A DNA stretch of 45,316 nucleotides from an uncultured bacterium (GCA_905339405.1 CAJPGC010000007.1:91739-137054), one strand, 5' to 3'. Numbered from the stretch's first letter, positions 1 through 45,316 are shown. A program made the numbers and translations. The notes: generated from the letters alone by a model not told the origin.

Positions 1-875
1 CCGAAAGGGAGCTTTCTGGCGCGGACGCGGCCATCGTAACCTCTTATTGCCCGGATGCCCTTGAAGCCTGCTCGCTCGTCCTGTCGTCGAAAGCGGGCGT
101 GAAGTGCTTCTACGACCTGGACACGCCTGTCACTCTCAAGTCCGTCGAGAACGGGGACGCTCCCTCATATGTTCCTCCTTACGGGCTCGGCGGCTTTGAC
201 CTCGTCTTGAGCTACACCGGAGGTCGAGCTCTCGATGGCCTCAGGAGCTTTTTTGGGGCTAAAAACGTCGAGGCCCTCTACGGCAGCGTTGACCTTGAAG
301 CCCACGGCCCGGTCGAGGCTTCCGACGCGTACAACGCTGATCTTTCATACCTGGGGACTTACGCGAAGGACAGGCAGGAGGCGTTGGAAAGCCTTTTCAT
401 AAAGCCTTCTGAAATCTTTCCTCAAAAAAAGTTCGTTATCGGAGGCGCGTTATACCCCGATGATTTCCCGTGGAGGGAGAATATATATTTTTTGAGGCAC
501 GTGCCCCCGCCTGAGCATCCTTCCTTTTACTGCTCCTCGTCTTTTACGCTGAACGTCACAAGGGGCGCGATGAAGGAGATGGGTTGGTGCCCATCGGGAA
601 GGCTCTTCGAGGCCGCCGCCTGCGGCGTGCCGGTCATAAGCGACTGGTGGGAAGGGCTCGATGAGTTTTTCGAGCCCGGCTCGGAGATAGTTATAGCGCG
701 AGACACCGATGACGTAGTCGACGCCCTCGGGATGGATTCGTCACAAAGAAAAAAGATAGGGAAGCTGGCGAGGGAGCGCGCGCTCGGCGCACACAGCTCT
801 GAGGCCAGGGCAGGAGAGCTTGACTTCATGCTGGAGAGGGCCTCTTCAAGGAAGGGGGAGCCATGTGGGGGATAA
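1..875 (+). CDS. CgeB-like glycosyltransferase, 5'-truncated by window edge
   Basis: The reading frame is open from base 3 to the TAA at 873-875 with no start needed inside the window, so the gene begins upstream. GTG 99 is an internal valine codon. The C-terminal half has the GT-B signature of the CgeB/Glyco_trans_1_2 group: a GRLFEAAACGVPVISD stretch (acidic residue and the nucleotide-sugar binding turn), followed by a tryptophan pair and a PGSEI segment. Earlier parts (FDLVLSYTGG, YLGTYAKDRQ) match the CgeB layout, in which a degenerate N-terminal Rossmann domain precedes the donor-binding domain. It probably transfers a sugar in the cytoplasm. It overlaps the next gene by 13 bases, which implies translational coupling. 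Donor and acceptor cannot be told. Confidence 0.8.
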   Translation, partial: ERELSGADAAIVTSYCPDALEACSLVLSSKAGVKCFYDLDTPVTLKSVENGDAPSYVPPYGLGGFDLVLSYTGGRALDGLRSFFGAKNVEALYGSVDLEAHGPVEASDAYNADLSYLGTYAKDRQEALESLFIKPSEIFPQKKFVIGGALYPDDFPWRENIYFLRHVPPPEHPSFYCSSSFTLNVTRGAMKEMGWCPSGRLFEAAACGVPVISDWWEGLDEFFEPGSEIVIARDTDDVVDALGMDSSQRKKIGKLARERALGAHSSEARAGELDFMLERASSRKGEPCGG

Positions 876-1606
876 TTCCGGCTGCGGGCGCCGGCTCGAG
901 GATACAGCCGCTGGCGTTCTCAAAGGAGCTGCTGCCAGTTGGCAGCAGGTTCGAGGGCGGCGTTGAGAGGCCCAGGGCGGTAAGCGAGTATCTCGTAGAG
1001 CGGATGATAAAGGGCGGGGCCACGAAGATATGCTTCGTCATATCAGCCGGGAAGTCTGACATCATGGAGTACTTCGGAGGAGAGGCCGCAGGGGCCCGTA
1101 TCTGCTACGCGGTACAGCCCGAGCCTCTGGGCCTGTGCGATTCGCTCTTCAGGGCGATGCCGTTCATAAGCGCCGACGAGTACCTCCTCGTGGGCCTGCC
1201 CGATACGGTCTGGTTTCCGGAGGACGGCTTCAGGTCCCTCGGTGACGGCAACCTGTCGTTTCTCCTTTTCCCAGTAGAGCGCCCGGAGTTCTTCGACGCT
1301 GTCGTCCTCGACGGCGAAGGGCGCGTGAAAGAGGTGCAGGTCAAGAGCCCTTCTGCCTCTACCAGCTGGGTATGGGGGGCGTTCAAGGTGAAGGGCTCTG
1401 TTTTCGCCGAGCTACACGACCTCTGGCAAGCGCGGGGGCAGACAGATGAATATTTCGGCACGCTCGTTAACGCGTGGCTGAAAATGGGCGCAAAGGCGGA
1501 TGGAGTCATGGCTGGGAGCTCGTACGTCGACGTAGGGACGATAAACGGGTACAGGGAAGCGGTCAGGCTGCTGGGCGGGCCGGAAGGGGTAGGCAATGGG
1601 CGCTGA
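863..1606 (+). CDS. Sugar-phosphate nucleotidyltransferase
   Basis: The 247-residue protein opens with GIIPAAGAGSRIQPL and then KELLPVG, the NTP-binding loop and catalytic lysine region of the NTP_transferase (RmlA/GalU) superfamily. A GLPDTVW motif at about residue 113 carries the metal-binding Asp of the second signature. This type of enzyme makes an NDP-sugar from a sugar 1-phosphate and NTP. It is shorter than classical RmlA (about 290 residues), and I see no left-handed beta-helix acyltransferase tail. A purine-rich ribosome site (about 848-858) precedes ATG 863, which lies inside the end of the glycosyltransferase gene. It likely supplies the activated sugar for the neighbouring glycosyltransferases. 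The exact sugar is unknown. Confidence 0.85.
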   Translation: MWGIIPAAGAGSRIQPLAFSKELLPVGSRFEGGVERPRAVSEYLVERMIKGGATKICFVISAGKSDIMEYFGGEAAGARICYAVQPEPLGLCDSLFRAMPFISADEYLLVGLPDTVWFPEDGFRSLGDGNLSFLLFPVERPEFFDAVVLDGEGRVKEVQVKSPSASTSWVWGAFKVKGSVFAELHDLWQARGQTDEYFGTLVNAWLKMGAKADGVMAGSSYVDVGTINGYREAVRLLGGPEGVGNGR

Positions 1607-2333
1607 GGGATTTACGCCGGAGGAGATACGCAAAAAGGCAGGAGAGCTGGGGCCGTGGTTCCAGAACATCGACCTCCGGGGCGTTAAGACCGCGCCAGAG
1701 CACTTCCTGGGCGACTACCCGAACATGAAATGGAAGAAGTTCGCGCACGCGGTCCCCGAAGACCTCAGCGGCATGAGCGTCCTTGACATAGGCTGCAACG
1801 CCGGTTTTTATTCCGTCGAGATGAAAAAAAGGGGGGCCGAGAGCGTGCTCGGCATCGATTCTGACGAGGACTATCTCAAGCAGGCGAGGTTCGCCTCGAG
1901 CGTGCTGGGCTACGACGTCGAATTCATGCGGATGTCGGTCTATGACGTGGAAAGGCTCGGACGCAAGTTCGACCTGGTCCTTTTCATGGGGGTCCTCTAC
2001 CACCTCAGGCACCCGCTCCTGGCCCTTGACCTCATATACGAGCACGCGGCCTCGGGCCTTTTTGTCTTCCAGTCGATGCTGAGGGGGGACGACGGCGCGG
2101 AGGACATCGAAGACGACTACCCGTTCAGCGAATCAGCCGTCTTCCACAGGCCCGCGTTTCCCAAGCTCCATTTCATCGAGAACAGCTACTCGGGAGACGA
2201 CACGAACTGGTGGCTCCCGAACAGGTCGTGCGTTGAAGCGCTGTTGAGGAGCTCCGGGTTCGACATACTTACAAACCCGGAAAAAGAAGTCTTCATATGC
2301 CGCAAGGGAAAAAGGAGGTGGATCGGACAGTGA
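1596..2333 (+). CDS. SAM-dependent methyltransferase (TIGR04290-like)
   Basis: The 245-residue protein has a class I methyltransferase core: VLDIGCNAGFYS (SAM-binding motif I, residues about 65-76), an acidic GIDSDE motif II, and FDLVLFMGVLYHLRHP as motif IV. The N-terminal stretch GPWFQNIDLRGVKT and the C-terminal NWWLPNRSCVEALLRSSGF resemble the family I know as TIGR04290 (Rta_06860-type) and also the tRNA-modifying CmoB fold. The family assignment is from memory of motifs, not a search. ATG 1596 has a GGAAGGGG ribosome site and overlaps the upstream gene by 11 bases. The stop shares bases with the following GTG start (GTGA at 2330). It probably methylates a sugar or metabolite made by this cassette. 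Confidence 0.8.
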   Translation: MGAEGFTPEEIRKKAGELGPWFQNIDLRGVKTAPEHFLGDYPNMKWKKFAHAVPEDLSGMSVLDIGCNAGFYSVEMKKRGAESVLGIDSDEDYLKQARFASSVLGYDVEFMRMSVYDVERLGRKFDLVLFMGVLYHLRHPLLALDLIYEHAASGLFVFQSMLRGDDGAEDIEDDYPFSESAVFHRPAFPKLHFIENSYSGDDTNWWLPNRSCVEALLRSSGFDILTNPEKEVFICRKGKRRWIGQ

Positions 2334-3217
2334 TAGAAGCGGTGATGTTCTGGAACGAACCCAATAACCTTTCCCATTGGAACTTCAATCTCGACCCTGA
2401 CTGGAAGATTTATTCCGAGATGGTGAAGCTCGCTTCCCGGGCCGTGGCTGCCGAGGACCCGAAGCTGCTGAAGGTGCTCGGGGGCATCTCGCCCATAGAC
2501 CCGGAGTTCCTCAGAAACCTTTCAGGAAAGGGCGTGCTGGCCGAAATGGACGTCGTTGCGGTACACGGCTTTCCTCTCGACTGGAACCACTGGACGATAC
2601 ACCAGTGGCCTGAAAAATTATCAGAGATAAGGTCGGCAACCAACCTGCCGGTCTGGGTCTCCGAGGTAGGAGTGTCGACCTTCGGCGCCGAAGAGGTCCA
2701 GGTCTTCGGCCTCAAGCGCTCCGCCGAGCTTCTCATCGGCAGGGCCGGGCGCATACACTGGTACAGCCTTTACGACCTGCCGCGCACGTGGCCCGCTACG
2801 ACGCGCCACCGCGAGGCAGAGGGCTCCTCCTATTACAGGCACTTTTACATGGGGCTCGTACGCGAGGACGGCACGCCGAAGCCGGCGATGAACTCGTTTT
2901 CGAGGTACGCCCCAGAGCTCGGCATATGCCAGTGGTTCCATTTCGAGGACCACAGGCTCGACGACGCCGTCAAAAAGCTCAAGGACCTCGGGGTGAAAAA
3001 GCTGCGCACGGGCCTCAGCTGGGCTGACAGCCTTCGCCCGTTCGCTCTCCAGTGGTTCGACAGGCAGATGCGAGCCCTGGAGGACTTCGACGTTACGCTT
3101 ACCTTCTGCTTCACGCCGGAGTCCAGGGGAATAGAGGCGCACCACACCAGCCCTCCTCAAAATATCGCGGAGTACGCGGGATTCTGCTCCGCGATGGTAA
3201 AAAGATATGCCAGGTAG
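2330..3217 (+). CDS. Clan GH-A glycoside hydrolase-like protein, apparently circularly permuted
   Basis: I place the start at GTG 2330 rather than ATG 2297. A strong AAAGGAGGT site (2311-2319) lies 10 bases upstream, and GTG overlaps the previous stop as GTGA. The 295-residue product shows clan GH-A signatures: WNEPNN with the acid/base Glu10, and VSEVG with the likely nucleophile Glu112. The strand order is unusual. Strands beta4 to beta8 come first (residues 3-165). A segment that would normally start such a barrel (GICQWFHFED, KKLRTGLSWAD, VTLTFCFTPESRG; from residue about 197) comes last, ending in the helix that usually leads into WNEP. All eight strands seem present once, in rotated order. 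Annotators would probably call it beta-xylosidase-like. The substrate is unknown, and a role in trimming or transglycosylating the cassette product is inference. Confidence 0.75.
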   Translation: MIEAVMFWNEPNNLSHWNFNLDPDWKIYSEMVKLASRAVAAEDPKLLKVLGGISPIDPEFLRNLSGKGVLAEMDVVAVHGFPLDWNHWTIHQWPEKLSEIRSATNLPVWVSEVGVSTFGAEEVQVFGLKRSAELLIGRAGRIHWYSLYDLPRTWPATTRHREAEGSSYYRHFYMGLVREDGTPKPAMNSFSRYAPELGICQWFHFEDHRLDDAVKKLKDLGVKKLRTGLSWADSLRPFALQWFDRQMRALEDFDVTLTFCFTPESRGIEAHHTSPPQNIAEYAGFCSAMVKRYAR

Positions 3218-4064
3218 AGAGGCGATAAAGTTCATAAAAACGACCTTTACCGGGTACACAAGGGCCTCTGTAAAAGACATCTTCGGCGCTTCTGTCCTCG
3301 TCATCGCGGCGCACCCGGACGATGAATGCGTGGCGGCTGGCGCGCTCTACAGGCAACTCGAGAAGGCAGTATTCTGCCACCTGACCGACGGCGCGCCGAG
3401 AAACCTCGTAGACGCTCGGGCGCACGGGTTCAAGGACGCAGGTGAATACGCCGAAGCCAGGAGGCGCGAGCTCTTTTCGGCCCTTTCGCTTGCCGGAGTG
3501 CCGCCGGAAAATTGCGTTCAGGCCGGTATCGCCGACCTTGAGGCCTCAAGGAGTCTCGTCTACGCGGCAGGGTGGGTAAAGGACAGGATAAAGGAGTTCG
3601 CCCCCGAGACCATACTCACGCTGGCTTACGAGGGCGGCCACCCGGACCACGACGCCGCCTCTTTCGCGGCGCACGCCGCGGCGTCACTCCTTAGGAAAGA
3701 AGGCGCGATGCCGCCGCCATTGATCGAATGCCCTCTTTATCACGCCCTGGGCCGTGTTGCCAGGTTCGAAAGTACGGGCTTCATACCGAGAGAGGATACC
3801 GAGCCCATAACCTTCATCCTGACGGAAGAGGAGCGGAAGCTTAAAAGGGAGATGCTTGAGAGGTTCGTGACGCAGTCGGGGATGCTCCGCTTTTTTTCTG
3901 TAGAGGAGGAGTGCTTCAGGACGGCGCCTCAATACGACTTCACCAAGCCCCCCCATGAGGGGAAACTTTTTTACGAGTCTTTTGAGTGGGGGCATGACGG
4001 CCCCGGCTGGAGGGAGGAGGCCGGAAAGGCTCTCGAAAAACTCGGGCTCAAGGGGAAGATATGA
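3207..4064 (+). CDS. PIG-L (LmbE) family N-acetyl-sugar deacetylase
   Basis: The 285-residue protein has the zinc-binding AHPDDE motif (His36, Asp38, Asp39) after a hydrophobic strand, and the second conserved GGHPDHDA motif (His145, Asp147, His148). These are the hallmarks of the PIG-L/LmbE/MshB family, zinc enzymes that remove N-acetyl groups from GlcNAc-type sugars attached to lipids, inositol or other acceptors. About 28 residues precede the first core strand, so a later start is possible, but no better start with a ribosome site is visible. It overlaps the glycosidase-like gene by 11 bases and the next gene by ATGA. Its presence suggests that the cassette product contains an amino sugar that is deacetylated and possibly re-acylated by the FemAB-like enzyme nearby. 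Confidence 0.9.
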   Translation: MPGREAIKFIKTTFTGYTRASVKDIFGASVLVIAAHPDDECVAAGALYRQLEKAVFCHLTDGAPRNLVDARAHGFKDAGEYAEARRRELFSALSLAGVPPENCVQAGIADLEASRSLVYAAGWVKDRIKEFAPETILTLAYEGGHPDHDAASFAAHAAASLLRKEGAMPPPLIECPLYHALGRVARFESTGFIPREDTEPITFILTEEERKLKREMLERFVTQSGMLRFFSVEEECFRTAPQYDFTKPPHEGKLFYESFEWGHDGPGWREEAGKALEKLGLKGKI

Positions 4065-5098
4065 GGGTCCTGAGCGTGTCGTATCCATTCGCGCCAGTGC
4101 GGCCAGAAACGCCGGGAGGCGCAGAACAGGTACTGCTGGCGCTCGACAGGGCTCTTGTGCGTTCCGGTCACGGCTCTTTCGTTGTCGCCACTGTGAATTC
4201 TACTGTCTCGGGCACTCTCCTTCCGGTGCCGCGCCCTCCAGGCGTGATAGACGCGCAGGTGCGCGCCGACGTCTACGAAGCGTGCAGGAGCGCAATCCGG
4301 GATGCCGTGGAAGAGCTGGACATAGACGTCGTCCATATGCACGGGGTCGACTTCCATGAGTATATGCCGCCTGATGGGGTGCCGGTGCTTGTGACGCTCC
4401 ACCTGCCCCTTTCGTGGTATCCGGAAAAGGCGCTCAAGACCCAAAGGCCATGCACCTATTTCAACTGCGTCTCAAAAGCACAGGAGAGTTCGCTTCCGGA
4501 CGGAGCAGGCCCGGTGGGGCGCATTGACAACGGGGTCGATATCGGCTTTTGGCGGACGGCCAGAAACGTCAAAAAAGAGTACGCGCTTTCGATGGGGCGC
4601 GTATGCGCTGAGAAGGGCTTTCACATCGCCATGGACGCGGCCCGCTCCGCCGGAGTCCCTTTCATCCTGGCTGGAGCGGTCTTCGGCTATAAAGAGCACG
4701 AGGAGTACTACAGGGACTTTATCTCGCCGAGGCTTTCGCCGGTATCGAGGTTCATTGGCATGGTCGGCCCGGGACGCAAAAGAAGACTGCTTTCTGGCGC
4801 GCGGTGTCTCCTCGTGCCGAGCCTTGCGCCTGAGACGAGTTCTCTGGTGGCCATGGAAGCGCTTGCCTCAGGCACACCGGTTGTCGCCTTCGCAAATGGT
4901 GCGTTGGCGGAGATCGTGGAGGACGGCAGGACGGGTTTTCTCGTGAAGGATGAAAAGGAGATGTCCTCCGCAATAAGGGAGTGCCGGGGGCTGTCGGGCG
5001 AGGCTTGCAGGCGTTCCGCGGCTGAAAGGTTCGCGGCGTCGGCTATGATAGAAAAATATTTCGAAACATACGGGAACATGGCGGCCTGCGAGGCATGA
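4061..5098 (+). CDS. Glycosyltransferase family 4 (GT-B)
   Basis: The 345-residue protein begins MRVLSVSYPFAP with a PGGAEQVLLALDRALV segment, the acceptor-side loop and helix typical of GT4 enzymes. The second domain has SMGRVCAEKGFHIAMDAA and the E-x7-E donor motif in APETSSLVAMEALASGTPVVAF, then a GRTGFLV strand. These features define retaining GT-B transferases that use NDP-sugars. It starts on an ATGA overlap with the deacetylase stop. HMHGVDFHEYMPP near residue 90 is an unusually His-rich acceptor-side loop. It probably acts at the inner membrane or in the cytosol on a lipid or small-molecule acceptor. Specificity cannot be read from the sequence. Confidence 0.88.
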   Translation: MRVLSVSYPFAPVRPETPGGAEQVLLALDRALVRSGHGSFVVATVNSTVSGTLLPVPRPPGVIDAQVRADVYEACRSAIRDAVEELDIDVVHMHGVDFHEYMPPDGVPVLVTLHLPLSWYPEKALKTQRPCTYFNCVSKAQESSLPDGAGPVGRIDNGVDIGFWRTARNVKKEYALSMGRVCAEKGFHIAMDAARSAGVPFILAGAVFGYKEHEEYYRDFISPRLSPVSRFIGMVGPGRKRRLLSGARCLLVPSLAPETSSLVAMEALASGTPVVAFANGALAEIVEDGRTGFLVKDEKEMSSAIRECRGLSGEACRRSAAERFAASAMIEKYFETYGNMAACEA

Positions 5099-5101
5099 TC
5101 A

Positions 5102-6088
5102 ATGAGCATTCCCGTCGAGACCGGCGAGATATCAACGGTCGAAGGGCTTGAATCGTTAAGGCCTGAGTGGGACAGGCTTTTGGCAGCCTGCCCCACCTCG
5201 ACGCCTTTCCAGTCTCCCGAATGGCTTATCCCGTGGTGGAAGCGCTTCGGACATGGAAGCCTCATGTTCCTGACCATGAGGGCCGCCGGGAAGTTGCGCG
5301 GGCTTGCCCCAATGTGCGTCGAAGATGGCGAGGTCAGGCTTGTCGGCGGCGGCAACTCCGATTATCTCGGGCCGATATTTGAGCCTGCGATGGAGCTGGC
5401 GTGCGCGAAGGCTTTCTTTGACCATCTGGTCCGCCGCGGCGGCTGGAGTTCATGCACGCTCCAGGACCTGCATCCATACTCCATGCTTCTTACGCTGAGC
5501 CCGCCGGACGGGCTGAGGACCATGCTTTCGCCCGGCGAGGTATGCCTCGGCGTAAACCTCCCAACCACGGTAGAAGCTTTCAGGGCGGAGCATCGTAGAG
5601 TCGGCGGCGTTAAAAGAATATTTAAAAGACTCTCGGAAAAAAGCATCAGGGCCGAGGCGGCCGTCGATGAGAACGGTACGCGTTCATTTATGGAAACCCT
5701 TTTCAGGCTTCACACCAAACGCTGGATGGCAGCCGGCAAAACCGGTGTGCTCCAGGAGCAGGAGATGAGGTCTTTCCATGTGGAAGCGGCAATCGGTTTC
5801 CAGAAAAAAGAAATGCTCTGGCTTTACAGGATTACGTTTGAGGGCAGGGAATTGTCGGTGCTCTACGGCTTCGTCCACAGGCGAAGGCTTTACGCTTATC
5901 TCATGGGGTTCGATCCCGAGTTTTCAAAGTTGAGCCCAGGCAAGCTGATTCTCCTTTTTTCGGCCGAGGAATGCATCCGGAGAGGCGTTTACGGGATGGA
6001 TTTTCTGAGGGGCGGGGAAAAATACAAGTACGACTGGTCGCCCTCAGAGACATGGAATTACAACATGACGATAACGAAGGCCATATAA
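5102..6088 (+). CDS. FemAB/CelD-like GNAT-fold acyltransferase
   Basis: The 328-residue protein has the layout of the BcsL/CelD/FemAB-related acetyltransferase_6 group. The N-terminal half contains TPFQSPEWLIPWWKRFG, the usual ‘ffq s P e W’ signature. The middle has VKRIFKRLSEK. The C-terminal half has the GNAT strand and helix pair LSVLYGFVHRRRLYAYLMGFDPEFSKLSPGKLILLFSAEE, ending in YGMDFLRGGEKYKYDWSP, which is very typical of this family. Such enzymes transfer acyl or aminoacyl groups in polysaccharide, lipid or peptidoglycan assembly. It starts three bases after the glycosyltransferase stop. Next to a PIG-L deacetylase, it could re-acylate the freed amine; that is inference. Confidence 0.8.
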   Translation: MSIPVETGEISTVEGLESLRPEWDRLLAACPTSTPFQSPEWLIPWWKRFGHGSLMFLTMRAAGKLRGLAPMCVEDGEVRLVGGGNSDYLGPIFEPAMELACAKAFFDHLVRRGGWSSCTLQDLHPYSMLLTLSPPDGLRTMLSPGEVCLGVNLPTTVEAFRAEHRRVGGVKRIFKRLSEKSIRAEAAVDENGTRSFMETLFRLHTKRWMAAGKTGVLQEQEMRSFHVEAAIGFQKKEMLWLYRITFEGRELSVLYGFVHRRRLYAYLMGFDPEFSKLSPGKLILLFSAEECIRRGVYGMDFLRGGEKYKYDWSPSETWNYNMTITKAI

Positions 6089-6098
6089 GGGGCATCGA

Positions 6099-7814
6099 AT
6101 GATAGTCTACAGGAAGACAGAGGAAGAATGCGTTACGCTGGAGCTCTTGAAGGAAGTCGCTGCTCTGGCGGAAAAACCTTCTTTGAGACATGACGAGGCG
6201 ACCGAGCTCCTGATGGAGACGGGCAGGCTCGAGGCCGGAGTGACCGACGCGCTCTTTCCGGAGGCCGACGGGGTCAACGAACTGAGCATGGCCGCAAGGA
6301 GGGCTTCGGTCCTAGCGGGCCACGTCTTTCTGGCTTCGTGGGAGGAGCGGACGAAAGACGTATCTGAGTGGGCTTCGAGGCTTTTGGACGCTCTCGAAGG
6401 CATTGCGGTCATGGCGCTGCCCTGGAAGATAAAGACCCGCATACCCGAGGGTTACGTGCATTACGGCCTTTACCCGGAGGTATACATAAAGGCGGCGAAG
6501 GATTTTTTTGAGCGCGTGGGCCCGCCGGAGGCCGTCTGCATAGGGCTCCGAAGCATCGGCACGAGCTTGTCGGCTGTTGTGGCGGCAACGCTCGAGGAGC
6601 TGGGCTGCAAGGTGCGCTCGTTCACCTTCAGGCCGAAGGGGCACCCGTTCAGGCGGAAGGCCCGGCTCTCGGCCCGGCTCGAAGCGGCGCTCAAGGTCGC
6701 GGGCAGGCACTTTCTCATAGTCGACGAGGGCCCCGGCTTGAGCGGCACGTCTTTTTCGAGCGCGGCAAAAAAAATATCCTCTCTCGGAGTAGACGGCAAA
6801 AACATATTCATCTTCCCGAGCTGGGTCCCTGACGGGTCAGCCTTCATATCGGCAGAGGCTCGCGAAGTCTGGGCAAGGCATGAGAAGTTCAGCGCTTCAT
6901 TCGAGGAACTCTGGGTCAAAAGCGGCAGGCTCGCTAGGGAGGCTGCCGTCGGCCCCGGCCTCCTCGACATATCGGCCGGGATGTGGAGGACCCTTTTTTA
7001 CAAGGGCGAATCAGAATACCCTGCCACGCACCCGCGCCACGAGAGGCGCAAATACCTGAGCGAAGGCACGGTGCTTTTAAAGTTCGCGGGCCACGGCAGG
7101 TACGGCAGGGAGAAATTGAGGAGGGCGTCCGCTATCGCAGACGCCGGTTACGGAGTGCCCGTCGAAGGGATATACAACGGGTTTATAAAGTCCGGGTTCG
7201 TTGAGGCAAGGCCATTGAACAGGGGCGAGATGAACCAGGTCCTCCTGGACGAGATGGCCGGATACCTCGCATTCCTCAGGAAAAACTTCGCGGCGGGAAA
7301 GGGGATGGACTTCGAGGAGTTCTGCCAGATGGCAACGCGCAACATCACGCTCGGCCTCGGCGGTGAATGGGCCGAAAAAGCTGCGACGCTCGAAGCCATG
7401 AAGGAATTCTACGAGTCCGGCGCTCCGGTCGAGGTGGACGGGAGGATGACGCCGGTCGAATGGCTCCTCACAAAAAAAGGATATAAGAAAGCCGATACGC
7501 TCGACCACCACTCCGACCAGTTCTTCCCTTCGTCGCAGGACATATCGTGGGACCTGGCCTCGGCGATAATAGAGTTCGACATGAGCCCGATGGAGCAGCG
7601 CTACTTCGTCTCCAGGTACTCGGTGAAGGCACGGGACACTGTGAGCGCCGACAGGCTGAGGCTTTACATGGTAGCATACCTCTCCTTCAAGCTCGGCTAC
7701 GCGACTTTTGCGGCCGAAGAGCTGGCCGCCACCACTGAAGGCCCGAGGTTCAAGGAACAGGCGTCGCGTTACGCCGCCAGGCTCAAAAGAGAGATCCTCT
7801 GGATAGCGGGATGA
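6099..7814 (+). CDS. Phosphoribosyltransferase-like / kinase-like fusion protein of unknown function
   Basis: I do not recognise this 571-residue protein as a named family. The middle part resembles a type I phosphoribosyltransferase fold: AVCIGLRSIGTSLSAVVAA (about residues 145-163) as the pyrophosphate-loop region, and DEGPGLSGTSF (209-219) as a degenerate PRPP-binding loop. The C-terminal part resembles an aminoglycoside-phosphotransferase/small-molecule-kinase fold: LLKFAGHGRYGREKLRRA as a nucleotide-binding and Lys region, VEWLLTKKGYKKADTLDHHSD (Asp469), and QDISWDLA (Asp481, Asp485), which mimics the metal-binding end of kinase lobes. The N-terminal 120 residues are helical and unassigned. 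ATG 6099 follows an AAGGGG site, and the stop overlaps the PHP gene by ATGA. It may handle a phosphorylated sugar intermediate. Confidence 0.6.
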   Translation: MIVYRKTEEECVTLELLKEVAALAEKPSLRHDEATELLMETGRLEAGVTDALFPEADGVNELSMAARRASVLAGHVFLASWEERTKDVSEWASRLLDALEGIAVMALPWKIKTRIPEGYVHYGLYPEVYIKAAKDFFERVGPPEAVCIGLRSIGTSLSAVVAATLEELGCKVRSFTFRPKGHPFRRKARLSARLEAALKVAGRHFLIVDEGPGLSGTSFSSAAKKISSLGVDGKNIFIFPSWVPDGSAFISAEAREVWARHEKFSASFEELWVKSGRLAREAAVGPGLLDISAGMWRTLFYKGESEYPATHPRHERRKYLSEGTVLLKFAGHGRYGREKLRRASAIADAGYGVPVEGIYNGFIKSGFVEARPLNRGEMNQVLLDEMAGYLAFLRKNFAAGKGMDFEEFCQMATRNITLGLGGEWAEKAATLEAMKEFYESGAPVEVDGRMTPVEWLLTKKGYKKADTLDHHSDQFFPSSQDISWDLASAIIEFDMSPMEQRYFVSRYSVKARDTVSADRLRLYMVAYLSFKLGYATFAAEELAATTEGPRFKEQASRYAARLKREILWIAG

Positions 7815-8413
7815 AAATAGACCTGCACAACCACGCCTTCACTTATGAGAGCTCTTCCAAGCCTGAAGAGGTGATAGAAAACGCGATACTCTCCGGCCTT
7901 GACGGGATCGCTTTCACCGAACACAACTCTTATTCGGCTACCGAAAGGGCCGAGGCCCTCAGGGAGAAGTACTCTGGCAGGATAAGGCTATTCAGGGGCG
8001 CAGAGTACGACGCGGCTGAAGGGCACGTCCTTCTTTTCGGCCTCAGGGACAACAGCTTTCTCGATATCGGGATGTTCGCCCCGCTGGAAGAGCTCATAAA
8101 GATGGTCGGACCGAAGGGGGTTGTCGCCGTTGTAGCGCATCCTTTCAGGGGGTGGGCCTCCTTCAAGTCGGACCTTTCGAAGGTCAAAGGCATATGCGCG
8201 ATAGAGGCCTACAACGGCAACAACAGCGACGAGGAGAACGAGAAGGCCTACAACGCTTCTGTCTCGCTGGGGTTGCCCAACACAGGCGGGAGCGACTCTC
8301 ACAGCAGCGACGGCGTGGGCAGGTGTTATACGGAGTTTTTTGACGAGGTCGCGGAAGACTCCCTCGCGAGCGCCTTGAGCACAGGACGCTTTCGAGGCGT
8401 CAAAGTTAAGTAG
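7811..8413 (+). CDS. PHP-domain metal-dependent phosphoesterase
   Basis: The 200-residue protein shows PHP-family metal motifs in order: MKIDLHNHAFTYES (DLHNH, motif I), FTEHNS (motif II), GAEYDAAEGHVLLFG (Glu and His, motif III), VVAHPFRGW (AHP) and GGSDSHSSDGVG (SDSH, motif IV). Its length matches the stand-alone PHP/TrpH-like phosphoesterases that hydrolyse nucleotides or small phosphate esters. It is coupled to the fusion protein by an ATGA overlap and is the last gene of the cassette. An activity releasing phosphate from an intermediate made by the preceding enzyme is plausible but not shown. No strong terminator follows, only a short GCTC-GCAA-GAGC hairpin at the stop codon. Confidence 0.88.
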   Translation: MKIDLHNHAFTYESSSKPEEVIENAILSGLDGIAFTEHNSYSATERAEALREKYSGRIRLFRGAEYDAAEGHVLLFGLRDNSFLDIGMFAPLEELIKMVGPKGVVAVVAHPFRGWASFKSDLSKVKGICAIEAYNGNNSDEENEKAYNASVSLGLPNTGGSDSHSSDGVGRCYTEFFDEVAEDSLASALSTGRFRGVKVK

Positions 8414-8805
8414 CTCGCAAGAGCGCTTTAACTGCAGCGTGTTATTCCATGATGCTCTCCAACAGGCAGGTCAAAAAAAATCTTCCTGCCAATCCCTGTA
8501 AAAACATTTATCTGCATCCGCAATTTATTTAACTTTTTTTCACCTGTAAGCCCGGGTACGCGGGTCTTGCCTTTCCGGAATACCTTCCCTGCTAAAAAAA
8601 ATCTTCCATTCGCGTTGACAGCCTGTAAATCCAGTGTACATTCATACCATGGGCGCGGCACTATCCGGCGCTCATTCCGTAAATCCGCATACACATCAAA
8701 CCAAATCCGTAAAAACACTTTTCAGACAAGGGCGGTCCCGCCAGGGCGGTAGCCTGTCCGGCGTACCGCAGGTTTTCCTACATATCCACAAGCACGGAGG
8801 TAAAA
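8414..8805 (+). promoter_or_regulatory. Intergenic control region with structured leader
   Basis: This gene-free stretch of 392 bases separates the sugar cassette from the secretion operon and is visibly more AT-rich than the genes. It contains two copies of an A-tract motif (AAAAAAAATCTTCC at 8473-8486 and 8594-8607), related AATCC(CT)GTAAAAACA motifs at 8491 and 8704, further CTGTAA/CCGTAA variants, and a GGCAGG/CCTGCC inverted repeat (8465-8470 with 8485-8490). Downstream of the candidate promoter the leader can fold a GCGGTA/TACCGC stem (8746-8751 with 8764-8769) followed by four T residues. A GGAGG ribosome site (8796-8800) serves ATG 8806. I could not match the leader to a known riboswitch. 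Confidence 0.5.
8615..8642 (+). promoter_or_regulatory. Candidate sigma-70 promoter of the copper-protein/T2SS operon
   Basis: A perfect TTGACA box (8615-8620) is followed after 16 bases by TACATT (8637-8642, 4 of 6 matches to TATAAT). Transcription would start near 8650 and give a leader of about 155 bases before ATG 8806. It is the best -35 match in this gap. Repeats of the CTGTAA type lie both inside the spacer and on either side, so it may be regulated. Confidence 0.5.
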
Positions 8806-11800
8806 ATGCGCAATGAATCTGCTGAACGCGGCGTAAGGTCAGGCCTGAGCGCGCTGGCACTGGCGTTAATCTCTGTGCTGTGCCTGTCACAGGCGGCATG
8901 GGCGCTGACGCTGAATGTCGTCGGGCCGGACGGAGAGGCGGTGCCGGGTTACAGGTGGCTACTCGAGGAGGACGCCACGTACCAGGTCTCGCCAGGAACG
9001 CAAGACCCGAATTCGCTCGCTGTAAAGTTCCATACTAGCTATATGCCTGTGGCCGCGAGCGGCGATGAATCGGCGGCGTCGAGCATACCGGTCGACCCGG
9101 AAAAGCCGTACTTCATCTCGGTCCTTCCTGACGGCGGCTATGCTATCGGGGGCGCTTCGGTGAAGCCCGGGCAATCGCAGGCGACAGTGGTAGTCAACAG
9201 GCTGCCGCTGCCCACCGCCCAGATACATGTGCTTGTCTTCGAGGACAACCAGCCCATCAACAACGCCCCGAACGTTCCTGTAGAAAGAGGTCTCGAGGGC
9301 TTTTCGATACTCGTGGCCGACGCGGCCGGCAGGTACGGGCACACGGGCGGCCAGCAGATGATGGACGCCTTCGGCAACCCCTTGGGGACCCGTTATGACG
9401 AAGACGGCAACGTGACCAGCATGGGCAACGGCGTCATAAAGACCGACGCGAACGGCCGCGCGCTCATTAAATATCTTCCTCCCGGCAAATACGGCATAAG
9501 GGCGGTCGCTCCCACGGGGCAGACGTGGATACAGACGAGCACCATAGAGGGCACGAAGACGGTAGATGCGTGGGTCAAGGCGAACGAGCCCACCTTCTTT
9601 ACCGAGTTCGGCCCTCCCGGCCCGCATGTCTCGCTCGGTTTCGTGCAGCCGAACAACGGCGCGGCTTTTCTTACCGGAGGGAAGACCATCACCGGGCGCG
9701 TCGTAAACATGCACCTTTCAGCCGCGCCGTTTACCGTCGGGCAGAGCTTCAACCCCGGGCAGCCTTTCGGCCATACCGTCCCCTGGGTAGGACTTAACGA
9801 GCTTGTAGCCGGAGGTGCGGGCAGGGGGCTTTACGCGCAGCGCGCCAACGACGACGGAACTTTCTCCATACCAAACGTGCCGCCCGGCGACTACCAGCTC
9901 GTGGTTTGGGACGAGCACCTCGACCTCATATTCGCTTTCGCGAACGTCACGGTGGAGGCGGGCTCCGGAGCGCACGCGCTCGGCGACGTGCCTGTATTCC
10001 AGTGGTTCTCCAGGCTCGAGAGCAGGGTCTTTCTCGACAGGAACCAGAACGGCTTCAGGGACTGCGTCACAATGATGTGCGACGACGCGTCCGTTGACGA
10101 CATCGGCATACCCGAGGTGCCTGTAAACCTGCGCTTCAGGGACGGCACCATATACCAGTCTTTCCCGACCGACCTCACGGGTTTCGTTCCTTTCGACGAG
10201 GTCTTCCCGTTCTTCAACTGGCTTATAGCCGAGGTCGATTTCGGCAGGCTCAAGGCAACTGGCGCAACGGCCATCGTCGACGCCGGTGGCCCGGTGAACG
10301 CAGACCAGGGCTGGGATTATCCTTCATGGGACGTATTGACGCCTCAGGCGCAATTCAACGCCGACGGCTCTCCGGCGAACAACGTCAACACCGGAAACAA
10401 CCTTTCGCGGACCGAGACCGGCCCGGTGCTCCTCGAGGCCTTCCAGGGTTTCCTCGGACAGACGAGCGTCATAGAATGGGGAAAGGCCCCTTACGGCCCC
10501 GGTGAGAACGGCGGCATAACCGGCATGGTGCAGTATTCAATAACCAGGGCTGAAAACGACCCGGCCTATGCCGCTGCCGAGCCCTGGGAGCCCGGCATAG
10601 CGAGGGTGCAGGTCAACCTCTACCCAGACATGAACAGGGACAAGAAGATAGACGACCTGAACGAAGACGGCGGGCAGACACTCGCGGACGTTGACAACTA
10701 CCCGTTCGGCTGGAGGGACGACCCTTCGCAGAAGGGCCTTGAGGACGACGACTGGAACGGCAACGGTTCCTTTGACCTCGGTGACGCCCTGCAGGCCGTC
10801 ACCACCGACAGCTTCGACGACAACCCGCCTTCCGGGTGCCAGGGCGAGCCGTTCTTCGCCCACGGGCAGGCTACAGACTGCTTTGACGGGCTGCGGAACT
10901 TCAACCAGATAAGGCCGGGCGTCTTCGACGGCGGCTACGCTTTCAACGACGTCGCGACCGGCACCTACATCGTCGAAGCCGTGCCGCCGAGATCTGCGCT
11001 TGGGGCCGCTTACAAGACGGTAAAGGAAGAGGACAAGAACGTGGATTTCGGTGACGAGTACAAGCCGAGCCCGCTCCTGCTGCCTCCGGCTTGCGTGAAC
11101 TACGACGAAAACGAAGGTCAGGGCCACCTCGTGCCTGCCGAGCTCTCTCTCTTTCCCGGTGTTGCGGCCCCTTACGCGGGGAAATACAGGCCTGTTTGCG
11201 ACCGCAAGCAGATATCAGTAATGGAAGGCTTCAACGCGGCCGTGAACTTCGCCATGTTCACCGACGTGCCCGTTGCCGCTCATATAGTGGGCATGGTCCT
11301 CAACGACCTCGCTAACGAGTTCGACCCCAACTCGCCGCAGTTCGGAGAGAAGTTCGCGCCGTCATGGGTGCCGATATCCATAAGGGACTGGACCGGCAGG
11401 GAAGTGACCAGGACCCATACCGACGAATGGGGCTTGTACAACGTGCTCGTGCCTTCGACCTACACGGTAAACATCGCGAACCCTAGCGGAGTCTCGCCGA
11501 ACATGCTCACGGCCTGCATGAACGACCCCGGCCCGGTGCCTGACCCGGCCAATCCCGGTGCGATGATAACCGACCCGTTCTTCAGCAGGCAGTACAGCCA
11601 GTTCTGCTATACGTTCCAGTTCATGCCCGGCACGACGACCTATCTGGACACGCCTGTTCTTCCGATAGCCGCGTTTGCCGGGCCCGGCCAGCACCCGCTC
11701 GACTGCGAGTTCTCCGAGGGCACGCCCAAGATTTACAGCGTGACCGGGCCGAACGGTTCCGGGCCTTACGCTCTCGAAGGCCAGCAGCTTACGATAGTCT

Positions 11801-13860
11801 CAGAGGGCTTTGTGCCGGTCCCGAACCCGTTGTATGACGGCACTCCCGCAACGCAAAAGACCATAAACAGGGACTACGGTTTCGGCAACGTTGCCGGGAC
11901 GGTCTTCATAGGCGGCACGCAGCTCCAGGTCAACAACTGGACGCCAGGGGTCATAACCGCTACGGTCCCTGAAGGCGCCGTAACTGGCGAACTTTCAATA
12001 GTGCGCGGCGACAACGCCAGGGAGACGATAGCCGGGCTTACCGTGACCGTCGGCCCGATTCCCGGGTCAATCATCAGGGTAGGCCAGGGCGGCTCCATAC
12101 AGGCGGCAGTAGACCTCGCGGAGCCAGGCGACCTCGTAATCGTGCCTCCCGGCAACTACGAGGAGCTCGTGCTCATGTGGAAGCCCGTCAAGCTGCAGGG
12201 CTGGGGCCCGGGCTCGGTCACCATCAACGCAGTAAAGAGGCCCGCTGAAAAGCTCCAGCTCTGGTGGGAAAAGCTCGAATCCCTCGTCGCTGCGGGCGCG
12301 GTAGACGTGCTACCTTCGCAGGTTCCCGCGCCAGGGGCCGTCGGCAACATCCTTCCGACCGAAGCGGGTGCCGGAGTGACGGTCGTCGGCAAGAACGCGC
12401 CCGAGTCGGAGGGAGGCTTCGGGCCGAACGTGAAAGCCAGGATAGACGGCTTTACCATCACAGGCAGCGACATAGGCGGCGGCGTCATGATAAACGGCTA
12501 CGCGCCCAACATGGAAGTCAGCAACAACAGGATAATAAACAACGAGGGCATATACGGCGGCGGCATACGCTCCGGCCACACCGCGCTTACGGTCCTGAAC
12601 AACGGCGTCCAGCAATACCAGGACGCCTTCAACGATTCCCTCAACATACATAACAACCACATAACACAGAACTCCGGCAGGATAGGCGGAGGCGGCGGCG
12701 TGACCATAGGCACCGGGACGGACTTCTACCAGGTGACCGGAAACTTCATCTGCGGCAACTTCACCATGGGCGAGGGCGCGGGGGTAAGCCACCTGGGCCT
12801 CAGCGACCAGGGCACCATAGCCCGTAACACCATCATCTTCAACCAGTCGTTCAACCAGGTATTTACGGTCTCAGGCGGCGGCGTCCTCGTCTCGGGCGGC
12901 GCTCCCCTCGGTATAGGCGCCATATCGCCGGGCTCCGGTTCCGTGAAGGTCTACAAGAACCTCATACAGGGCAACCTCGCCGGGGCCGGAGACGGCGGCG
13001 GCATACGCCTCAACCGCGTGAACGGGCAGGACGTGCAGCAGAGCCCGAATACGCCAGAGGCCTGGTACTCGGTAGAGGTGCTCAACAACATCATAACCAA
13101 CAACGGCGCGGGGCTGGCCGGAGGCGGCATATCTCTGCAGGACTCGGCAAGGGTCTTCATCATCCACAATACGATCGCGAACAACGATTCGACCGCTACG
13201 GCCGGAGAGGCGTTCGCGCCCGGCAGCCCTTCCGAGTCTACGCCGCAGCCCGCGGGCATCGTGGCGAGGGCGCACAGCGACACGCTCGCCTCTCTTTTTG
13301 GCACTTACGCGAAGGTCGTTCCATACAAGGAGTTCTCGAACCCTTCGCTCGTAGACAACATCGTCTGGCATAACAGGTCTTTCTACTTCGTGGTCGACTC
13401 CACGCAGACCCCGGCGTTCTACGGCCTGGTGCCAGACCTCGAAGCGGGCCAGCAGCCGGTCTACTGGGACCTCTGGGTCGAAGGCACCGCGACGCAGAAG
13501 TTCCTTGACCCGAGGTACTCCGTCCTCAGCGACAGGACCGGCTATCACACGAGCAACATAACTTCAAACCCGCTCTTCGTGGACGAGTACGTCAACGGCG
13601 CGAGCAACCAGGTGATAATGCCTGAGACGACCACGAGCATACAGGCTCAGCCAGCCTTCGACGAGGGCGGCAACTTCATAGACGTCAGGTTCGGGCCGCT
13701 TACGCTTACCGGCGACTACCATTTGAGGTCAGGGTCGCCCGCGATAAACAGGGGGCTCAACAATCCCTTGAGCACTTTCCCGGAGCTGTCTACTGACTAC
13801 GACGGGCAGAGAAGGCCGAACGGGCTAAGGGTCGATATCGGCGCGGATGAGAGGTACTAG
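8806..13860 (+). CDS. Giant secreted multidomain beta-helix protein
   Basis: The 1684-residue protein starts at ATG 8806 behind a GGAGG site. A Sec signal peptide (residues about 13-34, ending AAWA) is followed by a series of carboxypeptidase-regulatory/SdrD-B-like beta domains, seen as repeats such as GTFSIPNVPPGDYQLVVWDE and LDRNQNGFRD. Asp/Asn-rich calcium-type loops (DMNRDKKIDDLNEDG near 607, DWNGNGSFDLGD near 650) follow. An IPT/TIG-like domain spans about 974-1085. From about 1090 to 1590 lies a right-handed parallel beta-helix with the opening GSIQAAVDLAEPGDLVIVPPGNYEE and many N-N-x-I-x-x-N rungs. The end (GSPAINRG, DIGADE) is typical of such proteins. It is probably an extracellular scaffold or adhesin exported by the T2SS encoded downstream. 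The molecular function is unknown. Confidence 0.75.
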   Translation: MRNESAERGVRSGLSALALALISVLCLSQAAWALTLNVVGPDGEAVPGYRWLLEEDATYQVSPGTQDPNSLAVKFHTSYMPVAASGDESAASSIPVDPEKPYFISVLPDGGYAIGGASVKPGQSQATVVVNRLPLPTAQIHVLVFEDNQPINNAPNVPVERGLEGFSILVADAAGRYGHTGGQQMMDAFGNPLGTRYDEDGNVTSMGNGVIKTDANGRALIKYLPPGKYGIRAVAPTGQTWIQTSTIEGTKTVDAWVKANEPTFFTEFGPPGPHVSLGFVQPNNGAAFLTGGKTITGRVVNMHLSAAPFTVGQSFNPGQPFGHTVPWVGLNELVAGGAGRGLYAQRANDDGTFSIPNVPPGDYQLVVWDEHLDLIFAFANVTVEAGSGAHALGDVPVFQWFSRLESRVFLDRNQNGFRDCVTMMCDDASVDDIGIPEVPVNLRFRDGTIYQSFPTDLTGFVPFDEVFPFFNWLIAEVDFGRLKATGATAIVDAGGPVNADQGWDYPSWDVLTPQAQFNADGSPANNVNTGNNLSRTETGPVLLEAFQGFLGQTSVIEWGKAPYGPGENGGITGMVQYSITRAENDPAYAAAEPWEPGIARVQVNLYPDMNRDKKIDDLNEDGGQTLADVDNYPFGWRDDPSQKGLEDDDWNGNGSFDLGDALQAVTTDSFDDNPPSGCQGEPFFAHGQATDCFDGLRNFNQIRPGVFDGGYAFNDVATGTYIVEAVPPRSALGAAYKTVKEEDKNVDFGDEYKPSPLLLPPACVNYDENEGQGHLVPAELSLFPGVAAPYAGKYRPVCDRKQISVMEGFNAAVNFAMFTDVPVAAHIVGMVLNDLANEFDPNSPQFGEKFAPSWVPISIRDWTGREVTRTHTDEWGLYNVLVPSTYTVNIANPSGVSPNMLTACMNDPGPVPDPANPGAMITDPFFSRQYSQFCYTFQFMPGTTTYLDTPVLPIAAFAGPGQHPLDCEFSEGTPKIYSVTGPNGSGPYALEGQQLTIVSEGFVPVPNPLYDGTPATQKTINRDYGFGNVAGTVFIGGTQLQVNNWTPGVITATVPEGAVTGELSIVRGDNARETIAGLTVTVGPIPGSIIRVGQGGSIQAAVDLAEPGDLVIVPPGNYEELVLMWKPVKLQGWGPGSVTINAVKRPAEKLQLWWEKLESLVAAGAVDVLPSQVPAPGAVGNILPTEAGAGVTVVGKNAPESEGGFGPNVKARIDGFTITGSDIGGGVMINGYAPNMEVSNNRIINNEGIYGGGIRSGHTALTVLNNGVQQYQDAFNDSLNIHNNHITQNSGRIGGGGGVTIGTGTDFYQVTGNFICGNFTMGEGAGVSHLGLSDQGTIARNTIIFNQSFNQVFTVSGGGVLVSGGAPLGIGAISPGSGSVKVYKNLIQGNLAGAGDGGGIRLNRVNGQDVQQSPNTPEAWYSVEVLNNIITNNGAGLAGGGISLQDSARVFIIHNTIANNDSTATAGEAFAPGSPSESTPQPAGIVARAHSDTLASLFGTYAKVVPYKEFSNPSLVDNIVWHNRSFYFVVDSTQTPAFYGLVPDLEAGQQPVYWDLWVEGTATQKFLDPRYSVLSDRTGYHTSNITSNPLFVDEYVNGASNQVIMPETTTSIQAQPAFDEGGNFIDVRFGPLTLTGDYHLRSGSPAINRGLNNPLSTFPELSTDYDGQRRPNGLRVDIGADERY

Positions 13861-13880
13861 CCATGAAAGGGGAGAAGAAA

Positions 13881-15107
13881 ATGAAGATTAAGCCTCCTTT
13901 AGTTGCTCTGGCCGCGGCGTCCATACTGGCCCTTTCAGCCGGGGCAGACGCCGCAGTCGAGGTGCAGTGCCCCGGGGACGCTAACGGGGACGCCATACCG
14001 GACAGCGTTGTCAACGGCTCGCCGAACCCGGAGTTCAGGCCCGGGGTCAAATGCATGCACATTACAGCCGGAGACGGCTACATGCGCATGGGTGACGGCA
14101 GGCCGATGTACATATTCGGCTTCAAGGACGTCACGGGCGTGCCGCCGGAGATGGTCATGGACGAGGGTATGCTCGGGGCCTCCATGCCCGCGCCGACTAT
14201 AGCGGTAAACGAGGGCGACCAGTTTTATCTGACCGTAACAAACGTCGGCATGATGAAGAGGCCGGACCTGTTCGACCCGCACTCTGTCCACTGGCATGGG
14301 TTCCCGCAGGCTTCGGCCATTTTCGACGGCGTCCCGGAGTCGTCCATCGTCATAAACATGGGCGCGTCCATCACCTACTTCTACAACGTCGTCGAGCCCG
14401 GCACCTTCATGTACCACTGCCACGTCGAGGCCACCGAGCACATGCAGATGGGAATGCTCGGGAACCTGTACGTGAGGCCCGCTCAGGACAGGCTCGCCAA
14501 CGGGACTTCGCTTTCCGGCTTCACTCACAGGACTGGAAACAAGTACGCCTACAACGACGGCGACGGGTCGACGTACTATGACGTCGACTTCCCGATACAG
14601 ATAGCCTCAATGGACCCCGTCTTCCACGCCGCGAGCGAATCAGTCCAGCCTCTTCCGTTCGCTCTCATGGACGACAAGTACGGCGTGCTCAACGGCAGGG
14701 GCTACCCTGACACCATAAACCCTGCCTCTTTGCCCGCGATGGACGAGAACAATAACAAGGTCTCTCAGCCGGTTTCTTCCCTTGTTACTGCTCGCCAGGG
14801 CCAAAAGGTATTATTGAGGCTCTCGAACCTGAGCGTAACGAGGTTTTTCACAGTAGCCACCACGGGCGTGCCGATGAAGGTCGTCGGAGTCAACGCCAAG
14901 CACTTGAGGAGCTCGGCCGGGCAGAACAACTATTACACCACGAGCTCTCTTAACCTGGGCGGCGGAGAGTCGGTCGACGTCATAGTCGACACCTCGACCC
15001 TCCAGCCGGGGACCTATTTCCTGTACACGACGAACCTCAACTTCCTCAACAACAACGAAGAGGATTTCGGCGGAATAATGACCGAGATCGTCATAACTCC
15101 GGCTTGA
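13881..15107 (+). CDS. Secreted multicopper-oxidase-like protein A (retains HWHG and HCH copper motifs)
   Basis: I choose ATG 13881 rather than 13863 because an AAAGGGGAG site (13866-13874) sits six bases upstream and the product then begins with a clean signal peptide (MKIKPPLVALAAASILALS, cut after ADA). The 408-residue protein has two cupredoxin domains. HSVHWHG (His134, His137, His139) is the L1 copper motif of multicopper oxidases. YHCH followed by EHMQMGM (His179, Cys180, His181, His187, Met188/190/192) supplies type 1 and type 3 ligands. The C-terminal domain has no HxxHxH or second HCH motif, so on its own it lacks a full trinuclear site. It lies in an operon with two more cupredoxin proteins that fill or scaffold the missing parts. 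Metal or phenol oxidation is possible; the substrate is unknown. Confidence 0.8.
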   Translation: MKIKPPLVALAAASILALSAGADAAVEVQCPGDANGDAIPDSVVNGSPNPEFRPGVKCMHITAGDGYMRMGDGRPMYIFGFKDVTGVPPEMVMDEGMLGASMPAPTIAVNEGDQFYLTVTNVGMMKRPDLFDPHSVHWHGFPQASAIFDGVPESSIVINMGASITYFYNVVEPGTFMYHCHVEATEHMQMGMLGNLYVRPAQDRLANGTSLSGFTHRTGNKYAYNDGDGSTYYDVDFPIQIASMDPVFHAASESVQPLPFALMDDKYGVLNGRGYPDTINPASLPAMDENNNKVSQPVSSLVTARQGQKVLLRLSNLSVTRFFTVATTGVPMKVVGVNAKHLRSSAGQNNYYTTSSLNLGGGESVDVIVDTSTLQPGTYFLYTTNLNFLNNNEEDFGGIMTEIVITPA

Positions 15108-15156
15108 GGCAGTGATGGATTTCAGTTTCAGCAACCTTGATAAAGGGAGAAAAGCC

Positions 15157-16467
15157 ATGCGAAAAGGTTTTTTGTCGGTTTTCGGCTTTGCGCTCCTGGC
15201 TCTGGCGTCGTTTATCGCCGGGACAGCCGAGGCAGTGATACACGGGGTGAACGGGCCGGTGTTCAACCTGACGGCGAAAGAAGGCAGGGTCGTCACGGGA
15301 GACGGCAACAGCATCTACTCCTGGGGCTACGCCAACGGCAACGGCCCGATGCAGTACCCGGGGGTGACGATGATAGTCGAGCAGGGCGCACTCGTCACGG
15401 TGAACCTCGTAAACCGGCTTCCAGTGCCGGTATCAATCGTGTTCCCGGGCCAGGCCCAGGTGAGCGCGGTAGGCGGAGCGCCCGGCGTAATGACGAGGGA
15501 AGCCAGGCCCGGCGAGACGGTCACTTACAGGTTCACCGCCGAAGAAGCGGGCACCTACCTCTACCACAGCGCGACCAGGCCCGAGCTCCAGGTTGAGATG
15601 GGGCTTGTGGGCGCTCTCATCGTGCGACCCTCCGGCTTTAACGGGGCCGCTCCCACGGCGTACGGCCACATCGATACCGCCTACGACAGGGAGACGCTCT
15701 TTCTCTTGACTGAGATGGACTCGAGGATACACGAAGCAATCGAGATGCAGGGGATAGACGCGCTCGCGAACACAAACTTCCTGACCCGTTATTTCCCTAA
15801 TTACTGGTTCATAAACGGCAGGAACGCCCCTGACACAATGGCCCCGGCCTTTGTAGGGTGGCTTCCCAACCAGCCGTATAACAGCATGCCTGTGATGCAG
15901 CCCGGCGAAAGGCTCCTCATGAGGGTCATCTCAGGCGGCAGGGACCTTCACCCCTTCCATTACCACGGCAACCACGCGAAGGTCATAGCGAAGGACGGCC
16001 GCCTTCTCCAGAGCGCCGCAGGCTTGGGGCCCGACATAGGGCCCGAGCTTTTCACCATACAGGCGGTGCCGGGAGAGACTTACGACGCCATATTCCAATG
16101 GACGGGCAAGGGCCTCGGCTGGGACATCTACGGGACCGGGCCCGGCTACGAGCATGAGTGCATGGACGATAGCGGAGACGGCTACGACGACGTGACGATG
16201 GAGTGGTGCGCCGACCACGGCAAGGAGTTTCCGGTCCTCCTCCCGGACGTAAGCGACCTTACATTCGGCGGCTTCTACTCCGGCAGCCCTTTCATGGGCG
16301 CGCTCGAATCCTTGCCCCCGGGGCAGGGCGGGCTCAACCCGGCTGGCGGCTTCACCTTCATGTGGCATTCGCATACCGAAAAGGAGATGACCAATTACGA
16401 CATCTTCCCCGGAGGCCTGATGACAATGCTCATCATCCAGCCGCCCGGCGCGCCGGTAATGGAGTAG
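15157..16467 (+). CDS. Secreted multicopper-oxidase-like protein B (retains HPFHYHG and HSH; no type 1 Cys)
   Basis: The true start is probably ATG 15157, six bases after AAAGGGAGA (15142-15150), giving the signal peptide MRKGFLSVFGFALLALASF and cleavage after AEA. The 436-residue protein has a first cupredoxin domain in which the copper residues are replaced (PVSIVFPG for HWHG, YHSATRPELQVEMG for the HCH motif). The last domain keeps HPFHYHGNH (His265, His268, His270), the L3 motif, and WHSHTEKEM (His404, Ser405, His406), where Ser replaces the type 1 Cys. It therefore offers trinuclear-cluster ligands but no blue-copper site of its own. A Cys pair lies near ECMDD...EWCADHG. It complements protein A, whose motifs are the missing half. 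Confidence 0.8.
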   Translation: MRKGFLSVFGFALLALASFIAGTAEAVIHGVNGPVFNLTAKEGRVVTGDGNSIYSWGYANGNGPMQYPGVTMIVEQGALVTVNLVNRLPVPVSIVFPGQAQVSAVGGAPGVMTREARPGETVTYRFTAEEAGTYLYHSATRPELQVEMGLVGALIVRPSGFNGAAPTAYGHIDTAYDRETLFLLTEMDSRIHEAIEMQGIDALANTNFLTRYFPNYWFINGRNAPDTMAPAFVGWLPNQPYNSMPVMQPGERLLMRVISGGRDLHPFHYHGNHAKVIAKDGRLLQSAAGLGPDIGPELFTIQAVPGETYDAIFQWTGKGLGWDIYGTGPGYEHECMDDSGDGYDDVTMEWCADHGKEFPVLLPDVSDLTFGGFYSGSPFMGALESLPPGQGGLNPAGGFTFMWHSHTEKEMTNYDIFPGGLMTMLIIQPPGAPVME

Positions 16468-16475
16468 GGGGGACA

Positions 16476-19148
16476 ATGACAAAAAAACTCTCGTTCATAT
16501 CATTATCAGCAGGCCTCATTACGCTGCTAGCCGCAGCGCCGTCTTCTGCCTTCGACGTGTATTTGTCCGCGAAGCAGTTCACGAAGCCTCTGCCCGACGG
16601 CGCCGAGGTAGTCATGTGGGGCTTCGCTGCCGACCAGGACGGCGACCTCGGCACGGACGCCGGGGAAGCCCCGAGCTCGCCCGGGCCGATGATAACGGTG
16701 CCTCCCGGAGAGGGGACGCTCAACATCCACCTGAGGAACGACCTCGGCGTGCCGGTCTCACTGGTGATACCGGCCCTTTCGACGCCGCTTTCGCCTGTGA
16801 GGTTCACCGACGGCCAGGGCAGGTCGAGGGTGCAGTCATTTACGGCCGAGACAGCCCCGGGGGAGACGCGCACGTATTCCTGGAGCGTCCGTCCCGGCAG
16901 CTTCATCTATCACAGCGGCACGCACCTTCCCGTCCAGGTCCCAATGGGGCTTTACGGCGGAGTCAAAAAAGACGCTGCCGAAGGACAGGCGTACTCGAGG
17001 AACGACACAGCCTACCAGAACGAAGTCCTTCTTTTCTACAGCGAGATAGACCCGGCCCTCAACGCGGCGGTGACCTCTGGCGTCTATGGGACCGCAGAGT
17101 ACCCCGGCACCATCGCGTACGACCCGAAGTACTTCCTCGTGAACGGAGAACCTTATACCGCCGCGACGGCGCCTTTACAGGCAGGGGAGCCTGACGAGGC
17201 AACCCTTTTGAGGTTTTTCAACGCCGGAGTAGATTCGCACACCATCGTCACGCAGGGGCTGTACATGAAGCTCCTTTCGGAGGACGGGAACCTGTATCCT
17301 TTCCCGAAGGAGCAGTACTCGGCCCTGCTTCCGGCCTCGAAGACCGCGGAAGCGCTGGTAAGGCCAGGGGCCGGCGGCGATTATCCCGTCTACGACAGGA
17401 GACTTTTCCTCGTCAACAACGGCACCTCCCCCGGCGGGATCTTCTCCCTTTTGAGGGTTTCGGGCCCTCTTTACGCAGCTGACGACGGCTACACCGTGGA
17501 GCAGGATTCGCTTCTTTCCGTCCCGGTTCCCGGCGTATGCGCGAACGATACCGTCACGGCGGGGACTTCAGCCTCGGTTTTGACGCAGACGGCAAACGGC
17601 TCTCTCCAGTTCAACGCCGACTGCTCGTTCACATATACCCCGGCAGCCGGTTTCTTCGGTTTCGACTCGTTCGATTACCGGCTTACGTCCGGCGCTGTGC
17701 AGAGCAATACCGCGAACGTGACCATAACGGTGGCACAGGCTGCCCAGGTGCCTGTGGCAAACGGCGATACGTACTCCACGCCCGAGGACATACCTTTGAA
17801 CGTCGCAGCACCGGGCGTGCTCGGCAACGATACGTCGCTCGGGGCGGAGCCGAGAGCGGTTCTGGTGTCGTTACCGGCAAACGGCATGGTCTCATTGAAC
17901 GCGTCCGGTTCTTTCTCGTATTCGCCTGACGCGCAGTTCAACGGGAACGATTCTTTCAGCTACAAGATAGTCTCAGACGGCCAGGAGAGCGGAACGGCGG
18001 AAGTGAACATCGCGGTTGCGCCAGTAAACGACCTGCCTTCGGCCGTCAACGACGCTGTCTCAACTCCCAAGAACGCCGCCGTCGTCATAAACGTGCTAGC
18101 TAACGACAGCGACGTCGAAGGAAGCGCACTCAGCGTTACGGCCGTGAGCGCGCCGTCAAAAGGGACAGTTGTCATAAACGGCGCAGCGACTGTCACGTAT
18201 ACTCCTTCGGCCGATTACGTCGGCCTCGACACGTTCACGTACACGATAACCGACGGGGAAGGTTTCGCTGAGGCGTCTGTTTCCGTCAACGTGACGCAGA
18301 CCCCGACAGCCGTGAACGATAATTACTCCATAAACGAGGATTCAAGCCTTGTAGTGCCTTCCCCTGGCGTGCTGCAGAACGACATAACACTGGGCGAGAA
18401 CCCGGCGGCGGCGCTTGTCTCGGGCCCCTCGAACGGCACGGTCGAGTTCGCGGGAGACGGAGCGGTCAACTACGTTCCGAACGGAAACTTCTTCGGCGTC
18501 GATACGTTCGTCTACAACTTCACTTCAGGCGGCGTCCAGAGCAATTCCGCTACCGTCTCTATCACCGTCAACCCGGTGAACGACGCCCCGGCCGCGACGT
18601 ACGACACCGCGAGCACGGCCTTCAACACCGCCGCCCTGATAAACGCACTCGCCAATGACGTCGACCCGGATGGAGATGCACTGAGAATAGCCGCGGTAAC
18701 GGGCGCGCCGACGAACGGGTCTGTAATCATCAACCCGGACAATACCTTCACGTACACGCCTAACACTGGCTTCAGCGGCACTGACAGGTTCTATTACACC
18801 GCTACCGACAATACGGTGACGAGCAACGTCGGGCGCGTCGTTGTGACCGTCAGGGCCAACCAGCAGCCGGTATCGGTCATAGATTACGCTGAAACGCGCG
18901 TCAACACGCAGGTTGTAATAGACCTGGCAGCCAACGACTACGACCCTGACGGGACTATCGTGAGGAGCACTCTTTCCGTACTGACGGCACCGGGAAGGGG
19001 CGGCAGCGTAGTCAACAACGGGGATGGGACAGTGAGCTTCACCCCGCTTGCGGGCTTCGTTGGTTCCGATTACTTCTACTACAGCATAAAAGACAACTAC
19101 GGACTGACTTCGAGGAGCGCAAAAGTCACCGTGAAGGTCGTAAGGTAA
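16476..19148 (+). CDS. Cupredoxin-like secreted protein C with six tandem-95-type repeats
   Basis: An AGGGGGG site precedes ATG 16476; the frame is open further upstream, but that part overlaps protein B and lacks a signal peptide. The 890-residue protein has the signal peptide MTKKLSFISLSAGLITLLA (ending SSAF), then two cupredoxin-like domains to about residue 330. They align by eye with protein B, but all copper ligands are lost (PVSLVIPA, YHSGTHLPVQVPMG, DSHTIVTQG). From about residue 332 follow six Ig-like/cadherin-like repeats of roughly 90 residues. Each opens with a xxxDxYxTxED-type strand, then GVLxND or VLANDxD, then a FxGxDxFxYxI/T strand pair: the tandem-95 repeat pattern. They probably bind calcium and project the domain from the surface or matrix. 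The likely role is structural partner or anchor for proteins A and B. Confidence 0.75.
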   Translation: MTKKLSFISLSAGLITLLAAAPSSAFDVYLSAKQFTKPLPDGAEVVMWGFAADQDGDLGTDAGEAPSSPGPMITVPPGEGTLNIHLRNDLGVPVSLVIPALSTPLSPVRFTDGQGRSRVQSFTAETAPGETRTYSWSVRPGSFIYHSGTHLPVQVPMGLYGGVKKDAAEGQAYSRNDTAYQNEVLLFYSEIDPALNAAVTSGVYGTAEYPGTIAYDPKYFLVNGEPYTAATAPLQAGEPDEATLLRFFNAGVDSHTIVTQGLYMKLLSEDGNLYPFPKEQYSALLPASKTAEALVRPGAGGDYPVYDRRLFLVNNGTSPGGIFSLLRVSGPLYAADDGYTVEQDSLLSVPVPGVCANDTVTAGTSASVLTQTANGSLQFNADCSFTYTPAAGFFGFDSFDYRLTSGAVQSNTANVTITVAQAAQVPVANGDTYSTPEDIPLNVAAPGVLGNDTSLGAEPRAVLVSLPANGMVSLNASGSFSYSPDAQFNGNDSFSYKIVSDGQESGTAEVNIAVAPVNDLPSAVNDAVSTPKNAAVVINVLANDSDVEGSALSVTAVSAPSKGTVVINGAATVTYTPSADYVGLDTFTYTITDGEGFAEASVSVNVTQTPTAVNDNYSINEDSSLVVPSPGVLQNDITLGENPAAALVSGPSNGTVEFAGDGAVNYVPNGNFFGVDTFVYNFTSGGVQSNSATVSITVNPVNDAPAATYDTASTAFNTAALINALANDVDPDGDALRIAAVTGAPTNGSVIINPDNTFTYTPNTGFSGTDRFYYTATDNTVTSNVGRVVVTVRANQQPVSVIDYAETRVNTQVVIDLAANDYDPDGTIVRSTLSVLTAPGRGGSVVNNGDGTVSFTPLAGFVGSDYFYYSIKDNYGLTSRSAKVTVKVVR

Positions 19149-19159
19149 GGAGGCCTGTT

Positions 19160-19609
19160 TTGTACGGACGCGTTCTGCTACTCATCCTGCTGGCGTTCGC
19201 GCCGGTCCTGGTCCAGGGCTGTTCTCTGAAGGCCGGGACCGGCGTCCGCTCCGGCGGTGAAATGGTCTCGATAGAAGACAGGTGGGGAATAAAGGTCGAG
19301 GGCTTGAGACTCACGGCTGAAGGTTATATGTGCGACTTCAGGTTCAGGGTGATAGACGCAGCGAAGGCCGCCCCTCTTCTCAGCCGGAAAAACCCAGCAT
19401 CTCTCCTGAACGAGGATTCCGGGATGCTGACCCATGTCCCGGTAACGCCTAAAGTCGGGCCGCTACGCCAGACGGTGAAGCTCGGTAAACCGGCCGAGGG
19501 CAGGACCTACTTCATCTTTTTCGCGAACCCCGGCAAACTCATCAAGCCCGGCACCAAGGCCACCGTCTCAATTGGTGAATTCGTAATGCCGGGCCTTGTT
19601 GTTCAATGA
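19160..19609 (+). CDS. Small secreted lipoprotein of unknown function
   Basis: The product has 149 residues. Translation probably starts at TTG 19160, six bases after a strong AAGGAGG site (19147-19153). The N-terminus is a lipoprotein signal: a hydrophobic run VLLLILLAFAPVL, then VQGC, with Cys21 as the lipid-modified residue. The rest is beta-rich (SIEDRWGIKVEGLRLTAEGY, CDFRFRVID, RTYFIFFANPGKLIKPG) and ends in VSIGEFVMPGLVVQ. I recognise no family. It lies between the cupredoxin genes and the protease, 11 bases after the former and overlapping the permissive upstream region of the latter. It may help assemble, or deliver copper to, the secreted oxidase proteins; that is only an inference from position. 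Confidence 0.6.
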   Translation: MYGRVLLLILLAFAPVLVQGCSLKAGTGVRSGGEMVSIEDRWGIKVEGLRLTAEGYMCDFRFRVIDAAKAAPLLSRKNPASLLNEDSGMLTHVPVTPKVGPLRQTVKLGKPAEGRTYFIFFANPGKLIKPGTKATVSIGEFVMPGLVVQ

Positions 19610-19622
19610 GGTTTTTTTGAAG

Positions 19623-21782
19623 ATGATAATGCGTACTCTCCTTTTCGCTGCCATACCTGCCGCTTTCATGCTGTTTGCAGGCCTTCATGGCCCGGTTGAA
19701 GCTGCCGAGGTAAGCCCGGCCCTCTTTGAAGCCGCTCAAGAGCTCGCCCCCGGCGAAAAGCTCCCAGTGATAGTGCGTTTCAGCGCACCTTCGGACACAG
19801 AGGCGCCCTCCCGTGCCGACAGGCGAAGGAGGGAGAAGATAATATCGAAGCTCAAGTCAAGGATGCAGGATTCGGTCGGGAGCATCTCCGAGCTTCTCGC
19901 CAGGAGGAAAGCGGCGCACAGGGCCCTCTGGATAATCAACGGTATATCAGTGAAGGCCGACGCCGCGATGCTCGAGGCATTGTCGAAACATCCCAGGGTC
20001 GCCGCGGTAACGCTCGACGCCGAGCTGCCCGGCCCCGGAGTGAGCTACGGCGGGCAGGGTACCCCAGAGTGGAACGTCTCGATGGTCGAAGCCCCTGAGC
20101 TCTGGTCGATGGACATAGACGGTTCTGGCGCGGTAGTGGCTTCGATGGACACTGGCGTTGATTTCAACCACCCAGACCTCAACGGGTCATGGAGGGGAGG
20201 GACGAACAGCTGGTATGACCCGTACGGCGAGCACCCGTACCCTCATGACGCCAACGGCCACGGGACTATGATAATGGGCATAATGACCGGCGCTGGCAGC
20301 GGCGGGACGTCCATTGGGGTGGCCCCGGGCGCCAAATGGATATCAGCGAAGATATTCAAGGACAACGGCTACGCCTCCTTGAGCGCCATACACCTCGGCT
20401 TTCAATGGCTCCTCGACCCTGACGGAAACCCTGCTACCGACGACGCGCCTGCGGTCGTGAACAACTCGTGGGGGCTCGGCAACCTCGACGGCTGCTCCAC
20501 GGAATTCTCCCAGGACATACAGGTATTGAGCGACGCAGGGATAATGACAGTCTTCGCTGCTGGCAACTACGGCCCGAACCAGTACACGAGCACGAGCCCG
20601 GCGAACGGGCCTGTCCCGTTGTCTGTCGGCGCTCTCGACAACCTCGGCAACCTCGCGGGCTTCAGCTCGCGCGGGCCTTCCGCCTGCGGCGGGTCCATCT
20701 ACCCGCTTATTTCAGCCCCCGGGGCCGACATAAGGACGTCAGACCTGACTTACGGAGGCGCGATACCGCTCTCCTATTCAATCGTCTCCGGCACTTCTTT
20801 CGCATCTGCCCATGTGAGCGGGGCTTTGGCCCTGCTTTCGAGCGCTTTTCCCGAGGCCGGGGCCGGGAAGCTCGCAGGCGCGCTTCTCTCAACTGCCCAT
20901 GACCTCGGGCAGACAGGGGCTGACAACGGCTATGGTTCCGGACTCATAAAGCTTAATGCCGCCTACGACCTCCTCGCTGGGCATACTCCTCCCGGCTCTG
21001 AGCCAATAACAGACCTTGACGGCGACGGTGCCTCTGCCGAGGCAGACTGCGACGACAACGACCCGGCCGTGTACCCCGGAGCTGGCGAAGTCAAGTTCGA
21101 CGGCATAGACCAGGACTGCAACGGGTACGACCTTACCATAAACATCACCCGCGCGACGTACAGCGACACTTACAGGAGCCTCAGGATAGAGGCGAAAAGC
21201 TCGCTCGGCGCAGACGCCGCCCTTAACGCCGACGGCTACGGCCCCATGAACTGGAGCTCGAACCTGAACAAATGGGTGCTTACGGTAAGAACGCCTTCAA
21301 TGCCGGCGGAAGTCACTGTCTCAGGGGTAGAGGGCGTCGATACTCTTTCTTTGTCGCCGCCGGAACCTCAACCAGTTCCGGAGCCCGAGCCTTTGCCCGT
21401 GCCGGTCCCTGAGCCTGACCCGGAACCAATGGCCGACCATGACAATGACGGCTTCCCGTCTGTGGATGATTGCAATGACAACGACCCTGCAATAAACCCA
21501 GGGGCCATTGAAATCAGGTTCGACGGCATCGACCAGGACTGCAACGGCTACGACCTTACCATAAACATCACCCGCTCCAGCTATAGCGCGGCATACAAGA
21601 GCCTGAGGATAGAAGTGAAAAGTTCCCTCGGTGAAGGAGCTAAGCTTCAGGCCGAAGGTTTCGGCCCCATGAGCTGGAGCGTCAACCTTAAAAAATGGGT
21701 GCTCACGGTGAGGACGCCTTTCATGCCGGACGCTGTCATTGTCACAGGCGTAGAAGGCTCAACAAGCGCCCCGGTAATGTGA
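19623..21782 (+). CDS. Secreted subtilisin-like (S8) protease with two MopE-type metal-binding motifs
   Basis: I choose ATG 19623 (TGAGG at 19607-19611 upstream); TTG 19617 and TTG 19596 are in-frame alternatives. The 719-residue protein has a signal peptide (RTLLFAAIPAAFMLFAG), an I9-like propeptide (EKLPVIVRFSAP to AVTLDAEL), and an S8 catalytic domain with Asp176 (SMDTGVDFNHPD), His213 (NGHGTMIMG), the oxyanion Asn in FAAGN, and Ser392 (SGTSFASAH). After residue about 455 come two copies of a C-terminal unit. Each has a DxDGDG..DCDDNDPAVYPGA..FDGIDQDCNG motif, the pattern named for MopE (PF11617), followed by a roughly 65-residue beta module that begins YDLTINITR. A Pro-Glu-rich linker joins them. 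It is likely exported and may process the co-encoded secreted proteins. Confidence 0.88.
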   Translation: MIMRTLLFAAIPAAFMLFAGLHGPVEAAEVSPALFEAAQELAPGEKLPVIVRFSAPSDTEAPSRADRRRREKIISKLKSRMQDSVGSISELLARRKAAHRALWIINGISVKADAAMLEALSKHPRVAAVTLDAELPGPGVSYGGQGTPEWNVSMVEAPELWSMDIDGSGAVVASMDTGVDFNHPDLNGSWRGGTNSWYDPYGEHPYPHDANGHGTMIMGIMTGAGSGGTSIGVAPGAKWISAKIFKDNGYASLSAIHLGFQWLLDPDGNPATDDAPAVVNNSWGLGNLDGCSTEFSQDIQVLSDAGIMTVFAAGNYGPNQYTSTSPANGPVPLSVGALDNLGNLAGFSSRGPSACGGSIYPLISAPGADIRTSDLTYGGAIPLSYSIVSGTSFASAHVSGALALLSSAFPEAGAGKLAGALLSTAHDLGQTGADNGYGSGLIKLNAAYDLLAGHTPPGSEPITDLDGDGASAEADCDDNDPAVYPGAGEVKFDGIDQDCNGYDLTINITRATYSDTYRSLRIEAKSSLGADAALNADGYGPMNWSSNLNKWVLTVRTPSMPAEVTVSGVEGVDTLSLSPPEPQPVPEPEPLPVPVPEPDPEPMADHDNDGFPSVDDCNDNDPAINPGAIEIRFDGIDQDCNGYDLTINITRSSYSAAYKSLRIEVKSSLGEGAKLQAEGFGPMSWSVNLKKWVLTVRTPFMPDAVIVTGVEGSTSAPVM

Positions 21783-21784
21783 TT

Positions 21785-23467
21785 ATGAATTGGAAGCGCA
21801 TAGGAGAGGTCCTCGGATCTTTGGCGGCCGTCGGAGCGGACGACTTGAAGGCCGCCATGGAAGAGCAGAACGCCACTGGCGAGCTTCTGGGCGAGGTGCT
21901 CGTAAGAAGAGGGCGCGTATCTCCCCAAGAGGTCGTGAGGGCGCTTGCAACGCAGCTCGGAATAGAAGAGGTGATCGCCGGGAGCTTTCCGGAGGAGCCG
22001 GTCTGCCTCCCTGACAAGCTCTCGCCGCTGTTTCTGAAACACAATTCTATCGTGCCGCTCGCTGTAGCGGACGGCTCTCTCAAGGTCGCGATGGCAAGGC
22101 CGCAGGACCCGTGGCCGGCCGAGGCCCTGCGCGCCTTCACGGGGCTGAGCGTCAAAAGGGCCGTTGCCACCGAGTCAGACGTGCAGGAGGCCATAGCAAG
22201 GCTCTATGACGGCCGCAAGGACCTGGGAAGCATAATAGAGGGGATGGACGTAAAAGACGCCGAAGTCAGCGGCAACGAGGTGGAAAGCCTCAAGGAGGCC
22301 GCTCTCGAGGCTCCCGTCATAAACCTCGTCAACATAATCATCCAGCGCGCTATAGAGAAAAGGGCGAGCGACATCCACATAGAGCCTTTCGAAAATTCTC
22401 TTAAAGTCAGGTACAGGGTAGACGGCATACTTTATCTATCCGAAAGCCTGCCCAGAAAGCTGCAGCCCGTCGTAGCCTCGAGGATAAAGCTCATGGCAAG
22501 GCTGAACATCGCCGAGAGGAGGCTGCCGCAGGACGGGAGGATAGCGTTCGGCCAGAAGGGCGCGGAGGTCGACATAAGGGTCTCGACAATCCCGACCCTT
22601 TTCGGCGAGAGCGTCGTCATGAGGCTCCTTGACCAAAAGGGCGTCCTCACGATGAAGGCACTGGGGTTTTCTGGCAGGACCATGGAGGCCTTCTCGCGCC
22701 TCATCCGCCAGCCCCACGGCATGCTCCTTGTGACGGGGCCAACGGGCAGCGGCAAATCGACTACGCTTTACGCCGCGCTTTCCGCGATAGACAGCTCCGC
22801 TAAAAAGGTCGTCACGATAGAAGACCCTGTCGAGTACAACATCGAGGGGGTCAACCAGATACAGACGAAGGCCCAGATAGGCTTCACCTTCGCCAACGGC
22901 CTGCGTTCGATAGTAAGGCAGGACCCGGACGTCATCATGGTGGGAGAGATAAGGGACGCGGAGACGGCCGGGATAGCGATACATTCCGCTTTGACCGGGC
23001 ACCTCATATTCTCTTCGCTTCATACTAATGACGCGCCGGGGGCCGCTGCAAGACTCATCGACATGGGCGTGGAAGGCTACCTCATCTCCTCGAGCCTCCT
23101 GGGCGTGCTGGCCCAGCGCCTCGTGCGGGTGGTCTGCGCCAACTGCAAAATATCCTATGCGCCGTCCAAAAGGGAAAAAGACCTGCTCTCCTCCGCCGGG
23201 CTCTGCCCGCCGTCCAGTTTTCAGCTTTACAATGGTGCGGGTTGTGAAGAGTGCGGCGGGACGGGCTATGCCGGGCGCACAGGCATATTCGAGTTGATGC
23301 TGATGACCGACAACCTGAGGACGCTCGTCTCCGAGCGCAAGGGGTCAAGCATCATAAAGGCTGCCGCGCTCGAGGAAGGCATGATCGAACTCAGGGGCGA
23401 CGGTCTTAAGAAGGCATTGGACGGTATTACAACCATTGAAGAGGTCGAGCGCGTAACCGTCGATTGA
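21785..23467 (+). CDS. gspE: Type II secretion ATPase GspE
   Basis: ATG 21785 follows the protease stop by two bases. No clear ribosome site is seen, so coupling is likely. The 560-residue protein has the N1E domain (GELLGEVLVRRGRVSPQEVVRAL), the N2 domain with ASDIHIEPFE, Walker A GPTGSGKST (about residue 318), the Asp box, Walker B-type GEIRDAETA, the His box ALTGHLIFSSLHTNDA, and a C-terminal four-cysteine zinc module (CANC and CEECGGTGY) followed by RTGIFELM. This is the complete GspE/PilB layout. The presence of GspF to GspD downstream argues for T2SS rather than type IV pili. It drives pseudopilus assembly from the cytoplasmic face of the inner membrane. Confidence 0.95.
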   Translation: MNWKRIGEVLGSLAAVGADDLKAAMEEQNATGELLGEVLVRRGRVSPQEVVRALATQLGIEEVIAGSFPEEPVCLPDKLSPLFLKHNSIVPLAVADGSLKVAMARPQDPWPAEALRAFTGLSVKRAVATESDVQEAIARLYDGRKDLGSIIEGMDVKDAEVSGNEVESLKEAALEAPVINLVNIIIQRAIEKRASDIHIEPFENSLKVRYRVDGILYLSESLPRKLQPVVASRIKLMARLNIAERRLPQDGRIAFGQKGAEVDIRVSTIPTLFGESVVMRLLDQKGVLTMKALGFSGRTMEAFSRLIRQPHGMLLVTGPTGSGKSTTLYAALSAIDSSAKKVVTIEDPVEYNIEGVNQIQTKAQIGFTFANGLRSIVRQDPDVIMVGEIRDAETAGIAIHSALTGHLIFSSLHTNDAPGAAARLIDMGVEGYLISSSLLGVLAQRLVRVVCANCKISYAPSKREKDLLSSAGLCPPSSFQLYNGAGCEECGGTGYAGRTGIFELMLMTDNLRTLVSERKGSSIIKAAALEEGMIELRGDGLKKALDGITTIEEVERVTVD

Positions 23468-23475
23468 ACAGATAG

Positions 23476-24693
23476 ATGGCGATCTTCAACTACATAGCGC
23501 TGGACCCTTCAGGAGTTGAGGTGAAGGGAAAGCTGGACGCTCCTGACGAGAAGACGCTTGCCGCGGTCCTCAGGTCAAGGGGCGTCTACCTGATGGAGGT
23601 CAAAAAGGCAGGGGACGGGGCAAGCCGGGGCGCCAGAAAACTTTTCCGGCGGCGCTCAAAGGTAACAGCCGCAGAGGTAGCGATCTTCACCTGCCAGCTT
23701 TCAAGCCTCCTCGAGGCCGGAGTGCCGCTCGACAAGGCCGTCTCTATACTCTCAGGGCTAGCCGAAGGTGCGCCATTGAGGGAGCTACTTGAGGGCATGT
23801 CAGCAGGCATACAGGGTGGCAGGTCTTTCGCGGACTGCCTCGCGGGCCACCCCGGCGTCTTCCCGGAGATATACGTCAACACGGTGAGGGCCGGGGAAGC
23901 AGGGGGAGGGCTTGACGCAGCGCTTACCCGGATGAACTCCTATCTGGAAGAGTCCGCAAGAATAAAGGACGAGGTCACCTCAGCGCTTATCTACCCGCTC
24001 ATCCTCGCAGTCCTTGGCGGCGGGGCCGTCGTATTCATGCTCGTCTTCGTGGTGCCCAGGTTCGCGGCCGTCTTCGAGGACCTGGGCGGAGCCGTGCCCA
24101 CGCCCGCGAAAATCCTGATGGCCGCCAGCCACGTCACCTCCCGTTATTTCTGGATAGCCCCCGTCATCTCAGCCGGCATCTGGGCATTCGTGAAAAAAAT
24201 AGGCGGCACGCCTGAAGGAAGGCTCAGGCTCGACGGGATGAAGCTCAGGGCACCGGTCATAGGACCTCTTCTGCGTAAATCCGCCATAGCGAGGTTTGCG
24301 AGGACGCTCGGCACGCTCCTCAAGTCCGGAATACAAATACTCGAAGCCCTCGCGCTCTCGGCCAGGGCCGCCGGAAACACGGCGCTCGAAAAGGAGCTGG
24401 GGCCCGTGATGGACGGCGTAAGAAAGGGCAGGGGTGTGGCCCGGCCCATAGCGGAATCAGGCGCGTTCCCCGTGCTTGCCGTCCATATGCTGACGGTCGG
24501 GGAGGAGACGGGAAGGCTCGATGAGATGCTCTTGAAGCTCGCGGGCGGCTACGAGCACGAAGTCAGGACGTCGCTCAAGCGGCTCATGGCGGCCCTTGAG
24601 CCTGCGATAATAATGCTCATGGCCCTGGTGGTCGGCTTCATCGTCATATCCCTGCTGCTGGCGGTCTTCAGCCTCAACGAGATATCCCTTTAA
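23476..24693 (+). CDS. gspF: Type II secretion inner-membrane platform protein GspF
   Basis: The 405-residue protein has two T2SSF domains (about 75-195 and 275-395), each with the F-T-C-Q-L-S / FARTLGTLLKSG type start, and three membrane segments near residues 170-192, 215-235 and 370-395. The N-terminal YIALDPSGVEVKGKLDAPD and the P-[RK]-F-A turn after the first membrane helix are characteristic of GspF. It forms the platform that couples GspE to pseudopilin extraction. It starts eight bases after gspE and is followed by a strong AAAGGAGG site for gspG. Confidence 0.95.
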   Translation: MAIFNYIALDPSGVEVKGKLDAPDEKTLAAVLRSRGVYLMEVKKAGDGASRGARKLFRRRSKVTAAEVAIFTCQLSSLLEAGVPLDKAVSILSGLAEGAPLRELLEGMSAGIQGGRSFADCLAGHPGVFPEIYVNTVRAGEAGGGLDAALTRMNSYLEESARIKDEVTSALIYPLILAVLGGGAVVFMLVFVVPRFAAVFEDLGGAVPTPAKILMAASHVTSRYFWIAPVISAGIWAFVKKIGGTPEGRLRLDGMKLRAPVIGPLLRKSAIARFARTLGTLLKSGIQILEALALSARAAGNTALEKELGPVMDGVRKGRGVARPIAESGAFPVLAVHMLTVGEETGRLDEMLLKLAGGYEHEVRTSLKRLMAALEPAIIMLMALVVGFIVISLLLAVFSLNEISL

Positions 24694-24704
24694 AGGAGGG
24701 CACA

Positions 24705-25142
24705 ATGCGACGGAATAACGCGCTCCGCGACGAGCGCGCCTTCACTCTTATCGAGCTTATCGTGGTAGTCCTCATCATCGGGCTTCTTGCGGCCCTTGTC
24801 GCGCCCAAGTTCTTCGGCAAAGTGGAAGAGTCGAGGATAAAAGCAGCACAGGCACAGATAGAGCTTTTCGGCGGGGCCCTCGACCAGTTCAGGCTCGACG
24901 TGGGGCGCTACCCTTCGACGTCAGAGGGGCTCTCCGCGCTGCGGGTCGAGGCCGCAGGGGTAGAGAACTGGCGCGGCCCGTACATTAAAAAAGAGATCCC
25001 GAAAGACCCGTGGGGAAGGGAGTTCGCGTACACTTCCCCGGGCGAGCACGACGATTACGACATAGTCTCTCTAGGGGCCGACAACATGGCCGGAGGCGAA
25101 GGCGAGGCAAGGGACATCGTGAGCTGGAGGGGGCTTGAGTGA
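24705..25142 (+). CDS. gspG: Major pseudopilin GspG
   Basis: The 145-residue protein has a short basic leader and the type IV pilin motif FTLIELIVVVLIIGLLAALVAPKFFGK; prepilin peptidase would cut before the Phe. The residue before the cut is Ala (DERA) instead of the usual Gly, which is tolerated by some peptidases but uncommon. The C-terminal part has GRYPSTSEGLSAL, GPYIKKEIPKDPWG and the calcium-site region (GEHDDYDIVSLGAD) of GspG. AAAGGAGGGCACA before ATG 24705 is one of the best ribosome sites in the operon, fitting the need for a high dose of the major pseudopilin. No prepilin peptidase gene (gspO) is in the window. Confidence 0.95.
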   Translation: MRRNNALRDERAFTLIELIVVVLIIGLLAALVAPKFFGKVEESRIKAAQAQIELFGGALDQFRLDVGRYPSTSEGLSALRVEAAGVENWRGPYIKKEIPKDPWGREFAYTSPGEHDDYDIVSLGADNMAGGEGEARDIVSWRGLE

Positions 25143-25563
25143 CACCGGAAGAGGGCTGGCCGGGTATACGCTCTTCGAGCTCCTGGTGGTGCTGGCCATA
25201 ATCTCCGCGGCTTCCGCGATAGCTCTTCCGGCTGTAAGCTCCGGCTTCGGCTCGCTTAACGCCAGGAGCGCTGCCTTGCGCATAAGTGCTGCAATGATGG
25301 ATGCCAGGGAGAAGGCAATGCGCTCAAGAAGCGTTATTTACGCCGAGGCTTCAGGGAAGGCGCTCGTAATAAGAACAGCCGAGGGCCGGGTCGTGAAGGA
25401 GCTGCCCTTTTCGGGCGGACTTACGCTCGACTCCGGCCGCGCGATATCGTTTTCTCCCGGCGGGTTTTCAAGCGGCGGGGAAATAAAGGTGCTTTCAGAC
25501 AAGGCCGGTTATAGCGTCGTTGTCACTGCATCCGGGAGGCCGAGGATAGAGGCTGTAAAGTGA
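25135..25563 (+). CDS. gspH: Minor pseudopilin GspH
   Basis: The 142-residue protein begins with a ten-residue leader and the pilin motif GYTLFELLVVLAIISAASAIALPAV. Glu at +5 of the mature form is kept. The remainder is beta-rich (RSVIYAEASGKALVIRTAEGRVV, LTLDSGRAISFSPGGFSSGG), as in GspH/FimT-like proteins. It probably uses TTG 25135, which overlaps the gspG end by eight bases behind GGAGGGGG. The position between gspG and gspI supports the name. The sequence itself is weakly conserved, as is usual for GspH. Confidence 0.8.
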   Translation: MSDTGRGLAGYTLFELLVVLAIISAASAIALPAVSSGFGSLNARSAALRISAAMMDAREKAMRSRSVIYAEASGKALVIRTAEGRVVKELPFSGGLTLDSGRAISFSPGGFSSGGEIKVLSDKAGYSVVVTASGRPRIEAVK

Positions 25564-25907
25564 GTTCCAGCGAGAGCGGCTTTTCACTGCTTGAAGTCAT
25601 GGCGGCAATCGCTGTGCTCGGCTTTACGGTCGCGGCCCTCCTTAAGCTGGCGTCTGTCGGGCTTACACTCGCAAAAGACGTGCGTGAGACAACCGCGCTC
25701 GTGGCGGCAGCCGACGGGCAACTCAGGGCCGCTGTTTCCGGCGGCCCGCTGGAAGAGAGACCTTCCTCAAAAGAGGGTCTCGAGTGCGATGTAGAATCTG
25801 TTCCGTATGAGGGCGACGAGGTGCGAGATCTCATGAAGATAACAGTCACAGCAAGAGACAAGGCGTCAGGCGCTTCGTATACGCTTACCACCTTGAAAGA
25901 GCGGTGA
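25560..25907 (+). CDS. gspI: Minor pseudopilin GspI
   Basis: The 115-residue protein has a short leader and GFSLLEVMAAIAVLGFTVAALLKLAS, the prepilin cleavage and membrane helix with Glu5. Its length and the position between gspH and gspJ are as expected for GspI. Start is GTG 25560 on a GTGA overlap with the gspH stop. The C-terminal half (DVESVPYEGDEVRDLMKITVTARDK) is the short beta-sheet that would pair with GspJ and GspK at the pseudopilus tip. Confidence 0.8.
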   Translation: MSSSESGFSLLEVMAAIAVLGFTVAALLKLASVGLTLAKDVRETTALVAAADGQLRAAVSGGPLEERPSSKEGLECDVESVPYEGDEVRDLMKITVTARDKASGASYTLTTLKER

Positions 25908-26479
25908 TGGGCAGGCGCGGCTTTACTCTCATTGAGCTCGTCCTTGCGCTTTCGCTCGCGGCTGTAGTCCTTCTTGTCGCGCTCTCTTCGGCACGTTTCG
26001 CAGCCGGTCTCTGGGAAAGCGGGCAGAGGACGGCGGACCGGGACTGGATAGAAAGGTATTTTACGTCCGTCTTTCAATCCGAGGTCGCTTCAATCTTCCC
26101 TTACGAGGGCGCTGACGGGGTCGTCTTTTCAGGCAAAGCGGACAGGGTCGAGTTCGTCTCGGCCGGATACGCCGAAAGTCTCCCCTGGGGCGGGGCAAGG
26201 CTCGTCGAGTACGCTGTTGAGGACGGCAGCCTCGTAGTGAAGGAAAAAACGCTCCCTGATTCGGATGGAAGCATTACATTGACAACCGAACTCTCAAGAG
26301 AGGTCGAGGGCGTAAGCTTCTCGTATCTCGGAGCGTCCGGCTGGGTCGACTCGTGGGAGGGCGCTGAGATGAACGCTCTGCCGAAGGCCGTGGCCGCGTC
26401 CGTGCTTGTCAAAGGCGAACAAAAGCCGCTTCAGTTCAGCATGCCTGTCATGCTGGGAATGAGGAACGTGAAAGAATGA
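25904..26479 (+). CDS. gspJ: Minor pseudopilin GspJ
   Basis: The 191-residue protein starts at GTG 25904 (overlap GTGA) or ATG 25907 and shows RRGFTLIELVLALSLAAVVLLVALSSA, the pseudopilin motif with Glu5. The soluble part contains the beta strands DRVEFVSAGYAESLPWGGARLVEYAVED and LVVKEKTLP typical of GspJ. It would sit with GspI, GspK and GspH at the tip of the pseudopilus. The stop overlaps gspK by ATGA. Confidence 0.85.
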   Translation: MMGRRGFTLIELVLALSLAAVVLLVALSSARFAAGLWESGQRTADRDWIERYFTSVFQSEVASIFPYEGADGVVFSGKADRVEFVSAGYAESLPWGGARLVEYAVEDGSLVVKEKTLPDSDGSITLTTELSREVEGVSFSYLGASGWVDSWEGAEMNALPKAVAASVLVKGEQKPLQFSMPVMLGMRNVKE

Positions 26480-27384
26480 GGCGGCCGGGCGAAAGCGGCT
26501 TCGCCATGATAATCGTCCTGTGGGTTGCGGCCCTCCTTCTGGCGATTGTCCCGGTCTTTGTCTATTCGATGCGCACGGAGAGCGCGGCCGCCCTCAACAC
26601 GGCAGACTCCACCGTAGCGCGGGGGCTCGCGGCGGCGGGCGTCGAGATGGCTGTGCATGAGATAAAGGGCGCCTTCGCCATTGTCGCCTCTGGAGACGGC
26701 GGGGTTGTCTTCATGGAGAGGTCCGGCAGCGGCTTCAAGCCGCTTCCCTCGGACAGGAGATTCGAGCTCGGCGGCGGCTCTGTCTCATACACCGTCGAGG
26801 ACGAGAGGGGCAGGATAAACATCAATACGGCGGAGCGTCCTGTAATAGATGCTCTACTTCGGCTCTCGGGCGTAGAGGGCGCTCAAAGGGACGTCATCAC
26901 CGATTCGATTCTCGACTGGCGGGACGGAAACCATGAATTCCATCTTAACGGGGCCGAGGACGACTACTACGCTTCATTGCCTTCGCCGTACGGCGCGAAA
27001 GACGGCCCCGCCGATTTCAAGGAAGAGCTTTTGCTCGTCAAGGGCGTCACCTCTGCTGTTTTCAACGGAAGCGGAAGCTATTCAGGGATAAAAAACTACA
27101 TAACCGTACACGGGGACGGCAGGCTGAACATCAACACCGCTTCACAAAGGGCGCTAGAGGCTTTTTACGGCAAAAACATCGCGGGCGAAATCCTTTTGAA
27201 GAGACAGTCAGAGGGATATATTCCCATCCCGCAGAACAACGGTCTCGTCAGCTCCGACATTTTCACAATAGAATCGATAGGCGAGTACAGGTCGATGAGG
27301 TACAGGGTAGAAGCCGTCGTGCTGAAAAAAGGCACATCAGGCGTTCACTACGTCTCATGGAGGGATTGGGGGGTGTCGCCCTGA
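26476..27384 (+). CDS. gspK: Minor pseudopilin GspK
   Basis: The 302-residue protein has a GESGFAMIIVLWVAALLLAIVPVFVYSMRTE leader and helix in which mature position 5 is Ile rather than Glu, a known trait of GspK. The soluble domain carries ERGRININTAERPVIDALLRLSGVEG and DGRLNINTASQRALEAFYGK, helix-hairpin-helix-like repeats with the INTA signature of the GspK alpha domain, plus SILDWRDGNHEFHLNGAEDDYY, where GspK binds calcium. It caps the pseudopilus. The gene is coupled to gspJ by ATGA. Confidence 0.93.
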   Translation: MRRPGESGFAMIIVLWVAALLLAIVPVFVYSMRTESAAALNTADSTVARGLAAAGVEMAVHEIKGAFAIVASGDGGVVFMERSGSGFKPLPSDRRFELGGGSVSYTVEDERGRININTAERPVIDALLRLSGVEGAQRDVITDSILDWRDGNHEFHLNGAEDDYYASLPSPYGAKDGPADFKEELLLVKGVTSAVFNGSGSYSGIKNYITVHGDGRLNINTASQRALEAFYGKNIAGEILLKRQSEGYIPIPQNNGLVSSDIFTIESIGEYRSMRYRVEAVVLKKGTSGVHYVSWRDWGVSP

Positions 27385-28727
27385 TTACACGGGAAGTCAT
27401 AGGCATAGACCTTGCTGCGGCGCGCTGGAAAGCGGTCCATCTCAAAAAAGGCTTATCAGGGATAACCCCGGTTGAGCACCTTACCTTCGAGGGAGAGCTT
27501 TCCGAAAGGCTTTTCAGCCTCAAGGGCTATCTGAAAAGAAGCAAGCTCGCGGACGACGCTCTTGCGCTGGCCCTTCCTTCCGCCGATTGTCTCGTAAAAG
27601 TATTGAGCCTTCCGTCGGCCGACAGGAAAGCCCTTTCCGGCATTCTCGTCTACGAGCTTGAAAGGCACCTCCCGGCAGGGCCGGAGGCGTGGCGTTTTTC
27701 GCATTCCGTTGTGAAAAACGAAGGCGCGGCCTCGGTAATAATGCTTAACGCCGCTAAAGCTGCGGCTGTGGAGCTTGTCAACTCAATGTTCGAGCCGGCT
27801 GGCTTGAAGCCGTCTTTTATGACCTCAGGCCAGGGGGCGCTCGCGAAGGCTGCCCTGGATTCAGGTTTTCTTAAGCCAGAGGTTCTTTCTGCAATAGCTT
27901 CTGTCAACGTGCGCGGCTTCAGCCTCGATTTTTTTAAAAACGGCGTTCTTGTCTACTCTTCCATGGGCGCGAAAGGGGCGGCACGCCTGGAGACGGGGTT
28001 GGCGTTATCTTTCTTGAAGGAGCTGCCTGAGGATTTCATCGTGATAGACGAGGACGCCTCTGATGGCACTGGGGACGCGTTGGAAGAGATGAAGGGAGCG
28101 GCAATGGATGTTTGCGGCGCCGTCCAGCTCTTCGGGCCTGTTCCGGCCTTTTCAAGAGCTTTTGGCGCGGCACTCATGGCGCTGGACAACAAAGAGTCGA
28201 GCGCGAACCTGGTTGCTTCCACAACGCGGAGCGCATCGAGGGAGAAGGTACTTGGCGTCGCGGCGGCGTCGATGCTGGCCGTTTTAACTGCCGGGGCCGC
28301 CGTTGCCGTGAACGATACGCTGGACATAAGAAAGACGGAAAAAGAGATAGCGCTTCTCGGCGGCGATAGGGTAAAGGCTCAGGCAGCCATGAGGGAAGTC
28401 GAAGCAATGACCGCTGACATTAAAATTCTTGAGGAGCTGAAGGGCGCGGGCTCGCCCGGCTTTCTCGACATGCTCAGCCGCCTCACCGAGCTTACGCCTG
28501 AGGATACCTATCTTACCGGGCTCGAGTACGGGAAAGAATCGATCTCAGTCGACGGATCTTCACAAAAAGCCTCAGGGCTTTTCATGAAACTCAGCCGCTC
28601 AGGCCTTGCCGAAGAGATAAGGTATGACGGCCCGGTCGTGAGGGGCCAGGACGGCAGGGAGCGTTTCAGGATAAGGTTCAAGCCTTCCGGAGGGCAGGGG
28701 AATGCAGACGATAACATCGATTCTTAA
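27357..28727 (+). CDS. gspL: Type II secretion inner-membrane protein GspL (PilM-like fusion)
   Basis: The 456-residue protein has an N-terminal actin/PilM-like domain (EVIGIDLAAARWKAVHLKKG, then LALALPSADCLVKVLSLP, VYELERHLPAG), one membrane segment near residue 300 (VLGVAAASMLAVLTAGAAVAV), a coiled region, and a short ferredoxin-like C-terminal domain (LTELTPEDTYLTGLEYGKESISVDG). This is a GspL architecture equivalent to PilM plus PilN. The annotated ATG overlaps gspK by 28 bases; TTG 27366 or CTG 27381 are possible alternatives. It recruits GspE to the membrane and pairs with the following GspM. Confidence 0.85.
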   Translation: MEGLGGVALITREVIGIDLAAARWKAVHLKKGLSGITPVEHLTFEGELSERLFSLKGYLKRSKLADDALALALPSADCLVKVLSLPSADRKALSGILVYELERHLPAGPEAWRFSHSVVKNEGAASVIMLNAAKAAAVELVNSMFEPAGLKPSFMTSGQGALAKAALDSGFLKPEVLSAIASVNVRGFSLDFFKNGVLVYSSMGAKGAARLETGLALSFLKELPEDFIVIDEDASDGTGDALEEMKGAAMDVCGAVQLFGPVPAFSRAFGAALMALDNKESSANLVASTTRSASREKVLGVAAASMLAVLTAGAAVAVNDTLDIRKTEKEIALLGGDRVKAQAAMREVEAMTADIKILEELKGAGSPGFLDMLSRLTELTPEDTYLTGLEYGKESISVDGSSQKASGLFMKLSRSGLAEEIRYDGPVVRGQDGRERFRIRFKPSGGQGNADDNIDS

Positions 28728-29286
28728 GGCTTTAACAGGTTTAAGCCCGCGCCTGTTCAGAATGGTGGTCGCTACTTTTTTCCTCGCCGCTATCCTTTTG
28801 GGAAAACTGATATATAATTTCCACTCCAACTCGGCTGAGGAAGCGGAGCTCAAAAAAGAGGAGCTTGCTCTGTACTCATCGCTGACAGAGCGGCTTGGCG
28901 AACTCGAGAGGCTCAAGACAGACGGAGAGACAAAGCTCATGGAAGCTGAAAAAAGGCTCATAGCCGGAAAAAAGCCTGACGCAGGCGTGGCCGTGCTGCA
29001 GGAGGCCTTCAGGGCCTGCTCAACTCGAAACGGCATATCAATCGCCTCGGGGCGGGCCCTGCCCGCGCTCAAGCAGGGCAGTTATCTCCGGATACCGATG
29101 GAATTCCAGTTCAGGGCAGACGTAATGCAGTTGAAGGAGCTCCTTTCAGACATGCAGACCTCTCCCGTAATGATGGGCATGAAAGGTATAAAGATAAAAT
29201 CAAGGGGGGCTTCCGACCCCGGAAGGCTCGACGTTTCGATGGTCGTCGAGAGCGCGATGAAAAAGCCCCTGCAGGACGGGGAATGA
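28702..29286 (+). CDS. gspM: Type II secretion protein GspM (PilO-like)
   Basis: The 194-residue protein has a membrane helix at about residues 20-38 (RMVVATFFLAAILLGKLIY), then a charged coiled coil (EEAELKKEELALYSSLTERLGELERLK), then a ferredoxin-like domain (GSYLRIPMEFQFRADVMQLKELLSDMQ) characteristic of PilO/GspM. ATG 28702 overlaps the gspL end by 26 bases and lies behind a GGAGGGCAGGGG ribosome site. It would heterodimerise with GspL in the periplasm. The name is by position and fold; sequence conservation in this family is low. Confidence 0.75.
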   Translation: MQTITSILKALTGLSPRLFRMVVATFFLAAILLGKLIYNFHSNSAEEAELKKEELALYSSLTERLGELERLKTDGETKLMEAEKRLIAGKKPDAGVAVLQEAFRACSTRNGISIASGRALPALKQGSYLRIPMEFQFRADVMQLKELLSDMQTSPVMMGMKGIKIKSRGASDPGRLDVSMVVESAMKKPLQDGE

Positions 29287-29293
29287 CACCTCG

Positions 29294-29887
29294 ATGGCCC
29301 ACGGCTGGCTGAAGACCATAGTCCTCTCGCTCGCATTCACCTTTACTCTCGCGTTCTGCCTCGAGCCTTCCGCGGCTTCAGGCAAGGTAAAATATGACGG
29401 AGGCTCTTTAGGCGTAATAGTGGAAAAAGACCTCTTCAGGCCTTCGAGACAGAAACCGAGGCCCCCTAAGCCTGCACCGAAAAAGCCCGCTCCGGCACCT
29501 GTCGTTGAGCTCCCGCCGCCAAAGAGCCCGCCCCCGAGGCTTACGCTCTCGGGCACGATACTCCTCGATTCAGGCAACGAGGCGTTGATGAGCCTCCCGA
29601 ACGCTTCGGCAGCCTCAGGCAGGTACAGGGTCGGGGACGAGATAGAAGGGTTCGTCGTAACCGGCATCCATGCGGAAAGCGTGGTTCTCAAGAGGGAAGA
29701 AGAGGTCCTGAAGGTTTATATGGCCGGGCAGGGAGGGTTTCAGGGAACATCCGGCATCCAGCGAGCGGCGCGCCAGACCCCGGCAACGGAAAGCGGCCCT
29801 CCGGCCGACATACCTCCGGCCCTGGTTCCAAGGCCCCAGTCTCAGTTCAAGAGAGCTCTTCCGCACAGGCAGAACAAAGGCAGATAG
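29294..29887 (+). CDS. GspC/PilP-like periplasmic protein
   Basis: The 197-residue protein has an N-terminal hydrophobic segment (LKTIVLSLAFTFTLAFCL), then GVIVEKDLFRPSR, a Pro/Lys-rich linker (RPPKPAPKKPAPAPV), and a homology-region-type beta domain (RLTLSGTILLDSGNEALMSLPN, RYRVGDEIEGFVVTGI, VVLKREEEVLKVYM). This is the HR domain that in GspC or PilP contacts the secretin's N0 domain. No PDZ domain follows. It stands directly before gspD rather than at the operon start, where gspC often lies. I think it fills the GspC role. The last 40 residues are Gln/Pro-rich and probably disordered. Confidence 0.7.
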   Translation: MAHGWLKTIVLSLAFTFTLAFCLEPSAASGKVKYDGGSLGVIVEKDLFRPSRQKPRPPKPAPKKPAPAPVVELPPPKSPPPRLTLSGTILLDSGNEALMSLPNASAASGRYRVGDEIEGFVVTGIHAESVVLKREEEVLKVYMAGQGGFQGTSGIQRAARQTPATESGPPADIPPALVPRPQSQFKRALPHRQNKGR

Positions 29888-29896
29888 GGGAATGTA

Positions 29897-31966
29897 ATGA
29901 CAGTCGGCTACTTCGTAAGGTCCAAGGTCGTTTTGCTTGCAGCACTCGCGTTATTAGCCGCTCCGGCCTGTTCTTTTTCAGAAGAAGAGGCGCTGCATTC
30001 CGGAGATGACGCCTCGGTGGAGGAAGAGACGCTCGCTCCCGAGGAGCGAGCTGCCGCCGAGCCGTTGCCGAGCCCTCCGGTCTTTTCAACTCCGCCGAGG
30101 GTAGTAAACAGGTACGACGCTATGCGGGCTGAGCCCGGGACCGCCGTGCTGAACTTCAACGAGGCCGGCATAAGGGACATCCTCCGTACGATAGGCGAGC
30201 TTACCGGCAAGAACTTCATACTCGCCCCGGGAGTTAACGCGCGCATCTCCGTGCAGACGGCCAGGCCCGTGCCCAGGGAGGAGGTCTTCGGCATATTCGA
30301 ATCTCTCCTCGAGGTCAACGGGCTGGCTGCCGTGCGCTCCGGCAAGTATTACAAGATAGTCCCGGCCGCCAGCGCAAGGCAACACTCCGTTGCAGCGGCG
30401 GGGGACTTCGGCAAAGGCAACCCCGGCAACGAAGAGGGGATGACGAGCCTTGTCGTGCCGGTCGAGTTCATCTCCGCCGCCGACCTCATGGCAGTGCTGA
30501 AGCCGATGGTCTCGGCTGCGGGGAACGTCACGGCGGTCCCCAGGTCTAACACCGTCATCATTACCGACAGCGCGCCGAACGTAAGGAACCACCTCGAGCT
30601 CATACGCATACTGGACGTGGACGCGTTCGAGCGCTTCGAAGTGTCGCTTCTGCCCCTGAAGAACGTCGACGCGAAGACGATGCACAGGGAACTGGCTGAA
30701 GTCCTTGCAGCGCTCGGCATGGGAAAGGACTCGTCCCAGTTAGCTGTCATCCCCATAGAAAGGCTCAATAGCCTCGTAATCATATCCGCGCCTGGCGGGG
30801 CAAGGGAAAGCGTCGCCAAATGGGTCGAAAGCCTCGACGTGCCCTCCTCCTCCGAGCAGTCTTCTCTTCATATCTATTACGTTAAAAACGACAAGGCCTC
30901 AAATCTGAAGGCGCTCCTGGAGCAGGTCTACGAGGGTAAAAAGTCGATAGCCGTGGCAACCGCCTCGAGCGCGGCTGGCCAGCCGAACACGGCCGCGGAG
31001 GCCCAGGCGGTCTCCAAGAGCGTTTCGACGGGCGACAAGGGCATGAGCATATACATCTACGAGCCCGCGAACGCCATCGTCGTGCGCTCGTCTCAGGGCG
31101 AGTACCTCAGCCTCCTGGAGATATTAAAAGAGCTCGACAGGCCTCCCAGGCAGGTCCTCATAGACGCGCTCATCGCAGAGGTCAAGCTCGACGAGTCGAC
31201 AAGGTTCGGCATACAGTGGTCGGTCCTCTCGGGGGATTTCAACATCCAGCACAATACCGGCCTTTTCTCCAGCGTCATACAGAACCCGGGCGCAGTTACG
31301 CAAACGCCGATAGGTGCGGCGGCCCCGGCCGGGCTTAGCGTCTTCGCGACCGATTCGAGCAGGTTTTTCGCTGCCATACAGGCCCTTGCGACCGACGGCA
31401 AGGTCGACATCCTCAGCAACCCGCACGTGGTCGTTAAAAATTACGAAAAGGCTTCCATCAGCGTCGGGAGCGACGAGCCTGTGTCGACCCAGTCGTCTCA
31501 GACCGCCGTCACCGGGACATCAGGCATAATACAGAACATCGAGTACAGGAAAACGGGCGTCATACTGACGGTCATACCTCATATAACGGATTCGGGCATG
31601 GTTGCTTTGAGCATCAGGCAGGAGGTCAGCGACAAGTCGACCGACAGGACAATAGGGAACGCCACGTATCCGTCCTTCGCGAAGAGGGAAGCCGAGACGG
31701 CAGTAGTCGCCAGGGACAAGGAGACGCTGGTTATCGGCGGCCTCATACAGGAGCGGTTCGACAATTCTTCCTCCGGCATCCCGTTTTTCAGCAAGGTGCC
31801 CATAATAGGGAACCTCTTCAAGTCGACCTCGAACTCGAGGAGCAAGACCGAGCTCGTCATACTCCTCAAGCCGACCGTCCTTACGAGCCCCGAGGAGGCC
31901 GCCATCGCGACCAGGGAGTTCAGGGACAAGCTGAAGGCGGTGAAAAGACAGCTGAAGGAATATTAG
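29897..31966 (+). CDS. gspD: Type II secretion outer-membrane secretin GspD
   Basis: The 689-residue protein has a signal peptide (KVVLLAALALLAAPACS; the Cys could be lipidated, although the -3 position is not ideal). An acidic linker is followed by N0 (AVLNFNEAGIRDILRTIGELTGKNFIL), N1, N2 and N3 repeats (RSNTVIITDSAPNVRNHLELIRILD; ERLNSLVIISAP; ANAIVVRSSQGEYLSLLEILKELD). The C-terminal secretin domain has LSNPHVVVKN, RKTGVILTVIPHI and VIGGLIQERFDNSSSGIPFFSKVPIIGNLFKS. An S-domain for pilotin binding is not obvious at the C-terminus. It forms the outer-membrane gate. As the last gene it is followed by a strong terminator. Confidence 0.95.
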   Translation: MTVGYFVRSKVVLLAALALLAAPACSFSEEEALHSGDDASVEEETLAPEERAAAEPLPSPPVFSTPPRVVNRYDAMRAEPGTAVLNFNEAGIRDILRTIGELTGKNFILAPGVNARISVQTARPVPREEVFGIFESLLEVNGLAAVRSGKYYKIVPAASARQHSVAAAGDFGKGNPGNEEGMTSLVVPVEFISAADLMAVLKPMVSAAGNVTAVPRSNTVIITDSAPNVRNHLELIRILDVDAFERFEVSLLPLKNVDAKTMHRELAEVLAALGMGKDSSQLAVIPIERLNSLVIISAPGGARESVAKWVESLDVPSSSEQSSLHIYYVKNDKASNLKALLEQVYEGKKSIAVATASSAAGQPNTAAEAQAVSKSVSTGDKGMSIYIYEPANAIVVRSSQGEYLSLLEILKELDRPPRQVLIDALIAEVKLDESTRFGIQWSVLSGDFNIQHNTGLFSSVIQNPGAVTQTPIGAAAPAGLSVFATDSSRFFAAIQALATDGKVDILSNPHVVVKNYEKASISVGSDEPVSTQSSQTAVTGTSGIIQNIEYRKTGVILTVIPHITDSGMVALSIRQEVSDKSTDRTIGNATYPSFAKREAETAVVARDKETLVIGGLIQERFDNSSSGIPFFSKVPIIGNLFKSTSNSRSKTELVILLKPTVLTSPEEAAIATREFRDKLKAVKRQLKEY

Positions 31967-31982
31967 TTATGGTTAGTCCTCG

Positions 31983-32014
31983 AAAGACCCGCCAGAGCAG
32001 GCGGGTCTTTTTTT
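31983..32014 (+). terminator. Rho-independent terminator after gspD
   Basis: An 11-base perfect stem (31983-31993 with 32000-32010; core ACCCGCC/GGCGGGT) with a six-base loop is followed by a T run. It lies 16 bases after the gspD stop and marks the end of the copper-protein/T2SS operon. The rest of the 124-base gap to the next gene contains a TTGACA (32031-32036) without a convincing -10 box at proper spacing. Confidence 0.92.
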
Positions 32015-32090
32015 ATTTCAGCCTTTTTTTTTGACAAGCGGGGCCGTGTGTTGAATCATTGATATATCGACCGGTCTTGAGGGGTGGGGC

Positions 32091-32720
32091 ATGGACAGTA
32101 TGAGGGCAGCGAGGATAATCGCCGTGACGGTCTCATTTGCCGGGCTAGCTGGTATGCTCGGCTGGTATTTCGGCATCCAGGCATTGAAAAGCGTCCATCC
32201 GGCGATGGTCACGATGAAGTTCTCGACGGCCCTGTCGTTTTTTTTGAGCGGCATAACGCTCTATTTCATCGCTCAGAGCCTGAGCGGGCGCGCTTCAGTT
32301 GCGCAGGCGGTGCTGCCTGCCACTACCCTCATGATCATGCTCGTCATGGCGACCCTTCTTGCTTCGGCCTTTTTCGGGCTCGAGACCGGCATCGAGGACC
32401 TGTTCATCGAGGAAGAGGCGGCCGCGGTGAAAACGACAGTGCCGGGGAGGCCTTCTCTTGTTACCATGGCCGATTTCGTAGCGCTCGCCGCCGCTGGAAT
32501 GAGCTCTCTTGTGAGGCACAGGCGTCAGAGGAAGGTCCTTTTTGCCGCCGGGGTCTTCATCACGGCAACTGGCGTTGCCGCGCTCATCGGCTACGTTCTT
32601 GGCATTGAGTCCCTTTACTTCTCATGGCCCGGCGTCAGCACGGGCATGGCCCTTGTCACCGCCTTTCTTTTCACGCTTGCTGGTTCTGACCTCATAATCA
32701 TGTCCAGGTCCGCCTCATGA
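32091..32720 (+). CDS. Multi-spanning membrane sensor protein
   Basis: The 209-residue protein is mostly hydrophobic, with about six membrane segments (IIAVTVSFAGLAGMLGWYFG; FSTALSFFLSGITLYFIAQ; AVLPATTLMIMLVMATLLASAFFG; VLFAAGVFITATGVAALIGYVLG; GVSTGMALVTAFLFTLAG). The pattern, with LKSVHPAMVTMKFSTALSFFLSGI and GMALVTAF, resembles the membrane input region that is often fused to the N-terminus of PAS histidine kinases. Here it is a separate protein ending in an ATGA overlap with the kinase gene that follows, so the two are probably made in equal amounts and work as one receptor. The ligand is unknown. ATG 32091 and ATG 32100 are both possible starts. Confidence 0.65.
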   Translation: MDSMRAARIIAVTVSFAGLAGMLGWYFGIQALKSVHPAMVTMKFSTALSFFLSGITLYFIAQSLSGRASVAQAVLPATTLMIMLVMATLLASAFFGLETGIEDLFIEEEAAAVKTTVPGRPSLVTMADFVALAAAGMSSLVRHRRQRKVLFAAGVFITATGVAALIGYVLGIESLYFSWPGVSTGMALVTAFLFTLAGSDLIIMSRSAS

Positions 32721-35554
32721 GGATAAAGACAAGGCTCGTCATAATCCTCCTCATCTTCTCAATCATCCCCGCCGCTTTCATAAGCTTCCTGCTCTTTGAG
32801 AATGAAAAGGAGCAGCTCAAGAGCAACGCCCTCAAGAACCTAGATACGATAGCCGAGGTCAAGGAGGCGCAGATACTCGAGTTCCTCAGCGCCAAGCGCG
32901 GCAGGACGGTGGATTTCTCGACAGACGGTTTCATAAGGCAATCCGTGAGAGGGATTGAAAGCATCGCAGGCAGGGAACGCAAAGACGCCGAAGGAAGGCG
33001 TCTGGGGGAGTATCTTAAGACCAACAAACAGATAATCGACGCGGACATAATCGAGATACACGTGCTCGGCCTCGACGGCAGGGTCATGGCGAGCACCGAC
33101 CCGTCTTTCATCGGCATTGATGAAAGCTCCGAGGAGTACTTCAAAAGAGGACTCCAGGGCAGCTACATACAAGGGGTTTCCGAACACGTCCACGGCGGCA
33201 GAAAACACAGGTTCATCCCTGTAGCCGCTCCCCTGATACAGGACGGCAGGACTATCGGGGTAATAATGAATAGCTATGGCATTGATATCGCCAATGACAT
33301 CATAACCGGCCAGAGAAGCCTTTCACTTGGCGCGCTTTCATCAATTGACGTGCGTGAGCTTGAAAATATCGACATTTACCTGGTGAACAGGAAAGGTTTT
33401 TTACTTACCGGATCAAAAAAAATGCCCGAGGCGAAGCTGCTTGAATTCAGGGTGGACACGATGCCTGTGGCCTCCTGTCTCGTGGACCTCAGGGAAGAGA
33501 GCGGCGAATGGACTGATATCACGGGCCTGAAGGTCTGGGGGGCCTCCCAGTGCCTGAAAATATCGGAAGGCGTCGTCTGGACGCTCATAGTTGAGCAAGA
33601 CGAGCACGAGGCGCTCGCGCCGCTGCGCGCCGCAAGATACGTCGTCGTGTTCGTAACGCTGTGCGTCGCCGCCGTGGCCGGGTTTACATCATACGCTGTC
33701 GCGCTTTCCATAACGAGGCCCATAGACGAGCTGAGGAGGGGGGCGAGGATCATCTCTACCGGCAACCTCGAACACCGCGTCGGCGGGCTCGAGCAGGACG
33801 AGCTCGGCGAGCTCGCCAGGGATTTCGATACGATGGCCGAAGACCTCAAGGCTGTGACGACGTCGAGGGACGAGCTCGACCGGGAAGCGAGAGAGCGCAT
33901 AAGGGCCATCGAGGCGCTGAGGGTGTCGGAGGCCAAGTTCAGGAGCCTCGTCGAGAACTCCCTTGCGGGCATCTACAGGTCCAACTTCCATGGAGAGTTC
34001 CTTTTCGTTAACGACGCGCTAGCCAGGATGTTCGAGTTCGATTCGGCGGCGGAGATGGTGCGCGAGGGAACCATCGCGAGATACAGGGACCAGGCCGATA
34101 GAGACCGCATATTGGAAGGTCTCCGGGCAACCGGCAGGGTCGATGCCATGGAGCTGGAGATGTTTACCAGGAACGGGAAACTCAAGACCGTTCTGTTGAG
34201 CGCGGCCGTATTCAGGGACGTCATAACAGGGACGGTGCTTGACATAACCGAGCTGAAGCGCGCAAGGGAAGTGGCAAGGGAGGCCGAAAGGTCGAGGGCG
34301 CTGGCCGAGATATCCGAGGCGGTTGCCAACGTAGTCACCGATTACGAGGGGCTTGTCGATACGCTGGCCCGCTATGTCGGCGGGCTCACGAAGGCTCCCT
34401 GCGTCATAAGGCTTCTTACGGACGACGGCAAATGGTTTGAGCCAGTGGCCGTCCATCACAACGACCCTGGGCTCGTCGGCCTCATGCGCCGGTTCATAGC
34501 GGCAAACCCCCAGAGCTCTGACGCCGGGGTCGGCGGGAGGCTACTGAAAGAGGGAAGGCAGCTTTCATTCGGCTCTCCCGAGGAGATATGGAAGTCCGTG
34601 AAGCCGGAGTTCCACCCTGTAATGGAGCGTCTCGGCATCAGGAGCGTGCTCGTCACGCCGCTCCGCTCCGAAGGCAAGATAATAGGGCTCATCGCCTGCT
34701 TCAGGCCCTCTCAAGGCGAATCTTTCAGCCCCGACGAGCGCATCCTCATTCAGGACCTCGCCGACAGGGCGGCCCTCGGGATAACCGTTGCAAGGCTCTT
34801 CAGGGGCCTCAGGCGAGAGCTCACTTTGAGGGAGAAGGCTGAAAAGGAGATGAAGTCCTACGCCGCCGAGCTCGAGAGGAGCAACACGGAGCTCGAGCAG
34901 TTCGCCTATGTAGCCTCCCATGACCTGCGCGAGCCCCTGAGGTCGATGGAAGGCTTCCTGAAGCTTCTTGAAAGGAAATATAAAGGAAAGCTCGACGAGA
35001 ACGCAGACAGGTTCATAGGGTTCGCCCTTGCCGGGGCCGGGAGGATGCAGAGGATAATGGATGACCTCCTTGATTTCTCGAGGGTCAGCACCAGGGCCGG
35101 GGAGCTCGAACCCACGGATTCCGGCGCGGCCCTCGGACATGCCCTGGAAAGCCTCGCGACGGCAGTGGAGGAATCAGGCGCCTCGGTCACAAGCGGGCCG
35201 ATGCCGGTCGTCATTGCCGACCCTGTCCAGCTTGGGCAACTCTTCCAGAACCTCATCGCTAACGCCATAAAGTTCACTCTGCCCGGCGTGCGCCCCGCCG
35301 TGTCGGTCGCCGCCGTCGAGAGGGAAGGCGAATGGCTCTTTTCTGTCAAGGACAACGGCATAGGCATGGACGAGAGGTATAAGGATAAGATATTCGAGAT
35401 GTTCCAACGGCTCCACGGCTCCGAGTACCCTGGGACCGGCATAGGCCTTGCCGTCTGCAAGAAGATAGTCGAACGCCACGGCGGAAGGATATGGGTCGAG
35501 TCCGCCCCTGGCGAGGGCTCTACCTTTTATTTCACCATCCCCAAGCGGCCCTGA
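32717..35554 (+). CDS. Sensor histidine kinase (Cache-HAMP-PAS-GAF-HisKA-HATPase)
   Basis: The 945-residue protein has a first membrane helix (residues about 7-27), a large periplasmic Cache-like sensor (30-300), a second membrane helix (about 310-333), HAMP (ITRPIDELRRGARIISTGNLEHRVGG), PAS (EAKFRSLVENSLAGIYRSN), GAF (about 530-690), a coiled coil, and HisKA with the phospho-acceptor His735 in YVASHDLREPLRSMEGF. The ATPase domain has NLIANAIKF (N box), DNGIGM (G1), FEMFQRLHG (F box) and GTGIGLAVCKKIVERHGG (G2). It is a complete, active-looking kinase with three input modules. No response regulator is encoded beside it. The upstream membrane protein is its likely partner. Confidence 0.92.
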   Translation: MRIKTRLVIILLIFSIIPAAFISFLLFENEKEQLKSNALKNLDTIAEVKEAQILEFLSAKRGRTVDFSTDGFIRQSVRGIESIAGRERKDAEGRRLGEYLKTNKQIIDADIIEIHVLGLDGRVMASTDPSFIGIDESSEEYFKRGLQGSYIQGVSEHVHGGRKHRFIPVAAPLIQDGRTIGVIMNSYGIDIANDIITGQRSLSLGALSSIDVRELENIDIYLVNRKGFLLTGSKKMPEAKLLEFRVDTMPVASCLVDLREESGEWTDITGLKVWGASQCLKISEGVVWTLIVEQDEHEALAPLRAARYVVVFVTLCVAAVAGFTSYAVALSITRPIDELRRGARIISTGNLEHRVGGLEQDELGELARDFDTMAEDLKAVTTSRDELDREARERIRAIEALRVSEAKFRSLVENSLAGIYRSNFHGEFLFVNDALARMFEFDSAAEMVREGTIARYRDQADRDRILEGLRATGRVDAMELEMFTRNGKLKTVLLSAAVFRDVITGTVLDITELKRAREVAREAERSRALAEISEAVANVVTDYEGLVDTLARYVGGLTKAPCVIRLLTDDGKWFEPVAVHHNDPGLVGLMRRFIAANPQSSDAGVGGRLLKEGRQLSFGSPEEIWKSVKPEFHPVMERLGIRSVLVTPLRSEGKIIGLIACFRPSQGESFSPDERILIQDLADRAALGITVARLFRGLRRELTLREKAEKEMKSYAAELERSNTELEQFAYVASHDLREPLRSMEGFLKLLERKYKGKLDENADRFIGFALAGAGRMQRIMDDLLDFSRVSTRAGELEPTDSGAALGHALESLATAVEESGASVTSGPMPVVIADPVQLGQLFQNLIANAIKFTLPGVRPAVSVAAVEREGEWLFSVKDNGIGMDERYKDKIFEMFQRLHGSEYPGTGIGLAVCKKIVERHGGRIWVESAPGEGSTFYFTIPKRP

Positions 35555-35854
35555 GGCCGGGCTTTTGACATTTTCACTCCTGTTTTCTCACCTAAGTCGA
35601 AACCCTCCCCGTGGCCGCAGCGCTATTAAAAATGTTTAACTGGACAGGCGGATTTGCTAAAATAACGGCTGGTGCGCCCCCAAGGCGTCTTTTTGAGGAA
35701 AAACGTATCTTAATCTTGACAAAGTATTTAAAAATGTTTATATATACTGGTTCTAAGTTCGCTGCCGGAAAAGTTTTCAATCAGGCGGCTTGACGCCGGA
35801 GCCGGAGGGAAGGTTTTTCCCCGGGACCGGCGGCACATTACCCAGGCTTTCTTC
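35555..35854 (+). promoter_or_regulatory. AT-rich intergenic region upstream of tRNA-Val
   Basis: This 300-base stretch has no credible gene. It holds a 13-base direct repeat TTAAAAATGTTTA at 35626-35638 and 35728-35740, the second inside the spacer of the candidate tRNA promoter. A weaker promoter-like pair (TTTAAC 35635-35640, 17 bases, TAAAAT 35658-35663) lies by the first copy. I see no strong terminator for the histidine kinase gene. Confidence 0.4.
35716..35744 (+). promoter_or_regulatory. Candidate sigma-70 promoter for tRNA-Val/thrS
   Basis: A perfect TTGACA (35716-35721) is separated by 17 bases from TATATA (35739-35744). Alternative -10 boxes overlap in the TATATATACT run. The start site would be about 100 bases before the tRNA-Val gene. 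It is the best promoter in the gap and may also feed thrS past the stem at 35942-36000. Confidence 0.6.
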
Positions 35855-35929
35855 AGGCGCGTAGCTCAGGGGTAGAGCGCTACCTTGACACGGTAGAGGT
35901 CGGCGGTTCGAAACCGCCCGTGCCTACCA
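35855..35929 (+). tRNA. tRNA-Val (GAC)
   Basis: A 75-base cloverleaf: the acceptor stem AGGCGCG pairs with CGTGCCT, the D arm contains TAGCTCAGGGGTAGAGC, the anticodon stem CTACC/GGTAG encloses the loop TTGACAC with anticodon GAC, and the T arm is CGGCGGTTCGAAACCGCC. The discriminator A and the CCA end are encoded (35926-35929). It decodes GUC, a heavily used codon in the genes of this window. Confidence 0.95.
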
Positions 35930-35941
35930 TATTAAAAAGAA

Positions 35942-36000
35942 GGTATCATCCACCACAGGGTGGTCCGACGGGACATCTGCGTGGTGGGTGATGCCTTTTT
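35942..36000 (+). terminator. Long stem with U-tract between tRNA-Val and thrS (terminator/attenuator)
   Basis: A 15-base stem (35942-35956 with 35981-35995, including two G-U pairs) is followed by five T residues. Its large loop has a nested GTCC-GACG-GGAC hairpin and begins AGGGTGGT. The upstream A-rich run lets the structure act in both directions. It could end the tRNA-Val transcript or attenuate thrS, whose ATG lies 60 bases further on. Which of the two applies is not decidable from sequence. Confidence 0.75.
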
Positions 36001-36060
36001 GATTTGAGCGGAAATCAGCCGCGACAAGGCATAGCAATCAAGGGGCAGTAGCGTATTATA

Positions 36061-37986
36061 ATGATAAAGGTACACTTTGCGACCGGAGAAGAAGGGGAGT
36101 TCAAAGAGGGAAGTTCCTTCTTCGAGGTCTTGAAGGCCCATAACAGGGAGCTCCTCAAGAAGTCGGTCGCCGTCAAGGTCGACGGCGTATTGAAAGACCT
36201 TGGCAGCGCTCTCGGCGACGGAGGCCCCAAAAAGCTCGAAGCCGTGACGAGCGATACTCCCGAGGGGCTCGAGGTGCTGAGGCATTCCACGGCCCATGTG
36301 CTCGCAGAGGCCGTCCAGTCGCTCTATCCGGGCGTCAAGGTGGCCATCGGCCCGTCAATCGAAGACGGCTTCTATTATGATTTCGACGTAAAGACCCCCT
36401 TCACCCCCGAAGACCTCGAGAAGATCGAGGGGAAGATGAAGGAGATAATAAAGGGCGACCACCGCTTCACAAGGGAAGAGCTCTCCAAAGACAAGGCCAT
36501 GGAGCTTTTCAGGTCAATGGGCGAGGGCTACAAGGAAGAGATAATCTCCGAGCTCGACTCTCCTGCGGTGAGCGTCTACAAACAGTCCGGTTTCGTCGAC
36601 CTGTGCCGCGGTCCGCACATCCCCTCGACCGGTTGGATAAAGGCCTTCAAGCTCACCGGCACCGCCGGCGCGTACTGGCGCGGGGACGAGAAGAACAAGA
36701 TGCTCCAGAGGGTCTACGGCACGGCCTTCTTTACGAAGGACGAGCTCAAGGCTTATCTGGAGAGGGTCGAGGAGGCGAAGAGAAGGGACCACAGGAAGCT
36801 CGGGCGCGAGCTCGACCTCTTCTCCACGAGCGAGAACATCGGCTCAGGCCTCGTCCTCTGGCACCCGAAGGGCTCGACCGTCAGGAGGGTAATAGAAGAT
36901 TTCTGGAAGGCCGAGCACGCCAGGAGCGATTACTCGGTCGTATATACGCCCCACGTGGCGAACCTCGACCTCTGGAAGACGAGCGGCCACTGGGACTTCT
37001 ACAGGGAGAACCTGTACTCACCGATGGACGTAGAAGGGCAGGACTACATCGTAAAGCCGATGAACTGCCCTTTCCACATACAGATATACAAGAGCGCCCT
37101 CAGAAGCTATCGCGACCTGCCGATAAGGTACGCGGAGCTCGGCACGGTCTACAGGTACGAGCGCTCCGGCGCGCTCCACGGCCTCCTGAGGGTAAGGGGC
37201 TTCACGCAGGACGACGCGCATATATTTACGACCCCCTCCCAGCTGGAAGAGGAGATAAAGGGTGTCCTCAAGTTCGTCGTATTCATATTAAATTCTTTTG
37301 GATTCAATGATTTTGATATATACTTAAGCACCAGACCGGAAAAGTACGTCGGCGACCTGGCGAACTGGGCGAAGGCCGAGGCCGCATTGAAGGGCGCGCT
37401 CGAGGCTGCTGACCTTAAGTACAGCATAGACCCGGGCGAGGGCGTCTTCTACGGCCCGAAGATAGACATAAAGATAAAAGACGTCATCGGCAGAAGCTGG
37501 CAGTGCTCGACCATACAGGTCGACTTCAACCTGCCCGAGCGCTTCGACGTCACCTACAGGGACGAGAACGGAGGCGAGAGCCGTCCCATCATGATACACA
37601 GGGCATTGATGGGCTCGCTCGAGAGGTTCTTCGGCTGCCTGGTCGAGCATTACGCCGGGGCTTTCCCGCTCTGGCTCGCGCCGGTGCAGGCCGTCGTGTT
37701 GACCGTCACCGAGCGCAACGACGAGCACGCCAAAGAGGTCTACAGGAAGCTCCGTGCCGAGGGCATCAGGGCCGAGCTCGACATAAGGAACGAGAAGCTG
37801 GGCTTCAAGATACGCGAAGCACAGCTCCAGAAGATACCGTACCAGCTCGTCATAGGCGACAAGGAGTCTGAGACGGGGCAGGTCGCCCCGAGGCTCAGGG
37901 GAGGGGCGACTCTCCCGGCCATGTCCGTCGACGAGTTCCTCGCAGTCATAAAGGCCGAAAACCGGCCTGGCGCCCGGACGAACTGA
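36061..37986 (+). CDS. thrS: Threonine--tRNA ligase
   Basis: The 641-residue protein matches E. coli ThrRS (642) in length. It has an N-terminal TGS domain (IKVHFATGEEGEFKEG), the second additional domain with HSTAHVLAEAV and FVDLCRGPHIPSTG, then the class II core: RRDHRKLGRELDLF, motif 1, the zinc/active-site NCPFHIQIYKS, motif 2 with RYERSGALHGLLRVRGFTQDDAHIF, motif 3 with MIHRALMGSLERFFG, and the C-terminal anticodon-binding domain (LAPVQAVVLTVTERN). The editing site His residues (HSTAH) are kept. The ribosome site is weak. It heads the thrS-infC-rpmI-rplT-pheST-ihfA cluster and contains an AT-rich island around 37281-37328. Confidence 0.98.
   Translation: MIKVHFATGEEGEFKEGSSFFEVLKAHNRELLKKSVAVKVDGVLKDLGSALGDGGPKKLEAVTSDTPEGLEVLRHSTAHVLAEAVQSLYPGVKVAIGPSIEDGFYYDFDVKTPFTPEDLEKIEGKMKEIIKGDHRFTREELSKDKAMELFRSMGEGYKEEIISELDSPAVSVYKQSGFVDLCRGPHIPSTGWIKAFKLTGTAGAYWRGDEKNKMLQRVYGTAFFTKDELKAYLERVEEAKRRDHRKLGRELDLFSTSENIGSGLVLWHPKGSTVRRVIEDFWKAEHARSDYSVVYTPHVANLDLWKTSGHWDFYRENLYSPMDVEGQDYIVKPMNCPFHIQIYKSALRSYRDLPIRYAELGTVYRYERSGALHGLLRVRGFTQDDAHIFTTPSQLEEEIKGVLKFVVFILNSFGFNDFDIYLSTRPEKYVGDLANWAKAEAALKGALEAADLKYSIDPGEGVFYGPKIDIKIKDVIGRSWQCSTIQVDFNLPERFDVTYRDENGGESRPIMIHRALMGSLERFFGCLVEHYAGAFPLWLAPVQAVVLTVTERNDEHAKEVYRKLRAEGIRAELDIRNEKLGFKIREAQLQKIPYQLVIGDKESETGQVAPRLRGGATLPAMSVDEFLAVIKAENRPGARTN
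37314..37322 (+). promoter_or_regulatory. Possible internal promoter in thrS (extended -10)
   Basis: Within GC-rich thrS, the island from about 37281 to 37328 is strikingly AT-rich and uses codons otherwise avoided here (TTA, AAT, GAT, GGA). It contains an extended -10 element TGATATATA (37314-37322) overlapping TATACT (37319-37324). The -35 match is poor. In E. coli, infC has promoters inside thrS, which makes the same role plausible here. Confidence 0.4.
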
Positions 37987-38015
37987 GGCGCCGAAACCAG
38001 GAGGGGGTGAATTTT

Positions 38016-38606
38016 ATAGCAAAGGATACCGTAAGAATAAACCGGATGATAAGGGTGCCGCAGGTCAGGGTCATCGACGCCGACGGCAACCAGATGGGCG
38101 TGCTGGCGACGAAAGACGCTCTTTTAGCGGCTGAAACCGCCGGGCTCGACCTCGTCGAGATCGCGCCGACAGCCACCCCGCCGGTCTGCCGCATAATGGA
38201 CTATGGCAAATACAAGTACCAGCTGAGCAAGAAGGCCAAAGAGGCGAAGAAAAAGCAGACCGTCATCAGCCTCAAGGAGATGAAGCTTCGCGGCAAGACT
38301 GAGGAGCATGACTTCCAGTTCAAGCTGCGCAACGTAAAGAAGTTTCTCGAAGAAGGCGACAAGGTAAAGATAACTATAATCTTCAAGGGCCGCGAGATAA
38401 CCCATACCGAACTCGGCATGGGCATGCTCAAGAGAGTGGCCGAAGAGCTCAAGGACGTTGCCACCATAGAGGCGCAACCCAAGCTCGAAGGGCGCTCCAT
38501 GAGCATGGTAGTCGCTCCGGCGCCGCAGAAGGTAGAAAAAGCGAAAACAGAGGCGGCCGCGGCAGCACAGAAAGATGATGCGCCGGGTCAGACCCAGAAG
38601 GAGTAG
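38016..38606 (+). CDS. infC: Translation initiation factor IF-3 with AUA start codon
   Basis: The 196-residue product has the N-domain (INRMIRVPQVRVIDADGNQMGV, LDLVEIAPTATPPVCRIMDYGKYKYQ) and the C-domain (VISLKEMKLRGKTEEHDFQFKLRNVKKFLEEGDKVKITIIFKGRE) of IF-3, plus an Ala/Lys/Gln-rich tail of about 25 residues. No ATG is suitable. GTG 38007 lies within the AGGAGGGGG ribosome site (37999-38007) and so cannot use it. The in-frame ATA 38016, 8-11 bases downstream, gives a normal (M)AKDTVRINR start. Rare start codons in infC are known (AUU in E. coli) and allow IF-3 to repress its own synthesis. The gene follows thrS by 29 bases. Confidence 0.9.
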   Translation: MAKDTVRINRMIRVPQVRVIDADGNQMGVLATKDALLAAETAGLDLVEIAPTATPPVCRIMDYGKYKYQLSKKAKEAKKKQTVISLKEMKLRGKTEEHDFQFKLRNVKKFLEEGDKVKITIIFKGREITHTELGMGMLKRVAEELKDVATIEAQPKLEGRSMSMVVAPAPQKVEKAKTEAAAAAQKDDAPGQTQKE

Positions 38607-38614
38607 GAATCAAG

Positions 38615-38812
38615 ATGCCGAAGCTTAAAACGAACAAGGGCGCAGCCAAGAGGTTCAAGCTTACCGGGACCGGCAAGGTCAAGAGAAGAAAGTCCGGGAT
38701 GAGGCACATCCTCACCAGCAAGGCCAAGAAGGTGAAGAGGTCGCTGCGTCAGGCAGGTCTCATCTCCAAGACGCACGAAGAGTCGATCAAGAAGCTTCTG
38801 CCGTACGCCTGA
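38615..38812 (+). CDS. rpmI: 50S ribosomal protein L35
   Basis: The 65-residue basic protein begins MPKLKTNKGAAKRFKLTGTGKVKRRKSG, the L35 signature, and contains HILTSKAKKVKRSLRQ, ending in LLPYA as in family members. The length is typical. It starts eight bases after infC and lies in the universal infC-rpmI-rplT order. It is part of the large ribosomal subunit. Confidence 0.98.
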   Translation: MPKLKTNKGAAKRFKLTGTGKVKRRKSGMRHILTSKAKKVKRSLRQAGLISKTHEESIKKLLPYA

Positions 38813-38822
38813 GCTTCATGAC

Positions 38823-38855
38823 GGCCCTGAGCCCTATCAGGCAAGGGCCTGTTTT
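38823..38855 (+). terminator. Possible attenuator between rpmI and rplT
   Basis: GGCCCT (38823-38828) pairs with AGGGCC (38844-38849), with an inner GCC/GGC continuation and then TGTTTT. The stem is imperfect, so it may be a weak terminator or an attenuator lowering rplT read-through. It lies in the 109-base gap, longer than the other gaps in this cluster. L20 autoregulation through RNA structure is known in other bacteria but is not demonstrated here. Confidence 0.4.
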
Positions 38856-38921
38856 ATAAAATGATCCGGCGGCTTTTGTCCGCTTGGGTCCGCATAATCC
38901 ACGATACGAGGAGCAATTGTC

Positions 38922-39281
38922 ATGCCGAGGGTAAAGAGAGGCTTAAACGCCAAGAAAAAGAAGAAGAAGGTACTTAAAGCCGCGAAAGGCTTCAGGGCCG
39001 GGCGCGGTACGCTCTACCGCATAGCAACAGAGGCCGTCGACAGGGCCCTGGTCTACGCGTACGCGCACAGGCGCACCAAGAAAAGAGAGATCAGGAGCCT
39101 CTGGATCGCCAGGATAAACGCTGCGGCCAGGATAAACGACATGACCTACAGCCGCCTGATGAACGGCCTGCTGAAGGCCAACGTCGCCATAGACAGGAAG
39201 GCGCTGGCTGACATGGCCGTAAAAGACCCGGCCGGGTTCACCAGGGTCGTGGAGATAGCAAAGACCAGCCTTGCCGCATGA
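38922..39281 (+). CDS. rplT: 50S ribosomal protein L20
   Basis: The 119-residue protein begins MPRVKRGLNAKKKKKKVLKAAKGF and contains RGTLYRIATEAVDRALVYAYAHRRTKKREIRSLWIARINAAAR, the L20 signature, then NDMTYSRLMNGLLKANVAIDRKALADMAV. The extended basic N-terminus binds 23S rRNA early in 50S assembly. The GAGGAGC ribosome site precedes ATG 38922, and the stop overlaps pheS by ATGA. Confidence 0.98.
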   Translation: MPRVKRGLNAKKKKKKVLKAAKGFRAGRGTLYRIATEAVDRALVYAYAHRRTKKREIRSLWIARINAAARINDMTYSRLMNGLLKANVAIDRKALADMAVKDPAGFTRVVEIAKTSLAA

Positions 39282-40294
39282 GCGCAAGGCTTGAGAAGCT
39301 CGCGTCAGAGGCGCTCGGAGAGTTGTCCGGCGCCTCGTCAATTGATGCCGTCCTCCAGTTAAAGACCAGGTATCTCGGCAGGAAAGGCGAAGTGACCGCG
39401 CTTTTGAAAGAGCTCGGGTCGCTTTCCCCTGAAGAGCGTAAAAAGGCGGGCGAGGCCATAAACACCGTGAAGGCCTCCCTTGAAGAGGCCTTCGACGAGA
39501 AGGCCGCCGCGCTGGAAGCGGGAGGCCGGGCCGCCAGGCTCCAGAAGGAAAGAATAGACATAACTCTGCCGGGCAGGTCTGTGCGCCCCGGCAGGATGCA
39601 CCCCGTCACCCAGGTGATGGAGGAGATAGAAGAGATATTCTCCGGGCTCGGCTTCGACGTGGCCGAAGGCCCCGAGGTCGAACTCGATTATTACAACTTC
39701 GAAGCGTTAAACCTTCCCAAAGACCATCCTGCCAGAGACATGCAGGATACCTTCTACGTCAGCGACGAGGTGCTTCTTCGCACCCATACCTCACCGGTAC
39801 AGATAAGAGTGATGGAAAAGGAGAGGCCGCCGCTGCGCGTCATCGCGCCGGGGACCGTCTACAGAAGGGACTCCGACATCACCCATACGCCGATGTTCCA
39901 CCAGGTCGAAGGCTTCATGGTGGACAAGGGCGTGACCTTCAGCAACCTGAAGGGGGTCCTTACACACTTCCTGCACAGCCTGTTCGGCGACAAGACCGAT
40001 ATCCGGTTCAGGACGAGTTTTTTCCCTTTTACGGAGCCGAGCGCCGAGGTAGACATCCGCTGCGTCATTTGCGGAGGTTCGGGCTGCAGGGTCTGCAAGG
40101 GCAGCGGCTGGATCGAGATACTCGGGGCTGGCATGATACGCCCTGAGGTCTTCAAATTCGTCAAATACGACCCCGAGGAGTTCACGGGCTTTGCGTTCGG
40201 CATAGGGATCGAGCGTATAGCCATGCTCAAGTACGGCATGGACGACATCCGTATGTTGTTTGAGAACGACTTGAGGTTTCTGCGTCAATTCTAG
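39278..40294 (+). CDS. pheS: Phenylalanine--tRNA ligase alpha subunit
   Basis: The 338-residue protein has an N-terminal coiled-coil arm (LEKLASEALGELSG to EEAFDEKAAALEAG), then the class II catalytic core: PGRMHPVTQVMEEIEEIFSGLGF, YYNFEALNLPKDHPARDMQDTFY, LLRTHTSPVQIRVM, motif 2 with GTVYRRDSDITHTPMFHQVEGF, and motif 3 with GFAFGIGIERIAMLKYGMDDIR. The insertion CVICGGSGCRVCKGSGW has four cysteines, as in many bacterial PheS proteins, and probably binds zinc. It overlaps rplT and pairs with pheT 29 bases downstream. Confidence 0.98.
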   Translation: MSARLEKLASEALGELSGASSIDAVLQLKTRYLGRKGEVTALLKELGSLSPEERKKAGEAINTVKASLEEAFDEKAAALEAGGRAARLQKERIDITLPGRSVRPGRMHPVTQVMEEIEEIFSGLGFDVAEGPEVELDYYNFEALNLPKDHPARDMQDTFYVSDEVLLRTHTSPVQIRVMEKERPPLRVIAPGTVYRRDSDITHTPMFHQVEGFMVDKGVTFSNLKGVLTHFLHSLFGDKTDIRFRTSFFPFTEPSAEVDIRCVICGGSGCRVCKGSGWIEILGAGMIRPEVFKFVKYDPEEFTGFAFGIGIERIAMLKYGMDDIRMLFENDLRFLRQF

Positions 40295-40323
40295 GAATTT
40301 ATTACAAAAAAAGGAATCCATAG

Positions 40324-42708
40324 ATGCTTTTCAGCTATAACTGGCTAAAGGAGTATTTCGAAGGGGTCTGTTCGCCTTCCGAGCTTGCCGAGCGGTTCAC
40401 CATGACGGGCACCGAGATAGAGTCGGTCACCAAAACCGGCGCGAACTTCACCGGGGTCGTCACGGCCCAGGTCGTAACCATTGATAAGCACCCGAACGCC
40501 GACAAGCTTTCATTCTGCAAGGTCAATACCGGCAAGGAAGAATTTTCGATCGTCTGCGGCGCGAAGAACATGAAGCCCGGCGACAAGGTCGCCCTCGCGC
40601 TCATCGGCGCCGAGCTGCCGGGGGATTTCAAGATAAAGAGGTCGAAGATAAGGGGAGTGGAGTCCGAGGGGATGATGTGCTCCGAGGTGGAGCTCGGGCT
40701 CAAGGACACCTCAGAGGGCATACTGATACTTCCGCCGGACACCCCCCTGGGCGTCGACTACAGCAGCTTTGTAGGCTCTGATTTCATGTTCGAGGCCGGT
40801 GTCACGCCCAACCGGGGCGACCTCCTGTCTATTAAGGGCATGGCAAGAGAGGCGGCGGCCATAACCGGCGCGGTATTCCATGACAAGGACTTTCCCGTCG
40901 ACGAAGGCGAGGCGAACGTTGCTGGTTTCGCATCCGTCGAGATAGCGGCCGGAGCCCACTGCAGGAGGTACGCCGCGAAGGTCGTCGAGGGCGTCACCAT
41001 TGGCCCCTCTCCTGAAGATATACGCCAGAGGCTCGAAGCCCACGGCATAAGGTCCATCAACAACGTCGTCGACGTCACCAACCTCGTACTTCTGGAGACC
41101 GGCCAGCCCATGCACGCCTTTGACCTCGCAAGGCTCAAGGGAAAGAAGATAATCGTCCGCCAGGCCGTCCCTGGAGAGAAGATAGAGACCATAGACGGCA
41201 AGGAGAGGGCGCTTGATGAAGCGATGATGGTTATCGCCGACGCCGAGCGGCCCGTTGCAATCGCTGGAGTGATGGGCGGCAAGGATACAGAAGTTACCGA
41301 GGCGACAACGACAGTCCTCCTCGAGAGCGCGTGGTTCGACCCATCGAGCGTAAGGCGCACATCCAAAAAGCTCGGACTCTCCTCTGATTCGTCCTTCAGG
41401 TTCGAGAGGGGCGTTGACATGGAAGGGGTTGAGAAGGCCCTGGAGATGGCGGCCCACCTCATCAACAAGCTCGCTGGCGGCTGGGTCGCCAGGGGCGCCA
41501 TCGACATATACCCTGTCAAGCAGCACGTCAACCCCATCGAGTTCAGGGTGAAAAGGGCTGAGGATCTCATCGGCGCCCAGGTCGAAGAGGCCGGCATACT
41601 CGAGATATTCAGGAAGCTCAGGATTATCGCAAAAAAGAGCGGCCACGGCGTCTTCAGCGCAACTCCCCCTTCGTACAGGGTAGACCTTAAGAACGAGACT
41701 GACCTTGTCGAGGAAGTGGCCCGTATTTTCGGCTATAATAACATACCTACCACGTTGCCGGTCGCGCGCCTCATCCCAGGGAACCCGGGAAGGCTTTCGG
41801 CCATAAGGAAGCAGGTAAAGACCCTTCTTACGGCCACAGGCTTCATGGAGGTCATCAACTATAGTTTCGTGTCGAAAGAGACGTTCTCCGTCACCGGGCC
41901 TGAGGGCAAAAAGGGGGTGGCGCTCATAAACCCCCTCACCGAGGAGCAGTCCGTCATGAGGGACTCTCTTCTGCCGTCGCTCCTCGACAACCTCAAGTTC
42001 AACCTCGCCAGAAAGACCGAAGAGGTGAGGATATTCGAGTTCGCGCCGGTCTTTTTAGCCGGAGGCAAGCTTCCCCAAGAGAAGTGGAAGGCCTCGGGCC
42101 TGCTTTTCGGACAGAGGTTCGAGCCGGGCTGGTCCTTCCCCAAAGACTGGGTCGACTTTTTCGACGCTAAAGGGGTCGTGGAAAAGCTCCTCGAGAAGCT
42201 CGGGGTCGAGCGGGCGGAATTCGCCCCCGTGGAGCACCCGCTCCTTCACCCCGGCAAGGCGGCTGCCTTGAAAGTCGGCGGTAAGGCCGCGGGCGTACTG
42301 GGCGAGCTGCACCCGGACTTCTGGGACAGGTACGGCCTCAGAAAACCCGCCTATCTTTTCGAGCTCGACGTCGATTCTTTGATGGACGTCTTCGGCAAGA
42401 CGAAAAAGTACAGGCAATTGCCGCGTTTTCCTGAGTCAGCGAGGGATATCGCCTTCGTAATAGACGAGGGGACGCCGTTCGGGGAACTATTAAGGACGGT
42501 TCAGAAAATTGATACAAAACTTATTGATAAAGTTGAATTGTTTGATGTATACTACGGTGGGAACATACCCCAGGGCAGGAGGAGCCTTGCCATCCGCGTG
42601 ACCTACAGGTCGATGGAAAGGACCCTGACGGCCCAGGAAGTCGAAGATATCCATTCCAGGGTTGTAAGAGAACTCACAGACAGGTTCAAGGCAGAAATCA
42701 GAAGCTAA
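40324..42708 (+). CDS. pheT: Phenylalanine--tRNA ligase beta subunit
   Basis: The 794-residue protein (E. coli 795) has an EMAP-like tRNA-binding domain (VVTAQVVTIDKHPNADKLSFCKV), the B3/4 editing domain with INNVVDVTNLVLLETGQPMHAFD, B5 domain, the catalytic-like core (SDSSFRFERGVDMEGVEKALEM; RNPLTEEQSVMRDSLLPSLL-like segment), and the C-terminal ferredoxin-like anticodon-binding domain (RQLPRFPESARDIAFVIDEGTPF, RRSLAIRVTYRSMERTLT). A short AT-rich island with unusual codons lies at about 42488-42555, near the 3' end, and looks like an embedded promoter for ihfA. Confidence 0.98.
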   Translation: MLFSYNWLKEYFEGVCSPSELAERFTMTGTEIESVTKTGANFTGVVTAQVVTIDKHPNADKLSFCKVNTGKEEFSIVCGAKNMKPGDKVALALIGAELPGDFKIKRSKIRGVESEGMMCSEVELGLKDTSEGILILPPDTPLGVDYSSFVGSDFMFEAGVTPNRGDLLSIKGMAREAAAITGAVFHDKDFPVDEGEANVAGFASVEIAAGAHCRRYAAKVVEGVTIGPSPEDIRQRLEAHGIRSINNVVDVTNLVLLETGQPMHAFDLARLKGKKIIVRQAVPGEKIETIDGKERALDEAMMVIADAERPVAIAGVMGGKDTEVTEATTTVLLESAWFDPSSVRRTSKKLGLSSDSSFRFERGVDMEGVEKALEMAAHLINKLAGGWVARGAIDIYPVKQHVNPIEFRVKRAEDLIGAQVEEAGILEIFRKLRIIAKKSGHGVFSATPPSYRVDLKNETDLVEEVARIFGYNNIPTTLPVARLIPGNPGRLSAIRKQVKTLLTATGFMEVINYSFVSKETFSVTGPEGKKGVALINPLTEEQSVMRDSLLPSLLDNLKFNLARKTEEVRIFEFAPVFLAGGKLPQEKWKASGLLFGQRFEPGWSFPKDWVDFFDAKGVVEKLLEKLGVERAEFAPVEHPLLHPGKAAALKVGGKAAGVLGELHPDFWDRYGLRKPAYLFELDVDSLMDVFGKTKKYRQLPRFPESARDIAFVIDEGTPFGELLRTVQKIDTKLIDKVELFDVYYGGNIPQGRRSLAIRVTYRSMERTLTAQEVEDIHSRVVRELTDRFKAEIRS
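42524..42553 (+). promoter_or_regulatory. Candidate internal promoter for ihfA within pheT
   Basis: TTGATA (42524-42529, 5 of 6) and TATACT (42548-42553, 5 of 6 to TATAAT when read as TATAcT) are separated by 18 bases, inside an AT-rich island of the otherwise GC-rich pheT. E. coli ihfA (himA) is known to have a promoter within pheT, so position and sequence agree. Confidence 0.55.
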
Positions 42709-42889
42709 AGAAGACTGACGCTAAAAATTGAATATTTTTTCTGAAGTAAAGGAAGGGCGGGAATAAAAAGCGCAGCATATATGAATATGTGAGCATTTTT
42801 ATTTACGACCTGACGCAGAGGTCAGGAAAAAGAGCGATTTTTAGAGATAGTCTTTATTACCAGCCGCGCTTTAATTGAGGAGGTTTTCT
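42709..42889 (+). promoter_or_regulatory. pheT-ihfA intergenic leader
   Basis: This 181-base gap is AT-rich. It has a CCTGAC-GCAGAG-GTCAGG hairpin followed by five A residues and a GAGC stretch, plus an imperfect palindrome around CATATATGAATATGTG. It has no T-run terminator, so pheT transcripts may read into ihfA. GAGGAGG at 42877-42883 is the ihfA ribosome site. Confidence 0.35.
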
Positions 42890-43210
42890 ATGACCAAGGC
42901 GGATATCGTAGAAATAGTATTCGAAAGGGTCGGTTTTTCAAAGAAGGACGTATCAGCGGTAATAGAGGAGATATTCGAGACCATCAAGACCACCCTCGAG
43001 GGCGGCGAGAAGGTCAAGATATCGGGCTTCGGGAACTTCACCACCAGGCAGAAGAGGGCCAGGCGCGGCCGCAACCCCCAGACGGGCAACGAGATAACCA
43101 TCGAGCAGAGGCGCGTGATGACCTTCAAGGCCAGCCAGCTTCTGAAGAAGGCCATAAACCAGGGCGCAGGCCAGCAACAGCCCCAGGTGCAGACTTCCAC
43201 CCCTGTCTGA
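42890..43210 (+). CDS. ihfA: Integration host factor alpha subunit
   Basis: The 106-residue protein is an HU/IHF-family DNA-bending protein: MTKADIVEIVFERVGFSKKDVSAVIEEIFE, GEKVKISGFGNFTTRQKRARRGRNPQTGNEI (the flanking beta arm with the Pro that intercalates DNA) and TFKASQLLKKAIN. Location after pheST identifies the IHF alpha type. The start is ATG 42890, six bases after GAGGAGG; an in-frame TTG 42875 lies before the ribosome site. The last 15 residues are a Gln-rich tail. Confidence 0.92.
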   Translation: MTKADIVEIVFERVGFSKKDVSAVIEEIFETIKTTLEGGEKVKISGFGNFTTRQKRARRGRNPQTGNEITIEQRRVMTFKASQLLKKAINQGAGQQQPQVQTSTPV

Positions 43211-43350
43211 GGATAGATTATTATTTATTTGGCTGAAGGCTGCGAATCAGCGGCAGGACGCCCGTAAAGCTCCAGAAGCAAGTCGGGCTTTCAAGGCACT
43301 CTGCCAAGAGCCGCGCTCCTGAAGGTAAAACATTCCCCGAAGGCCCTCAG

Positions 43351-43701
43351 ATGACGCAGATACCGGATAAGCTTTACTTCAAGATAGGCGAGGTCGCCAG
43401 CCTGACGAAAGTAAAGCCTTATGTTCTCAGATACTGGGAGAGCGAGTTCAAAATAATCAGCCCCAGGAAGTCCCTCACGAAGCAGAGGGTCTACAGCAGG
43501 CGGGACATCGAGCTCATCCTCGACATCAAACGCCTGTTATACAAGGAAGGCTTCACGCTTGACGGCGCGAAGAAGAGGATAAAAGAGATACAGGCCGAAA
43601 GGGCGAAACAGCTCGACCTCGGATTCGGCGACAAGCAGTTCCAGACGGCTCTCAAGTCCATCAAAAAAGAGCTCACCCAGATAAAAAAGATGCTCACCTG
43701 A
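43351..43701 (+). CDS. MerR-like transcriptional regulator
   Basis: The 116-residue protein starts YFKIGEVASLTKVKPYVLRYWESEFKIISPRKSLTKQRVYSRRDIELILDIKRLL, a full MerR-type winged helix-turn-helix in which the first helix and the RYWE motif are typical. A short helix (GAKKRIKEIQAERAKQLDLGF) and a dimerisation coiled coil (LKSIKKELTQIKKMLT) follow. There is no effector-binding domain or metal-site cysteine. A gene of this type directly after ihfA is common in deltaproteobacteria. The target is unknown. The 140-base gap before it is GC-rich with short stems but no recognised element. Confidence 0.88.
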   Translation: MTQIPDKLYFKIGEVASLTKVKPYVLRYWESEFKIISPRKSLTKQRVYSRRDIELILDIKRLLYKEGFTLDGAKKRIKEIQAERAKQLDLGFGDKQFQTALKSIKKELTQIKKMLT

Positions 43702-43771
43702 TTCAACGCTTTTTTTTATGGAAAGCTTTTTTCCGCTGTGATAGGATACAGAACTTCGCATTTTTCAACAA

Positions 43772-43890
<119 letters not shown>

Positions 43891-44019
43891 TTTATGCGGC
43901 TGGCAGGATTCGAAAGGCGCTGAGCGCCGAGCGGGAAGCGAGGATGAGGCCCCAGGGATGGGGCCGTAAGCGAAGCGGCGCGGCTGGAACGAGGAGCCAG
44001 GAAGGCGACGAGTGGAAGC
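43891..44019 (+). other. Structured GC-rich non-coding segment between the two tRNA-end repeats
   Basis: No credible gene is present. The segment has hairpins GGCGC-TGA-GCGCC (43916-43928) and GGCCCC-AGGGAT-GGGGCC (43948-43965), a CTGG/CCAG stem (43984-43987 with 43997-44000), and repeated GAAGCG/GCGAAGCGGC words. AGGATTCG (43905-43912) is the exact inverse of CGAATCCT (44020-44027), which is T-arm sequence of the duplicated tRNA end, so the whole segment can close on itself. Confidence 0.6.
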
Positions 44020-44080
44020 CGAATCCTCTCACCCCGACCAAGAATAAGAAGGCCAATCCGAAAGGATTGGCCTTCTTTAT
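44020..44080 (+). repeat. Direct repeat copy 2: tRNA-Pro 3' end remnant plus terminator
   Basis: Bases 44020-44040 repeat the last 21 bases of tRNA-Pro exactly, CCA included, without the 5' part of the tRNA. The terminator that follows is the same 32-base hairpin as in copy 1, with a different spacer. This is the outcome expected of a tandem duplication or of a small element inserted at a tRNA 3' end. Confidence 0.9.
44046..44080 (+). terminator. Intrinsic terminator, copy 2
   Basis: The stem 44046-44059 with 44064-44077 and its GAAA tetraloop are identical to the first copy. It is followed by TATT and would end transcription that passed the first terminator. Confidence 0.88.
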
Positions 44081-44150
44081 TGCTGCGGTACAGGATTGAA
44101 AGTTCTGAGTTCATCCGCACAGGGCAAGGCACAAGCCAATCTCTCTTCAG

Positions 44151-44234
44151 TCAGCCCTTGTTCACTTCCTTCAACTTCTCGATATCGATTTTTTTCATCT
44201 TAAGGAATGCTTGCGTCACTCGCGCATTGGCCTG
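44151..44234 (-). pseudogene. C-terminal remnant of a VOC/PhnB-like gene
   Basis: On the minus strand, a frame that ends with TGA (44153-44151) reads RVTQAFLKMKKIDIEKLKEV followed by NKG. The KMKKIDI.KL pattern is the usual C-terminus of PhnB-like VOC proteins (PF06983, 3-dmu-9_3-mt group). Upstream the frame quickly becomes unlike protein and hits a stop at about 44273, so only about 27 codons remain. The remaining bases from 44081 to 44316 show nothing else that I recognise, apart from AT-rich sequence just before the next gene. Confidence 0.45.
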
Positions 44235-44316
44235 TCTCCTTTTTTGAGGAAGCGGGCTAAAAAAATCCTTTAATTAAATTCTATCACCGATTCAGCCGGT
44301 CAGCCCGGCTCTTCAT

Positions 44317-45096
44317 ATGAAATCCTGTGGAGAAAAGACTGCTTATGTTGTAAACTTTCTTTCACGACTCGTTGGCAGGCATATGGACGAAAGACTCAAA
44401 AACGAAATAGCGCACGGCAGGCAGATAGCCATGTACGCGGAGGACGCGTGGGGATGGTCCGGCCGCATAGGCAGCCTCAGGTGGCAGAGGAGGGTCAGGA
44501 TGCTCCTCGACGGCCTTCGCCCCGGCGCGAGGGTGCTGGAGGTCGGTTGCGGCATAGGCCTGTTGACTGAAGAGATAGCGAAAAGGGGCGTCAAGGTATG
44601 TTCGCTCGATATCTCGCAGGAGCTCCTCGGGAAGGCCCGCGACAGGTTCGGCAACAGGGGAGTGGCATTTTTACGCTCGAGCGCCTACGAGCTCGCTTTC
44701 GCGGATTCGGTCTTCGACAATATAATCGGCATGTCCGTCCTCCATCACCTCGACATGGACAGCGCACTGAATGAGTTCAGCAGGGTGCTTAAAAAGGGCG
44801 GCTGGATGGCTTTCTCTGAGCCGAACATGCTCAACCCGCACATATTCTGCGAGAGGCATTTTTTCCGCGAGAGGTTCCATAACAGCCCGGACGAGACGGC
44901 TTTCATAAGGTTCGCCCTCAAAAGACAGCTCAAGAGGCACGGCTTCAGGGACATAGAGATAGACCCGTTCGACTTCATGTATCCCGGTATACCCGATTCC
45001 CTGGCCGGAAGGGCCGAGGGCCTCCTTAAGGTCTTCGAGAAGATACCGCTGGTCTCCGAGATAGCCGGAAGCCTTTACATAAGGGCGGTAAAGTAA
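44317..45096 (+). CDS. Class I SAM-dependent methyltransferase
   Basis: The 259-residue protein has VLEVGCGIGLLTEEIAKRG (SAM motif I, about residue 72), SLDISQELLGKAR (motif II), FDNIIGMSVLHHLDMDSALNEFSRVLKKGGWMAFSEPNMLNP (motifs IV to VI), of the Methyltransf_11 type. The stretch SEPNMLNPHIF and the downstream RERFHNSPDE resemble methyltransferases of cell-envelope glycan or lipid pathways. ATG 44317 is not preceded by a good ribosome site; ATG 44383 (MDERLKNEIAHG) is an equally likely start. The gene is followed after one base by a membrane glycosyltransferase-like gene, so a surface-glycan role is possible. Confidence 0.8.
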   Translation: MKSCGEKTAYVVNFLSRLVGRHMDERLKNEIAHGRQIAMYAEDAWGWSGRIGSLRWQRRVRMLLDGLRPGARVLEVGCGIGLLTEEIAKRGVKVCSLDISQELLGKARDRFGNRGVAFLRSSAYELAFADSVFDNIIGMSVLHHLDMDSALNEFSRVLKKGGWMAFSEPNMLNPHIFCERHFFRERFHNSPDETAFIRFALKRQLKRHGFRDIEIDPFDFMYPGIPDSLAGRAEGLLKVFEKIPLVSEIAGSLYIRAVK

Positions 45097-45097
45097 C

Positions 45098-45316
45098 GTG
45101 CGGCCCGGGCTCAAAAACCTCCTTAAGGCGGCCCCTGTCGTTGTAGTGGGCGTCCTCATGCTGCTCCTCAGCTGGCGCAGGTGGGCCGACCTCATAATCG
45201 ATTACGGCCGCGAGGTCTATGTCCCGTGGCAGCTTTCACAAGGGAGCCTTCTTTACAGGGACGTATCTTCCTTTTACGGCCCTCTTTCGAGCTACTGGAA
45301 CTCCGTACTCTTCCGT
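45098..45316 (+). CDS. Membrane glycosyltransferase-like protein (GT39/ArnT type), 3'-truncated by window edge
   Basis: From GTG 45098 the frame is open to the edge (73 codons). It has one membrane helix (APVVVVGVLMLLLSW), then DLIIDYGREVYVPWQLSQGSLLYRDVSSFYGPLSSYWNSVLFR. The DxGRExYVPWQLSQG..LYRD motif right after the first helix is typical of polytopic glycosyltransferases that use polyprenyl-phosphate sugars (the PMT_2/GT39 and ArnT-like group): the acidic residue is in the first periplasmic loop. The start is one base after the methyltransferase stop, so both genes are probably co-transcribed. Confidence 0.65.
   Translation, partial: MRPGLKNLLKAAPVVVVGVLMLLLSWRRWADLIIDYGREVYVPWQLSQGSLLYRDVSSFYGPLSSYWNSVLFR

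Follow-up and report, generated by a model that had tools for sequence, protein, structure and literature searches.

In a 45,316-nucleotide stretch of DNA from an uncultured bacterium (GCA_905339405.1 CAJPGC010000007.1:91739-137054; here, the window), one complete set of type C multicopper oxidase ligands is divided between the products of two adjacent genes, A and B. Because the same division was seen in every relative that we found, the enzyme is probably active as a mixed complex, not as a single protein. Judging from the sequences, we consider it quite likely that A, B, and a ligand-free third protein, C, constitute a divided version of the type C homotrimer, that is, a secreted A-B-C hetero-trimer that would have a single A/B site, reduce O2 there, and be anchored to BIG, the product of the first gene of the block. 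The genes concerned are as follows, with positions counted from the first nucleotide of the window.

8806 to 13860, plus strand: BIG, the first gene of the block; 1,684 aa, secreted, with SdrD_B, carboxypeptidase-regulatory-like/polysaccharide-lyase-4-domain-II-like, and beta-helix-like regions
13881 to 15107, plus strand: A; 408 aa, predicted two-domain cupredoxin protein with all of its copper ligands in domain 1
15157 to 16467, plus strand: B; 436 aa, predicted two-domain cupredoxin protein with copper ligands in domain 2 only
16476 to 19148, plus strand: C; 890 aa, with a ligand-free, predicted two-domain cupredoxin framework in the first ~345 aa and six tandem-95/cadherin-like repeats after it
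19160 to 19609, plus strand: small conserved gene (lipoprotein); 149 aa with a lipobox-like start, found 3' of C in nearly all related loci
19596 to 21782, plus strand: subtilase (Peptidase_S8) carrying two MopE-type metal-binding motifs; the last gene of the block at many loci, though not at every one
21782 to 31966, plus strand: type II secretion genes gspE, F, G, H, J, K, PilN/L-like, M, and D

The initial annotation of this DNA had described A, B, and C as three secreted proteins, and we confirmed that the three open reading frames (ORFs) are intact, codirectional, and closely spaced and that each begins with a hydrophobic, signal-peptide-like segment. Cu-oxidase Pfam models matched all three proteins above the cut-off, and the only Cu-oxidase_3 matches in the 2.65-Mb genome were to A, B, and C. 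In profile comparisons, the Pfam and PDB matches extended into both halves of each protein. Among solved structures, the profiles of all three matched two-domain multicopper oxidases, the best matches for A and B being 3g5w and 2zwn, both of which we take to be type C enzymes, whose type 1 copper is in domain 1. Enzymes of the two-domain class form trimers in which the trinuclear cluster is held by residues of two protomers, and their division into types A, B, and C follows the location of the type 1 copper (PMC13151041). Single-chain models predicted from shallow alignments were too poor for use (mean pLDDT of 42 for A and 40 for B). The subtilase encoded at 19596 to 21782 may process or release secreted proteins of the block.

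To place the ligands, we built alignments of the three proteins, 2zwn, and three complete type C enzymes of related genomes; two alignment methods were concordant. All eight domain 1 ligands of 2zwn (His57, His60, His62, His104, Cys105, His106, His112, and Met118) have counterparts in domain 1 of A: H134, C180, H187, and M192 as type 1 ligands and H137, H139, H179, and H181 as trinuclear ligands. Domain 2 of A has no ligands. The domain 2 ligand set of 2zwn is absent from A and complete in B, where domain 2 carries H265 plus the trinuclear ligands H268, H270, H404, and H406; the ligands of B domain 1 are lost (VSIVFPG and HSAT). C has neither set, in keeping with its earlier description as a ligand-free partner. 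Domain 1 of A and domain 2 of B thus add up, in alignment with 2zwn, to exactly one complete type C ligand set. The residue numbers first given for A (His134, His137, His139, His179, and His181) and B (His265, His268, His270, His404, and His406) were correct, but two details of that reading were not. A had been said to lack an HxxHxH motif, but its HSVHWHG is such a motif, and what A misses is the second motif pair, in domain 2. Ser405 of B had been read as a lost type 1 Cys; it aligns with the Asp of type C enzymes (HDH), and so nothing supports that reading. Around this residue, the domain 2 motif of B (HSHTEKEMTN) is more altered compared with the HDHVDVHVTN of complete type C enzymes, a point that speaks against the proposed hetero-trimer.

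The division holds throughout the family. All eight A ligands are invariant in the 35 of 35 A sequences in which domain 1 is present, and His265, His268, His270, His404, and His406 of B, together with Ser405, are invariant in 37 of 37 B sequences, both sets being drawn from several phyla. The type 1 ligands (His, Cys, His, and Met) occur in domain 1 of A only (35/35) and not in B or C, and the eight trinuclear histidines are split four and four between A domain 1 and B domain 2, with no single chain holding all eight. At the HxxHxH positions of B domain 1, His is replaced by Val/Thr/Ser/Ala, Val/Leu/Ile, and Pro, although 14 of the 37 sequences retain His at one position of the former HCH motif; the equivalent positions of A domain 2 are mostly Thr, Ala, or Tyr. 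Outside the motifs, the only histidines conserved in at least 90% of sequences are His249 of A and His192 and His354 of B, and the family alignment of C contains no histidine conserved at 90%. Judged from these alignments, the ligand pattern is far beyond chance, since degenerating duplicates would not retain two exactly complementary halves across phyla. Domain 2 of B also has an insertion (window positions 16160 to 16240) with a Cys-flanked, calcium-loop-like stretch (CMDDSGDGYDD...C); the same region includes the invariant His354 (DHGK).

We then asked how the genes are distributed. A scan of one-per-species genomes placed the family in metagenome-assembled genomes (MAGs) labelled Deltaproteobacteria, Desulfobulbus, Acidobacteria, and Planctomycetes. 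Within the window's phylum, B was present in 13 of 297 genomes and A in the identical 13, with 14 copies of each; a second phylum draw, through genome G345, gave essentially that set of genomes again and added nothing. The phylum of the Acidobacteria locus L008 had the cluster in 13 of 297 genomes. A and B were never found apart in the genomes surveyed, and wherever the contig extended far enough, A lay upstream of B and C downstream. Complete loci read BIG-A-B-C-lipoprotein, usually with the subtilase next, and both the block and its order are common to Desulfobacterota-like, Acidobacteria, and Planctomycetes loci. In a plasmid collection, versions of the cluster with ~39 to 40% identity turned up in Paraburkholderia and on the megaplasmid of Cupriavidus metallidurans CH34; they are arranged as A-B-[C fused to BIG]-G149 and show an identical ligand split. 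Because the block is inherited as a unit, the co-occurrence of A and B does not by itself prove contact, and because several loci derive from draft MAGs and two clusters occur in a few of the genomes, the sequences counted are not fully independent. In an unrooted tree, A, B, and C each formed one clade with full support and C grouped with B; being unrooted, the tree does not establish a common ancestor of the three apart from other two-domain enzymes.

Natural fusions tie the block together further. C and BIG are fused in the Burkholderiales-type loci, and at L104:5857-12726, BIG, two cadherin-like repeats, and A make up a single 2,290-residue frame. These fusions of BIG with C or A imply a joint function for A, B, C, and BIG. 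An A-B fusion was sought as direct evidence, and none was found among the loci examined; the candidate in genome G580 (B frames of 878 and 1,109 aa) was rejected, as the frames are merely open past the gene and A lies in another frame. In one Planctomycetes locus (L010:1668-4091), A is fused behind a PAP2/vanadium-haloperoxidase-like domain, identified by weak Pfam matches. Neighbouring sigma-54 activators had suggested a general sigma-54 promoter upstream of the block, an idea that we dropped with close matches at 2 of 27 loci. In related orders, six locus pairs (L017/L034, L018/L037, L021/L038, L023/L032, L024/L035, and L025/L036) combine a complete two-domain multicopper oxidase with a Cu-oxidase-like ORF of 316 to 353 aa that lies ~2 kb away and has essentially no copper motif; mixed multicopper oxidase complexes could have arisen here independently, by a different route. 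Taken together, complementarity, invariance, co-occurrence, the gene block, and the fusions strongly support the proposal of the initial annotation that A and B jointly supply a type 1 plus trinuclear site.

These observations suggest the following model. The ancestor of A, B, and C would have been a type C two-domain multicopper oxidase that formed a ring of three identical subunits, in which domain 1 of each subunit and domain 2 of the adjacent one held a trinuclear cluster between them. Following duplication, the role of domain 1 (the type 1 copper and four trinuclear histidines) would have passed to A and that of domain 2 (the remaining four trinuclear histidines) to B, and C would have kept the framework only. 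The predicted 1:1:1 A-B-C ring would have six cupredoxin domains in a ceruloplasmin-like layout, with copper in one working site where A domain 1 meets B domain 2, the other two interfaces being silent. Anchored to the large, adhesin-like BIG, the complex would probably act at the cell surface or outside. The type 1 copper of A would receive electrons from a donor (plausibly extracellular Fe(II) or some other metal or mineral) and pass them via Cys180 and His179/His181 to the shared A/B cluster, where O2 would be reduced. The trinuclear histidines of this superfamily serve O2 reduction, and the path from type 1 copper to cluster is drawn by analogy with the His-Cys-His bridge of all multicopper oxidases. 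As the substrate, Fe(II) or any other metal or mineral is a guess.

The surroundings of the cluster bear on export and on the supply of O2 and copper. The adjacent type II secretion genes are a likely export route in the window; they adjoin the cluster in close relatives only and are absent at the more distant loci whose neighbours were scanned. The window's own genome has several heme-copper oxidase matches plus SCO1-like genes away from the cluster, which makes a supply of O2 and copper plausible. SCO1-type copper chaperones were present in six of the six genomes tested. No adjacent SCO1/SenC or cytochrome genes were recognised among the scanned neighbours in the window; an SCO1 gene is near the CH34 cluster, and a cytochrome c gene is near the Paraburkholderia cluster. 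In one 98% complete genome that carries the cluster (G236, locus L060), neither a heme-copper nor a bd oxidase was detected, and O2 is therefore not assured as the oxidant in every host. A di-haem cytochrome c peroxidase-like gene lies beside the cluster of that genome (L060:3203-4696).

The same facts can be read in other ways. A might be a blue copper electron carrier, B a protein of copper binding or delivery, and C a scaffold, all separate extracellular copper proteins between which a trinuclear cluster never forms. A alone does contain a full type 1 site, and the A-B-C complex is itself deduced from sequence; we nevertheless regard separate proteins as improbable, because this reading leaves unexplained why the four extra histidines of A and the four matching ones of B are invariant across phyla and why A and B are never apart. 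A NirK-like homotrimer of A was discarded, since the positions that would have to be histidine in domain 2 of A are occupied by other residues. Assignment to the copper nitrite reductases was rejected as well: against the NirK profile NCBIfam TIGR02376, A scored 35.6 and B scored 48.8 versus a cut-off of 296.3, and B domain 2 has two His pairs, compared with the single His of NirK.

A second alternative keeps the A/B shared site identical and is thus a variant of the hetero-trimer model. In it, A and B form a hetero-dimer, or an A-B hexamer carried by BIG, and C is a separate surface-attachment subunit outside the ring. The fusion of C to BIG in Burkholderiales-type loci, the adhesin-like repeats on the window's C, and the fusion of A to BIG in L104 are all in line with such a shape, which we think possible but rather unlikely: C appears to retain both of its cupredoxin domains, and the tree groups it with B, as expected for a third ring member. 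Alternatively, the complex could be an extracellular metal reductase or attachment factor, a role that has been proposed for Geobacter OmpB, which is needed for Fe(III) oxide reduction (PMC5566968), and not an O2-reducing oxidase. The host in which neither heme-copper nor bd oxidase was detected would suit this function, but all eight trinuclear histidines are retained, the window's own genome encodes heme-copper oxidase subunits, and a distant version of the cluster, in Sideroxydans, is up during magnetite oxidation (PMC12016527). We accordingly hold a reductase or attachment role to be very unlikely and prefer the divided, O2-reducing hetero-trimer. More tentatively, the family might be a widespread and unrecognised class of multicopper oxidases whose O2-reducing site is necessarily assembled from two different gene products, in a hetero-trimeric ring on a giant surface protein, with electrons from extracellular metals or minerals; we find this broader proposal possible, if somewhat doubtful.

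The nearest published locus is Slit_1812-1818 of Sideroxydans lithotrophicus ES-1, which we matched through gene order, domains, and the relatives named by its authors, not through sequences. Three tandem extracellular multicopper oxidase genes have been described in this organism (He et al. 2017, PMC5566968), and a 2025 study found the products of Slit_1812-1818 in greater abundance with magnetite than with Fe(II)-citrate (PMC12016527). Its authors termed Slit_1817 and Slit_1818 canonical in their motifs and reported no divided site, noted that Slit_1816 is larger and includes adhesin and polysaccharide-lyase-like domains, and pointed to related clusters in Burkholderiales and Anaeromyxobacter (PMC12016527). 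Gene order and domains agree with those of the Burkholderiales loci analysed here, and by this synteny Slit_1818 would be A, Slit_1817 would be B, and Slit_1816 would be C-BIG. Both clusters have three adjacent cupredoxin genes associated with adhesin/polysaccharide-lyase-like domains, which are joined to one of the three genes in Slit_1816-1818 and accompany A, B, and C as BIG in the window. The window differs in that BIG and C are separate, a subtilase is present, and no adjacent SCO1 or cytochrome gene was recognised. The published link to solid Fe(II) is confined to this distant version of the cluster (PMC12016527).

If the model is true, the cluster is a clear natural case of a homo-oligomeric active site divided among paralogues, and any one of the genes expressed alone should fail. 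Annotation would change, since each gene alone looks canonical or degenerate, and a cluster tied by proteomics to the oxidation of solid iron minerals would gain a concrete activity. We found no report of a divided active site in the open-access literature, most subscription journals lying outside this search; on split or heteromeric multicopper oxidases, it yielded only papers that mention heterodimeric laccases, mostly fungal to judge from the titles. To our knowledge, the small subunit of those laccases is not an oxidase, and we know of multicopper oxidases, trimeric ones included, only as single-gene enzymes.

Of the initial reading as a whole, the shared A/B site and the ligand-free C stand, whereas the Ser/Cys detail and the likeness to MnxEFG do not. 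MnxEFG of Bacillus is, as proposed here for A, B, and C, a multi-subunit multicopper oxidase that requires its partners, but no divided trinuclear site is described for it: MnxE and MnxF are ~12-kDa proteins dissimilar to characterised proteins and form an E3F3 hexamer, and MnxG alone is a multicopper oxidase (PMC5622069). Whereas that complex has one full multicopper oxidase subunit, the window has none and instead encodes three predicted two-domain frameworks of ~345 to 440 aa. OmpB of Geobacter and MofA of Leptothrix are secreted, metal-linked multicopper oxidases, and the window's cluster adjoins type II secretion genes; unlike A, B, and C, both are single proteins. A divided type C homotrimer fits better. 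The type C enzymes mgLAC (2zwn) and the blue copper oxidase of Nitrosomonas europaea (3g5w) share with A, B, and C the two-domain layout that profile matches predict for the latter, with A the type 1 site in domain 1, and with A and B combined the ligand columns, but the known members are encoded by one gene and have all ligands in one chain, whereas here no chain has them all.
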